64,000 nt of DNA from Henricia sp. BOLD:AAB3569. Lineage: Eukaryota > Echinodermata > Asteroidea > Spinulosida > Echinasteridae. The stretch's first letter is position 1. Every line of letters starts with the position of its first letter. Positions 1-64,000 of this stretch are shown here, piece after piece. The translations under genes and the position numbers were made by a program. Where the stretch lies: the NCBI GenBank assembly GCA_037783545.1, contig JBBELK010000315.1, positions 62,001 through 126,000 of the forward strand, read 5' to 3'. The notes beneath the pieces are model-generated. The model saw only the letters and a list, made by a program, of their open reading frames with translations. It was not told where the DNA came from and did no database searches.

Positions 1-1798
1 TGCTCAGTCCTTCGGACTGTCGTTGACACGGCCCAGTTTGGGACGGGATTTTGCTCAAAGTGTGGTCCAATTGTCGGCAAATTTGGAGGTCGAAAAATTT
101 TCCGACGAACTTCAAATTTTGCATGCTCCAAACACTCTATATTGCGCACTTGTCCTAAAAAATAGACAGACTTTCGCCGGGGACAGGATTTTGGTCAAAG
201 TGTGGTCCAAACGTCGGCAAATTTGGAAGTCAAGAAATTTTCCGACGAACTTCAAATTTTGCATGCTCTAAACAGTCTATATTCCGCACTTGTCCTGCAA
301 AATTGACAGACTTTCGCCGGGAAATGGCCGAGAAATTTCAGAGTTTAGGGAAAACTGGGTTGGGGCTTCCTGACTGCTCCGCAAACCGTGGCTGTCCGTA
401 CGCTCCTCTTTGGTGTACTCCTGACTCGTGCGCATGCTCTACATCCATGGTACGTACGTGCAGTGCTTGCCCGAAAGCGTGTTGGTGCACCAGATGGTGG
501 CACCAACTGTTCCCGACCTCGAGTCGTCGGGACAATGGAGACATGCGCAGATCCGCGTACTCGATGCATGAATCGGCAAAAATGACTGGCGCGTCGTATA
601 ATGATTTGGGTTGATATTTTTAATGTTCAAGCTTCCACATATAATGCAAATGTTGTAAATATTTTCATGATTTATTTTCATCAGATACCTGTGATTAATT
701 TTGTGGAAAACTAAGCTTTTATTAGCGGGGATGTAATTTGTAATGACCGTGGTGCACCAGGGATCCCGATAACGCTTTCGAGCGCGATTGTGTGTACGCA
801 TGTGTGTGACGTAACGTTCCCAACGCCAAAGTGCACCAGGGGCAAGCTAGCGCTCGAAAGCTGCCCCGGTGTCGCGATCTCAGATGTTCCGCGTGCTCAG
901 ATGTTCCGATGACGTCACGGAACATTTCAGCACGTTGCGTGCACGATCTCAGATGTTCCGCGTGCTCAGATGTCCCGGTGTAAAAGGTAAAACTGTCCCC
1001 TTGTAAATGTATCCGCGTGCTTACTGGCGCATGGCCTCATCGTACGTACATGTGTTTTTCTCTTAATTTTCTGACTCTCAGAAAGCCCTGCTGCGTAAGA
1101 CCCCTTTATTTTTACGTTTTTTTCTCTAAATACGGCGAAACAGCATGAACGCTCCGCCATGTCCGCCGGCCGCCATCTTGCAAAAATGTCACTACATCTG
1201 CGCGCATCAAAGTACGTACATGTCGCTAATTCTGCTGATCAACTCAGCACTGCCCCTAAACTGGTATAATTACATACGCTGTGCGCATGACGTTCCGTGA
1301 CGTAACTACCATATTTGGTCATCGGAACATCTGAGTACGCGGAACATGTGTGTGTGTACGCGGTGTGCAAAACCTGAGCGCAACTGCATGCATTCCGACG
1401 CTCTGCTGTAAACACATAGGAACCGTCCGATCCAGTGTACAGTAGTTCTAAATCCGTGGTACAGCCATAATATCTCGCAGCGATTTTGGGCTCCTAGGGC
1501 GATCTAAACCTTACCTTCCTAGCTCCACTTTTAAATTAAGTTCCATCATGGTAATCCTATATGTTTAAGGCAGCTAGAAGCTCGTCAGCAATGTGCGCGC
1601 ACCAAATTCGTGCCACGAAATACGCAGCTAACCCCATGCCTTTGATATGGAGCTGCGTATCTTGTGGCACGAATTTGGCGCGCGCACATTCTGACGAGCC
1701 TAGCCTGTGCCCTTCCTCCATGGTTTAATATAATGTTTAATATTATGTGCCTTTCCGGTTTCCCGTAATATACTGCCGAAGTGATTACCGTTTGCCTG
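1..1798. repeat. Partial higher-order unit (left edge)
   Basis: The window opens inside the diverged subrepeats that close a unit, then runs through a complete spacer (about 600-1798). The spacer has an inverted repeat with arms at 880-923 and 1292-1347, and a 120-bp foldback at 1580-1699. The upstream subrepeat block lies outside the window. Confidence 0.9.
880..1347. repeat. Inverted-repeat structure in the array spacer (recurs in each unit)
   Basis: Arms 880-923 and 1292-1347 pair: CAGATGTTCCGCGTGCTCAG and a CGATGAC...GTCACGGAAC stretch on the left, CGGAACATCTGAGTACGCGG on the right. A third, direct copy of the arm lies at about 946-980. The left arm contains the palindrome TGACGTCA (CRE-type site). 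The layout is that of a degenerate TIR element trapped in the satellite. The last copy spans about 20323-20777. Confidence 0.75.
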
Positions 1799-4700
1799 GA
1801 AATGGCAGAGAAATTTCAGAGTTTAGGGAAAACTGGGTTGGAGCTTCCTGGCTGCTCCCGCAACCTGTGGCTGTCTGTACGCACCTCTTTGGTGTACTCC
1901 TAACTCGTGCGCATGCTCAGTCCTTCGGACTGTTGTTGACACGGCCCAGTTTGGGACGGGATTTTGCTCAAAGTGTGGTCCAAACGTCGGCACATTTGGA
2001 GGTCGAAATATTTTCCGACGAACTTCAAATTTTGCATGCTCCAAACACTCTATATTGCGCACTTGTCCTAAAAAATTGACAGACTTTCGCCGGGAAATGG
2101 CAGAGAAATTTCAGAGTTTAGGGAAAACTGGGTTGGAGCTTCCTGGCTGCTTCCGCAACCTGTGGCTGTCTGTACGCATCTCTTTGGTGTACTCCTGACT
2201 CGTGCGCATGCTCAGTCCTTCGGACTGTCGTTGACACGGCCCAGTTTGGGACGGGATTTTGCTCAAAGTGTGGTCCAAACGTCGGCAAATTTGGAGGTCG
2301 AAAAATTTTCCGACGAACTTCAAATTTTGCATGCTCCAAACACTCTATATTGCGCACTTGTCCTAAAAAATTGACAGACTTTCGCCGGGAAATGGCAGAG
2401 AAATTTCAGAGTTTAGAGAAAACTGGGTTAGAGCTTCCTGGCTGCTCCCGCAACCTGTGGCTGTCTGTACGCACCTCTTTGGTGTACTCCTGACTCGTGC
2501 GCATGCTCAGTCCTTCGGACTGTCGTTGACACGGCCCAGTTTGGGACGGGATTTTGCTCAAAGTGTGGTCCAAACGTCGGCAAATTTGGAGGTCGAGAAA
2601 TTTTCCGACGAACTTCAAATTTTGCATGCTCCAAACACTCTATATTGCGCACTTGTCCTAAAAAATTGACAGACTTTCGCCGGGAAATGGCAGAGAAATT
2701 TCAGAGTTTAGGGAAAACTGGGTTGGAGCTTCCTGGCTGCTTCCGCAACCTGTGGCTGTCTGTACGCACCTCTTTGGTGTACTCCTGACTCGTGCGCATG
2801 CTCAGTCCTTCGGACTGTCGTTGACACGGCCCAGTTTGGGACGGGATTTTGCTCAAAGTGTGGTCCAAACGTCGGCAAATTTGGAGGTCGAAAAATTTTC
2901 CGACGAACTTCAAATTTTGCATGCTCCAAACACTCTATATTGCGCACTTGTCCTAAAAAATTGACAGACTTTCGCCGGGAAATGGCAGAGAAATTTCAGA
3001 GTTTAGAGAAAACTGGGTTGGAGCTTCCTGGCTGCTCCCGCAACCTGTGGCTGTCTGTACGCACCTCTTTGGTGTACTCCTGACTCGTGCGCATGCTCAG
3101 TCCTTCGGACTGTCGTTGACACGGCCCAGTTTGGGACGGGATTTTGCTCAAAGTGTGGTCCAAACGTCGGCAAATTTGGAGGTCGAAAAATTTTCCGACG
3201 AACTTCAAATTTTGCATGCTCCAAACACTCTATATTGCGCACTTGTCCTAAAAAATTGACAGACTTTCGCCGGGAAATGGCAGAGAAATTTCAGAGTTTA
3301 GGGAAAACTGGGTTGGAGCTTCCTGGCTGCTTCCGCAACCTGTGGCTGTCTGTACGCACCTCTTTGGTGTACTCCTGACTCGTGCGCATGCTCAGTCCTT
3401 CGGACTGTCGTTGACACGGCCCAGTTTGGGACGGGATTTTGCTCAAAGTGTGGTCCAAACGTCGGCAAATTTGGAGGTCGAAAAATTTTCCGACGAACTT
3501 CAAATTTTGCATGCTCCAAACACTCTATATTGCGCACTTGTCCTAAAAAATTGACAGACTTTCGCCGGGAAATGGCAGAGAAATTTCAGAGTTTAGAGAA
3601 AACTGGGTTGGAGCTTCTTGGCTGCTCCCGCAACCTGTGGCTGTCTGTACGCACCTCTTTGGTGTACTCCTGACTCGTGCGCATGCTCAGTCCTTCGGAC
3701 TGTCGTTGACACGGCCCAGTTTGGGACGGGATTTTGCTCAAAGTGTGGTCCAAACGTCGGCAAATTTGGAGGTCGAAAAATTTCAGAGTTTAGGGAAAAC
3801 TGGGTTGGAGCTTCCTGGCTGCTCCCGCAACCTGTGGCTGTCTGTATACGCACCTCTTTGGTGTACTCCTGACTCGTGCGCATGCTCAGTCCTTCGGACT
3901 GTCGTTGACACGGCCCAGTTTGGGACGGGATTTTGCTCAAAGTGTGGTCCAAATGTCGGCAAATTTGGAGGTCGAAAAATTTTCCGACGAACTTCCAATT
4001 TTGCATGCTCCAAACACTCTATATATATTGCGCACTTGTCCTAAAAAATGGACAGACTTTCGCCGGGGACAGGATTTTGGTCAAAGTGTGGTCCAAACGT
4101 CGGCAAATTTGGAAGTCAAGAAATTTTCCGATGAACTTCAAATTTTGCATGCTCCAAACACTTTATATTCCGCACTTGTCACACCCCAGTTTGGGACAGG
4201 AAATTGGTCAAAGTGTGGTCCAAACGTCGGCAAATTTGGAAGTCAAGAAATTTTCCGACGAACTTCAAATTTTGCATGCTCTAAACAGTCTATATTCCGC
4301 ACTTGTCCTGCAAAATTGACAGACTTTCGCCGGGAAATGGCCGAGAAATTTCAGAGTTTAGGGAAAACTGGGTTGGGGCTTCCTGACTGCTCCGCAAACC
4401 GTGGCTGTCCGTACGCTCCTCTTTGGTGTACTCCTGACTCGTGCGCATGCTCTACATCCATGGTACGTACGTGCAGTGCTTGCCCGAAAGCGTGTTGGTG
4501 CACCAGATGGTGGCACCAACTGTTCCCGACCTCGAGTCGTCGGGACAATGGAGACATGCGCAGATCCGCGTACTCGATGCATGAATCGGCAAAAATGACT
4601 GGCGCGTCGTATAATGATTTGGGTTGATATTTTTAATGTTCAAGCTTCCACATATAATGCAAATGTTGTAAATATTTTCATGATTTATTTTCATCAGATA

Positions 4701-5811
4701 CCTGTGATTAATTTTGTGGAAAACTAAGCTTTTATTAGCGGGGATGTAATTTGTAATGACCGTGGTGCACCAGGGATCCCGATAACGCTTTCGAGCGCGA
4801 TTGTGTGTACGCATGTGTGTGACGTAACGTTCCCAACGCCAAAGTGCACCAGGGGCAAGCTAGCGCTCGAAAGCTGCCCCGGTGTCGCGATCTCAGATGT
4901 TCCGCGTGCTCAGATGTTCCGATGACGTCACGGAACATTTCAGCACGTTGCGTGCACGATCTCAGATGTTCCGCGTGCTCAGATGTCCCGGTGTAAAAGG
5001 TAAAACTGTCCCCTTGTAAATGTATCCGCGTGCTTACTGGCGCATGGCCTCATCGTACGTACATGTGTTTTTCTCTTAATTTTCTGACTCTCAGAAAGCC
5101 CTGCTGCGTAAGACCCCTTTATTTTTACGTTTTTTTCTCTAAATACGGCGAAACGGCATGAACGCTCCGCCATGTCCGCCGGCCGCCATCTTGCAAAAAT
5201 GTCACTACATCTGCGCGCATCAAAGTACGTACATGTCGCTAATTCTGCTGATCAACTCAGCACTGCCCCTAAACTGGTATAATTACATACGCTGTGCGCA
5301 TGACGTTCCGTGACGTAACTACCATATTTGGTCATCGGAACATCTGAGTACGCGGAACATGTGTGTGTGTACGCGGTGTGCAAAACCTGAGCGCAACTGC
5401 ATGCATTCCGACGCTCTGCTGTAAACACATAGGAACCGTCCGATCCAGTGTACAGTAGTTCTAAATCCGTGGTACAGCCATAATATCTCGCAGCGATTTT
5501 GGGCTCCTAGGGCGATCTAAACCTTACCTTCCTAGCTCCACTTTTAAATTAAGTTCCATCATGGTAATCCTATATGTTTAAGGCAGCTAGAAGCTCGTCA
5601 GCAATGTGCGCGCACCAAATTCGTGCCACGAAATACGCAGCTAACCCCATGCCTTTGATATGGAGCTGCGTATCTTGTGGCACGAATTTGGCGCGCGCAC
5701 ATTCTGACGAGCCTAGCCTGTGCCCTTCCTCCATGGTTTAATATAATGTTTAATATTATGTGCCTTTCCGGTTTCCCGTAATATACTGCCGAAGTGATTA
5801 CCGTTTGCCTG
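1799..5811. repeat. Higher-order unit with 7 full 295-bp subrepeats
   Basis: Full subrepeats recur at 295-bp steps from 1799. The first copy carries private variants (GTTGTTGACAC, GAAATATTTT) that recur in the first copy of every other unit. At about 3780 a subrepeat is shortened by about 100 bp at a short homology (AAATTTCAGAG), and this junction is shared by all units. The spacer follows from about 4615, with its foldback at 5593-5712. Confidence 0.93.
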
Positions 5812-8800
5812 GAAATGGCAGAGAAATTTCAGAGTTTAGGGAAAACTGGGTTGGAGCTTCCTGGCTGCTCCCGCAACCTGTGGCTGTCTGTACGCACCTC
5901 TTTGGTGTACTCCTGACTCGTGCGCATGCTCAGTCCTTCGGACTGTTGTTGACACGGCCCAGTTTGGGACGGGATTTTGCTCAAAGTGTGGTCCAAACGT
6001 CGGCAAATTTGGAGGTCGAAATATTTTCCGACGAACTTCAAATTTTGCATGCTCCAAACACTCTATATTGCGCACTTGTCCTAAAAAATTGACAGACTTT
6101 CGCCGGGAAATGGCAGAGAAATTTCAGAGTTTAGGGAAAACTGGGTTGGAGCTTCCTGGCTGCTTCCGCAACCTGTGGCTGTCTGTACGCATCTCTTTGG
6201 TGTACTCCTGACTCGTGCGCATGCTCAGTCCTTCGGACTGTCGTTGACACGGCCCAGTTTGGGACGGGATTTTGCTCAAAGTGTGGTCCAAACGTCGGCA
6301 AATTTGGAGGTCGAAAAATTTTCCGACGAACTTCAAATTTTGCATGCTCCAAACACTCTATATTGCGCACTTGTCCTAAAAAATTGACAGACTTTCGCCG
6401 GGAAATGGCAGAGAAATTTCAGAGTTTAGAGAAAACTGGGTTGGAGCTTCCTGGCTGCTCCCGCAACCTGTGGCTGTCTGTACGCACCTCTTTGGTGTAC
6501 TCCTGACTCGTGCGCATGCTCAGTCCTTCGGACTGTCGTTGACACGGCCCAGTTTGGGACGGGATTTTGCTCAAAGTGTGGTCCAAACGTCGGCAAATTT
6601 GGAGGTCGAAAAATTTTCCGACGAACTTCAAATTTTGCATGCTCCAAACACTCTATATTGCGCACTTGTCCTAAAAAATTGACAGACTTTCGCCGGGAAA
6701 TGGCAGAGAAATTTCAGAGTTTAGGGAAAACTGGGTTGGAGCTTCCTGGCTGCTTCCGCAACCTGTGGCTGTCTGTACGCACCTCTTTGGTGTACTCCTG
6801 ACTCGTGCGCATGCTCAGTCCTTCGGACTGTCGTTGACACGGCCCAGTTTGGGACGGGATTTTGCTCAAAGTGTGGTCCAAACGTCGGCAAATTTGGAGG
6901 TCGAAAAATTTTCCGACGAACTTCAAATTTTGCATGCTCCAAACACTCTATATTGCGCACTTGTCCTAAAAAATTGACAGACTTTCGCCGGGAAATGGCA
7001 GAGAAATTTCAGAGTTTAGAGAAAACTGGGTTGGAGCTTCTTGGCTGCTCCCGCAACCTGTGGCTGTCTGTACGCACCTCTTTGGTGTACTCCTGACTCG
7101 TGCGCATGCTCAGTCCTTCGGACTGTCGTTGACACGGCCCAGTTTGGGACGGGATTTTGCTCAAAGTGTGGTCCAAACGTCGGCAAATTTGGAGGTCGAA
7201 AAATTTTCCGACGAACTTCAAATTTTGCATGCTCCAAACACTCTATATTGCGCACTTGTCCTAAAAAATTGACAGACTTTCGCCGGGAAATGGCAGAGAA
7301 ATTTCAGAGTTTAGGGAAAACTGGGTTGGAGCTTCCTGGCTGCTTCCGCAACCTGTGGCTGTCTGTACGCACCTCTTTGGTGTACTCCTGACTCGTGCGC
7401 ATGCTCAGTCCTTCGGACTGTCGTTGACACGGCCCAGTTTGGGACGGGATTTTGCTCAAAGTGTGGTCCAAACGTCGGCAAATTTGGAGGTCGAAAAATT
7501 TTCCGACGAACTTCAAATTTTGCATGCTCCAAACACTCTATATTGCGCACTTGTCCTAAAAAATTGACAGACTTTCGCCGGGAAATGGCAGAGAAATTTC
7601 AGAGTTTAGAGAAAACTGGGTTGGAGCTTCTTGGCTGCTCCCGCAACCTGTGGCTGTCTGTACGCACCTCTTTGGTGTACTCCTGACTCGTGCGCATGCT
7701 CAGTCCTTCGGACTGTCGTTGACACGGCCCAGTTTGGGACGGGATTTTGCTCAAAGTGTGGTCCAAACGTCGGCAAATTTGGAGGTCGAAAAATTTTCCG
7801 ACGAACTTCAAATTTTGCATGCTCCAAACACTCTATATTGCGCACTTGTCCTAAAAAATTGACAGACTTTCGCCGGGAAATGGCAGAGAAATTTCAGAGT
7901 TTAGGGAAAACTGGGTTGGAGCTTCCTGGCTGCTTCCGCAACCTGTGGCTGTCTGTACGCACCTCTTTGGTGTACTCCTGACTCGTGCGCATGCTCAGTC
8001 CTTCGGACTGTCGTTGACACGGCCCAGTTTGGGACGGGATTTTGCTCAAAGTGTGGTCCAAACGTCGGCAAATTTGGAGGTCGAAAAATTTTCCGACGAA
8101 CTTCAAATTTTGCATGCTCCAAACACTCTATATTGCGCACTTGTCCTAAAAAATTGACAGACTTTCGCCGGGAAATGGCAGAGAAATTTCAGAGTTTAGA
8201 GAAAACTGGGTTGGAGCTTCTTGGCTGCTCCCGCAACCTGTGGCTGTCTGTACGCACCTCTTTGGTGTACTCCTGACTCGTGCGCATGCTCAGTCCTTCG
8301 GACTGTCGTTGACACGGCCCAGTTTGGGACGGGATTTTGCTCAAAGTGTGGTCCAAACGTCGGCAAATTTGGAGGTCGAAAAATTTCAGAGTTTAGGGAA
8401 AACTGGGTTGGAGCTTCCTGGCTGCTCCCGCAACCTGTGGCTGTCTGTATACGCACCTCTTTGGTGTACTCCTGACTCGTGCGCATGCTCAGTCCTTCGG
8501 ACTATCGTTGACACGGCCCAGTTTGGGACGGGATTTTGCTCAAAGTGTGGTCCAAATGTCGGCAAATTTGGAGGTCGAAAAATTTTGCATGCTCCAAACA
8601 CTCTATATATATTGCGCACTTGTCCTAAAAAATGGACAGACTTTCGCCGGGGACAGGATTTTGGTCAAAGTGTGGTCCAAACGTCGGCAAATTTGGAAGT
8701 CAAGAAATTTTCCGATGAACTTCAAATTTTGCATGCTCCAAACACTTTATATTCCGCACTTGTCACACCCCAGTTTGGGACAGGAAATTGGTCAAAGTGT

Positions 8801-10399
8801 GGTCCAAACGTCGGCAAATTTAGAAGTCAAGAAATTTTCCGACGAACTTCAAATTTTGCATGCTCTAAACAGTCTATATTCCGCACTTGTCCTGCAAAAT
8901 TGACAGACTTTCGCCGGGAAATGGCCGAGAAATTTCAGAGTTTAGGGAAAACTGGGTTGGGGCTTCCTGACTGCTCCGCAAACCGTGGCTGTCTGTACGC
9001 ACCTCTTTGGTGTACTCCTGACTCGTGCGCATGCTCTACATCCATGGTACGTACGTGCAGTGCTTGCCCGAAAGCGTGTAGGTGCACCAGATGGTGGCAC
9101 CAACTGTTCCCGACCTCGAGTCGTCGGGACAATGGAGACATGCGCAGATCCGCGTACTCGATGCATGAATCGGCAAAAATGACTGGCGCGTCGTATAATG
9201 ATTTGGGTTGATATTTTTAATGTTCAAGCTTCCACATATAATGCAAATGTTGTAAATATTTTCATGATTTATTTTCATCACTGAGATACCTGTGATTAAT
9301 TTTGTGGAAAACTAAGCTTTTATTAGCGGGGATGTAATTTGTAATGACCGTGGTGCACCAGGGATCCCGATAACGCTTTCGAGCGCGATTGTGTGTACGC
9401 ATGTGTGTGACGTAACGTTCCCAACGCCAAAGTGCACCAGGGGCAAGCTAGCGCTCGAAAGCTGCCCCGGTGTCGCGATCTCAGATGTTCCGCGTGCTCA
9501 GATGTTCCGATGACGTCACGGAACATTTCAGCACGTTGCGTGCACGATCTCAGATGTTCCGCGTGCTCAGATGTCCCGGTGTAAAAGGTAAAACTGTCCC
9601 CTTGTAAATGTATCCGCGTGCTTACTGGCGCATGGCCTCATCGTACGTACATGTGTTTTTCTCTTAATTTTCTGACTCTCAGAAAGCCCTGCTGCGTAAG
9701 ACCCCTTTATTTTTACGTTTTTTTCTCTAAATACGGCGAAACGGCATGAACGCTCCGCCATGTCCGCCGGCCGCCATCTTGCAAAAATGTCACTACATCT
9801 GCGCGCATCAAAGTACGTACATGTCGCTAATTCTGCTGATCAACTCAGCACTGCCCCTAAACTGGTATAATTACATACGCTGTGCGCATGACGTTCCGTG
9901 ACGTAACTACCATATTTGGTCATCGGAACATCTGAGTACGCGGAACATGTGTGTGTGTACGCGGTGTGCAAAACCTGAGCGCAACTGCATGCATTCCGAC
10001 GCTCTGCTGTAAACACATAGGAACCGTCCGATCCAGTGTACAGTAGTTCTAAATCCGTGGTACAGCCATAATATCTCGCAGCGATTTTGGGCTCCTAGGG
10101 CGATCTAAACCTTACCTTCCTAGCTCCACTTTTAAATTAAGTTCCATCATGGTAATCCTATATGTTTAAGGCAGCTAGAAGCTCGTCAGCAATGTGCGCG
10201 CACCAAATTCGTGCCACGAAATACGCAGCTAACCCCATGCCTTTGATATGGAGCTGCGTATCTTGTGGCACGAATTTGGCGCGCGCACATTCTGACGAGC
10301 CTAGCCTGTGCCCTTCCTCCATGGTTTAATATAATGTTTAATATTATGTGCCTTTCCGGTTTCCCGTAATATACTGCCGAAGTGATTACCGTTTGCCTG
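5812..10399. repeat. Higher-order unit with 9 full 295-bp subrepeats
   Basis: This is the longest unit, with one extra 590-bp dimer relative to its neighbour. The flavour with CTTCTTGGCTGC occurs in three successive dimers (about 7040, 7630, 8220), where the neighbouring unit has it once. That points to local dimer duplication. A private 19-bp deletion lies near 8580. The foldback is at 10181-10300. Confidence 0.93.
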
Positions 10400-13300
10400 G
10401 AAATGGCAGAGAAATTTCAGAGTTTAGGGAAAACTGGGTTGGAGCTTCCTGGCTGCTCCCGCAACCTGTGGCTGTCTGTACGCACCTCTTTGGTGTACTC
10501 CTGACTCGTGCGCATGCTCAGTCCTTCGGACTGTTGTTGACACGGCCCAGTTTGGGACGGGATTTTGCTCAAAGTGTGGTCCAAACGTCGGCAAATTTGG
10601 AGGTCGAAATATTTTCCGACGAACTTCAAATTTTGCATGCTCCAAACACTCTATATTGCGCACTTGTCCTAAAAAATTGACAGACTTTCGCCGGGAAATG
10701 GCAGAGAAATTTCAGAGTTTAGGGAAAACTGGGTTGGAGCTTCCTGGCTGCTTCCGCAACCTGTGGCTGTCTGTACGCATCTCTTTGGTGTACTCCTGAC
10801 TCGTGCGCATGCTCAGTCCTTCGGACTGTCGTTGACACGGCCCAGTTTGGGACGGGATTTTGCTCAAAGTGTGGTCCAAACGTCGGCAAATTTGGAGGTC
10901 GAAAAATTTTCCGACGAACTTCAAATTTTGCATGCTCCAAACACTCTATATTGCGCACTTGTCCTAAAAAATTGACAGACTTTCGCCGGGAAATGGCAGA
11001 GAAATTTCAGAGTTTAGAGAAAACTGGGTTGGAGCTTCCTGGCTGCTCCCGCAACCTGTGGCTGTCTGTACGCACCTCTTTGGTGTACTCCTGACTCGTG
11101 CGCATGCTCAGTCCTTCGGACTGTCGTTGACACGGCCCAGTTTGGGACGGGATTTTGCTCAAAGTGTGGTCCAAACGTCGGCAAATTTGGAGGTCGAAAA
11201 ATTTTCCGACGAACTTCAAATTTTGCATGCTCCAAACACTCTATATTGCGCACTTGTCCTAAAAAATTGACAGACTTTCGCCGGGAAATGGCAGAGAAAT
11301 TTCAGAGTTTAGGGAAAACTGGGTTGGAGCTTCCTGGCTGCTTCCGCAACCTGTGGCTGTCTGTACGCACCTCTTTGGTGTACTCCTGACTCGTGCGCAT
11401 GCTCAGTCCTTCGGACTGTCGTTGACACGGCCCAGTTTGGGACGGGATTTTGCTCAAAGTGTGGTCCAAACGTCGGCAAATTTGGAGGTCGAAAAATTTT
11501 CCGACGAACTTCAAATTTTGCATGCTCCAAACACTCTATATTGCGCACTTGTCCTAAAAAATTGACAGACTTTCGCCGGGAAATGGCAGAGAAATTTCAG
11601 AGTTTAGAGAAAACTGGGTTGGAGCTTCTTGGCTGCTCCCGCAACCTGTGGCTGTCTGTACGCACCTCTTTGGTGTACTCCTGACTCGTGCGCATGCTCA
11701 GTCCTTCGGACTGTCGTTGACACGGCCCAGTTTGGGACGGGATTTTGCTCAAAGTGTGGTCCAAACGTCGGCAAATTTGGAGGTCGAAAAATTTTCCGAC
11801 GAACTTCAAATTTTGCATGCTCCAAACACTCTATATTGCGCACTTGTCCTAAAAAATTGACAGACTTTCGCCGGGAAATGGCAGAGAAATTTCAGAGTTT
11901 AGGGAAAACTGGGTTGGAGCTTCCTGGCTGCTTCCGCAACCTGTGGCTGTCTGTACGCACCTCTTTGGTGTACTCCTGACTCGTGCGCATGCTCAGTCCT
12001 TCGGACTGTCGTTGACACGGCCCAGTTTGGGACGGGATTTTGCTCAAAGTGTGGTCCAAACGTCGGCAAATTTGGAGGTCGAAAAATTTTCCGACGAACT
12101 TCAAATTTTGCATGCTCCAAACACTCTATATTGCGCACTTGTCCTAAAAAATTGACAGACTTTCGCCGGGAAATGGCAGAGAAATTTCAGAGTTTAGAGA
12201 AAACTGGGTTGGAGCTTCTTGGCTGCTCCCGCAACCTGTGGCTGTCTGTACGCACCTCTTTGGTGTACTCCTGACTCGTGCGCATGCTCAGTCCTTCGGA
12301 CTGTCGTTGACACGGCCCAGTTTGGGACGGGATTTTGCTCAAAGTGTGGTCCAAACGTCGGCAAATTTGGAGGTCGAAAAATTTCAGAGTTTAGGGAAAA
12401 CTGGGTTGGAGCTTCCTGGCTGCTCCCGCAACCTGTGGCTGTCTGTATACGCACCTCTTTGGTGTACTCCTGACTCGTGCGCATGCTCAGTCCTTCGGAC
12501 TGTCGTTGACACGGCCCAGTTTGGGACGGGATTTTGCTCAAAGTGTGGTCCAAATGTCGGCAAATTTGGAGGTCGAAAAATTTTCCGACGAACTTCAAAT
12601 TTTGCATGCTCCAAACACTCTATATATATTGCGCACTTGTCCTAAAAAATGGACAGACTTTCGCCGGGGACAGGATTTTGGTCAAAGTGTGGTCCAAACG
12701 TCGGCAAATTTGGAAGTCAAGAAATTTTCCGATGAACTTCAAATTTTGCATGCTCCAAACACTTTATATTCCGCACTTGTCACACCCCAGTTTGGGACAG
12801 GAAATTGGTCAAAGTGTGGTCCAAACGTCGGCAAATTTAGAAGTCAAGAAATTTTCCGACGAACTTCAAATTTTGCATGCTCTAAACAGTCTATATTCCG
12901 CACTTGTCCTGCAAAATTGACAGACTTTCGCCGGGAAATGGCCGAGAAATTTCAGAGTTTAGGGAAAACTGGGTTGGGGCTTCCTGACTGCTCCGCAAAC
13001 CGTGGCTGTCCGTACGCTCCTCTTTGGTGTACTCCTGACTCGTGCGCATGCTCTACATCCATGGTACGTACGTGCAGTGCTTGCCCGAAAGCGTGTAGGT
13101 GCACCAGATGGTGGCACCAACTGTTCCCGACCTCGAGTCGTCGGGACAATGGAGACATGCGCAGATCCGCGTACTCGATGCATGAATCGGCAAAAATGAC
13201 TGGCGCGTCGTATAATGATTTGGGTTGATATTTTTAATGTTCAAGCTTCCACATATAATGCAAATGTTGTAAATATTTTCATGATTTATTTTCATCACTG

Positions 13301-14402
13301 AGATACCTGTGATTAATTTTGTGGAAAACTAAGCTTTTATTAGCGGGGATGTAATTTGTAATGACCGTGGTGCACCAGGGATCCCGATAACGCTTTCGAG
13401 CGCGATTGTGTGTACGCATGTGTGTGACGTAACGTTCCCAACGCCAAAGTGCACCAGGGGCAAGCTAGCGCTCGAAAGCTGCCCCGGTGTCGCGATCTCA
13501 GATGTTCCGCGTGCTCAGATGTTCCGATGACGTCACGGAACATTTCAGCACGTTGCGTGCACGATCTCAGATGTTCCGCGTGCTCAGATGTCCCGGTGTA
13601 AAAGGTACAACTGTCCCCTTGTAAATGTATCCGCGTGCTTACTGGCGCATGGCCTCATCGTACGTACATGTGTTTTTCTCTTAATTTTCTGACTCTCAGA
13701 AAGCCCTGCTGCGTAAGACCCCTTTATTTTTACGTTTTTTTCTCTAAATACGGCGAAACGGCATGTCCGCCGGCCGCCATCTTGCAAAAATGTCACTACA
13801 TCTGCGCGCATCAAAGTACGTACATGGCGCTAATTCTGCTGATCAACTCAGCACTGCCCCTAAACTGGTATAATTACATACGCTGTGCGCATGACGTTCC
13901 GTGACGTGACTACCATATTTGGTCATCGGAACATCTGAGTACGCGGAACATGTGTGTGTGTACGCGGTGTGCAAAACCTGAGCGCAACTGCATGCATTCC
14001 GACGCTCTGCTGTAAACACATAGGAACCGTCCGATCCAGTGTACAGTAGTTCTAAATCCGTGGTACAGCCATAATATCTCGCAGCGATTTTGGGCTCCTA
14101 GGGCGATCTAAACCTTACCTTCCTAGCTCCACTTTTAAATTAAGTTCCATCATGGTAATCCTATATGTTTAAGGCAGCTAGAAGCTCGTCAGCAATGTGC
14201 GCGCGCCAAATTCGTGCCACGAAATACGCAGCTAACCCCATGCCTTTGATATGGAGCTGCGTATCTTGTGGCACGAATTTGGCGCGCGCACATTCTGACG
14301 AGCCTAGCCTGTGCCCTTCCTCCATGGTTTAATATAATGTTTAATATTATGTGCCTTTCCGGTTTCCCGTAATATACTGCCGAAGTGATTACCGTTTGCC
14401 TG
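10400..14402. repeat. Higher-order unit with 7 full 295-bp subrepeats
   Basis: Same plan as its neighbours. The spacer in this unit first shows a 14-bp deletion near 13760, which is shared by the two following units. It also carries a 4-bp insertion (CTGA) near 13297 that is first seen in the preceding spacer. The foldback is at 14184-14303. Confidence 0.93.
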
Positions 14403-17400
14403 GAAATGGCAGAGAAATTTCAGAGTTTAGGGAAAACTGGGTTGGAGCTTCCTGGCTGCTCCCGCAACCTGTGGCTGTCTGTACGCACCTCTTTGGTGTA
14501 CTCCTGACTCGTGCGCATGCTCAGTCCTTCGGACTGTTGTTGACACGGCCCAGTTTGGGACGGGATTTTGCTCAAAGTGTGGTCCAAACGTCGGCAAATT
14601 TGGAGGTCGAAATATTTTCCGACGAACTTCAAATTTTGCATGCTCCAAACACTCTATATTGCGCACTTGTCCTAAAAAATTGACAGACTTTCGCCGGGAA
14701 ATGGCAGAGAAATTTCAGAGTTTAGGGAAAACTGGGTTGGAGCTTCCTGGCTGCTTCCGCAACCTGTGGCTGTCTGTACGCATCTCTTTGGTGTACTCCT
14801 GACTCGTGCGCATGCTCAGTCCTTCGGACTGTCGTTGACACGGCCCAGTTTGGGACGGGATTTTGCTCAAAGTGTGGTCCAAACGTCGGCAAATTTGGAG
14901 GTCGAAAAATTTTCCGACGAACTTCAAATTTTGCATGCTCCAAACACTCTATATTGCGCACTTGTCCTAAAAAATTGACAGACTTTCGCCGGGAAATGGC
15001 AGAGAAATTTCAGAGTTTAGAGAAAACTGGGTTGGAGCTTCCTGGCTGCTCCCGCAACCTGTGGCTGTCTGTACGCACCTCTTTGGTGTACTCCTGACTC
15101 GTGCGCATGCTCAGTCCTTCGGACTGTCGTTGACACGGCCCAGTTTGGGACGGGATTTTGCTCAAAGTGTGGTCCAAACGTCGGCAAATTTGGAGGTCGA
15201 AAAATTTTCCGACGAACTTCAAATTTTGCATGCTCCAAACACTCTATATTGCGCACTTGTCCTAAAAAATTGACAGACTTTCGCCGGGAAATGGCAGAGA
15301 AATTTCAGAGTTTAGGGAAAACTGGGTTGGAGCTTCCTGGCTGCTTCCGCAACCTGTGGCTGTCTGTACGCACCTCTTTGGTGTACTCCTGACTCGTGCG
15401 CATGCTCAGTCCTTCGGACTGTCGTTGACACGGCCCAGTTTGGGACGGGATTTTGCTCAAAGTGTGGTCCAAACGTCGGCAAATTTGGAGGTCGAAAAAT
15501 TTTCCGACGAACTTCAAATTTTGCATGCTCCAAACACTCTATATTGCGCACTTGTCCTAAAAAATTGACAGACTTTCGCCGGGAAATGGCAGAGAAATTT
15601 CAGAGTTTAGAGAAAACTGGGTTGGAGCTTCTTGGCTGCTCCCGCAACCTGTGGCTGTCTGTACGCACCTCTTTGGTGTACTCCTGACTCGTGCGCATGC
15701 TCAGTCCTTCGGACTGTCGTTGACACGGCCCAGTTTGGGACGGGATTTTGCTCAAAGTGTGGTCCAAACGTCGGCAAATTTGGAGGTCGAACAATTTCAG
15801 AGTTTAGGGAAAACTGGGTTGGAGCTTCCTGGCTGCTCCCGCAACCTGTGGCTGTCTGTATACGCACCTCTTTGGTGTACTCCTGACTCGTGCGCATGCT
15901 CAGTCCTTCGGACTGTCGTTGACACGGCCCAGTTTGGGACGGGATTTTGCTCAAAGTGTGGTCCAAATGTCGGCAAATTTGGAGGTCGAAAAATTTTCCG
16001 ACGAACTTCAAATTTTGCATGCTCCAAACACTCTATATATATTGCGCACTTGTCCTAAAAAATGGACAGACTTTCGCCGGGGACAGGATTTTGGTCAAAG
16101 TGTGGTCCAAACGTCGGCAAATTTGGAAGTCAAGAAATTTTCCGATGAACTTCAAATTTTGCATGCTCCAAACACTTTATATTCCGCACTTGTCACACCC
16201 CAGTTTGGGACAGGAAATTGGTCAAAGTGTGGTCCAAACGTCGGCAAATTTGGAAGTCAAGAAATTTTCCGACGAACTTCAAATTTTGCATGCTCTAAAC
16301 AGTCTATATTCCGCACTTGTCCTGCAAAATTGACAGACTTTCGCCGGGAAATGGCCGAGAAATTTCAGAGTTTAGGGAAAACTGGGTTGGGGCTTCCTGA
16401 CTGCTCCGCAAACCGTGGCTGTCCGTACGCTCCTCTTTGGTGTACTCCTGACTCGTGCGCATGCTCTACATCCATGGTACGTACGTGCAGTGCTTGCCCG
16501 AAAGCGTGTAGGTGCACCAGATGGTGGCACCAACTGTTCCCGACCTCGAGTCGTCGGGACAATGGAGACATGCGCAGATCCGCGTACTCGATGCATGAAT
16601 CGGCAAAAATGACTGGCGCGTCGTATAATGATTTGGGTTGATATTTTTAATGTTCAAGCTTCCACATATAATGCAAATGTTGTAAATATTTTCATGATTT
16701 ATTTTCATCACTGAGATACCTGTGATTAATTTTGTGGAAAACTAAGCTTTTATTAGCGGGGATGTAATTTGTAATGACCGTGGTGCACCAGGGATCCCGA
16801 TAACGCTTTCGAGCGCGATTGTGTGTACGCATGTGTGTGACGTAACGTTCCCAACGCCAAAGTGCACCAGGGGCAAGCTAGCGCTCGAAAGCTGCCCCGG
16901 TGTCGCGATCTCAGATGTTCCGCGTGCTCAGATGTTCCGATGACGTCACGGAACATTTCAGCACGTTGCGTGCACGATCTCAGATGTTCCGCGTGCTCAG
17001 ATGTCCCGGTGTAAAAGGTACAACTGTCCCCTTGTAAATGTATCCGCGTGCTTACTGGCGCATGGCCTCATCGTACGTACATGTGTTTTTCTCTTAATTT
17101 TCTGACTCTCAGAAAGCCCTGCTGCGTAAGACCCCTTTATTTTTACGTTTTTTTCTCTAAATACGGCGAAACGGCATGTCCGCCGGCCGCCATCTTGCAA
17201 AAATGTCACTACATCTGCGCGCATCAAAGTACGTACATGGCGCTAATTCTGCTGATCAACTCAGCACTGCCCCTAAACTGGTATAATTACATACGCTGTG
17301 CGCATGACGTTCCGTGACGTGACTACCATATTTGGTCATCGGAACATCTGAGTACGCGGAACATGTGTGTGTGTACGCGGTGTGCAAAACCTGAGCGCAA

Positions 17401-17815
17401 CTGCATGCATTCCGACGCTCTGCTGTAAACACATAGGAACCGTCCGATCCAGTGTACAGTAGTTCTAAATCCGTGGTACAGCCATAATATCTCGCAGCGA
17501 TTTTGGGCTCCTAGGGCGATCTAAACCTTACCTTCCTAGCTCCACTTTTAAATTAAGTTCCATCATGGTAATCCTATATGTTTAAGGCAGCTAGAAGCTC
17601 GTCAGCAATGTGCGCGCGCCAAATTCGTGCCACGAAATACGCAGCTAACCCCATGCCTTTGATATGGAGCTGCGTATCTTGTGGCACGAATTTGGCGCGC
17701 GCACATTCTGACGAGCCTAGCCTGTGCCCTTCCTCCATGGTTTAATATAATGTTTAATATTATGTGCCTTTCCGGTTTCCCGTAATATACTGCCGAAGTG
17801 ATTACCGTTTGCCTG
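14403..17815. repeat. Higher-order unit with 5 full 295-bp subrepeats
   Basis: This unit is one dimer shorter than its left neighbour and nearly identical to the next unit. Both share a private substitution at the shortened-subrepeat junction (GGTCGAACAATTTC at about 15785 and 19200), so the two are recent sister copies. The foldback is at 17597-17716. Confidence 0.93.
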
Positions 17816-20800
17816 GAAATGGCAGAGAAATTTCAGAGTTTAGGGAAAACTGGGTTGGAGCTTCCTGGCTGCTCCCGCAACCTGTGGCTGTCTGTACGCA
17901 CCTCTTTGGTGTACTCCTGACTCGTGCGCATGCTCAGTCCTTCGGACTGTTGTTGACACGGCCCAGTTTGGGACGGGATTTTGCTCAAAGTGTGGTCCAA
18001 ACGTCGGCAAATTTGGAGGTCGAAATATTTTCCGACGAACTTCAAATTTTGCATGCTCCAAACACTCTATATTGCGCACTTGTCCTAAAAAATTGACAGA
18101 CTTTCGCCGGGAAATGGCAGAGAAATTTCAGAGTTTAGGGAAAACTGGGTTGGAGCTTCCTGGCTGCTTCCGCAACCTGTGGCTGTCTGTATGCATCTCT
18201 TTGGTGTACTCCTGACTCGTGCGCATGCTCAGTCCTTCGGACTGTCGTTGACACGGCCCAGTTTGGGACGGGATTTTGCTCAAAGTGTGGTCCAAACGTC
18301 GGCAAATTTGGAGGTCGAAAAATTTTCCGACGAACTTCAAATTTTGCATGCTCCAAACACTCTATATTGCGCACTTGTCCTAAAAAATTGACAGACTTTC
18401 GCCGGGAAATGGCAGAGAAATTTCAGAGTTTAGAGAAAACTGGGTTGGAGCTTCCTGGCTGCTCCCGCAACCTGTGGCTGTCTGTACGCACCTCTTTGGT
18501 GTACTCCTGACTCGTGCGCATGCTCAGTCCTTCGGACTGTCGTTGACACGGCCCAGTTTGGGACGGGATTTTGCTCAAAGTGTGGTCCAAACGTCGGCAA
18601 ATTTGGAGGTCGAAAAATTTTCCGACGAACTTCAAATTTTGCATGCTCCAAACACTCTATATTGCGCACTTGTCCTAAAAAATTGACAGACTTTCGCCGG
18701 GAAATGGCAGAGAAATTTCAGAGTTTAGGGAAAACTGGGTTGGAGCTTCCTGGCTGCTTCCGCAACCTGTGGCTGTCTGTACGCACCTCTTTGGTGTACT
18801 CCTGACTCGTGCGCATGCTCAGTCCTTCGGACTGTCGTTGACACGGCCCAGTTTGGGACGGGATTTTGCTCAAAGTGTGGTCCAAACGTCGGCAAATTTG
18901 GAGGTCGAAAAATTTTCCGACGAACTTCAAATTTTGCATGCTCCAAACACTCTATATTGCGCACTTGTCCTAAAAAATTGACAGACTTTCGCCGGGAAAT
19001 GGCAGAGAAATTTCAGAGTTTAGAGAAAACTGGGTTGGAGCTTCTTGGCTGCTCCCGCAACCTGTGGCTGTCTGTACGCACCTCTTTGGTGTACTCCTGA
19101 CTCGTGCGCATGCTCAGTCCTTCGGACTGTCGTTGACACGGCCCAGTTTGGGACGGGATTTTGCTCAAAGTGTGGTCCAAACGTCGGCAAATTTGGAGGT
19201 CGAACAATTTCAGAGTTTAGGGAAAACTGGGTTGGAGCTTCCTGGCTGCTCCCGCAACCTGTGGCTGTCTGTATACGCACCTCTTTGGTGTACTCCTGAC
19301 TCGTGCGCATGCTCAGTCCTTCGGACTGTCGTTGACACGGCCCAGTTTGGGACGGGATTTTGCTCAAAGTGTGGTCCAAATGTCGGCAAATTTGGAGGTC
19401 GAAAAATTTTCCGACGAACTTCAAATTTTGCATGCTCCAAACACTCTATATATATTGCGCACTTGTCCTAAAAAATGGACAGACTTTCGCCGGGGACAGG
19501 ATTTTGGTCAAAGTGTGGTCCAAACGTCGGCAAATTTGGAAGTCAAGAAATTTTCCGATGAACTTCAAATTTTGCATGCTCCAAACACTTTATATTCCGC
19601 ACTTGTCACACCCCAGTTTGGGACAGGAAATTGGTCAAAGTGTGGTCCAAACGTCGGCAAATTTGGAAGTCAAGAAATTTTCCGACGAACTTCAAATTTT
19701 GCATGCTCTAAACAGTCTATATTCCGCACTTGTCCTGCAAAATTGACAGACTTTCGCCGGGAAATGGCCGAGAAATTTCAGAGTTTAGGGAAAACTGGGT
19801 TGGGGCTTCCTGACTGCTCCGCAAACCGTGGCTGTCCGTACGCTCCTCTTTGGTGTACTCCTGACTCGTGCGCATGCTCTACATCCATGGTACGTACGTG
19901 CAGTGCTTGCCCGAAAGCGTGTAGGTGCACCAGATGGTGGCACCAACTGTTCCCGACCTCGAGTCGTCGGGACAATGGAGACATGCGCAGATCCGCGTAC
20001 TCGATGCATGAATCGGCAAAAATGACTGGCGCGTCGTATAATGATTTGGGTTGATATTTTTAATGTTCAAGCTTCCACATATAATGCAAATGTTGTAAAT
20101 ATTTTCATGATTTATTTTCATCACTGAGATACCTGTGATTAATTTTGTGGAAAACTAAGCTTTTATTAGCGGGGATGTAATTTGTAATGACCGTGGTGCA
20201 CCAGGGATCCCGATAACGCTTTCGAGCGCGATTGTGTGTACGCATGTGTGTGACGTAACGTTCCCAACGCCAAAGTGCACCAGGGGCAAGCTAGCGCTCG
20301 AAAGCTGCCCCGGTGTCGCGATCTCAGATGTTCCGCGTGCTCAGATGTTCCGATGACGTCACGGAACATTTCAGCACGTTGCGTGCACGATCTCAGATGT
20401 TCCGCGTGCTCAGATGTCCCGGTGTAAAAGGTACAACTGTCCCCTTGTAAATGTATCCGCGTGCTTACTGGCGCATGGCCTCATCGTACGTACATGTGTT
20501 TTTCTCTTAATTTTCTGACTCTCAGAAAGCCCTGCTGCGTAAGACCCCTTTATTTTTACGTTTTTTTCTCTAAATACGGCGAAACGGCATGTCCGCCGGC
20601 CGCCATCTTGCAAAAATGTCACTACATCTGCGCGCATCAAAGTACGTACATGGCGCTAATTCTGCTGATCAACTCAGCACTGCCCCTAAACTGGTATAAT
20701 TACATACGCTGTGCGCATGACGTTCCGTGACGTAACTACCATATTTGGTCATCGGAACATCTGAGTACGCGGAACATGTGTGTGTGTACGCGGTGTGCAA

Positions 20801-21230
20801 AACCTGAGCGCAACTGCGCGCATCTGCATGCATTCCGACGCTCTGCTGTAAACACATAGGAACCGTCCGATCCAGTGTACAGTAGTTCTAAATCCGTGGT
20901 ACAGCCATAATATCTCGCAGCGATTTTGGGCTCCTAGGGCGATCTAAACCTTACCTTCCTAGCTCCACTTTTAAATTAAGTTCCATCATGGTAATCCTAT
21001 ATGTTTAAGGCAGCTAGAAGCTCGTCAGCAATGTGCGCGCGCCAAATTCGTGCCACGAAATACGCAGCTAACCCCATGCCTTTGATATGGAGCTGCGTAT
21101 CTTGTGGCACGAATTTGGCGCGCGCACATTCTGACGAGCCTAGCCTGTGCCCTTCCTCCATGGTTTAATATAATGTTTAATATTATGTGCCTTTCCGGTT
21201 TCCCGTAATATACGGCCGAAGTGATTACCG
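17816..21230. repeat. Last higher-order unit and array boundary
   Basis: Five full subrepeats and a spacer with a private 10-bp insertion near 20815. Similarity stops at about 21230, right after GATTACCG and about 8 bp before the next subrepeat block would begin. The array therefore ends at a unit boundary. Confidence 0.92.
21020..21139. repeat. 120-bp foldback in the spacer, related to a dispersed MITE
   Basis: GCTCGTCAG...CTGACGAGC ends enclose long paired arms around CCAAATTCGTGCCAC and GTGGCACGAATTTGG. Five equivalent copies lie in the upstream spacers at 1580, 5593, 10181, 14184 and 17597. The same core is dispersed at 24202-24330 and 40315-40446 in the neighbouring intron, so the satellite carries a captured member of that family. 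Confidence 0.85.
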
Positions 21231-21969
21231 TAATACGTATTACGTCATATTTTAATAGTTGCCTAGGCAATAGCTCTATACATTGCTTTTGCAACGGTAC
21301 TTCTTCGACGGCCATATTGTTTAGAGCCAATTACCATGGCAAATACGTCACACTTCGGCTACTCATAATTCGTGTTCGCAAGTAGAATATGTGGACTGAA
21401 AACCAGTTTACAATCTCCTTTATTTCCATGGTGTCCATTTTGTCTGTTGTATTTTTGTAAGCATACGGGAAACCAGCCAAAGAAAAACGCACATGTACAG
21501 TGCACATTTCGTATGACGCATGTAATGTATGCACGGCCGGTTCACGTTCACTGTCTGTCGATGTCAACATCACACTGTACGCATTACCACATGTATGCAT
21601 TAGCGCTGCATAGCGTATTGAACAAATGGATTTTTATGGCCAAGTACATACGGTGTACAAGTTGGTGAAACTCGGATGTAAAAATGGCGATCTAAAGAAG
21701 GAAAACGGTGTTGGTTGGGGGCCGATCATCGCCCCTCGACTGACCCACAACACAACACTGGAAGGTAGCTAGTAACCAGCTTTACGATTTAATGATTTAG
21801 GTGCTGAAATTGGGGCACAATGGAAACTTTAACTTGTCGTTTGGAAGTTGGATTACATGGATGGTTGGATCGGGGTCAACAACGCGAAGCGACGTACATG
21901 TAGGCCTATATGGATGCCTAGGCCCTTTCCGTTTTCCCTGCACATGCTTCACGAACTTTAGAATCAACA
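21231..21969 (+). promoter_or_regulatory. Presumed promoter and 5' UTR region of the RFX gene
   Basis: This unique DNA separates the satellite from the first coding exon. I see no TATA box in a convincing place. Possible elements are CGGCCATATTG at about 21309, CCAAT in GAGCCAATTACC at about 21327, and a YY1-like AAAATGGCGATC at 21681. A non-coding first exon could lie here, but its ends cannot be fixed from sequence. The promoter role is inferred from position only. Confidence 0.4.
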
Positions 21970-22082
21970 ATGGCGGAATCGTCACAAACTGATCGAGTTG
22001 GCCCTGGTGATTCGAATTTTGTTGGTCGTAAAGGGCCATCAGCAACTGATTTGATGACTGAAGAACTGGAAGCTTCGATTAG
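21970..22082 (+). CDS. RFX7: RFX gene coding exon 1
   Basis: It begins at ATG in CAACAATGGCG and encodes [12 protein letters not shown] through MTEELEASI. It ends ATTAG before a GTTGGT donor, leaving a two-base phase. The AG joins C of exon 2 to give Ser, and the joined [18 protein letters not shown] aligns without gaps to the RFX7 segment preceding LEKLYLYLQLP. There are 37 whole codons. The donor is weaker than consensus. Confidence 0.82.
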
Positions 22083-25000
22083 GTTGGTATTTTGCAAATT
22101 TGGTAGGCCCTACTTTTGCTAAACTTGAAGGTATTTTGTTCGTATAGGCGGCCTAGGCCTACATTGAACAAAGTTTTTGAGGACCTCTTGGAATCAACAG
22201 AGGTATTTTTTCGTATACATTGAACAGATTTTAAGGAAATTACCTCCTGGAATCAACAGAAAATTTAAGATATACTTCCCACTTGCACTTTTGTCGCAAA
22301 TGTTGCTTTTCTGTAGAAAAATCACATTTTCTCTTTCAAAAATTGCCTTCAGTTTATAGTGCACAAGATAACCATTCATGCGCATGCGCAGCGCCCTCTG
22401 TTGTCGCGCTTCTGTACAGACCGTTCGCCGCGTCATTTTGTGCATTACTTTATGCAGTAATTTTATCATTTATTTATCTCGGAAATGCAACATTTGTGAC
22501 AGAAGTGCAAGTGGGAAGTAGGCCTACCGTACTTCCAAATACTGAAAGTACCGGTATCAACCTTTTTTATTGTTTGTATTGAAAATATTATTATTATTAT
22601 GCCGTTACTTTTAATAGAACCATTTTTGTTCCCATCAATTTTGTTGCTAAAAATGGAATCTTTAAGCAAGTCTTTTTACTGGAAATTGCAATTTTTTGGT
22701 AAAATCAAAATCTCTACACGTTATACCATGGAGGAAGAAACGAACAGGAGTTCGAACGGCCCGCCACTGACCGCAATCCAATTACAGAGACCAATTACCG
22801 CTCTTGGCTGACCAGTGCTAAAGGCATGGACGCCTCCCGCTGTGCGCACACTGCCCGACAGATTTACGACCGCAATAATCCCTCTTTGTATACAGACCTC
22901 GCTGCCGGTTTCGTGTGCTCAGTGGAGCAAAGTTGCTCATTGTCCATGGCACCAACAAACAAACAGAAAAGCATTTCGCATGCGCAGTAAGCCCCTGGCT
23001 GTTGTTCTCGTGCGTCATTCCGTTCAACGAAATCGCTACAAAATTCTCTTTCTGTCGATGTTTCAACGATCGTTATACAATTTTCCTGAGGAAAAATAAG
23101 ACGGTTTTTGTTTGACTTGTAGTACTTTGAGAGGTAAGAAAAATATGAATACATATTTTGATAATATTTGTGCTTTTCCGACCGGCTCCGAGTGATGAAA
23201 TAGGGACATTTAGATCGTCAGGTTTTCTTCTGTCTGTTTTTACAAGGCTTCGTTTTTTACGTTCAAATTCCATTTTTCTTCGCGTGATTATTAGATTTCC
23301 GGGGGCATTATTCCACCCTCTATAACGTTTGCACGAAACCTAAGGTGTTTTTGTGCTTTTTTGAAGTCCCCTTTTCTTGGGCTTGGCCATCACTGCATGA
23401 TCTGATCATGGAGGAAGATTTAAAAAAAGGATTTTTGGGGAAAAAGTCGCCAGTTGAAACTTTATGATGTTGATGCACTAAGTCAATGGAGCATATGGCA
23501 TAACAATATAAAGTGTTTCAAAGAAAAATTTGAATTTCCGACTTCGGGTCAAATTATCCCCGAGTCAACTTGCTTCTATATCAACTCGTCCCCTGGGCAA
23601 CTGGTCCCCGGGTCAACTCATCACCAAGTCAAGTCAGAAATGGGACAACTCGAACCCCCAACATGCCCTAAAAGGCTCGTACCTGAGAGAACTCGTACCT
23701 TGCTTGTTGATTTTGTTTTTACATCCAGACATAGTTGCTATGTTATACCCGTTTTAAATTGTTGTTTACTTTATTTATTTTTCTTTTCTCAGGAGCCTGT
23801 CTTGTTTGTGGCCTCTTACATGTAGGATGTCATCGCACCGTGGAGGATCATGGCATTTGGAGCCAAATCGAAACCCACTACGAAAGGAAGATGTGGCACA
23901 TATGATTCCGGCTGGCTTGGGAGTCAACATAAATGATGACGTTGCAGTGATTCACACTGTAATAAAGGCTAATTGACTGTAGATTTTGCATGAAAATCCG
24001 GAAATCCCTTGGAATTGTTTTACTAAAGAAAATGTTTGACAAAAGAAGTGGATCTAATGTTTAAATACTTTACTTCCTTTTCCAGTCTGTGTCATGCTTT
24101 ATCCCATGCAAATCCAGACCATATTAAGGTACAGTAACTTAATTAAAAACTTCATGTTATTGCTAAATTAATCATTTTTTCTTGATTTCTTTCCAGTTTA
24201 AAGATGCAGGCTCGTCGTTGAGCGATCAAATTTGTGCCATGAAATTCAGTGTGTGCCATGCCTTTCTATGGAGCTTTGAATTTCGTGGCACGAATTTGTT
24301 CCTCGCGCGCATTGACGAGCCTCTCACTTATAAGTTATAGTCTTAATTACTTTTTAATGTGGTTAAACTGCCAGTCACTCTTTATATATTACATGTGTTA
24401 TAAATGCCAAAATGTATTGACATTGTAATAATCGAACAATATTGCCAGTCACTCTTTATATATTTTTATCACGGTGCGGCCATCTCCTCTTTTCTCCTAT
24501 TAAAATGAATGTAACCAAAGCGAGGCTTGCAGAAAAAATTGTTTGGTTCCTTTTTGAAATTTGTTTATTGTGTGCATCCATTTCTTTACAACCATGTTTA
24601 GCAAGTTCGCTGAAGCCTCTCCATGTATTTTGCCTTGTGTCAGACTGCACCAGTATGTTTGGACACGCAGACTATCCTTAATGTTAGGTAAAAGTGTACT
24701 CTGAATGTCACAACCTGGGAATGTTTTAGGATTATTCGTTGTCAAATACTTGGATGTCTCTTGCTCCATAGCCCTGAACAATAAATACACCCCATCCGAT
24801 ACTTTGAATAATCAACCCCTATTTTGCTTATTAATCCAGTCCTTGGTACATGTACCGGTATATTCCAAAAATGATCTCCTTTGTGATTTGCTGGTCGTCT
24901 TACTTGTCCGAGGCTCAGCAACTTTGAACAATCAAGAGGGGATGGTACTGTAGGGGGGAAAATGTAAACAAAAGAATATCCTGTTAAAAAAGTGCTTGAC

Positions 25001-28000
25001 AGTAGAGCTCCAAATTTTATTTAAGATTTTATTTCAGAACAAAATTACAAGTCGGACATCACATAAGCCCTCCTGCACTAAACATATGGGACAACTCAGA
25101 AAAATAATAGCCAAAGAATAAGTTTTTCCCCAACCCCCGAGTAAAATCTTAATTTTCCCCCCTCAAAAATGTGTTTTCTTTCAATTGCACTTTATGATTA
25201 ATAATAAGTAATTTTAACATGTTAAAGGAAAAAAATAGTGACTTCCGAGAATATAATTTTTTTTATCTGCTCTAAATTGACGTCCAGATAGACAACAGAG
25301 AAATAAAAATTAAATAATTGCACAGCATTCATGGTAGGGCCTAATCCTTCCTGCCCCCTATTTAAGTACATAGGCCTACCGGTACTTGTTTCTCCAGGCG
25401 AAGTATCTGGGCCACTAGACCCAGAAACTGTCTGAGTCGTTGGCCCTGTTTTTGACGATTTGTTTTTAGCCCCCAAAAAAAACAAATCTTAAAAAACAGG
25501 GCCAACGACTCAGTTACTGGGTCTACTGGGCCACCACTCACTCGGGTGTGTCATCTAACTCTTCAACATCAAATTCTTGGTCGGAAACGTCACTTAAATC
25601 GCTCAAATCGGAGCCGGTCACCATGGTCACGAATTATTCTTTACCGCACGCTGCCATTCTGGAAAATGCCGCGGACGCATCGCGCATGCGTGGATAGCCT
25701 GAATGATCCCATAATGCTTTGCGGCGATCGCTGAGATCGGGGCCGTTCTGCGGTCGCAGGCGCTAAATGGATTAGCGCTGACAGTTTTACGACCGCGGCA
25801 GCGAGGCCTTAATCTTTCATCCAATGATCGTTCCAACTCCTGTTTGTTTCTTCCTCCATGGTTATACATGTACATACCTCCCTGGCCGTAATACTCTAAA
25901 AACTGACGTACACACCTTTGTTTTTTCTCAGTTTGACGATCAAATTCACATCGCTCCACGCAGAACCTCAAACTGCCTCGTGTTCTTGGATTTGCATAAA
26001 ATCATAGAGTCCTGCCTCTGTGCTATGGCGCTCGCGTATAACAAAGTTAAGCACCAGACTACTCGAAATGTGACCCAGCACGTACCATTTTTGGATGAGG
26101 GGGGATTTGTTTTAGCGCATAATAATAATAATATTTTCAATACAAACAATAAAAAAGGCCGATACTTTCAGTATTTGGAAGTAGAAGTACATGTAGGCCT
26201 ATATCTTAGAATTTGATGATCTGTTGATTCCAGGAGGTAATTTCATTCAAATCTGTTTTCAATGTATACGAAAACAATACCTTTTAAAGGGCCCCATTAT
26301 TTGGGATTGTTATCAATGAAATCTATGCTACTGTGTATAACCAATATACTCAGTTACATTCATAAAAATCATATTTGGAGCTTATTTTGGGGGTTTTAAG
26401 TTTTTATGCGAATATGCATATTCATGACCAAGGTCATGATGTCATAAGAGGCAAACACAGGAAAATCACATTCATCTGTGCACAAAAACATTACACCTTT
26501 TGTAATCCAGGACTGTTTGAGTTTGTTCTACATGTTGCCTGTTGTAAGCCATGACGAAACTGGGGGAGAAAACTGCAGCAATTTGCCACAAGTCCAACTT
26601 AAAGTCTTATGTTTTTTTAAAAACTTTTCCCTTCTGTCTTCCTTACGTGAGGCACTCCAAACAGCGCCCTCTGTCTGTGGTTTATTGCAATGAAATCTTC
26701 AAAGTTGAAAAAGGCTACCTTTTTATTGATTTGACATCCAAACAAACAATAGCATGTCTTGCTCAACAAGTAATCCATCATATGAAGCAAAGATTAGACA
26801 AAAAGTTGTTTACATGTAGCATGTCATGGGCCCTTTAAACTTGCACGCCCAGAGTTTGAACTTGCCTGAGTGCAAGGTTAGTGCAGCGCAATTTTCGCAT
26901 GCCAAGGTAGGTTCAACGCAAACTTAGCATCATGCACAAATTTAATTTAAATAGTGGCAGATCAGATTCAAGGCTCATTAAAATACATTGTATTCCTGTA
27001 TTTTAATGAGGCTGGATCCGCCTCTGTTAAAGGGAACACCGACTTTGTTGGGCTATTTTGGGCTCGAAATAGACCCATACCGGTACATTATTCTGAAGCT
27101 CTTTCCATAGTAAATTAGATATGTATCCTGAAAAGGCGCCGTCAAATTTGGCCGTTTTGGAGCATTTTTCAAAAATTCAAGGTCACGTGACTTTTCGGAA
27201 CCAGATTCGATCAAGCGACTACGAAGTTGCCCTAGCTTGCAGGCTGTGACGTACATGTACATGTATAGCGCCCTAACCGTTCAGAATACGTAAAAGAAAA
27301 TCTGCAGAGAGAAAGCTTCGTCGGAAATTTAATCTCTGTCGGTATACGCTCTAAGACCCCCGCATTAGGGGTCTTAGAAGGTTCAACGAATGAGATTTCC
27401 TGATGTGAACACACGCCTCTTCGCCGAAGACTAGGTTCGGTACGTCGCTTGTGAAATTAAAATGGTTTCATTCGCTAGCAAATGTTTTGCCGTGCTCACT
27501 GTTTGGTCTCCATGAAATAGACGGAGGTTCCATTAGCACAATATTGGCTGCTAAGCAGCGCCATGAAATCTGCAGTCCGCCGTGGCATCCTACAGCACCT
27601 TTGTTAGCTACCGGTATACCCGGTACTCTGGGCCCTACCCACTTTGTTCGATCTTCAAATGTGTTGTGTAGGCATGCTTCATCATGAACAAATGATAATC
27701 TTACAAATACGCGCTTCGAACAAGTTGCACGTCTTTGTAAGATTGTGTGCACGAAGGGGGCGAGTCGCGTGCATCTAATCAGTGTTTCATCTAGCGACCC
27801 CCCATCTTTTGGACGGGCAATGTGTGATTTTTAGACGGGCAATGTGTGATTTTATATCCTGAAAAGACGCCGTCAAATTTGGCCGTTTTTGAGCATTTTT
27901 CAATAGTACACGAAGAAAAAAAAATAGGCCTATTGAGGGCGCTAAAGACACCAAAACGTTGCGTTCGAGTTGCTTCCTCGAGTCAGCGCTGACCTGAGAG

Positions 28001-31000
28001 ATCATGCAAGGTGTGATGAGTCGGGGAAACAAGGAATCGAGGTTAAACACGTGTCGACCCATATTGAACGCCACCTTTATTTACAATCACATGCATACAT
28101 CGCGACGGCTGGTAATGCGTATAGCCCAACATTTGTCTCTTTTGTTAATTTTAAACATTTCTAGTTAATTACATGACATTTTGAAAATTTTTTTTCACAA
28201 CGACCATCGAAAAATTATTGTCAAGGATGCTAGATTGCTACATTATGTAAACAGTAAGCTGGTGTGTCCCTTTAAAGTGGTATACCGTCGTTATTTTTTA
28301 TAGTTATGTTTTATAGACGATTTTGTGAAAAATGTTCCAACTAACCCCACTCCCCCTACATGCAGTGAGACCTACATACCCTACCCCAGTAGTACAAACA
28401 CTCAAGATGGTACATGTACAACTGGTAATCCAAATTGCTGAGGCTGTTGTTGTTGTTGTATATTTTATGGCATCTTCGGCAACTAAGGCCCTTTATGCCA
28501 TCAACTATACGGTTTTACTAGCTTTAACTATACTATTATCAACTTGAGATGACGAAGAAGGAGTTGCAGTTTTAGAAGTGGGAGGAAAACCCCCAGAGGA
28601 AAACCCACGCGGTCAAGTAGGGACTGCAAACCCAATCCACATACACGCCCCGGGTTCGAACCCGGGACCCCAGAGGTGAAAGGCGAGGAAAGAACCAGTA
28701 CGCCAACCCGACAATTGAACCTATTACCATGATGGCCATTATTGCACATGCTCCATAACCACAAGGTTTCCCAGGGTCCTAATATACTATCCCTTGTAAT
28801 ACTGCTGATGCAATGCCTGTGTACATTTGGAATGCCAGGATATACAATGTATTAATACATGAAGCTGTACACAAAAGGCTATTGGACATAAATTACCCCT
28901 CACACCATTGGGGTGCAGTTGTGGGGCGGGGTCAGGGCAGTTGGGGAGAGGGATGTGTGCACAGCACAGATTTCTATTAACTGCTACATGTAGATAAGAA
29001 ACAACTGTTATTGAATGGCACATCACTGTAACTGGTTTCAGGCGGTTTGTAACGCGCGATCGTCACATAACATGCGCGATCGTCACAAACATTGAGAAAG
29101 TGCGCATGTGGGAGGTTTTACGTGTAACTCAATGGGGAAGTGCCCAAAACCATCGACGCACACATCGACAGCAACTGATCAGTTGAGTTGCCTCCAGTTG
29201 CAATGTCGATGTACGCTAGGCTTAAAGGGCCCCTTATTTAGGATTTTTATCAATGAAATCTATGCTTTAAAACCACTCTACTCAGTTAAAGTCATAAAAA
29301 TCCTATTTGGAGCTTGCTTTAGGGGTTAAAACAAAGGTTTTTAGTTTTTATGCTAATGAAAATATGCATATTCATGACCAAGGTCACGATGTCACAAGAG
29401 GCAAACACAGACAAATCACATTCAACTGTGCACAAAAGATTCCATTTTTTTTCTCAATTTTCTTGAAACTTTTATAATCCATGGCTGTTTGAGTTTGTTT
29501 TACATGTTGCCTGCTGTAAGCCATGACAAAACTGGGGGTAGAAACTGCAGCAATTTGCCACAAGTCCAACTTGAAGTCTTATGTTTTTTCTTAACTTTCC
29601 CTTCTGTCTTCCTTACGTGATGCACTCCGAACAGCGCCCTTTGTCTGTGATTTATTGCAATGAAATCTTCAAAGTTGAAAAAGGCCACCTTTTATTGATT
29701 TTACATCCAAACGAACAATAGCATGTCTTGCTGAACAACTAATCCGTCATTATGAAGCAAAGCTTAGGCATAAAGTTGTTTAGCACATGTAACAGTTTGT
29801 TTAGCATCATCACAAAGTGCACAATTCATGCACTGAATGACCCCTACCATGGCAATCTCAGAACTGTTTTAATTTTGGTGAAAAAAGCTAATATTTGTGC
29901 AACAAATACTACATTTGTGCAACAGTGTTCTTTTTCTTTCATTTGAAAGTATTTTCCTACGAGGAAATTCCACAAACCACATTGTCTTACGTACTTAGTC
30001 TAAGTCCGTATGTTTGTTTTATCTCCATTCTTACAGGAAATTACGTTTGGTTAATTCACTTAAAGACAGACTACGTACATTATTGGAAAAGTTTTTAAAA
30101 TAAGAAAGACAACATTACATACATGTAACTAAAGAATAGGCCTACTGTATGACATGAATGATAGCATTACATACATGTACATGTTATGTACGGTGCAATG
30201 TACCAGTACATGTACCTTAGAAAACCGTAAAAATCCATGCATACATTGTACATGTAGGCCCTAGTTTTTTGTCAAAATGTACATGTACTGCAAATAATGT
30301 ATAAGGCTTTAACACCCTGTTTACACTTGATCCCGAGCTCAGGGTCGAACACCAAGCTCAGGATCAGCCCCGGATCACAACTGAGTGTAAATGCTCTCGG
30401 AACCAAATTGGCTCCGGATCAGACGCCCAGATTTTGGTCTCGCGTTGGCGGAGGGTTCGATCCCGAACTCGGGATCAGTTTGCGGTTACATGTAGATTTA
30501 TAAGCAATTATTCTTTACCGCAACCTGCCACATCCGCTCCACCGGCGTACATGTACACATGTAGCGGGGGAAAAGCCCGCGAAATTGAAGTGGCCTTGTA
30601 CACTGTACACTTTATGCACAACCCATGCACACATTGATCAGTACATGCACACACTAGAGCATGACCTTTGACTGCAACTTCTGGCACAGCGCTCGAGATC
30701 AACTACAGAATGTAAACGCGGCACTCGGGATCATTGCGGTTAACACTGACGCATTCTTATCAGGGGACCAATCTTGATCCCGAGCTCGGGACCAGTGTAA
30801 ACACGGTGTAACATGGCGTGCATGCATGTGCTGTGTGTTTATTTTTGCAGGCTTTAATGACAGATACAAGTGAAATTGACTGGGATCATTTCATACATGT
30901 TCATGCTGTGGCAAAGTTTTGCAAAACATTTCGGCCATTTTATGGTTAGTTTCCTACATGTACAAATGACATACCGGTACATACATGTACAAGTTCAATA

Positions 31001-34000
31001 AAAAAAAACATAATAGCGCAGGCTAACATGTACCTGCCATGCCTGCCATGCCTGCCCAGGGACCACTGCCCATTGACAAGTGGATGCCATGCGTGACCAT
31101 GGAATATCAAAAAGACCCCCCAAATAAGTGTTTGCAGGGTCTGAAAATTCACCCATAACAAGTACAGCAAGCATCAGTATCTATCATTTAAAGGCCCTGT
31201 AGATGATCTGTTTTTGAGCGATTCTGCGAATAAAACCATTATAAATCATAAGAAAGACATCAACAAACTCATCCGAAGAAATTTCAGCTTTGTCAAATGT
31301 ACCACGTTTAAAAAAAACATGAAAATCCATATGCATTTTCCTGGTCTTGGCGGGGTGTTTCAAATATTCGTTCTCAGTTGATCGGGTACTATCTGTGGCT
31401 TGCGTCATGCACTCTGTGGCGCACATACTGCGTGTGCGCGCGATCCATAAAAATGCATCGCGTTGGAACACACACACGTAGTACACAGCGCCCATGCATT
31501 TTGGTACGCGTAGATGCGAACCAAAAATAAGTAAATCGTTTGCAAACGATCTAAATAATTTCATCTTTACGGATTATTTTCTTGTAAAATTATATCATTT
31601 TGAGCGAAAACCTTTCATTGGATAGTTGCTATTAATTCAATCTTTACTTTCAGAACTTTTCCCCTGTAAACTCGTTGATTACTTTTTGGGGTCATTGCAA
31701 ATGATCCACTGGGCCTTTAAAACAAGTATCAAGGAGATTTTGGTCTTGCGTTGGCGGAGGGTTCGATCCCGAACTCGGGATCAGTTTGCGGTTACACCAT
31801 GTACATGTAGATTTATAAGCAATTATTCTTTACCGCAACCTGCCACATCCGCTCCACCGGCGTAGCGGGGGAAAAGCCCGCGAAATTGAAGTGGCCTTGT
31901 ACACGTTGTACACTGTACACTTTATGCACAACCCATGCACACATTGATCAGTACATGCACACACAGAGCATGACCTTTGACTGCAACTTCTGGCACAGCG
32001 CTCGAGATCAACTACAGAATGTAAACGCGGCACTCGGGATCATTGCGGTTAACACTGACGCATTCTTATCAGGGGACCAATCTTGATCCCGAGCTCGGGA
32101 CCAGTGTAAACACGGTGTAACATGGCGTGCATGCATGTGCTGTGTGTTTATTTTTGCAGGCTTTAATGACAGATACAAGTGAAATTGACTGGGATCATTT
32201 CATACATGTTCATGCTGTGGCAAAGTTTTGCAAAACATTTCGGCCATTTTATGGTTAGTTTCCTACATGTACAAATGACATACCGGTACATACATGTACA
32301 AGTTCAATAAAAAAAAACATAATAGCGCAGGCTAACATGTACCTGCCATGCCTGCCCAGGGACCACTGCCCATTGACAAGTGGATGCCATGCGTGACCAT
32401 GGAATATCAAAAAGACCCCCCAAATAAGTGTTTGCAGGGTCTGAAAATTCACCCATAACAAGTACAGCAAGCATCAGTATCTATCCTTTAAAGGCCCTGT
32501 AGATGATCTGTTTTTGAGCGATTCTGCGAATAAAACCATTATAAATCATAAGAAAGACATCAACAAACTCATCCGAAGAAATTTCAGCTTTGTCAAATGT
32601 ACCACGTTTAAAAAAACCATGAAAATCCATATGCATTTTCCTGGTCTTGGCGGGGTGTTTCAAATATTCGTTCTCAGTTGATCGGGTACTATCTGTGGCT
32701 TGCGTCATGCACTCTGTGGCGCACATACTGCGTGTGCGCGCGATCCATAAAAATGCATCGCGTTGGAACACGCACACGTAGTACACAGCGCCCATGCATT
32801 TTGGTACGCGTAGATGCGAACCAAAAATAAGTAAATCGTTTGCAAACGATCTAAATAATTTCATCTTTACGGATTATTTTCTTGTAAAATTATATCATTT
32901 TGAGCGAAAACCTTTCATTGGATAGTTGCTATTAATTCAATCTTTACTTTCAGAACTTTTCCCCTGTAAACTCGTCGATTACTTTTTGGGGTCATTGCAA
33001 ATGATCCACTGGGCCTTTAAAACAAGTATCAAGGATATTTTATACATGTACCCCTATAGGCGTGTTCCCATTGGACTTCTTTTTCCGCGCCCTCGCGGAA
33101 ACCTTCCGTGACTCCCTGTAAACATTCCTTCCTGTAAATCTCCCGTGCATTCGCGAGCGGAAAATTTAGCTACTTCGCTGGCCATATGTGGTCAATTGAG
33201 GGCGTGGTTTACATAACCTTTGACCTACATGTAACAGGATGTTTGACATGCCATGCGATGCACATACATGTATTGGCGCGAAATTATTAATTGTGTGCAT
33301 GCTGTACGAAACCAATCAAATTTCGAACAACTTCGATTAGGCAAAATTTAAAAAAATACATGTTTCTCGTCCCCTCCCGCTTCCTTTTTTGAGGCCGCCT
33401 GGATTTATTTTTTATTTTTTATTTCCAAAAAATGAGACAAAAATATTAAAAACTACAACAAATCTGTCGGAAAATAAATACTTGCGAGTTCGAAGTCTTC
33501 TATGTAGACTCTCTCGGTGACTTTCTACATCGTGTAGCTACTGTATCATCGCTAAATATGTCTTCGCACGAGTCTATTTACCTGCAACGGCCTAGAAATC
33601 TCTAATGGCAGTCATCTTGAAAAATAAAAATTAAAAAATAAAAAGCCCCTCTTCCTCCTTTTTTTTGAAAACCCGGACGAGAAACATGTTTTATTTTTTA
33701 CTCGGCCTTAAACTTGCCATTATATTTGCAAAGAAAAGGGCATGAAAAAACCTCTACAAAAAAACACATTCGGTGGTCCAGGCTGTCCAGTGAAATCTTC
33801 AGCAGAAAATGAGAGATGGTATCCAAAGCAAAAAGCTGCCAAGTGAAGAGGGAATCGAATTGTTCCCGACAAAGTCGTGAGTCTCGCGCGATAGTCATGA
33901 TAGTGAACGGCTGGTAAAGCGCATGTACGTAACTGGACTATTGACCGTTTTTGTTAATTTTAAGCTTTTGTGATTAATTACGGGATATTTTGATGATCTT

Positions 34001-37000
34001 TTTTCACAAGGACCATCAAAAAATTATTGTCAAGGATGCTGGCATGCTGCATCACTAAATTATGTAAACATTAGGCCTGTCCGGCACTGCAGCTGATACA
34101 GCGTAAGGTGATCGCTACATGCATGTACCGATGACTGTGTGCATACTGCGCGATGCTCCCAGCCCGGGGTGATGCTCGCCCAATGCTCGACCGGGGAAAA
34201 CTGAGTGGTGCTGCGCGGTGTAAGAGGAAAACATTCTCTACAGATTTTAAGCCTGGGTACACCATACATGTACATACCTTCTGAGAAGTGGCAATATTAA
34301 GGTATGGTAAAACTTATCCATACATGTAGTAGCCGCCCTTGTTATATCTGGACCGTAATAAAAAAAACTATTTAACAGGTGGCCTCTTTATAAATAGAGG
34401 TTGCATTAGCAATAATAACATGAATAAACACATGCATTTGGGACCAAAGATGGGTTGCTACTGTACATGTACCGGTATGTACATAAGTAGGTGACCTTAA
34501 TAGCAGGTTTCACTGTTAAAGGAACACACCGGCTTACTGTTTAGGTAATGTAGCGATCTACATGTAGCATACATGTATTTGACAATAATTTGTTGATGGT
34601 GGTTGCGAAAAAAAAATCAAAATGTCAAAATTAACAAAGAGGCCAAAAGTTGGGCTACATGTACATGTGCTTTACCAGCCGCTCGGCGCTATATTATGTA
34701 TCGTGTGTTTGTAAATTTATAAATGTGGCGTTCGATACGGGTCGATACGTGTTTAACCTCGTTTCCTTGTGTTTCCTGACTCATCACACCTTGCATGATC
34801 CTCCCCAGGTCAGCGCTGACTCAAGAAAGCAACTCGAACGCAACTAGTTGGTTTCTTAAATGTCCGCAATAGGGATATTATTTGTTTATCTCTGCAAAGA
34901 CGCGAAAATCCGAGAGAATGTCTCGTCCATATCAACACCCAGAAACCCTTCTTATGAAACCTGTTGGCAGATTTGTCTACAAATTGGAAAGTACAGTTTT
35001 CGTAGGACATTATTTTCTAACAAGAAGTGAAACCAACTGCGATTGACAAAAGCATCTCGCACTTCGCGCTGGTTTCTACGGCTGGACATAAAACTAATTC
35101 AAAAGAACACGTGATTTATCCAAACCATAAATCATGTGACCCTGATTGTTTTGAAAAATGCTAAAAAAACGGCCAAGTTTGATGGTTTCTTTTCAGGATC
35201 TATTTAGTTTAGTTCGGAAAGACTTTCAGAATAATGTATGGGTCTATTTCGAGCCCAAAATAGCCCAACGAAGCCGGTGTGTTCCCTTAAGTATTTTTCA
35301 GCAGGTTATTAGGTTTGAATCCTGGTGGAGCCAAGTCGTTTTTCACTGCATCCATATTTGAGTCTTTCCACGGTAAAGGGGGCATTTTGACAACACACAC
35401 TATGAGCAAAAACATGTACATGTTCATTGTAACCCCATTGTTAGTAACAATTATGGTGTGTGCCTAATTTCCATTGTTAGATGTTCATAGTGACAGACCA
35501 TATTTTTCAGAAAATACCTTTGTCTGGTCTCAAAATAAAAGAAATTTATAAGTTTCAGTTGTTCTGAAGAGATACGGTAACTTGGGCCCAAAAAGGTTAC
35601 AAACTATACAAATGTACATATAGTGTGACAACATGCCTTTCTAAAAACCCTGTGTACAAATTTCTAATATATGCTCGTAACCGGGACGGCCTAAAATGTA
35701 ACACAAGTATCCGTCCTGGGGCCAATTTCATAAAGCTGTTGAGCAGAAAAATTTGCTTTATAAAAATGGGTTAAAACTCAAAATTGTATCTCAATTCTTA
35801 GCAAGAATAGCATATAAAAAAACACAAGTTGACATGCAATTTCGACCATTAACCCATTTTTATATTAAAAGGAAACAAATTTTGGATTAAGCAAATTTTT
35901 CTGCTAAACAGCTTTATGAAATTGGCCTCTGGTTACGAGCATATATTGGAAATTTGTACACAGGGTTATTAGAAAGGCATGTTGTCACAATATTTGTAAC
36001 CCTTTTTGGGCTTAAATTATCTCTTCAGAACAAAAACTTATTTCTTTTATTTTGAGACCAGTATTTCCTCGAAAATATGGTCTGTGTTGCTATAAAAAAT
36101 GCCCCCTTTATTGTGGAAAGACCCATTTCCCAAACTCATCTGTGTAGACATTTCTATCAAATTAATTTACATGTACCCCTGGCATGCCTGGTGGTCTTTA
36201 CCGTACATGCCGTAGGTCATTATCCCTAAAATTCACCTACTCACTTCCATTTCAGTAAGATTTTCCCCAGTCAACTGCTTGCTGAACATTTTGGGACAAT
36301 GAAAGTGGAATTTAAAATAGGCATTTCAGTTTGTGACCTCATTTCAAAAGGTCAATGAATGATTCACGTAGAATACTAAAATATAATATCATTCCTTTGA
36401 ATGATGAAAATGATCAGTGAAGCATGTTAAGCTTTATTAAATGTACCGTATTATGAATGATTGATAAGCCTGTCGTCTGAATGACGTGACTACATGTATA
36501 CATATGACCACAGTTCCTCAACTGCACAATTTCTGACCATAATGTATGTGGATTTCAGCCAGTTACCGGTACATTCAGGGCATGGTGTAGGCATTGCGAA
36601 CAATTTTTAAAATTACAATGTGCGAAATATCTGCAGTTGGTCCTCAGCAACTGACAGAGATATTCAACAAAATTGATAGGTTGTTGTCTTCATTACAATA
36701 AATTCCATTTATGACAAATGTTGAAAACTTATGAAACACGTATTTCAGTATCAGTTACATTTTGCGTGTAAATTGCGTGCTTAAGACACTTTCTCTGGGG
36801 AAAAGCGGCACGTGTAACGTACATGCACAGAAAATGCCTTCATTATACAGTGCACAAGTCTCGGCACGTACACATTACGCCTTACATTGGTTGCATCCTG
36901 CTTGTTCCAGGAATAAAATCTGTGTCAATATCTTCGCCAATTCCTCAGAGAAGGGCTTGCACTTATGCACAGCTTAGAGTGCACGGAGCAATGTACGTAA

Positions 37001-40000
37001 GTGTGTAGGTTGTGACGTTACCATTGCAATAGGACTGTCAACTGTAATTGCATGTACAGTGTATGTAAAGCTTAGTAAAGTTTTCATAAACTGGATAATC
37101 TATAATGTGCACAGTAATGGGCTGGCATACATACACGTGTACATGTACGGTACATGTTTGTATTTCTGTGGACCCATGTTTTTAACATATACGTACGGTA
37201 CTGTACATGCACGTGCATGATGAGTGGATTTTACAGAATTTTCCTCAAATACATGTAGGTTACTTTTAGAATGTTGTGAATTTAACTGTCTGTACATACC
37301 GGTAAGTACCTCAGGTGTACAATGTACATTGTACACTGTACATATGTACATTCATTTTCTCTGCAAATCTGCATTTTAGACAAATCAGATCTACATGTAT
37401 GTACAATGTACATGTAGGTGTTTACAGTGTTACATATGTATGCGTACATACATGTTCTCTCGATATTGTCTATTCGGGCTTACAATTTATTATTGATTAT
37501 TTTTTTCTGGTATTGAAACCAATGATTCCCCAAAAGTGCCCAAGTGTACTTAGCTTGTACAGTTGTACCGGTAAGCCTGAAGAAACCTGTGAAGAGAAGA
37601 CGATGAAGAAAAGAACAGTGTGAAATTTCAGATTTTTAGCTGATTTCAGCTTTTTAAAAAATGTGCCAAAATTAAATTTCTCCCGACATATTTCAGCTTT
37701 CCCCCCTCATGGGGTACATAAGCGTTGATTTTATTTTCCGCTTCTTTTCTCTACAGTACAGTACATGTACTTGCCACTTGCTAGCGCACGCCATGTGCAA
37801 GCCAGCATTCAGTACAAAATTCCCTTCTCGAAGCCATAAAATGCACCAACTGGGGACATTAATTCATCAAGATGTCAGTGCAACTTAAGCAGGCCCCGAA
37901 CTCCACGCCGATAGGGCTTCGCGCTCGCAATTTCAGCTTCACAAGCAGTTTCAGATTTTTTTACATTTATTTTGGGTTCTCCACTCACACCCCAACTAGA
38001 GGTGGCAGGAAAACCCCTACACAGATCTGTATAGATCTAGAGAAAACCCACAGAATCAAGCACTGATTGAGAACCCAATCCACATACCGGTACGTACATG
38101 TACTGACTCGGACAGGATTCGAACCAGGGTCACAGAGGTGGAAGGCAAGGAAAGTACCACTACAGTACCGGTACATGTACGCAAATTAACGTTATTTTGA
38201 TGATATCCGACAGGACTAGTCACATCAACACTTCACTAGTCCGCCATCATTTATTAGTAGTCCTGCAGAAACGTGTACACACATATGATTTCTACATTTT
38301 GGACATTCAATAATTGTGTAGTATTAATCAAATACAAAAAGTAAAATAAAATAAAAAATCCTGCAGCCGATTTCACGTACATTGTACACACTGCTTAAGA
38401 CCACTTGCGCAACTTTTGTATTGTGCAAGTTGCGCTACATTCCTGCAATAATCACACGCAAGCTACATGGTTCTTGTGCCATTTTTAAAAAAGTTTCGCA
38501 AGCTACAGTACATGTACCGGTATGTATGCACTTTTTCGTGAAATCGGCACTTTTTAGTGCCACATCGTTTTGACTGCTTATTGTTTTCCCAACATTGATA
38601 TGTTTACAGGAAAATGTTTTCTTTATATTGCATAAAAACATGTACCGGTATAATGTAGTACCGCATATGTACATTGTACCGGTAGGCCCACTAGCCGGTC
38701 AGACTACCAACATACATGTATGGCAATTACTAGTACTAGTCCCTAAAACCACTAGCCTCGGCTTGAAATTAACAGAGGCCACGGAGGCCATTGCCTCTGT
38801 TGCCCCTGCTCTTGGCCGTGGTGCCCTTTTGCAATCCTCCCAATACTTTTTAATTTTCCAATGGAAGTGCCCTTTTTAAACTCCAAAAGACGACTCCAAA
38901 AACAGAAATGGCAGTGCCCTTTCAGTGACGAATTTCAAGCCCATCAAATAAATGGGACTACTGTTAATTTCGACCCCTGCATACAAAAGTCACGAAAATA
39001 CGTGCCTTTTAGTTTTCAGCATACCAGTGCGGTACATGTAGGGTAGTTATAACATTTAAGGGCACTGTGTTTACAGCTGAACTTTTGGGTAAAGTTCAGG
39101 CAGTCTATTCTTAACATGGGTATTGTTATTGAGCCTCATGAAAACACTGCATACCCTATCAATCGCGGCAACTCACAAACATTTTTGTTTCTTTTTATAT
39201 CGCAGGAGTGATTTTTATTGCAGTAAAGACCCGTTTTGTTCTGTAAAACGCTTTAATACAAAAAAGAAATCCTAAAAGTACATGTAACACATACAGTAGG
39301 CCTACATGTACTGGTACTGTACTTGAAGGATTTGAAACCACTATAACCACAGTGTAATTTGTTTGGTATGCCTGCTATTTGTTTTGCCAAAGTGTACACT
39401 GTACACGTGCACCAAACATTGTACACGTGCACCATACCTATGTGGGTCTGTCCACAGTAATGGGGTACATTTGAAAAGTAAGTCAATAATTCCTTTCAGA
39501 TGTCTTTAGTTTATCTCAGAATTAAAGAAATGTCCTTGTTTTGTTCTCAGGAGATAACTTTTGCCCAAAAAGGTAAAAAATTTCTGCCACAACATACATT
39601 TTTGAAAAGCTTGTGTACAAATTTTCCTATTACGTAGGTAAACGTGGACAGACCATTTTGTGACATTTTTTTCCGTCTTTGTTACACGCGTAATAGGAAA
39701 ATTTGTGCACGGGGTTTTCAGAAATGTATGTTGTAGGACTATTTTTCTTACTCCTTGGTGAAAAAGTTATTTCCTCAGTTTAGCTTGATAATTTAAAGAT
39801 AAAATTAAGACATTTGAAGTGAACACGGACCTAAGATCTTGAATGTTACAGAAATGTACCCCATTACTGTGGACAGACCCATGTACATGTACAAAGCATG
39901 GCATTTCCAGGTTACCGTATTAGAATTTGTGTAAATATTTTTGTAAGGTAACTAGACGCCACTCGTTGGTATACTACATGTAGACGGCATAGCAGCGAGG

Positions 40001-43000
40001 CACCAGGCCATGCGTGGCGCATATAAAAGCCGGTGCACGGGGCGCACGTGGGTACTCTCACTGTAGCCACTCTGGGGACACTCACTCTCAAGGTAGTCAG
40101 TCTAGTCATCAGTGCAGTCGACTTTAATACTCCCCGAAAACAGCCCTTTAGTTTGTGTGTGCAGCAGGGGTCGAAATTAACCTGAATTTCATGCTGGTCA
40201 TAAAGGACCAGTAGATAGAGAACTCTACTGGTCCTGCTGAAAATTTGGTGGTCAACCGGTGCTTTTTAAAATGACACCGAGATACTGCAACACTTTCTGG
40301 TTTCAGGTCATTAAAGGCACAGGCTCGTCAGCAATGCGCGCCCGCCAAATGTGTGCCACGCAATACGCAGCTCCATAGCAAAGGCATGGAGCTGCGTGTT
40401 TCGAGCACGAATTTGGCGGGCGCGCATTGCTGACGAGCCTGTGCCTTTAAGTGCAGGATGGATGGGATTTCTATTTGATCCAACACTGGAGAGATCAGAG
40501 ATATAAATGTATCTGAAAAAGTCTAAGCGATCAGGAATTGTTTGTGGTAACCAGGAATTATTTGCAAACTGAAAACTACTGTAAATTCTTTAAGATTGGG
40601 TTTCGTTCAAACGTTCAGCAAGACCGGTTTTTCAATTTTTTCCCGGTTAACTGTTTAAACGTCCCATCCCTAATCCCTAAAGCAGAGATTTGAGAAGTAT
40701 TAACGAGATCAGAGATCTGTACTTTGTATGTGAATTACCGTAAGGAGGAACAAGTTATAACGCCTACATGTATATCTTGTACACCACCTCAGAAGGCTAG
40801 AATTAGCAGACACCTAATTACACTGTAGGCGTCCATAGGCATCACCTAAATAGGCCATGTACACCACCTGGATAGGTCCACACCATTATGAAGAAGACAT
40901 GAAGAAGAGATTAAAAATGGGTCCGACTATTGTACATGTAGATGAGTATCCCTTGTGTACGTATCTATTAATCGAGTCCTGGTCTACTGGCCTCCCATTC
41001 CAACCCATTATCTTCCCCACGTGAGCTTTTGGCCTTTCAAGGATCCCGTAGGGACCCAAGCTGGTTCTCCCTCGTCGCCTGGTGGCAGACTGCACTGAAA
41101 CGGGCCTGTTCCCCTAGCCTTCTCAGTTAGACCGCTCACTGACGTCGGCTAGAAACGCCTGCGGTTGGCCGTCATCAAAGGGAAAAACGACACAGTACAT
41201 GTACATGTACCAATCGTAGGGAAAACCTGAGGGAGTACCGGTATACCACTTCCTACACATGTGTAGCTCACCTCCGTGGTAGAGCTTCTGCCTGGTGAGT
41301 CGGAGGTCTTGGATTAAAATCCTGATAAGACCCATACATGTATGATATACATGTAGTATACATGTACAGGTACATGTACCTAAGTTACATACGAGATATT
41401 GTGTTCGTTACTATACCCAGTTGCACTCCCATGCAACACCGAGGAAAATTTGGTTCGTAGATCTAGACAAACCTAAGGGAGTGTACATGTGTACCACTGT
41501 TAATGCTCAGCTGGCAGAGCATCTGTCCAGTGAGTTTAGGCTCATATAATGTAGGTCTACATGTATGAAATGCTCTCATCCCAAATTTGGTTGTTTCATT
41601 TTCAGTGTTGTAGTCGAGTCACTAGCCTCGAGTCCGAGTCTCGAGTCACAAGCCTCGAGTCCGAGTCTCGAGTCATTAGCCTCGAGTTCAAGTCCGAGTC
41701 ACTTGTTCGCCAAATTAATGAAACTGAATCTGCTATATTTCGTTCACACAATGTTAAATGATGATGTACTCGATGTGCTCCTTGCCGGCCTGGTGGAGCA
41801 GTGTACATATTAACCCGTCGGACTGTTTTTCCCCCCAAGAATCCTGCATTTTAGTCACCGGGTTCGAGTCCGAGTCATTTTCCCAATCAACCGAACCCGC
41901 CGACCAATCACAACAGAGCTAGCAGAGATCACCCACATAGGTCAAAGTGCATTGTTTGCAACAACATCACGCGATGTTCTGCCCCGTACAATTTGTACAG
42001 TGTTGTATGCGATGTTCCGGGTGAATTTTTTGTTTGAAGGCCGGTCGTTTCGTTGTTCAAAGGTACGAAAGCACGTACCGGTATGTCATGATATGACATC
42101 CCTGTATTACTGGCCCTTTACTCGGTGTGTTCTAAGATAACTGTCGACCCTGAAACATGAATATCTTTGAGTTTTCTCCAATGAATCTGTGCTTTTCGTT
42201 GAAAGTTCCATTGGTTTGTGCGTTGTGTTTCGGCATTTTGACGATAGCGTGTGAGCCATAGCAACAATATCCAAGGGGGTGGGGTTAACTGGGCAAAATC
42301 GGAACTATGCATTACAATCGGACTCGAGTCCGAGTCCTGGACTTGAGTACTACGACACTGTTCATTTCTACTGTATGGTGATCACCATAATAATCTGCCA
42401 AGTTCACATGAAGAACAAACGACAAAATATGTTTTTTTTATACATGTAGCTTTCCATAGCAGTCAGAAATCGTGACCAGTTTAACAGGTCCTACGTACAC
42501 ATTGTTGGGTATAGTCTATGCTATGCAAATTGCTAATACATGTAGCCTCAAGGGAAAACGTCTGAAATTCTTCTCACTGGTTGAATTACAGTAATCAGAT
42601 TCAGTTTTACAAAAGTGCAGTGTAATCCCATGTCAGGATAAGTGGGGCACACATTGCATGATATGATGTACATTTTTGTACAGGTATATGGTCTCATTAT
42701 TTTACATACACTGTACAGTACATGTAGGCCTACATGTACATTGTACAGTATCCCTCTTAAAAATTACAGGGGTGTGAAATCTCTGATTTTTAGTGGATTT
42801 CCGCTTTTTTAATGAGCGTGCCAGAATTTATTTTCCGCTTTTTTGTTTTGCACTCTGTATTTCATTTTCTGGTTTTTGCCCTACCAACAGGCCATATTTT
42901 TTTACCCAGCATAAACACCGCCCTCAATTGATTCATTTCGTGAAGCAAACTTGTGCAAGTCTAGTCCCCCAAGCAAGTTTTGTGTACGGTATGTAGTGTA

Positions 43001-46000
43001 TGCTAAACGTGCAGTGGTGCCGCGTGTGTGACTGCAGCGAGTGGCTAAACAGACTTGTACAACTCTAATCCCGTAGTAAGCGCCATCTTTTCCTGCATCG
43101 CAAACCAGCAGCGGCTGTCCACGTCGCGCGATTCAGCAAGCAGCGGGCAACGAACCTTTTTTACTGGCCGCTTTCGCTTGCCTGTCTTCAACGATTGATG
43201 TTGCCTAGATTCTTTTTAATATTATCCACACTTGTACAAGGTACCGGTACATGTAAATAGGCCTATTTAAAACAAAACTGGTTTTTGTGATAGGTAAAAT
43301 GTTTTGTTGACATGTTGCACAATGTTGGAAAACGATCTCAAAAGTTGAAGCACTCGTACTAGTCTGTAACCCCACCCCCTCCCCAAGAAAGCCACGCCCC
43401 TTCCGATTTTTAAAAAAATCTCTGCTCACATCCCTGAAATTAAAGAAGCAAGTTAAGAACACATTTTTGAAACCCTTTTTCCCCCCATTGGTGTTGAGAT
43501 TTTGATACATGTGTACCATGTCCGTATAATTTATTTGTCATATTTTTCTCATTACCATTCTAAAATTTCGCGCTTTAATTTGTTTATTTTCAATCGTCAA
43601 AAACCACTGATTTAACTGGTTCTATTTTGCAGTGATTACACCAACCTTTTTGGAGAGGTACCGGTTATTTTGGGGAGGTACCGGTAGGCCTACATGTATT
43701 TTATACGATTATTAGGTCAGAGCAAAATCCATTTTCTTGAAAAATCTCGACAAGCTACCCCGGTACGTACCCTGAAATGGACTTGAGAGACCTACACTGT
43801 ACACGATTTTGGCATTGTGATACATACTGACATATATTTCATAGCCACAATGCTGAAACGCAAACTCCAGCCACATTGTTACTACCAGTATACAAAATGC
43901 AAGGACGCTTCATCTCATACATACTGTACATGTACTGGTACATACATGTACATATGTACATGTGTTTGTTCAGCACACAAGTACATGCAGTACTGGTAAA
44001 GTGGTATAATGCAGTTTGCCTTTGTGATACTACTGGTATGCATTGCTACAGTATGCATGTAAGCACATCAGGGGTCGAAATTAAAGGGCCCCTGAAATGG
44101 TGTTTTTATCAATGAAATCTGTGCTATGGAACTAGTCCATTAATTAACAATCATAAAAACCCTACTTGGAAGTTGTTTTAATAGGGGGTTAAAATCAAGG
44201 TTTTTGATTTTTATGCTAATGAAAATTTACATACATTGTGTATGCATGAGCAAAGTGGTGATGTCACATTAGGAAAACACTGGAAAATCTCATTCAACTG
44301 TGCACAAAAGTTTCCACAATTTTCTCCAATTTGCTGAAACTTTTGGCGGTTTAGGTTTGTTTTACATGTTGCCTGTTGTCATGCAAACCATGAAAAAACT
44401 AAGGCTGGAAACTGCACTTTTCCACAATTCCAGTTTGAAGTCTTATGTTTTTTCTTTGCTTTTCTGCTGTGTGTTCCTAAAGTGACATGCCCCAAACAGT
44501 GCCCTCTTTCTGTGAGTTTATGTAAAAGAAATTTATTCATGGGGCATCAAAATGAACAGTAGTATTGTCTTTCCACACAAGTAATCCTTCATACATGCAG
44601 CAAAAACTGTGCATAAAGTGATTGAGCATTTCAGGGGCCCTTTAACAGTATAGTCCCGTAGTCCGAGGCTAGTGGTTTTAGCCAGAGGACTAGTGCACCC
44701 TGTTTACACTTGATCCTGAGCTCGGGGTCGAACACCGAGGTCGGGATCAGCTCCGGATCACAAACTAAGTGTAAATCTCTCGGGACCAAATTGGCCCCCC
44801 CCGGATCAGACCCCAAAATTTTGGTCTCGCGTTGGTGGAGGGTTCGAGCTTGGGATCAGTTTGCGGTTAGATAAGCAATTAATCTTTACCTCATCCTGCT
44901 GCATCCGCTCCACAGCCGTAACGGGGGAAAAGCCCGCAAAATTCAAGTGGCCTTGTACACTGTACATGTAGGTATGCACAACCCATGCACACATTGATCA
45001 GTACAAATATACACACATACATGTACCGTATAGCATGACCTTTGACTGCAACTTCTGGCACCGCACTCGAGATCAACTACAGAATGTAAACGCAGTTAAC
45101 ACTGACGCATCTTATTACCGGTAGGGGATCAATCTTTATCCCGAGCTCGAGACCAGTGTAAACACAGTGGTACCGGTATCGGTAGTTGCCATATGTTGGT
45201 AGCCTAGCTGACCAGCTAGTGGGCCTGTATACCGGTATGCTGCACTACATTATACATGTTTTTATATATACAGTAATAAAGAAAAATGTTTCCTGTTAAC
45301 ATTTCAACGTTGGGCAAAGATTAAGCAGTAAAAACGATGTGGCACTAAACAAGTTCAATCTGCAGCCGATTTCATGAAAAAGTGCCTAGCTTGCGAAACC
45401 TTTTTTTAAATGGCATAAGAACCATACATGTAGCTTGCGTGTAATTATTGCAAGAATTAACGAATTAACACAATTAACGAATGTCCAAAATGTAGAAATA
45501 ATTTGTGTACGTCTAATGATGGCGGACGAGTGAAATGTTGATGTGACTAGTCCTGTGGGATACAATTAAAATTCAAGTTAATTTCGACCCCTGCACATTA
45601 GTTTTATGCACAAAGTATTAGGTCTTCCAGCATTTTATTTGAAGGGTGGATGCAAACTGAGCGTTTTCGGGCGTAATTGCGACGTTGAGGCAATTTTGAG
45701 TGAAAAGATGCAGGGTCTTTCTATAAATTAGGGGTCCAAAAGTGTGACATTTGGTGTCCCCCGTTACACACCTGATACAGTGTATGTGTTATTTTTCGTA
45801 CAAAAATCATTAAAATGGCTTTTAAACCATTTTGTATGAATTGTACTTTATGTACACACTCTTTCAGATGGAAAGTATTTAAAGAATGAGTCCTGAATTA
45901 ACAAAAACAAGATGTAAAATGTAACAGGGGACACCAAAGCTGGACCCCTAATTTATAGAAAGACCCTGCACTAAAAATCACAGAATCAAAAAAACACCTT

Positions 46001-49000
46001 CCACCCTGTTGAATCTGTGATTTTCAGTGCATCGTTTCTCTCCAAATTCCCTCCACACTAAATTCTCAAAGCCACGCACGTCAAAATTACAACCACATTG
46101 CATAAACAAAATGTGTCCTACATCCAGTGCAGAAGAAGGCCACTTGTGTTAAAAACAAGTACAGACATGTTGCCTGCATGTGCATACATAACACTGTCAG
46201 TTCATGATTGGGGAACAAAACAAAAGAGTACCAGTACTTGTTTGATATCTGCAGATGTTTTAAAACTTCCACATCTATTAATCACACTGACATTCCTTGA
46301 TACAGTACAGTGGGGCATATTTATGACCCTTCAAGTGTACATGTACATGTACCTGCACCTGCAACCTTTTGGGAAAGGGCCCAGTGTATCTTGTCAGTTA
46401 TCCTCCTTAAAATTCATTTTGTTGTTGATATAAAATTCATTTTGTTTGTTTTACGTATATGTACTCAGGTGAAGGTGAAATGACCCAAATCAACAACAGT
46501 GCATGTACTGTATGATACAGACGTACATGTACAGTGTATGTATAGTGAATAACATTTAGTGAGCCCGCCCTTACATGTGTGTACATGTACATCAGTGACT
46601 TTTTTTTACCATACAGTAAACTCCGGCTAAGTCGACATCGTACAAGTCGGCAAATCGCCTAAGTCGGCCGTCCGACGAAAGTCCCGATCGTCTACAATGC
46701 ATTTCCATTGAAATGTATGTTTGTAAGTCGGCATTTGTAAGTCGCCATTTCGCCCAAGTCGGCATGTTATTCTCGGTCCATTGCAACAAAATGCAATACA
46801 AAATCCTTTGTGTAAGTCGGCACTTTAAAAAAACCACACAATATGGCATCGATTTCCTTCCCTGCGGTTTACAAGAAGTGTCGAGTGAAAAGACAAACAC
46901 TGCTTAACTGACGTCTGTTTATTGGCACGCACGGACCGCGTGGTCGCCAGTGTATCGGTGTCGTCGATCATGTACTATCTAGGGCTGCGTTCGAAACACG
47001 CGAACATTACAAACGTTTGCATAGTTCGCCAACAACTGGTACCCGCTTTCCATAGACCAGTGCACAAAAGCACTGTACCAGTGGCAAACGTTGGCAACGT
47101 TCGCGTATGTGGAACGCAGCCCTGGCCATGTGTGAGATTGCGTGAACTCAAAAAGGGGTTTCCCCTGTACGCATGCGCACTTTCCATTTTGGGAGTCGTC
47201 GCATGATGCATGTACATGTACATCCATTACATGTAGAACTTCACACGTGCTCGCGCTCGCGTATTTAGCATGTCCATAAAAACACGATGTTGACATAAAT
47301 CAATTAAGGAATTCGTTGCTGGAATCGACCCCAAAAACAAGGAGATTAAACCAAGGTAAATCAAAGCCTCCATGCTGCAATTAACCATGCATACTAGGCC
47401 GTTCGTGTAACGTTGTGTAAAGTGGTGTTCCCATTGGACTAATTTGGTAAAAAAGTCCTGTGAACAGGACTTTTTTACAGTAGAAACCCACCTTCGGTTG
47501 TCAATATCCAACATGAAGTACCATTTTTGACGGAAATAAATCTGTGTGGTGTTTGTTACCATTGCTATCAACACTTTGAGTAAGGTTTTTCTTGTCAACT
47601 CATGAAAAATAAAATTGGGTCATTGCAAATGATACAATGGGCCTTTAAACTTATTGATTTCATGAGCCAATACCTGTAGTACACAGAAATACCAGCTGTT
47701 GTGAGATAAATTAAAAACCTCCATTATTTTTAACAAAATCAAGAAGCAACATTCAATAAAATTTATGGGATTTTGTGCAAATGCACGGAAAATTTACTGC
47801 CTTGTAGAAATTTCAGCCACAGAAAAAAAAAATCCATGCATGTTTTTTTGTGTTAAATGAATGGTAAAAAAACCATTGTCTGCAGACAATTTTTAAAAAA
47901 AACCTCCAGTTGGCAATATTTTTCTTACAAAGGTACATGTACCATTTTACACGGGGAAAAATCATGTGGTGTTTAACATTTCTTTTAATCGCGTTTTTCT
48001 TGAAGTCAAATTTCATGTCATTGCAACTGATGTAGGGCTTTAAAGGCCCATTGTATTATTTGCAATGACCCAATTTTGTTTTTCATGAGTTGACAAGAAA
48101 AACCTTACTCAAAGTGTTGATAGCAATAGTAACAAACACCACATGAATTTGTTTCCATCAAAAATGGTATTTCACTTGTACACAAAATCTATAGATTTTC
48201 AAGGTTTTCTGAAGCACTGATGCACTACAGTATGTACATGTAGCTAAAATTTCTTCAGGCTACATGTACATGTAGTTTACCAACATTCCTCCTTAGATAT
48301 TTTACACTCTTATTACACAAATCTGCAAAAAGTTGTATCTTGTGAATGATACATGTACATGTCTACAGGGGGCCTTTAAAGGGCTGTGACATGCTAAACA
48401 ACTTTGTGCCTAAGCTTTGCTTCATAATGATAGATTACTTGTTCAGCAATTAAGACATACTATTGTTCGTTTGGATGTAAAATCAATAAAAGGTGGCCTT
48501 TTTCAACTTTGAAGATTTCATTGCAATAAATCACAGACAGAGGGCGTTGTTTTGAGTTCATCACATTAAAGGAAGACAGAAGGGAAAAGTTAAGAAAAAA
48601 CATAAGACTTCAAGTTGGACTTGTGGCAAATTGCTGCAGTTTCTACCCCCAGTTCTGTCATGGCTTACAGCAGGCAACATGTAAAACAAACTCAAACAGC
48701 CATGGATTACAAAAGTTTCAGGAAAATTGAGAAAAAAGTGGAATCTTTTGTGCACAGTTGAATGTGATTTTCCTGTGTTTGCCTCTTGTGACATCGTGAC
48801 CTTGGTCATGAATATGCATATTCGCATTAGCATAAAAACTAAAAACCTTTGTTTTAACCCCCAAAGCAAGCTCGATCCTAATAGGATTTTTATGACTTTA
48901 ACTGAGTAGAGTGGTTTTAAAGCATAGATTTTATTGATAAAAATCCTAAATAAGGGGCCCTTTAAGCATGTTAAGCCTTGATGATGATGCCTGACATGTA

Positions 49001-52000
49001 GATGGCTTGGTATATGCAGTACAGTGCGTATGTGTGCTGTCCAATGCATGCAACAGATACTGTGTGACACGTGAAATGATGCTGGTAAACTTGGGTGTCG
49101 TCATTGCATTTCCAATATACATAATTGACTGTCAACAATAGGGTGTACCGGTATGTACCGGTACGGTACAACAATTACACATTATTAGGCTTTTTTTAAT
49201 TACGGATCCGCCGCCAAAAAGTCTAGGGGGAAAAATGAAAAATATTGTCGCCAGGATTAAAATTAAAAAGGATAACAAATTAAAAAGGATAATTTGCAGC
49301 CTACAAAAAAATACATCAATTATCAAAGAATTGGCTTTCCAAGTGGTAATTGCGTTTAAATCTTGGCTGTACATGTACATACATTTATGATCCTCCCTGC
49401 ACAACATACCACAATGTGTACTAGCTGTAAGCAGGCATGTTACGACAGGTACATGTACACTGTACGTTTACTGCCATGGTAGCGTCCACAGACCACACCG
49501 TCATGACCGCGGTTGTCAAAGCCATTTTCCTTCCTGAGCTCTCGTGCGATATTTAATTTGTTGGTGTTCGTTATTCAAATCCATACAATATGTACATGTA
49601 CATGTAGGCCTATACATGTAGCTTAGGAAATGTTTGAAATTTGGGATAATGTCCCAGGGACTGCCGGGGAGAATTACCGGTAGTTCGATACAAATATGGA
49701 CAAACTCAAGGACATTTGTCCACATTTGGGTCGAAATGTTTAATATTAATTTTTTTTTAGCAAAGCTGTATGCGATAAAGCTGGTTTTGTAGAATAAAAT
49801 TCATAGTTTTTGCCACAAGATTTACAAACGTCACATTTGTTCCAAGTTCAGGTTGTGCTTGTTACATACATGTGCAGTCTTTTGCTACCTGTTTGACTTG
49901 GAATAAACCGTAAGAATTTGTAATCCAACCACTTGTAACTTTGGCCATACATCATGTATATAAAGAGCTCCACAGGTATATAACCCTATGTGCTACCCGG
50001 TACACGTGTAGGGGTGTACATGTATGTGTGCATATACCGGTAGACCTAGTGTTCATTTTGGTTGATTACTGTTTGTGTGCACTGTAACTCAGGTTGGCAG
50101 GAAAACAAGTCTTGACATGTCGTTAAGGTACATTTACATGCACATACCGGTACGTATAATAAGGGCAATTCCCGAAATTAGGGGTCCAAAACGTTTGGTG
50201 TCCCAGTTACGTGCGACACCCTTTGCATCAAAAATCGGCACTCATGATCACAGATTCTCAGTAATAGACTGTACGTGGCCTGTGATGCTAGGGTACAGGA
50301 CCAATCTCTTGAATATTTGGTTCTGTGATTACTGACAAATATTTGAAACAAAAGACCATAAAGGCTCATAATTTGTTACATTATATTGAATAGGAATTTG
50401 GTGTCCTGGGTTACCTACATGTACATGTACGCCAATGAAAATTAGCTGTACAATGAGTTTGCATTAACCTTGGTGCCTTATCCATACACAAACGTTAAAT
50501 TTAAGCGGCAAACCACTTTCAATCACTAAACGCACTTGAAAATCTTTAAAAGCGTGTCACACTTTTGGACCCCTAATTTTGGGAATTACCCATACATGTA
50601 CATGCGCATTTGCATGGGGAATCAGGTTGGCTAAAGGCCCGTCTACACGATCCAACATTTGTTAGCCAACAAGGTCCAACATCTGTCTGACGATGTCGGC
50701 CGACCAAAAGTTGGATGGAGTATGGAGTATGTTGGAGTATGTTGGAACATGTTTCTATCGCCCGACTTTGTTGGAGCTTGTTGGAGGAAACGGGCCAATA
50801 GCAGAGAAGAACACCTGTCATGTGAGGTTGTTGATCAAGGCTTGTCAAGAACAACGACGAATTTAGAATAACAGGGATGGAAGACAATTGCCTCTGTTGT
50901 CCCTGGTCTTGGCCTTGGTGCGCTTTTTATTTCCTCTCATAGACTTTTTGATTTTCCAACGGAAGTGCCCTTTTTAACCTCCAAAAGACTCCTCCAAAAA
51001 CACAAATGGCAGTGCCCTTTCAGTGACGAATTTCCTGCCCCGAATAAGTCGTGTTGAAACACATCGTCAAGAGCGGCAAAACGTGCATGGATTTTTCATG
51101 ATTTTGAAAAGTCTTCAGATAGGTTTTTTTGATGTCCTTCTTTTGATTGATAATGGTTTTGTTCCCAGAATCGCTCAAAAAAAGATCATCTATAGAGCCT
51201 TTAAGACCTGTATGAAAATCTCGGAGCAAAAAGAAACATATATCATGACATGAAATGGAAAGTGTAACTCAAGTTTTTTTCTAAAACAGAAAATTGTCTC
51301 CGAGGACAAGATCCAGAACAAGTCATATAAAATGCATTAACGGTAATCCTGGAAAGAAAATGATGGAGAAGACATCTGAGAAAGTACATCATTTCACTTG
51401 GGACATCCGTCAAATTCTTGTTGATCTCCTCCTCCATGCCAGACCATTTCCCCAGGCCAGCCTGTCAAACATTATTCAATAACTGGCACACATGTTCATA
51501 CCATATTGGTTATTTGTGCCTGTAAAAAGCAGACTCTGCAAGGCCAAACATTGTCATAAATAACCAGCAAAGGTATGTTGTTGATGATTTGACAAACATG
51601 GGAAATGGTTTGCTTAAAGATAGTATGTGATTGCTAAACTGTTACAAATAGTTTTATCCCCCTGTGTGATTGAAGATATGCATGACTAAAACCAACCTCG
51701 GCAAAAACCAGCTCTGTACTTCGTCTAACTTTTGAGAAAATTTTACAGTCAAAAAAGGGTTTGCAGTCATTTCGCCCGGAACCACGGCCTGTGTGTGCAC
51801 GAAGTGGTTTTGGGGCGATCTAGCATTTGGGCGATTTACATGTAGTGTTTGGACGAAGTGGTTTGGGGACGAAATGGCACTTGGGCGAATGGTTTTGGGG
51901 CGATTTGAATTTTTTGTCTCATGAGACGAAAACTAATTGTTTTACTAATTTAAACAACTCTGAATGCCGCAATGGGGCGACATTTCTGCAAGACTCTCAC

Positions 52001-55000
52001 CGGAGACCACCGAAATTTCGGCAAGAGTCACTCAAAATGACACCTTATTTTTTTACCCAAAGCTTCCGGAGATGGTCACAGACCGAAGAGAAACAGCTCC
52101 AGTCCCCATAAAAATGGTTCTCGACCTAAAAAAAATGGTTTTTGACCTTAAAAAATTAATTTTAAACTCAAAAATATTAGGGCGACACCAAAATGTCGCC
52201 CTATTGAGCAGGTCGCCCTAATATACCTTTTTTACACACGATTTGTCGCCCTAACCTACAATTCATAGTAATTTCTCAAAGACTATAGCACTTCAGACAA
52301 CCATTTCAGGGGAAGTTTTCTACTGTCATGTTTATATTGTGTAAGTTAGGCGTAAATCTGTGAACATTTCTGATTTTCGGTATACCAATCATGTATACTG
52401 CCTTTAATCTTTAAAACCTTTTACTTTTCTTATTTGTACCCAACAGCTCTACTGTGAAGCGAAGGATAGAGTCCGTCGTTGTAAGTATTTTGTTATTCAT
52501 TTTTATTGTATTTTGGTATATTGTTGATGTCCCCTAACATGGCGCGGCCCCTATAAACATGGCGCACTTTACAATGTCTTAGTGCAATGAACAATCTTTT
52601 GCACTTGGCATTAAAAAGAAATAAAGTTCTCAAGTACCTTCATAAATTCCAAAACTAAAATACGGAGAAGAATCATTCATTTACTCGAAATTCACAGGAA
52701 TGTGAAGGCATCGCCGTTTGCTTTAGGTTGACGTGACATAATACATTAGAGCCTGTAATAGGCATTCCCGTGAATAAAATCATACCTATCTGCATTGTGT
52801 CCTGTATCACGGTGCGTGCGTGCAAATGGTCATCACAGGCCACCGTAGCAGGTTTCTCAACATTTCAGCCAATCAGCATCGAGTGCGCCACGTTAAGGAA
52901 CACTCAAGCGATTTTCCGTGAGTAAACTTTTGCGGCATCGGTCAAAGTTTTTCCATTATTTTCGTTATTTGTACTTAGCCAAAATAAGTGAATTACTGTT
53001 TTTCTGGAAGGCATACATGTATATTTCTGCTTAAGTTGTAAAAACCTAAACCTCGTACGCTGACGGATTTTGCTGCAATGTGAATATATTTCCAGTGAGT
53101 TGTTGAAGTGCGCCAAGTTATCCTCCAAAACCTGCTAGTTTTGCTGAGCAAACGATCATTCGTGGCCGCTTGCTCAGCACTTGGCTCACGTGTGCGGTGA
53201 AATTTTGCTGCGTTTTTTGCCTCGCGAGGCCGTGAGCCAAAAATCTTACGTTTTTGATTTCTTTTGCCTCGCGTGGCCAAAATCTCACTGAGCTAAAATA
53301 AATGTAGCTGGCCAATTAAAAACCATTCCTATTCACGCGCGCGGTCCAAAAACTGCGCGCGCCTGCGAACCCCGCCAAGGTCACCACACTTTAGCAAAAG
53401 TTTGGTGACCTTAGCGGTGCCCGCGCGCACTGTACTCATATCACGTGAATAAGGTAGCTGGCCAATTAAATAACGTTTAAAATTTTCACAGTAACTGACA
53501 TTACAATTGCACACTTTTTGCCTTCTTAATTATATTTTACATGTATATAACGCCCAAGTAGATCCCTGTCATTTGATTGGACGATAGCAGGTCACATGGC
53601 ATTAAATAATTTAACCATTTAATGCTACGTCACCACCCGTGCATTTTTGTTCCATACGATTTTTTCCATTGCACGGCGCGCCTGTTTCCATTGCACAACA
53701 CACGCACAGCATACCGGTACATTTTTACTGCAAGTGCGTGTTCGTTTACACGCGTTACATTGCACGACGCTGAAGCAGACACGCGCAAGACACGCGTGTG
53801 GTAGATGAGTCGGATTCGGTCATTGTGATGCGAGGGATGTCGGGGTACTTTTTTCATATTCTCAGGTTGAGGTGAACAAGCTCAATGACCTTGAGAAGTT
53901 GCTACTGTACCTGAAGCTACCCATGGGCATCAATGGGCACTTAAAAAGGTTAGAGGTCATGATGCTTTTGATGTAATGGTAGGATAGCACAAAAATATGC
54001 TTGAGGGCAGGCGTATGTGTACCGTATTTCACAATGTCTGGTTTAGCTTTACCCATGTGACTGGAGTATAGACCGTATCAAATAGCTGCCATCTTGTACC
54101 GGTAGGACAGTTTTTTTTTTTCATGAGGACATTTAAACAACAAAAGTTGCCCCACAAGATGGCAGCTATTCGATACGGTCTATACATGTACATTTTTGCC
54201 TGTTGATCTTTAGCCTTTTAACTGAATATTTAATATGCGTCCATTTTGGTTTTGTTATCACTCTGACAAACATTCTTGCATACATACTGCATTTCTTCTA
54301 CATATGAACCTCTAATTTGGCTCACTAAAGGCCTGTCCGCATTGGACTTTTTTTGGGAAAACTTACCGAGACGATGGGTACTTTTTAAAAATCCAGTACC
54401 ATTTTTAATCCAGTGTGGACAGCCTAAGATGTTTTCCTCTCAATAACTTTTCCCCGAGTCCAGCGGTTACTTTTCCTGGCCAACTGCTGCCCAGGAAAAT
54501 TTACCAGGTCAAATTTTCCCGAGACGATAAGTCCAATGCGGACACATTGAGTCGGTAAAAGTGCATTGGAAGCGTACGTCCGAGCTGTGCAGGTCATACT
54601 GCGAAGGGACACTGCGCATGCTCTCCCACGGTCTCGATAAATTTTCCCGTGTCAAAAAAGTCAAAATGTCGGACAGCAGTAAAATTTTGCCATTTTTCAT
54701 TTTACCATCGTCTCGGTAAGTCCAATGCGGACACGGCTTAAGTGCTTTAGCAGAAAATGGGTTTTATGGAAATATTGGCATGCCTTTTAACAGCATGCAA
54801 CTGAAGCAGAAAATGCGTGCTTACAGGTTTGCAGAAAACGTGTGCTTTTGGGCACCTTCACTGATCATGTGACTATATTTGAATGTTTGTTAATTATGTT
54901 CTCCACTCAGTACATCGCCTTCACTGACGGTCACCCGTGTGGAACAGACGCAGGCTTTTAACTGGATACGCAGCCACATTGAAGAATGCACCGACACATC

Positions 55001-58000
55001 GCTACCTAAACATGAAGTCTATGATGATTATAGGTAAAGTTTAATACAAAAATGCAGCTGTAGTGTGTTGCAATAGGAACTTTTACAATTGAAACTTTTA
55101 CAATTGAAACTTTTACACTTTCCCCTTTTGTGGGAACTCCCTTCCTTATGAAAAATATGAAACATTTCCAGTTTTTGAAAGATGTTTGCAAACTTTGTTC
55201 ACCTGTTGGGAAATGTTAACCCATTTTTTGGGAACGTTGTTTTGGATTTTGAGTCTTTCCACGGTAAAGGGGGCATTTTGGCAACACAGACCATCTTTTC
55301 CAGAAAATACCTTTGTCTGGTCTCAAAATAAAAGAAATAAGTTTCAGCTGTTCTGAAGAGATAACTTGGGCCCCAAAAGGGTTACAAATAGTGTGACAAC
55401 ATGCCTTTCTAAAAAAAACCTGTGTACAAATTCCTAATATACGGGACGAACACTTGTTACATTTTAAGCCGTCCCGGTTACGAGCGTATTTTAGAAAGGC
55501 ATGTTGTCACACTATTTCTTTTATTTTGAGACTAAACAAAGGTATTTGCTGGAAAATATGGTCTGTGCTGCCAAAATGCCCCCTTTACCGTGGAAAGACT
55601 CATACATGATGCTTGATGTGTCATTTAAAGTAAATTAAACAAAACAAAATGCAAAAGAAATCTATACATTTTAATATTTATTTCAGACTTAGGTGGCAAC
55701 CATGTACATGTATCACGCATGGAGCGAAGTCAGATAACACACTGTAAGTTTAGCAATCATGTCTTAGCAATCAAGTGACGAAAAGTGATGTATTTGAGAC
55801 TTGCTAATGGTGCATATTTTCTCCCGATTGTTGTCTCATGCAGGACGCACTGCGATTCAGCCAATCGCCGTGTTCTCAGCCCAGCTGACTTTGGGAAGAT
55901 TATGAAAAATGTCTTTCCCCATGTTAAGGCCCGGCGTCTTGGCACTCGCGGAAAAGCCAGATATCCTTTTTCATGTTGATACTCAAGCCCATGCCACTGC
56001 TTGGAAAACTTGGCCAGACCCACATGTGACACTGTACACATGCACGTAGTAATAGGTCCATACATTTATATCGCACACATATCCATACAAAGAATGCTCA
56101 AGGTGCTGTCACACTAGTATTGATTCTTGCAGCCGATTTCACGAAAGAGTGCGCAGCTTGCGCAACTTTTGAAAAATGGCGCAAGCCCCACAGCTTGCGT
56201 GTTATCATCACTAAATTGTTGCGCAACTTACGCAATAAAAAGTTGCGCAAGTGGGCTTATGCAACTGCGTAAATTTCGTTAAATCGGCTGCTGGTCATTG
56301 GGCTCAATAATATCACTCCTGCTTAAAGGCCCTATGTATTATTTGCAAGATAAAACCTTTTACAGATTCGTGGAATAAGAGTGTAACATATCTAAGGAAG
56401 AGTGTAACAGATCTAAGAAAGAATGTTGGTAAACTAGCCTGAAGAAATTTTAGCTACTTACATGTAGATGCATCAATGCTTCAGAAAACCTCGAAAATCT
56501 ATAAATGGATTTTGTGTACTTTTGGTTAAAAAGTCCCGTGCACGTGACTTTTTTAGAAAACCACCTTCGGTTGTCAATTTCCAGCATGAAAACCCCTGCC
56601 CTCTGGGAGGGGTGGTTACCTCTGTAGGATTTGTTAAGCTCACGTGATAGCCAATCCCAATCAGTGCAATACCGTGTTTCGAGACCACCAGTTGGCTTCA
56701 TAGCTCAATTGGTGGGGCGTTGCCCTCGTTAAGCAGAAGGCCCGCGGTTCGAATCCTGGTAGAGCCAAGTTGTTTTTCACTGCATTCAGATTTCCCAAAC
56801 TCATGGACATTTGTCCATATTTCTATCAAATTAATTCACCCCGGCAGTCCCTGGGTCATTATCCCTAACAAGAAAACAACTATTAGGTAAGACTTAAGGC
56901 TATGCATGGTGGAAAACAGCGTATGTATGGGTTTACGGTAGCACCATGGAATCTCTTCATACATTTGTACTATTCATACAACTTACTCTTTCGCGTTTAG
57001 GTCGACCGGTTATGGGTAAAAACGGCGTATTAGGACGACCGACCGCATTAGGGCGACCGATAGCCGGTCGTCCTAACGCCAAGTGCTTCAAAAACCATTT
57101 TTATTAGGTCACAAACCATTTTCGTCTAGGTCGCAAAACTTTTTTTCAGAGAATTAGGTCGAGAAAATGGGTGTCAATTCATGGGTTTCTTTCGACAATT
57201 TTGTGGTTTTAGTGGTCTCTGTAAGCACTCTACCCAAAACGGTCGTCCTAATACGGGAAAAATAGTTATTTAACTTACTATTCATACTTATCATATTATA
57301 ATGTCTGAAACTGAGGTTTTTAAAATTTTATTTTAAAGCGTACCATGTCTTTAAAGCATAGCGTACATGGACATGGCAACCAGTTTCCGGCAACTGGAAG
57401 CAACTCGCGGCAACTGGGAGCAACTGATCAGTTGCTCGAAAAGGTTTATGTGCGCGCACTTGCAAAGCACTGGCAACTACTGGCAACTGGAGTTGCCGCG
57501 AGTTGCTCATGTTCTACTTTCTGGCAACTAGTTGTACCCAGTTGCGGTCAGTTGCGTTGATGTACGCGTAGTTGCAACTAGTTGCTGTTAGTTGCATGCG
57601 TGTGTCTGAATACGTGCGCGCACATCGACGGCAACTGCAAGCAACAGTTGCTTCGAGTTGAAAGGTACTGTAGGCTTTACCAACTTGCCGTGTCGATGTG
57701 TGCGGTCTGAAAACTGGATGTTCCCAGTTACCGCTAGTTGCGCAACTAATCAGTTTCTGTCGATGTGCGCGCTACGCACACATCGACAGCAACTGATCAG
57801 TTGAGTTGCTTCCAGTTGCAATGTCGGTGTGTTCGTTCGTCCTTCCTTCGAGAAGATGACCATCTTCATGGTGATGAAGATTACTTGCGCGTGAATTGGA
57901 TTTAAGTGAGGGAGAGTTGCGCAGATTGCAGCCTCACTCTCTCGTCCTGGCCTATCTAAATCCAGCGGCAAGACAGAGTCAAGACGGCTGGAGATAAGTC

Positions 58001-61000
58001 GAGATGCAGTGGATGGCCACAGTGTCCTACGTGTCTCACTGTGCCCTAATTGCGCTCCACAACGCTTTGCTCGAGTCGCCTTCCTATCCGTTGAACCAGC
58101 TAGTGGTATCCTACGCACAGTCCACCGAGTCCAGTCTTCACATGCATAGGTAGACAAGCCCTAGCTCACCAAGGGTTTGAAACCCATCGGCTACCCTCAC
58201 CTGGTTTTGCCGGCCAGTCGAAGCCGTTGCCCGGGGTGTGGCTGCTGCTGCATGCGAGCAGCTACTAGGAGCCACAGGTGAGAGTTGAGTGTAGGTGGGG
58301 ACCAAAGCGGTTGAACTACTCCTAAGAGCACGACATGTCCCCACCGTCAGAGGTACTACCCCTCCCAAAACACCCCAAAACACCCCAATGTCGGTGTACG
58401 CTAGGCTTAAGAGCAAGTGTCGGTTCAAGTTCCACATCTTAAAGAGCAAGTCTCAATTTAAGTCTCAAGTCTTTAGAGCATGTCCAAATTAAGCACAAGT
58501 CAAAATGCTTGCTTGATTAGCACAACAATATTTGCTGCCAAAGTTTGCATTTCTCCTTAACTTTCCACACGTATTGCTACAGCGGACTACGCAAGAAGTC
58601 TGATATTCAGCCACCCTCACTGCCACAGATGGATTCTCCACGCAAAATTGGACCAGTAAGTGGTTAGGGTTACTACATGTTTACTTCATTAATATTTATC
58701 AGGCAGTTGCAGCATTGCATTGGTGAACTTAAAGGGGCTATGCAGAGCTGCCAACCCTCCCGAATTTTGGGGAATACATCTGGGAAAACAGGTTCATTCC
58801 AGGACTCTAAACACATCTAAAAAATCCCCAAGGTTGTTAATTGACGATCCAGGAGGGTTTTTATCCATGCCAGTTCTCACAAAATTAGTCATTTTCTGGG
58901 TTGGCAGCTCTGGCTATGTCACGGTTTGCGCATGTGCCAAATCCTTTCATATTTTGACATACGTGCGGGCTCAGATGAAGGTAGTGCAATTTCGTTACAC
59001 AACGCCATTGGTGCGTTTGCTATAGTTGTGTACATCGTGTATTTAACACGTGCCGCATGGGCAGTGTGTTCGTTCATGAGTGTTTACAATACGCAGAATT
59101 CAACTACTTGTGCATCGTGTGCGCGCATTTGTTCGATTTGGCTTCGTGCGCGCTGTAAAATTGCTGTCAGGACCAAATAAGCATGTCAGTTCAGGGGCGG
59201 ATCCAGGAATTTTTCCAGGAGGGGGTTTTGCCACCAGGGAGGGGTTTTGCCCATCAGATTTTTATGTCTGCTTGTTTCGGACAGACGGACACGCAAACAA
59301 TGCATTACATTATATTTTTTTGGTGTCGGAGCAGGGGGGGTTTTTGACCCCCAAAACCCCCCCCCCTCTGGATCCGCGCCTGCAGTTTTGATGGAAAACA
59401 AGGTTAAACAAATTGCTGTATCCAACCATGTCATTCATATCGTTCGGTGCCGTTTCTGTCATGTTTTGTCAAGTTTTTTTATGGGATGAAAAACTCTCTT
59501 TTTAACGACGGCCGCACACACGGTGATGTCGATGTTTGGCGGCTTAAAAATACGGCAAACAGTGCGATTCTAAGTAAAAAGTAATGCATCAGGACATCCT
59601 GGACGTTGACAAGTACACCACTGCCAAAATTACTAAAGAATTATAAGGGATGGCAAAGATTGAATAGGATATGCAAAACCCGGCGACAAAACTTGAAAAA
59701 GTTAGCCACACTTTTTCAAGTTTTGCTGCGCATGTGCAAACCAAGACATACATGTAGCCCCTTTAACCAGCTCCATACATGTATTGCCTGCTTTACCAAA
59801 AAAGTGAACTACTGTACATGTACATGTATACCACAAAAAGCATGTAGTGAGGGGACTGTTGTATATTAGTGGATTTTGGATGATTGGGACTACAGTCTCC
59901 CCTCTTTAATAAAAGGTCATTGTAGATTACCTTGTTATAACAGAAACCTTGTATTATCAGGAATAAAAACAATGGAGAACAGAAGGATTGGTTCGCTCAT
60001 TCCCAGGCCGATTTACAGGGTGCTGGGACAGGCTAATCTGTTTCCGCCCTCATTGGCCAAAATTTTATACGACACGTGATGAGGTCACGTCTTTTTCTTG
60101 TAAAACAGACGTAAAAACAATTTTCCAGCAGACAACGCAGATCACGCACAAAGTACACTCATTTTATTCGTAAATTTGATTTTTGCAATGGATATATAAG
60201 GGTTAGCATACTATTGGGTCAGTCCATGTCAAAGCACCCAATGGGTTAAACCCGACCCTCTCAGATTTTGGTGAAACTTAGTATACTTGTTGATTGGGAT
60301 CCCACAGCACCAAATATCAAAATTTAGATCAATCGGACCAGTGGTTCCGGAGGTAAGGTCACCCGAATTTTGGAATTTTTGATTAAAAGTGGCACGGACG
60401 CCCACCTTTGAACCCTAGTATTTTGGGAACTACTGAGCCAATCTTCACAAACGTGGTGTTGTTGGAAAGGTGATTTGTCAAGGATTCCAAATTTGCCATT
60501 ATTTTTGGGATTGAAGTATGCTGGGGGTGCATTGACCTTTGCTATGACCTCGAATTTGACCTTGTAGATCACGTGACCTTAAAATGACCTTTCCTGAAAT
60601 TTAATCCCCCACTCATTAACTAAAACTTATGAAAGTTTCAGAGGTGTAATATTCTTTGTTTAGCAGTAATACTGATTCAAAAGTTGCCTACCTGCAGAGA
60701 TGATTGATACAGTGCATTACAATGTGCATGGAGCAAGTACATGTACATGTATGTGTGACAATTGAAAGTTGAAGGCAAAAAAACATGGTTTGATTTGCAT
60801 TTCTTTGAACATGTTAATATGCTTTCAAGTTGGCCACAATGTCACATGTTGATTTGTATCAATGTTTTCTTCACAATACTTATTACCGGGGTAGGTTGTT
60901 ATATCATAATTGTATGAATCAATTCACTCGGACACATGTAAAAAATGTTTGCATGTTTTTGTTCAAAAATGCTAGACATGGGCATAGTTATGATTGATAT

Positions 61001-64000
61001 GTCTGCTGCCTTTGATACAGTGGATCACCCTATTCTTCTTCAGCGTCTTGATGAAAACTTTGGTCTCTGCGGCACAGTCCAGCAATGGTTTCAGTCATAC
61101 CTAAGTCGCAGAACCAGTCAAGTGAACATCAAAGGGTCTCTTTCCTCTGAAATGCAACTTAGGTATGGTGTCCCGCAGGGATCAGTCATTGGACCACAAG
61201 TTTTCATTTATTATTACTTTGTTATTGGGCATATCATTCGTAAATTTCCCACCCTGCAATACCACATTTATGCGGACGATGTTCAGCTATTTTGTTCATT
61301 TGACCCAACAATCCCTGGTGAAGCTACATGTGCTTTGTTCACGCTCAGTCGGTGTATCGAGGCACTGCAATCTTGGATGCTTCAGAATAAACTCCGGATG
61401 AACCCGGAGAAGACCGAGTTCTTCATTGCCTCATCACCAACTAATTTTGCACGTTTAAAACATCTTACTCTTCATCTTGACCAAGTGGACATTTTTCCGT
61501 CTTCTAAGGTTAGAAACCTGGGTGCCATGTTTGATAGTGACATGAAAATAAATGCTCACATCACCCAACTCTGCCGGTCTTTGAATTTTCAGATCCGAAA
61601 CCTCAGCAGAATCCGAAGGTTCCTTAATTTCGATGCCTGCCACAATGCAGTTCGTTCATTAATTCTGTCCAGATTGGACTACTGCAATTCTCTGTTGAAT
61701 GGTCCGTCACAGAAGAACATATTTCGTCTGCAAAAAATACAAAATAGGTGTGCCAGACTCATTTTTAGGAAACCCCAAAGTGCACATGTAACACCACTCC
61801 TGCGTGAGCTTCATTGGCTCCCAGTTGCTAAACGTATTCAATTTCGCACTCTTGTCCACACATACAAGTCATTAAATAATCTTTCTCCAGGTTACCTCTC
61901 AGCTCTTCTAGGAATTAGGAAGTCTTCATCATATTCACTACGATCTCAAACTAGCACATGTCTTGATATTCCCAGATCACACACTCAAGCTGGCGATAGG
62001 GCTTTTTTCCGTCTCTGCTCCTCGCCTTTGGAACAACTTGCCAGCTACAGTCAAGAATTCAACTAACATCACTTCTTTCAGAAAGTCTCTTAAGACCCAC
62101 CTCTTTCTCTAGGATTTGAGCGATTCGATATCCCTCATTTCTTTTTATCTCCCTGCACTTTGTATCCTTCGGTTAAAAGCGCATTATAAATGCCATATAT
62201 TATTATTATTGCTATATATATAATATCAAGCATGTGCTTTTTCAGTTGATTAACAATAGAGCCTGAAGAGATATTGACAATATTTTGTTATTAGTTACCA
62301 TGCACCATTTGTGCAAGTGCATTCAAATTGTGGGATAGGGGATGTATTTTTTTTCCTTCACAAGCAAGCACTCGCACCCGCAATAGGGGTGGGGATATTT
62401 TACATGTGTACCAGTATGTCTATCCGCAATAGGAGGCCTATTTTTTTGCGTGAGAATGCACAGTATGGGTTCGTCCGGCATATACAGAGCGATTTCCAAA
62501 CTCCCCCCCCCCCCCCCCCCCCTTCCCCCCCCCCCCACTCCCCCACTCCCCCACCCCCCCCACCCCACCCCCCCCCCCCCCCCACCCCACACCCCCCCCC
62601 CCCCCAGCCAAAAATTTAAAAATTCGGGGGACCTTACCTCCGGAACCACTGGTCCGATTGATCTAAATTTTGATATTTGGTGCTGTGGGATCCCAATCAA
62701 CAAGTATACCAAGTTTCACCAAAATCAGAGAGGGTCGGTTTAGAATGTCATTTTTTTTGGGTGATTTGACATGGACTGACCCTATTTATTAATTATTAGT
62801 CTGGCAGCAAGCAACCCACAATGCTCCGCGGGCCTGCATACCGTTTATGACCTTTGCGTCACGTGTTTCCGTCACAGAAATCTGTGCAAACAGATTAGCC
62901 TGTCCCAGCACCCTGTAAGGCACGCTGGGAATGAGCGAAAAGGATTGGGAACTAAAATCTTCCTTGTTATAAAGTTAGCCCCGTCTACTGACATGGTGTT
63001 ACTTAACGGCCACGGGGCTACCTTTGTGAGGTCCTCACCAGTTCCTTCACTACATGTAATACGTGGCAATTACATGGGACAGCAATCTGCAGGCTCCGTC
63101 TTCTTGGTACTCTCATGGTGATGTTGCTTTCTTAAAGGTCAAGACGCTGAATGGCTGGAAGGGGCTGGGGACCCCCTTTATGGATTGTTTTGTGACTTTG
63201 TGTGACACTTACAATGTCATGTCTCTTACTGGATACATGGCTCCCATGTGTCTCCCCAAAACATTGTGGTTTGTCACAGTGGGAGTTTAAGGAACTGTTG
63301 AGTTTTTGTGGTACACCCTATAAATTCACCGGCAGGATGTTATTGGACAAAAATGTGCAGTTTTGAAGCATCCTGCCAGTTTCAGAATTTGGATTTTTGG
63401 TTTATAATTTGTTGTGGTTTTTGTCTTTGCAGAATGACTTACTTCACAGATCTTCCCCATGTAAATGCAGCGCTGAGCAGCAACAAGCCGACCTGGCCAA
63501 CACCATCGTCATCAGCGAATGGGCAGAGAAGATCTTTTCCACTCGTTTTCAAACCACCGATGACCTAGCCTATTATCTTGCAAGCAATAAATATGTCTCA
63601 AACTCCATGGCGACCTACACAGTACTGTCCAGTAGAAGGGAAAATTCAGCATCTTCAACGAGGTCGTTACGACTGGATGCGGGAATGGTGAAGCCTCCCA
63701 TCACACCCGAAGAGCGGCACAAAGAGACGCAACACCAGCTTCAGAAAAAGATCCAACAGCGACAACTCAGCAGAATGAGGGATGAGCAAAACCGACAAGC
63801 TCAGAGCCTGGCTCTAGATAGGAAGGGCCAACAGGGGAGGAAGCTTGTCAATAGGAGTCACAGTATGCCAAATGAGAGGCAAATGAATGCAAGAGTTGAA
63901 TCTCAGGTGGGAGGGGCAAGGGGTCATGAAGGCCTCCTCAGCGACAGCCAGAATGGCTGTAGACAGGGTGACCAACAAACGAACACAGTCAGGTTACAGA
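21970..64000 (+). CDS. RFX7: RFX5/RFX7-type winged-helix transcription factor, N-terminal part (spliced; continues past window)
   Basis: Seven exons (21970-22082, 52447-52480, 53866-53948, 54911-55033, 55844-55960, 58571-58655, 63433-64000+) join in frame into 374 residues. Residues about 31-76 are a helical segment with [13 protein letters not shown], the counterpart of the LYLQLP region of RFX5/RFX7. Residues about 91-166 are the RFX winged-helix DNA-binding domain: [56 protein letters not shown]. Residues 172-177 (PSLPQM) fit the PxLPx[I/L/M] motif by which RFX5 and RFX7 bind RFXANK/ANKRA2 ankyrin repeats. A helical block with SEWAEKIF and [18 protein letters not shown], then a Q/R-rich coil ([11 protein letters not shown]), follow as in RFX7. 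RFX proteins bind X-box DNA in the nucleus; RFX7 works with ANKRA2/RFXANK. The start has a strong context (A at -3, G at +4). The C-terminal half is missing. Assignment to RFX7 rather than a pre-duplication RFX5/7 gene is inference. Confidence 0.9.
22379..22403. promoter_or_regulatory. NRF1-type palindrome next to a CTCF-like motif
   Basis: TGCGCATGCGCA (22379-22390) fits the NRF1 consensus exactly. It overlaps AGCGCCCTCTGTTG, which resembles the reverse of the CTCF core. Another partial NRF1 site lies at 22975-22986. The location about 300 bp into intron 1 suits a proximal regulatory site, but function is inference. Confidence 0.4.
23827..23976 (+). other. Unassigned exon-like block with poly(A) signal
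   Basis: After a pyrimidine-rich acceptor (TTTTCTTTTCTCAG at about 23792) an open frame from ATG at 23827 gives 49 residues ([20 protein letters not shown], then [18 protein letters not shown]) before TGA. AATAAA lies at 23961, inside the end of this frame. The sequence is not repetitive in the window. I do not recognise the product. It could be a terminal exon of a transposon gene lying within the surrounding inverted repeat, or a retained exon relic. Confidence 0.25.
24202..24330. mobile_element. Foldback MITE, AGGCTCGTC family (diverged)
   Basis: TTAA at 24198-24201, then GCAGGCTCGTCGTTGAGCG. The arms pair through AATTTGTGCCATGAAATTC and GAATTTCGTGGCACGAATTTG, and GACGAGCCT closes the element. 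It is the same family as 40315-40446 and the satellite foldbacks. Confidence 0.7.
25408..25533. repeat. Hairpin with long paired arms
   Basis: TGGGCCACTAGACCCAG and TGAGTCGTTGGCCCTG on the left pair with CAGGGCCAACGACTCA and CTGGGTCTACTGGGCCA on the right around an A/T-rich loop. It is a probable foldback element, with no clear target duplication. Confidence 0.7.
26288..26834 (+). mobile_element. TTAA-flanked MITE, AGGGCCCC family
   Basis: TTAA at 26284-26287 and 26835-26838 flank ends AGGGCCCC and GGGCCCT. The inner sequence (ATCAATGAAATCTATGCT, AATATGCATATTCATGACC, AACTGGGGG) is shared with copies at 29226, 44085 and 48380. No coding capacity. TTAA targets are typical of piggyBac-like (also Kolobok) transposases acting in trans. 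Confidence 0.85.
27031..28271 (+). mobile_element. TTAA-flanked element, AGGGAACACACCGGCTT family
   Basis: TTAA at 27027-27030 and 28272-28275. The ends are AGGGAACACCGAC and (reverse) AGGGACACACCAGC. Inner blocks CGAAATAGACCCATACC and CAAATTTGGCCGTTTT recur in the copy at 34520-35286; another block recurs near 33940-34075. It is 1.24 kb long with no intact gene. Confidence 0.75.
28276..28569. other. Intronic stretch without recognised feature
   Basis: A/T-rich sequence with a TTG-repeat patch (about 28445). No gene or repeat boundary could be supported. Confidence 0.5.
28570..28712 (-). mobile_element. tRNA-related SINE, copy 1 (minus strand)
   Basis: Read on the minus strand, a B-box-like GGGTTCGAACCC is followed by GTGGATTGGGTTTGCAGTCC and GTGGGTTTTCC. 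A second copy in the same orientation lies at 37975-38165. The shared layout (B box, then a conserved body with GGGTTTTCCTCCC) is that of a Pol III-derived SINE. Confidence 0.65.
28713..29149. other. Intronic stretch without recognised gene
   Basis: Only a short direct repeat, GCGCGATCGTCACA at about 29053 and 29073, stands out. Confidence 0.5.
29226..29790 (+). mobile_element. MITE, AGGGCCCC family, 3' end lost
   Basis: It starts after TTAA (29222-29225) with AGGGCCCCTTATT and tracks the family to about 29790, where the copy diverges and lacks the right terminus. The host sequence GTACGCTAGGCTTAA also occurs without the MITE at 58397, confirming TTAA as the insertion site. Confidence 0.78.
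29791..30312. other. Intronic stretch rich in TACATGTA-type palindromes
   Basis: No gene seen. Repeated ACATGTAC and TAGGCCTAC words occur from 30115 to 30300. Confidence 0.5.
30313..30808. mobile_element. TIR element with CACCCTGTTTACACT ends
   Basis: The left end CACCCTGTTTACACTTGATC and right end (reverse) CACCGTGTTTACACTGGTC form the TIR. Multiple GATCCCGAGCTCGGGATC palindromic words lie inside. A second copy is at 44696-45169. The right part was carried into the following tandem duplication. Confidence 0.75.
30851..30944 (+). other. Exon-like segment, copy 1
   Basis: TATTTTTGCAG precedes 94 nt that are open in one frame ([20 protein letters not shown], then CKTFRPFY), followed by TATG|GTTAGT. 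The splice-like flanks and even composition suggest a former or real exon. No family was recognised, and it does not fit the RFX frame at this point. Confidence 0.35.
31202..31716. mobile_element. TTAA-flanked MITE, AGGCCC family, copy 1
   Basis: TTAA at 31198-31201 and 31717-31720. The ends are AGGCCCTGTAGATGATC and (reverse) AGGCCCAGTGGATCATTTGC. Subterminal GTCATTGCAAATGAT also occurs near 47619 and 48052. Confidence 0.8.
32160..32253 (+). other. Exon-like segment, copy 2 (duplicated)
   Basis: Same 94 nt and flanking splice-like signals as 30851-30944, carried by the tandem duplication. No coding difference is seen between the copies. Confidence 0.35.
32492..33016. mobile_element. TTAA-flanked MITE, AGGCCC family, copy 2
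   Basis: TTAA at 32488-32491 and 33017-33020. This copy was produced by the tandem duplication and not by a new insertion. Confidence 0.8.
33037..34515. other. Intronic stretch with degraded repeats only
   Basis: Part of it (about 33940-34075: TTGTTAATTTTAAGC, CAAGGATGCTGGCATGC) matches the inner part of the 27031-28271 element. The rest shows no supported gene. Confidence 0.5.
34520..35286 (-). mobile_element. TTAA-flanked element, AGGGAACACACCGGCTT family (inverted copy)
   Basis: TTAA at 34516-34519 and 35287-35290. The ends AGGAACACACCGGCTTAC and (reverse) GGGAACACACCGGCTTCG are a clean TIR. The inner order is reversed relative to 27031-28271. Confidence 0.82.
35360..36124. mobile_element. 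Long-TIR element, GAGTCTTTCC/GGAAAGACCC ends, 4-bp duplication ATTT
   Basis: ATTT at 35356-35359 and 36125-36128 flanks TIRs GAGTCTTTCCACGGTAAAGG and (reverse) GGGTCTTTCCACAATAAAGG. The relative at 55251-55601 shares arms and inner sequence. Confidence 0.85.
35717..35930. mobile_element. Foldback MITE inside the GAGTC element
   Basis: Arms GGGGCCAATTTCATAAAGC and GCTTTATGAAATTGGCCTC pair, with AGCAGAAAAATTTGCTT inside. The relative at 55251-55601 lacks this segment, showing the uninterrupted CCGGTTACGAGC. Confidence 0.82.
36231..37974. other. Intronic stretch without recognised gene or element
   Basis: Rich in ACATGTAC/TGTACATT/CCGGTA words (37130-37450). No splice-bounded exon fits the RFX protein. 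Confidence 0.5.
37975..38165 (-). mobile_element. tRNA-related SINE, copy 2 (minus strand)
   Basis: Shares AACCCAATCCACATAC, GATTCGAACCAGGGTC and CACAGAGGTGGAAGGC with 28570-28712, but its B box is more decayed. Confidence 0.6.
38361..38549. repeat. Foldback repeat with GCAGCCGATTTCACG ends
   Basis: CTGCAGCCGATTTCACG and CGTGAAATCGGC form the ends, with TTGCGCAAC and GCAAGCTAC words inside. A related copy is at 56129-56291. Confidence 0.65.
38771..38960 (+). repeat. Dispersed repeat, copy 1
   Basis: ATTGCCTCTGTTG, CTTGGCCGTGGTGC, GGAAGTGCCCTTTTTAA and GGCAGTGCCCTTTCAGTGAC recur in the same order at 50886-51030. No terminal repeats found. Confidence 0.75.
38982..39439. other. Intronic stretch without recognised feature
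   Basis: Nothing supported beyond TACATGTA-type words. Confidence 0.5.
39444..39880. mobile_element. Long-TIR element, GGGTCTGTCC ends, 4-bp duplication ATGT
   Basis: ATGT at 39440-39443 and 39881-39884 flanks GGGTCTGTCCACAGTAATGG and its exact reverse complement. 437 bp, non-coding. Confidence 0.85.
40022..40100 (+). promoter_or_regulatory. TATA-type core promoter candidate
   Basis: TATAAAAG (40022-40029) sits in a GC-rich flank, with a CTCTCACTGT initiator-like stretch about 30 bp downstream. No downstream frame is recognisable. It may be the promoter of a solo LTR or other element. Confidence 0.3.
40315..40446. mobile_element. TTAA-flanked foldback MITE, AGGCACAGGCTCGTCAGC family
   Basis: TTAA at 40311-40314 and 40447-40450. 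The two arms pair almost completely (AGGCACAGGCTCGTCAGCAA and reverse; GCCAAATGTGTGCC/GAGCACGAATTTGGC). It is the cleanest member of the family whose relatives lie in the satellite spacer. Confidence 0.9.
40451..41215. other. Intronic stretch without recognised gene
   Basis: No exon fits the RFX protein and no element boundary was found. Confidence 0.5.
41216..41560 (+). mobile_element. Two tandem tRNA-related SINE fragments
   Basis: TAGCTCACCTCCGTGGTAGAGC with CTTGGATTAAAATCCTG (41262-41330) resembles a decayed tRNA with A and B boxes. AATGCTCAGCTGGCAGAGC (about 41502) is a second copy, preceded by the same GGGAGT leader. Neither folds as an intact tRNA by eye. Confidence 0.45.
41603..42360. 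mobile_element. hAT-like non-autonomous element
   Basis: The ends are CAGTGTTGTAGTCGAGTC and (reverse) CAGTGTCGTAGTACTCAAG. The flanking 8-mers TTCATTTT (41595-41602) and TTCATTTC (42361-42368) differ at one base. CAGTG...CACTG ends with 8-bp duplications are hAT traits. A CGAGTC-rich minisatellite (41618-41702) makes up the left subterminal region. No transposase. Confidence 0.85.
42361..44068. other. Intronic stretch without recognised gene
   Basis: TACATGTA/TACCGGTA-rich. Two GGAGAGGTACCGG-type words at about 43652 and 43674 form a short direct repeat. No coding exon fits. Confidence 0.5.
44085..44641 (+). mobile_element. TTAA-flanked MITE, AGGGCCCC family, nested
   Basis: TTAA at 44081-44084 and 44642-44645; TIR AGGGCCCCTGAAATG. 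It interrupts the TIR of the surrounding element exactly at GAAATTAA, which is intact at the other terminus and at 40173. Confidence 0.9.
44696..45169. mobile_element. TIR element with CACCCTGTTTACACT ends, nested
   Basis: Ends CACCCTGTTTACACTTGATC and (reverse) CACTGTGTTTACACTGGTC, the same family as 30313-30808. Confidence 0.78.
45713..45966. mobile_element. Long-TIR element, GGGTCTTTC ends, 4-bp duplication TGCA
   Basis: TGCA at 45709-45712 and 45967-45970 flanks GGGTCTTTCTATAAATTAGG and its reverse complement. 254 bp. Inner GTGTCCC words also occur in 50163-50591. Confidence 0.85.
45971..46613. other. Intronic stretch without recognised gene
   Basis: No supported feature. Confidence 0.5.
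46614..46910 (+). mobile_element. pogo/Tigger-like terminus (fragment)
   Basis: CAGTAAACTCCGGCTAAGTC follows TA, as expected for pogo-group TA duplications. Several TAAGTCGGC/CAAGTCGGC subterminal repeats follow. An ATG frame near 46842 ([18 protein letters not shown]) is too short to assign. The right end was not found. Confidence 0.4.
46981..47123. mobile_element. Foldback MITE with AGGGCTGCGTTCGAA ends
   Basis: AGGGCTGCGTTC and GAACGCAGCCCT ends, with paired ACGCGAACATT/AACGTTCGCGT and CAAACGTTTGC inside. No clear target duplication. Confidence 0.75.
47124..48043. other. Intronic stretch with partial AGGCCC-family MITE ends
   Basis: GTCATTGCAAATGATACAAT with GGGCCTTTAA (47619-47648) and GTCATTGCAACTGATGTAGG with GCTTTAA (48020-48043) look like right ends of AGGCCC-family elements whose left ends I cannot place. 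Confidence 0.5.
48044..48375 (-). mobile_element. TTAA-flanked MITE, AGGCCC family
   Basis: TTAA at 48040-48043 and 48376-48379; ends AGGCCCATTG and GGGGGCCT. The right TTAA is shared with the next element. Confidence 0.75.
48380..48961 (-). mobile_element. TTAA-flanked MITE, AGGGCCCC family (minus strand)
   Basis: TTAA at 48376-48379 and 48962-48965. In reverse it follows 26288-26834 from AGGGGCCCC...ATTTAGG to the diverged AGGGCT end. Confidence 0.87.
48966..50162. other. Intronic stretch with one SINE fragment
   Basis: About 49640-49735 is a minus-strand fragment of the tRNA-headed SINE (GGGATAATGTCCCAGGGACT, AAACTCAAGGACATTTGTCC). The remainder shows no gene. Confidence 0.5.
50163..50591. 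mobile_element. Long-TIR element with GGGCAATTCCC/GGGAATTACCC ends
   Basis: The arms continue as AAATTAGGGGTCC, the same words as in 45713-45966. Flanks ATAA and ATAC match at three of four bases. Confidence 0.72.
50635..50797. mobile_element. Small TIR element, AAGGCCCGTC end
   Basis: AAGGCCCGTCTACACGATCC on the left; GGAAACGGGCC closes the right. The interior repeats GTTGGAGTATG. Boundaries are approximate. Confidence 0.5.
50886..51030 (+). repeat. Dispersed repeat, copy 2
   Basis: Same order of blocks as 38771-38960 (TTGCCTCTGTTG, GGAAGTGCCCTTTTTAA, GGCAGTGCCCTTTCAGTGAC). Confidence 0.75.
51031..52446. other. End of intron 1: GGGCGA-rich stretch, no exon seen
   Basis: From 51765 to 52250 the words GGGCGAT and TCGCCC recur in both orientations (for example AGGGCGACACC and GGTCGCCCTAA), suggesting a degraded foldback. 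The acceptor of exon 2 lies at its end. Confidence 0.5.
52447..52480 (+). CDS. RFX7: RFX gene coding exon 2 (34-nt microexon)
   Basis: A short exon between CAACAG and GTAAGT encodes [11 protein letters not shown]. It completes a split Ser codon from exon 1 and hands on in phase 0 to [11 protein letters not shown]. It is identified by reading-frame continuity and alignment to the KTVQSKVDCIL region of RFX7. Confidence 0.85.
53304..53470. mobile_element. Insertion between 17-bp direct repeats
   Basis: GTAGCTGGCCAATTAAA at 53304-53320 and 53454-53470 brackets 133 bp with partly inverted ends (CCTATTCACG/CGTGAATAAG) and an inner hairpin AAGGTCACCA/TGGTGACCTT. Confidence 0.65.
53866..53948 (+). 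CDS. RFX7: RFX gene coding exon 3
   Basis: The acceptor is CATATTCTCAG and the donor is AAAAAG|GTTAGA. It encodes [20 protein letters not shown] and GINGHLK, and ends in a two-base phase. The LYLKLPxG motif is a hallmark of the RFX5/RFX7 subfamily and is absent from RFX1-4, RFX6 and RFX8. Confidence 0.9.
54071..54180. mobile_element. Short TIR element, GACCGTATC ends, flanked by TATA
   Basis: Arms with AATAGCTGCCATCTTGT pair with ACAAGATGGCAGCTATT. TATA at 54067-54070 and 54181-54184. Confidence 0.75.
54329..54737. mobile_element. TIR element, GTCCGCATTGGAC ends, TTAA-type site
   Basis: Left AGGCCTGTCCGCATTGGAC and right (reverse) GCCGTGTCCGCATTGGAC. Flanks CTAA (54325) and TTAA (54738-54741). 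Lies in intron 3. Confidence 0.75.
54911..55033 (+). CDS. RFX7: RFX gene coding exon 4 (first half of DNA-binding domain)
   Basis: It lies between CTCCACTCAG and GTAAAG. It encodes residues 77-118, including [13 protein letters not shown] and [12 protein letters not shown], the opening helices of the RFX winged helix. It ends TATAG in a two-base phase that accepts either the next constitutive exon or the 57-nt candidate exon. Confidence 0.93.
55251..55601. mobile_element. Long-TIR element, GAGTCTTTCC ends (intron 4)
   Basis: GAGTCTTTCCACGGTAAAGG and its exact reverse complement bound 351 bp related to 35360-36124. Flanks TTTT and ATAC do not match. Confidence 0.82.
55687..55743 (+). CDS. RFX7: Candidate 57-nt in-frame cassette exon inside the DNA-binding domain
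   Basis: The flanks are strong: a TTTTAATATTTATTTCAG acceptor and ACACT|GTAAGT donor. The 57 nt have no stop in the required phase and would add [19 protein letters not shown] between the DDYR and HCDSANRR parts of the domain. The constitutive join without it gives exactly the family's spacing, so this is an optional exon at best. No other RFX known to me has such an insert. Chance occurrence is possible. Confidence 0.45.
55844..55960 (+). CDS. RFX7: RFX gene coding exon 5 (second half of DNA-binding domain)
   Basis: The acceptor is GTCTCATGCAG. It encodes residues 118-157: [31 protein letters not shown] and LGTRGKA. The [15 protein letters not shown] block is diagnostic for RFX proteins. 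It ends GCCAG directly before ATATCCTTTT, the AT-AC donor. Confidence 0.95.
56129..56291. repeat. Foldback repeat with GCAGCCGATTT ends (U12 intron)
   Basis: GCAGCCGATTTCACGAA pairs with TTCGTTAAATCGGCTGC. Inner TTGCGCAAC words occur as in 38361-38549. Confidence 0.75.
56694..56870 (+). mobile_element. tRNA-headed SINE (U12 intron)
   Basis: The first 74 nt resemble a tRNA: GGCTTCA and TAGAGCC acceptor arms (one mismatch), A-box-like TAGCTCAATTGGTGG, and B-box GGTTCGAATCC. A 7-nt anticodon-like loop CTCGTTA would read CGU. The T-stem is broken, so it is a SINE head and not a working tRNA. The body continues AAACTCATGGACATTTGTCC. Confidence 0.7.
57028..57256. repeat. Inverted repeat with ATTAGGACGACCG ends
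   Basis: CGTATTAGGACGACCG and CGGTCGTCCTAATACG enclose further AGGTCG words. No clear duplication flanks it. Confidence 0.6.
57366..57830. repeat. GCAACTG-rich inverted-repeat DNA
   Basis: Many GCAACTGG/CAGTTGC words on both strands, plus CACACATCGACAGCAACTG, which recurs at 29160-29180. It is a probable TIR element carrying subterminal repeats. Confidence 0.55.
57831..58385 (-). mobile_element. 555-bp retroposon (SINE-like) with 12-bp target duplication
   Basis: CAATGTCGGTGT lies at 57819-57830 and 58386-58397. The uninterrupted site (TTGCAATGTCGATGTACGCT) is seen at 29200. On the minus strand it has GGTTTCAAACCC (B-box-like) and ends in GAAGGAAGGACGAACGAAC, a short-repeat tail. No coding frame. 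Confidence 0.8.
58571..58655 (+). CDS. RFX7: RFX gene coding exon 6
   Basis: It follows the AC acceptor and precedes GTAAGT. It encodes [20 protein letters not shown] and then [17 protein letters not shown] closes the winged helix. PSLPQM at residues 172-177 is at the place where RFX7 carries its ankyrin-binding PxLPxL motif. It ends in phase 0. Confidence 0.93.
58656..59191. other. Intron 6 stretch without recognised gene
   Basis: Nothing supported. Confidence 0.5.
59192..59382. mobile_element. MITE with CAGGGGCGGATCCAG ends
   Basis: CAGGGGCGGATCCAGGAATTT and CTGGATCCGCGCCTG termini enclose 191 bp with G- and C-runs. The terminal type is common among short DNA-element remnants in animal genomes. 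Confidence 0.8.
60950..62215 (+). pseudogene. 5'-truncated L2/CR1-like LINE reverse transcriptase
   Basis: An open frame from 60945 (373 codons) encodes the central and C-terminal parts of a non-LTR reverse transcriptase: [12 protein letters not shown] (residues 17-28), [10 protein letters not shown] (75-84), catalytic YADDVQLF (109-116), and the downstream [14 protein letters not shown] block typical of the group. The endonuclease and first RT motifs are absent. A run of six T at 62003-62008 marks a frame change: the expected C-terminal segment continues in another frame to TAG at 62110. The 3' end, GCGCATTATAAATGCC followed by ATT repeats, is typical of L2-like LINEs. Not a host gene. Confidence 0.88.
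62502..62605 (+). repeat. Poly-C tract
   Basis: About 104 bp of almost pure C with a few A and T. Proline-rich or glycine-rich open frames across it are by-products. Confidence 0.97.
62947..63432. other. End of intron 6, no further exon seen
   Basis: The frame of exon 6 passes directly to exon 7 in phase 0. Nothing here is needed to complete the protein. Confidence 0.5.
63433..64000 (+). CDS. RFX7: RFX gene coding exon 7 (runs off the window)
   Basis: The acceptor is TTGTCTTTGCAG and the frame stays open to the edge (189 codons). Residues about 205-245 ([33 protein letters not shown]) match the conserved block after the DNA-binding domain in RFX7 (CEWAQKVL, SHYIGTKSMA). A basic, glutamine-rich stretch ([18 protein letters not shown]) follows, like the QQLQRKIQKKQQ region of RFX7. 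The remainder is polar and low in complexity, as expected of the disordered RFX7 tail. Confidence 0.9.

Follow-up and report, generated by a model that had tools for sequence, protein, structure and literature searches.

A putative U12-type AT-AC intron in the RFX DNA-binding domain of a sea star RFX5/RFX7-subfamily gene, and GT-AG introns at the same codon in its paralogues

Minor (U12-type) introns are thought to become major (U2-type) introns over time. Class change is considered likely to run from U12 to U2 (PMC7367187 section 14), and cases in which one position carries different intron classes are on record for plants, insects and fish (PMC7367187 Table 1) and, in PMC2846911, for Trichinella and C. 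elegans. PMC2846911 also describes a U2 intron that has taken the place of an AT-AC intron at a distance of three residues. Of three Trichinella AT-AC introns in that paper, two lack a counterpart of either class in C. elegans, so that loss was as common as conversion there. Animal U12 AT-AC introns, such as that of human SMYD2, commonly combine the donor ATATCCTTT with a CCTTRAC-type branch motif and a terminal AC (PMC7367187 Table 1), and U12 introns avoid phase 0.

An intron with these termini and motifs, likewise in a phase other than 0, lies in the window analysed here, a 64,000-nt stretch of genomic DNA from Henricia sp. Its host differs from SMYD2, being an RFX5/7-like gene, and a search of full-text literature, with supplementary gene lists and databases outside its reach, gave, among the papers listed, no report of an RFX gene with a U12-type or minor intron. 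As in the described class changes, one position carries introns of differing class; whereas those cases involve orthologues, the contrast reported below sets paralogues of a single genome against each other. Human RFX5, which has the DNA-binding domain in common with the gene described here, is interrupted at c.353/354 and c.555/556, as deduced from variants in PMC9585253; by residue numbering, these introns match the exon b/c and d/e borders of the sea star gene in both place and phase, and the position of its AT-AC intron would correspond to human c.473/474.

The RFX5/7-like gene and its AT-AC intron

Coordinates of the features at the RFX5/7-like locus, in window positions
Feature	Positions	Strand	Remarks
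Coding exon a	53866..53948	+	Part of RFX5_N region; PF18326 match; AG/GT flanks
Coding exon b	54911..55033	+	Start of DNA-binding domain; AG/GT flanks; ends in phase 2
Coding exon c	55844..55960	+	Middle of domain, THCD...RRLGTRGKA, then the first two bases (AG) of the following codon
Putative U12-type AT-AC intron	55961..58570	+	2610 nt, phase 2; called on donor, branch site, termini and protein fit
Putative U12-type 5' splice site ATATCCTTT	55961..55969	+	9/9 to consensus
tRNA-like sequence, perhaps a tRNA-derived SINE	56694..56767	+	Inside the putative U12 intron; Rfam RF00005, 37.8 bits
Putative U12-type branch site CTCCTTAAC	58553..58561	+	8/9 to TTCCTTRAC; branch A at 58560
Coding exon d	58571..58655	+	Domain end YCYSGLRKK, then linker; ends in phase 0; completes PF02257 to 78/79
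Last coding exon e	63433..64000	+	EWAEKIF...; continues past the window, stop at about C315:129104

Judged by its predicted protein, the gene to which exons a to e belong is of the RFX5/RFX7 subfamily, a level of assignment at which RFX5 and RFX7 are not separated. Joining these five exons yields a 1359-aa open frame with consistent phases, whose RFX DNA-binding domain scores 101.9 bits against PF02257 (profile positions 1-78 of 79). The closest solved structure is that of human RFX5 (E 2.3e-36, in a PDB search that matched four sequences, RFX7 not among them), and the spliced protein is closer to RFX5 (128.2 bits) than to RFX1 (50.7 bits); exons c and d, once joined, match PF02257 as well as PDB entries 8zjr and 1dp7. 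Exon b is 53% identical to a piece of human RFX7 (tblastn), and exon a scores 25.2 bits against PF18326 on the open frame, and 23.8 and 21.3 bits in spliced products, for a cut-off of 25. Among the families modelled in Pfam, only PF02257 and PF18326 are found in the 1359 aa. According to PMC2533330, the RFX5/RFX7 subfamily is without the B, C and D dimerisation domains.

A genome search shows one locus of RFX5/7 type: of its four matches, three are exons on C315 and the fourth, which is weak, falls at the RFX1-3-like gene. C917, considered as an additional RFX gene, was set aside because its fragment resembles ARID2 in a by-eye judgement. Pattern searches for relatives gave 3 matches in viral contigs and 35 in contigs of GTDB genomes, with none confirmed in either set, as expected for an animal gene.

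Between exons c and d, the intron begins with ATATCCTTTTT from 55961, matching the U12 donor consensus at 9/9 positions (a consensus in agreement with PMC7367187 Table 1 and with PMC2846911), and ends in CTCCTTAACTTTCCACAC, with its terminal AC at 58569-58570, 10 nt from the branch A. The sequence-only reading had proposed an AT-AC intron with near-perfect minor-spliceosome signals at 55961..58570, and a base-by-base check finds donor, branch site and terminal AC where it placed them. Its further statements, that the intron splits the RFX DNA-binding domain and that the exons join without a gap, also hold: exons c and d both carry parts of the domain, the codon parts AG and G meet across the junction as an arginine ahead of YCYSGLRKK, and the spliced reading stays open through to the end of the domain. 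If the intron is retained, the reading runs ...GKARYPFSC into a stop, and the PF02257 score is 89.5 bits. Removal is thus required to encode the end of the domain, and the suggestion that the intron controls production of the final wing goes too far, in that regulation or a rate-limiting step is unsupported. Calling the AT-AC subtype rare needs a scale: among the annotated U12 introns of humans its share is 26% (PMC7367187 Table 2). The tRNA-like element listed in the table is an Rfam match; ARAGORN, run on the window, predicts no tRNA gene.

Introns at the same codon in paralogous RFX genes

The RFX4-like (L007, L008) and RFX6-like (L014, L015) genes of the same genome have an intron at alignment column 101 in phase 2, as does the RFX5/7-like gene, and the alignment from RRLG to the junction is gapless between the three. 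Their introns are GT-AG, with donors GTAAGC and GTACGT and acceptors CCCGCAG and CTTGCCAG. Within one genome, the same codon and phase are therefore occupied by the putative AT-AC intron in the RFX5/7-like gene versus GT-AG introns in the RFX4-like and RFX6-like genes. The RFX1-3-like gene also has a GT-AG intron of identical phase, located 12 nt upstream; this offset recalls the three-residue displacement described in PMC2846911.

The best reading of this pattern is that a minor intron of ancient origin would have switched to the major class in these paralogues. That the introns of the RFX5/7-like and RFX4/6-like genes share a common origin seems reasonably probable, and the U12 intron is probably old, an age read from the paralogues of a single genome. 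The chief competing account, to which we give a smaller but substantial chance, is that the introns were inserted independently at a favoured site, with no conversion of class. The junction codons AG/G, AA/G and AA/A (slashes marking the junctions) resemble favoured insertion sites, and the RFX1-3-like intron sits at another AG/G 12 nt away; against this, codon and phase are identical in two further genes, a match that would arise in about 1% of cases under uniform chance (a hand estimate assuming a domain of ~237 nt and two introns per gene) and more often if the sites were restricted.

Chance matches, alternative junctions and the splicing machinery

By base composition, ATATCCTTT is expected at 8.9e-6 per position, or ~0.6 times on one strand of the 64 kb, so that the donor word on its own proves nothing; exact RTATCCTTT has a single occurrence on the two strands of the window, which is the intron donor itself. 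The evidential weight lies in the placement of this donor at an exon edge that is set by protein homology. For branch sites with at most one mismatch and an AC 8-20 nt past the A, the rate is 2.7e-4, the intron's own site being counted in. The hand product 8.9e-6 x 2.7e-4 gives a joint chance of ~2e-9 per junction and of ~7e-8 over the 29 length-preserving junctions at the exon c/d border, the latter becoming ~2e-7 with the observed donor rate of 2.3e-5. One of these 29 junctions is AT-AC and none is GT-AG, which leaves the U12 call intact despite the GT-AG introns of the paralogues.

Splicing from the U12 donor to the AG at 58581-58582 (AT-AG), either as the sole or as an alternative acceptor, would keep the frame and place the end of the AG 22 nt past the branch A. 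It would also cost four residues, turning RYCYSG into SG, and lower the domain score from 101.9 to 83.9 bits, while the AC at 10 nt agrees better with the usual branch spacing; we regard it as very unlikely. Another AT-AG pair, 55973/58582, keeps length and frame but lacks a U12 donor (ATGTTGATA) and changes RYCYSG into RYPFSG.

Slimmer still is the chance of an ordinary U2 intron whose true sites lie a few bases off, with the AT-AC signals arising by coincidence. Annotated introns with odd termini do often have a canonical site only a few bases away (PMC7367187 section 17), and stop-free, in-frame GT-AG or GC-AG pairs are present within 45 nt; each of the pairs listed, however, deletes or replaces conserved residues of the domain, including the only length-preserving GC-AG pair, 55934/58543, which replaces nine, and the lack of any length-preserving GT-AG junction, together with a joint chance of ~1e-7 for the U12 signals, argues in the same direction. 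That the locus is a pseudogene, its intron without a working role, is comparably improbable given the long open frame, the agreement in phase among its five exons, the full DNA-binding domain and its standing as the sole RFX5/7-type locus shown by the genome search. As regards its class, the interval 55961-58570 in this gene of the RFX5/RFX7 subfamily is very probably a true U12-type AT-AC intron.

The minor spliceosome is itself likely to be present, as the genome encodes two of its RNAs, U6atac (one match of 138 bits, also re-scored) and U4atac (two matches of 85.5 bits, one of them re-scored). An Rfam search of the genome for U12 snRNA, in which 44 of 89,056 candidates were scored, gave no match; a U12 27-mer had none with up to three mismatches, and a 17-mer with one mismatch had four (two for the control), with no Rfam U12 among them.

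Proposed splicing and history of the site

For the AT-AC intron, U11 and then U6atac would recognise the donor ATATCCTTT, and U12 the branch site CTCCTTAAC near the 3' end, after which the minor spliceosome would join AG to G and create the arginine codon before YCYSGLRKK. As to its history, the RFX5/7-like gene would have retained the minor class, and the RFX4-like and RFX6-like genes would have converted to GT-AG. A broader scenario, possible yet doubtful, places an AT-AC intron, ahead of the last strand of the domain, in the common ancestor of RFX5/7 and RFX4/6, and possibly of all animal RFX genes, followed by a change to the major class, in place in RFX4/6 and with a 12-nt shift in RFX1-3, and by conservation of AT-AC in RFX5/7; if true, one genome would preserve, in a single domain, an intron that was retained, others converted in place and another converted with a shift of its site.

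With both intron classes at one codon in sister genes of one genome, this domain offers a tidy site at which to study conversion, and we suggest that RFX5/7 output may be a candidate measure of how active the minor spliceosome is in echinoderms.

Exons, family and surroundings of the RFX gene

The forward strand of the window (contig JBBELK010000315.1, hereafter C315, bases 62001-126000; genome 740.7 Mb) carries an RFX family gene, five exons of which, joined to the next part of the contig, give a single open frame ending at a stop near C315:129104 and spanning 1359 residues, a figure that refers to the five placed exons and not to the 5′ coding exon(s). Its product includes a nearly full-length RFX DNA-binding domain (Pfam, 101.9 bits, profile 1-78/79) and a borderline Pfam match to the RFX5 N-terminal region. 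Among solved structures, human RFX5 is the closest match (128.2 bits, E 2.3e-36), with RFX1 far below (50.7 bits). The genome contains 13 PF02257 matches, and the names of the loci other than the window gene are presumptive, being assigned by motifs.

Coding exons of the window gene (window positions) and loci with PF02257 matches (contigs of the same assembly)
Feature	Location	Strand	Remark
Coding exon a	53866-53948	+	Phase agrees with other exons
Coding exon b	54911-55033	+	Phase agrees with other exons
Coding exon c	55844-55960	+	Phase agrees with other exons
Coding exon d	58571-58655	+	Phase agrees with other exons
Coding exon e	63433 onward, past window edge	+	Phase agrees with other exons
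Window gene	C315		PF02257 match
RFX1-3-like gene	C329		PF02257 match
RFX4-like gene	C40 and C158		PF02257 match
RFX6-like gene	C40 and C158		PF02257 match
Further RFX gene	C23		PF02257 match
ARID2-like fragment	C917		PF02257 match

The RFX4-like and RFX6-like copies on C40 and C158 are near-identical, perhaps as uncollapsed haplotypes. Within the window, positions 1794-19734 are satellite-like, with recurring blocks of tandem arrays of a 295-bp unit (~98% alike) adjoined by 127-, 144- and 199-bp units, and the exon d/e intron holds a retrotransposon reverse-transcriptase open frame (60942-62066; RVT_1, 76.3 bits).

Signals and products of the AT-AC intron

The intron between exons c and d (55961-58570) begins with ATATCCTTTTT and ends with CTCCTTAACTTTCCACAC, bearing out the AT-AC intron that the sequence-only reading had placed within the RFX domain. 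Its donor matches RTATCCTTT at 9/9 positions and its branch site TTCCTTRAC at 8/9, with the branch A 10 nt from the intron end, and among 29 length-preserving shifts of the junction one is AT-AC and none GT-AG, so that its assignment to the U12 class is also well supported. The lone AT-AG among these junctions is without a U12 donor and alters the domain, and in-frame, stop-free GT-AG or GC-AG pairs up to 45 nt to either side lose or replace conserved residues. By itself, the donor word occurs at chance level in the window (~0.6 expected on one strand, one seen on both); the coincidence of donor, branch site and AC at a junction defined by the protein has a chance of ~1e-7 (measured rates, multiplied by hand).

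The AT-AC join yields a complete RFX domain (101.9 bits). With the AG at 58582 as acceptor, the product would lack four residues and stay in frame (83.9 bits); a retained intron would stop the protein after GKARYPFSC (89.5 bits). The intron must thus be removed if the domain is to be encoded to its end. Such a need is no evidence of a regulated step, and the proposal that the intron "controls" production of the final wing is not supported.

The intron also contains a tRNA-like element (56694-56767; Rfam, 37.8 bits; no ARAGORN tRNA gene), perhaps a tRNA-derived SINE, and, at 57380-57830, dense GGCAACTG/CAGTTGC repeats in direct and inverted orientation, as judged by eye.

Minor-spliceosome RNAs and mitochondrial code

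Genome searches found one full-length U6atac (138 bits; 46 of 21,781 candidates scored) and two copies of U4atac (85.5 bits each; 49 of 43,492 scored), re-scoring having covered U6atac and one U4atac copy. For U12 snRNA, the genome gave no Rfam match (44 of 89,056 candidates scored) and no match to a 27-mer query at up to three mismatches; a 17-mer query with one mismatch gave four matches (control, two), none of which passes E 0.01 in a comparison with the Rfam model for U12. This absence is attributed to insufficient searching, divergence of the gene or a gap in the assembly, and still counts as a result against.

Compared with human COX1 (335 identical residues over a 447-residue stretch), COX1 of the assembly has AAA at Asn positions in 8/8 cases, ATA at Ile in 12/21 and at Met in 0/21, AGA/AGG at Ser in 4/6 and TGA at Trp in 10/11, a pattern that is the echinoderm and flatworm mitochondrial code. 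Of these two groups, the echinoderms are the likely host group, given so close a resemblance to the human protein and the set of RFX genes present. COX1 occurs three times on contig C955 at a spacing of 16,221 bases, the mitochondrial genome apparently having been assembled as a head-to-tail concatemer.

Introns of RFX paralogues and of human RFX5

In an alignment free of gaps from RRLG to the junction, the window gene shares its intron position (column 101, phase 2) with the RFX4-like (L007, L008) and RFX6-like (L014, L015) loci. The RFX4-like intron has donor GTAAGCTAAA and acceptor CCCGCAG, and the RFX6-like intron GTACGTATAA and CTTGCCAG; the two donors agree with the 9-base U12 consensus at 5/9 (hand count) and 4/9 positions, and the introns' best branch-like words in the last 45 nt score 6/9 and 7/9, the latter just 3 nt from the end. 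Judged by these signals, both are taken as major-class introns. In the RFX1-3-like gene (L001) a GT-AG intron, also of phase 2, lies at column 97, upstream by exactly 12 nt, and the C23 gene is without an intron there, an SFGK border being common to it and RFX4/6.

Most likely, the intron at the column-101 codon is older than the split between RFX5/7 and RFX4/6, its class now differing between the branches; independent insertions at this shared position and phase are a less likely alternative. PMC7367187 gives U12 to U2 as the favoured direction of class change and has AT-AC introns as thought to be mostly spared from it. Of three Trichinella AT-AC introns described in PMC2846911, two are without a C. 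elegans intron and one became a U2 intron shifted by three residues, a displacement reminiscent of the 12 nt by which the RFX1-3-like intron is offset here.

For human RFX5, the variants listed in PMC9585253 place introns at c.116/117, c.150/151, c.233/234, c.353/354, c.555/556 and c.757/758. There, the intron at c.353 is labelled intron 6 and primers around c.757 are labelled E9, which would imply three exons, and thus one more junction, between c.354 and c.757; primers around c.353 are labelled E5, so that this numbering is not a firm guide (PMC9585253). By residue numbering, c.353/354 and c.555/556 agree with the exon b/c and d/e borders of the window gene in place and phase. The extra junction, which is hypothetical, as is its class, would by the same numbering suit c.473/474, where the window intron lies.

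AT-AC U12-type introns are already known as a kind, of which the intron at 55961-58570 is a new example; its added interest lies in the contrast of class between paralogues.
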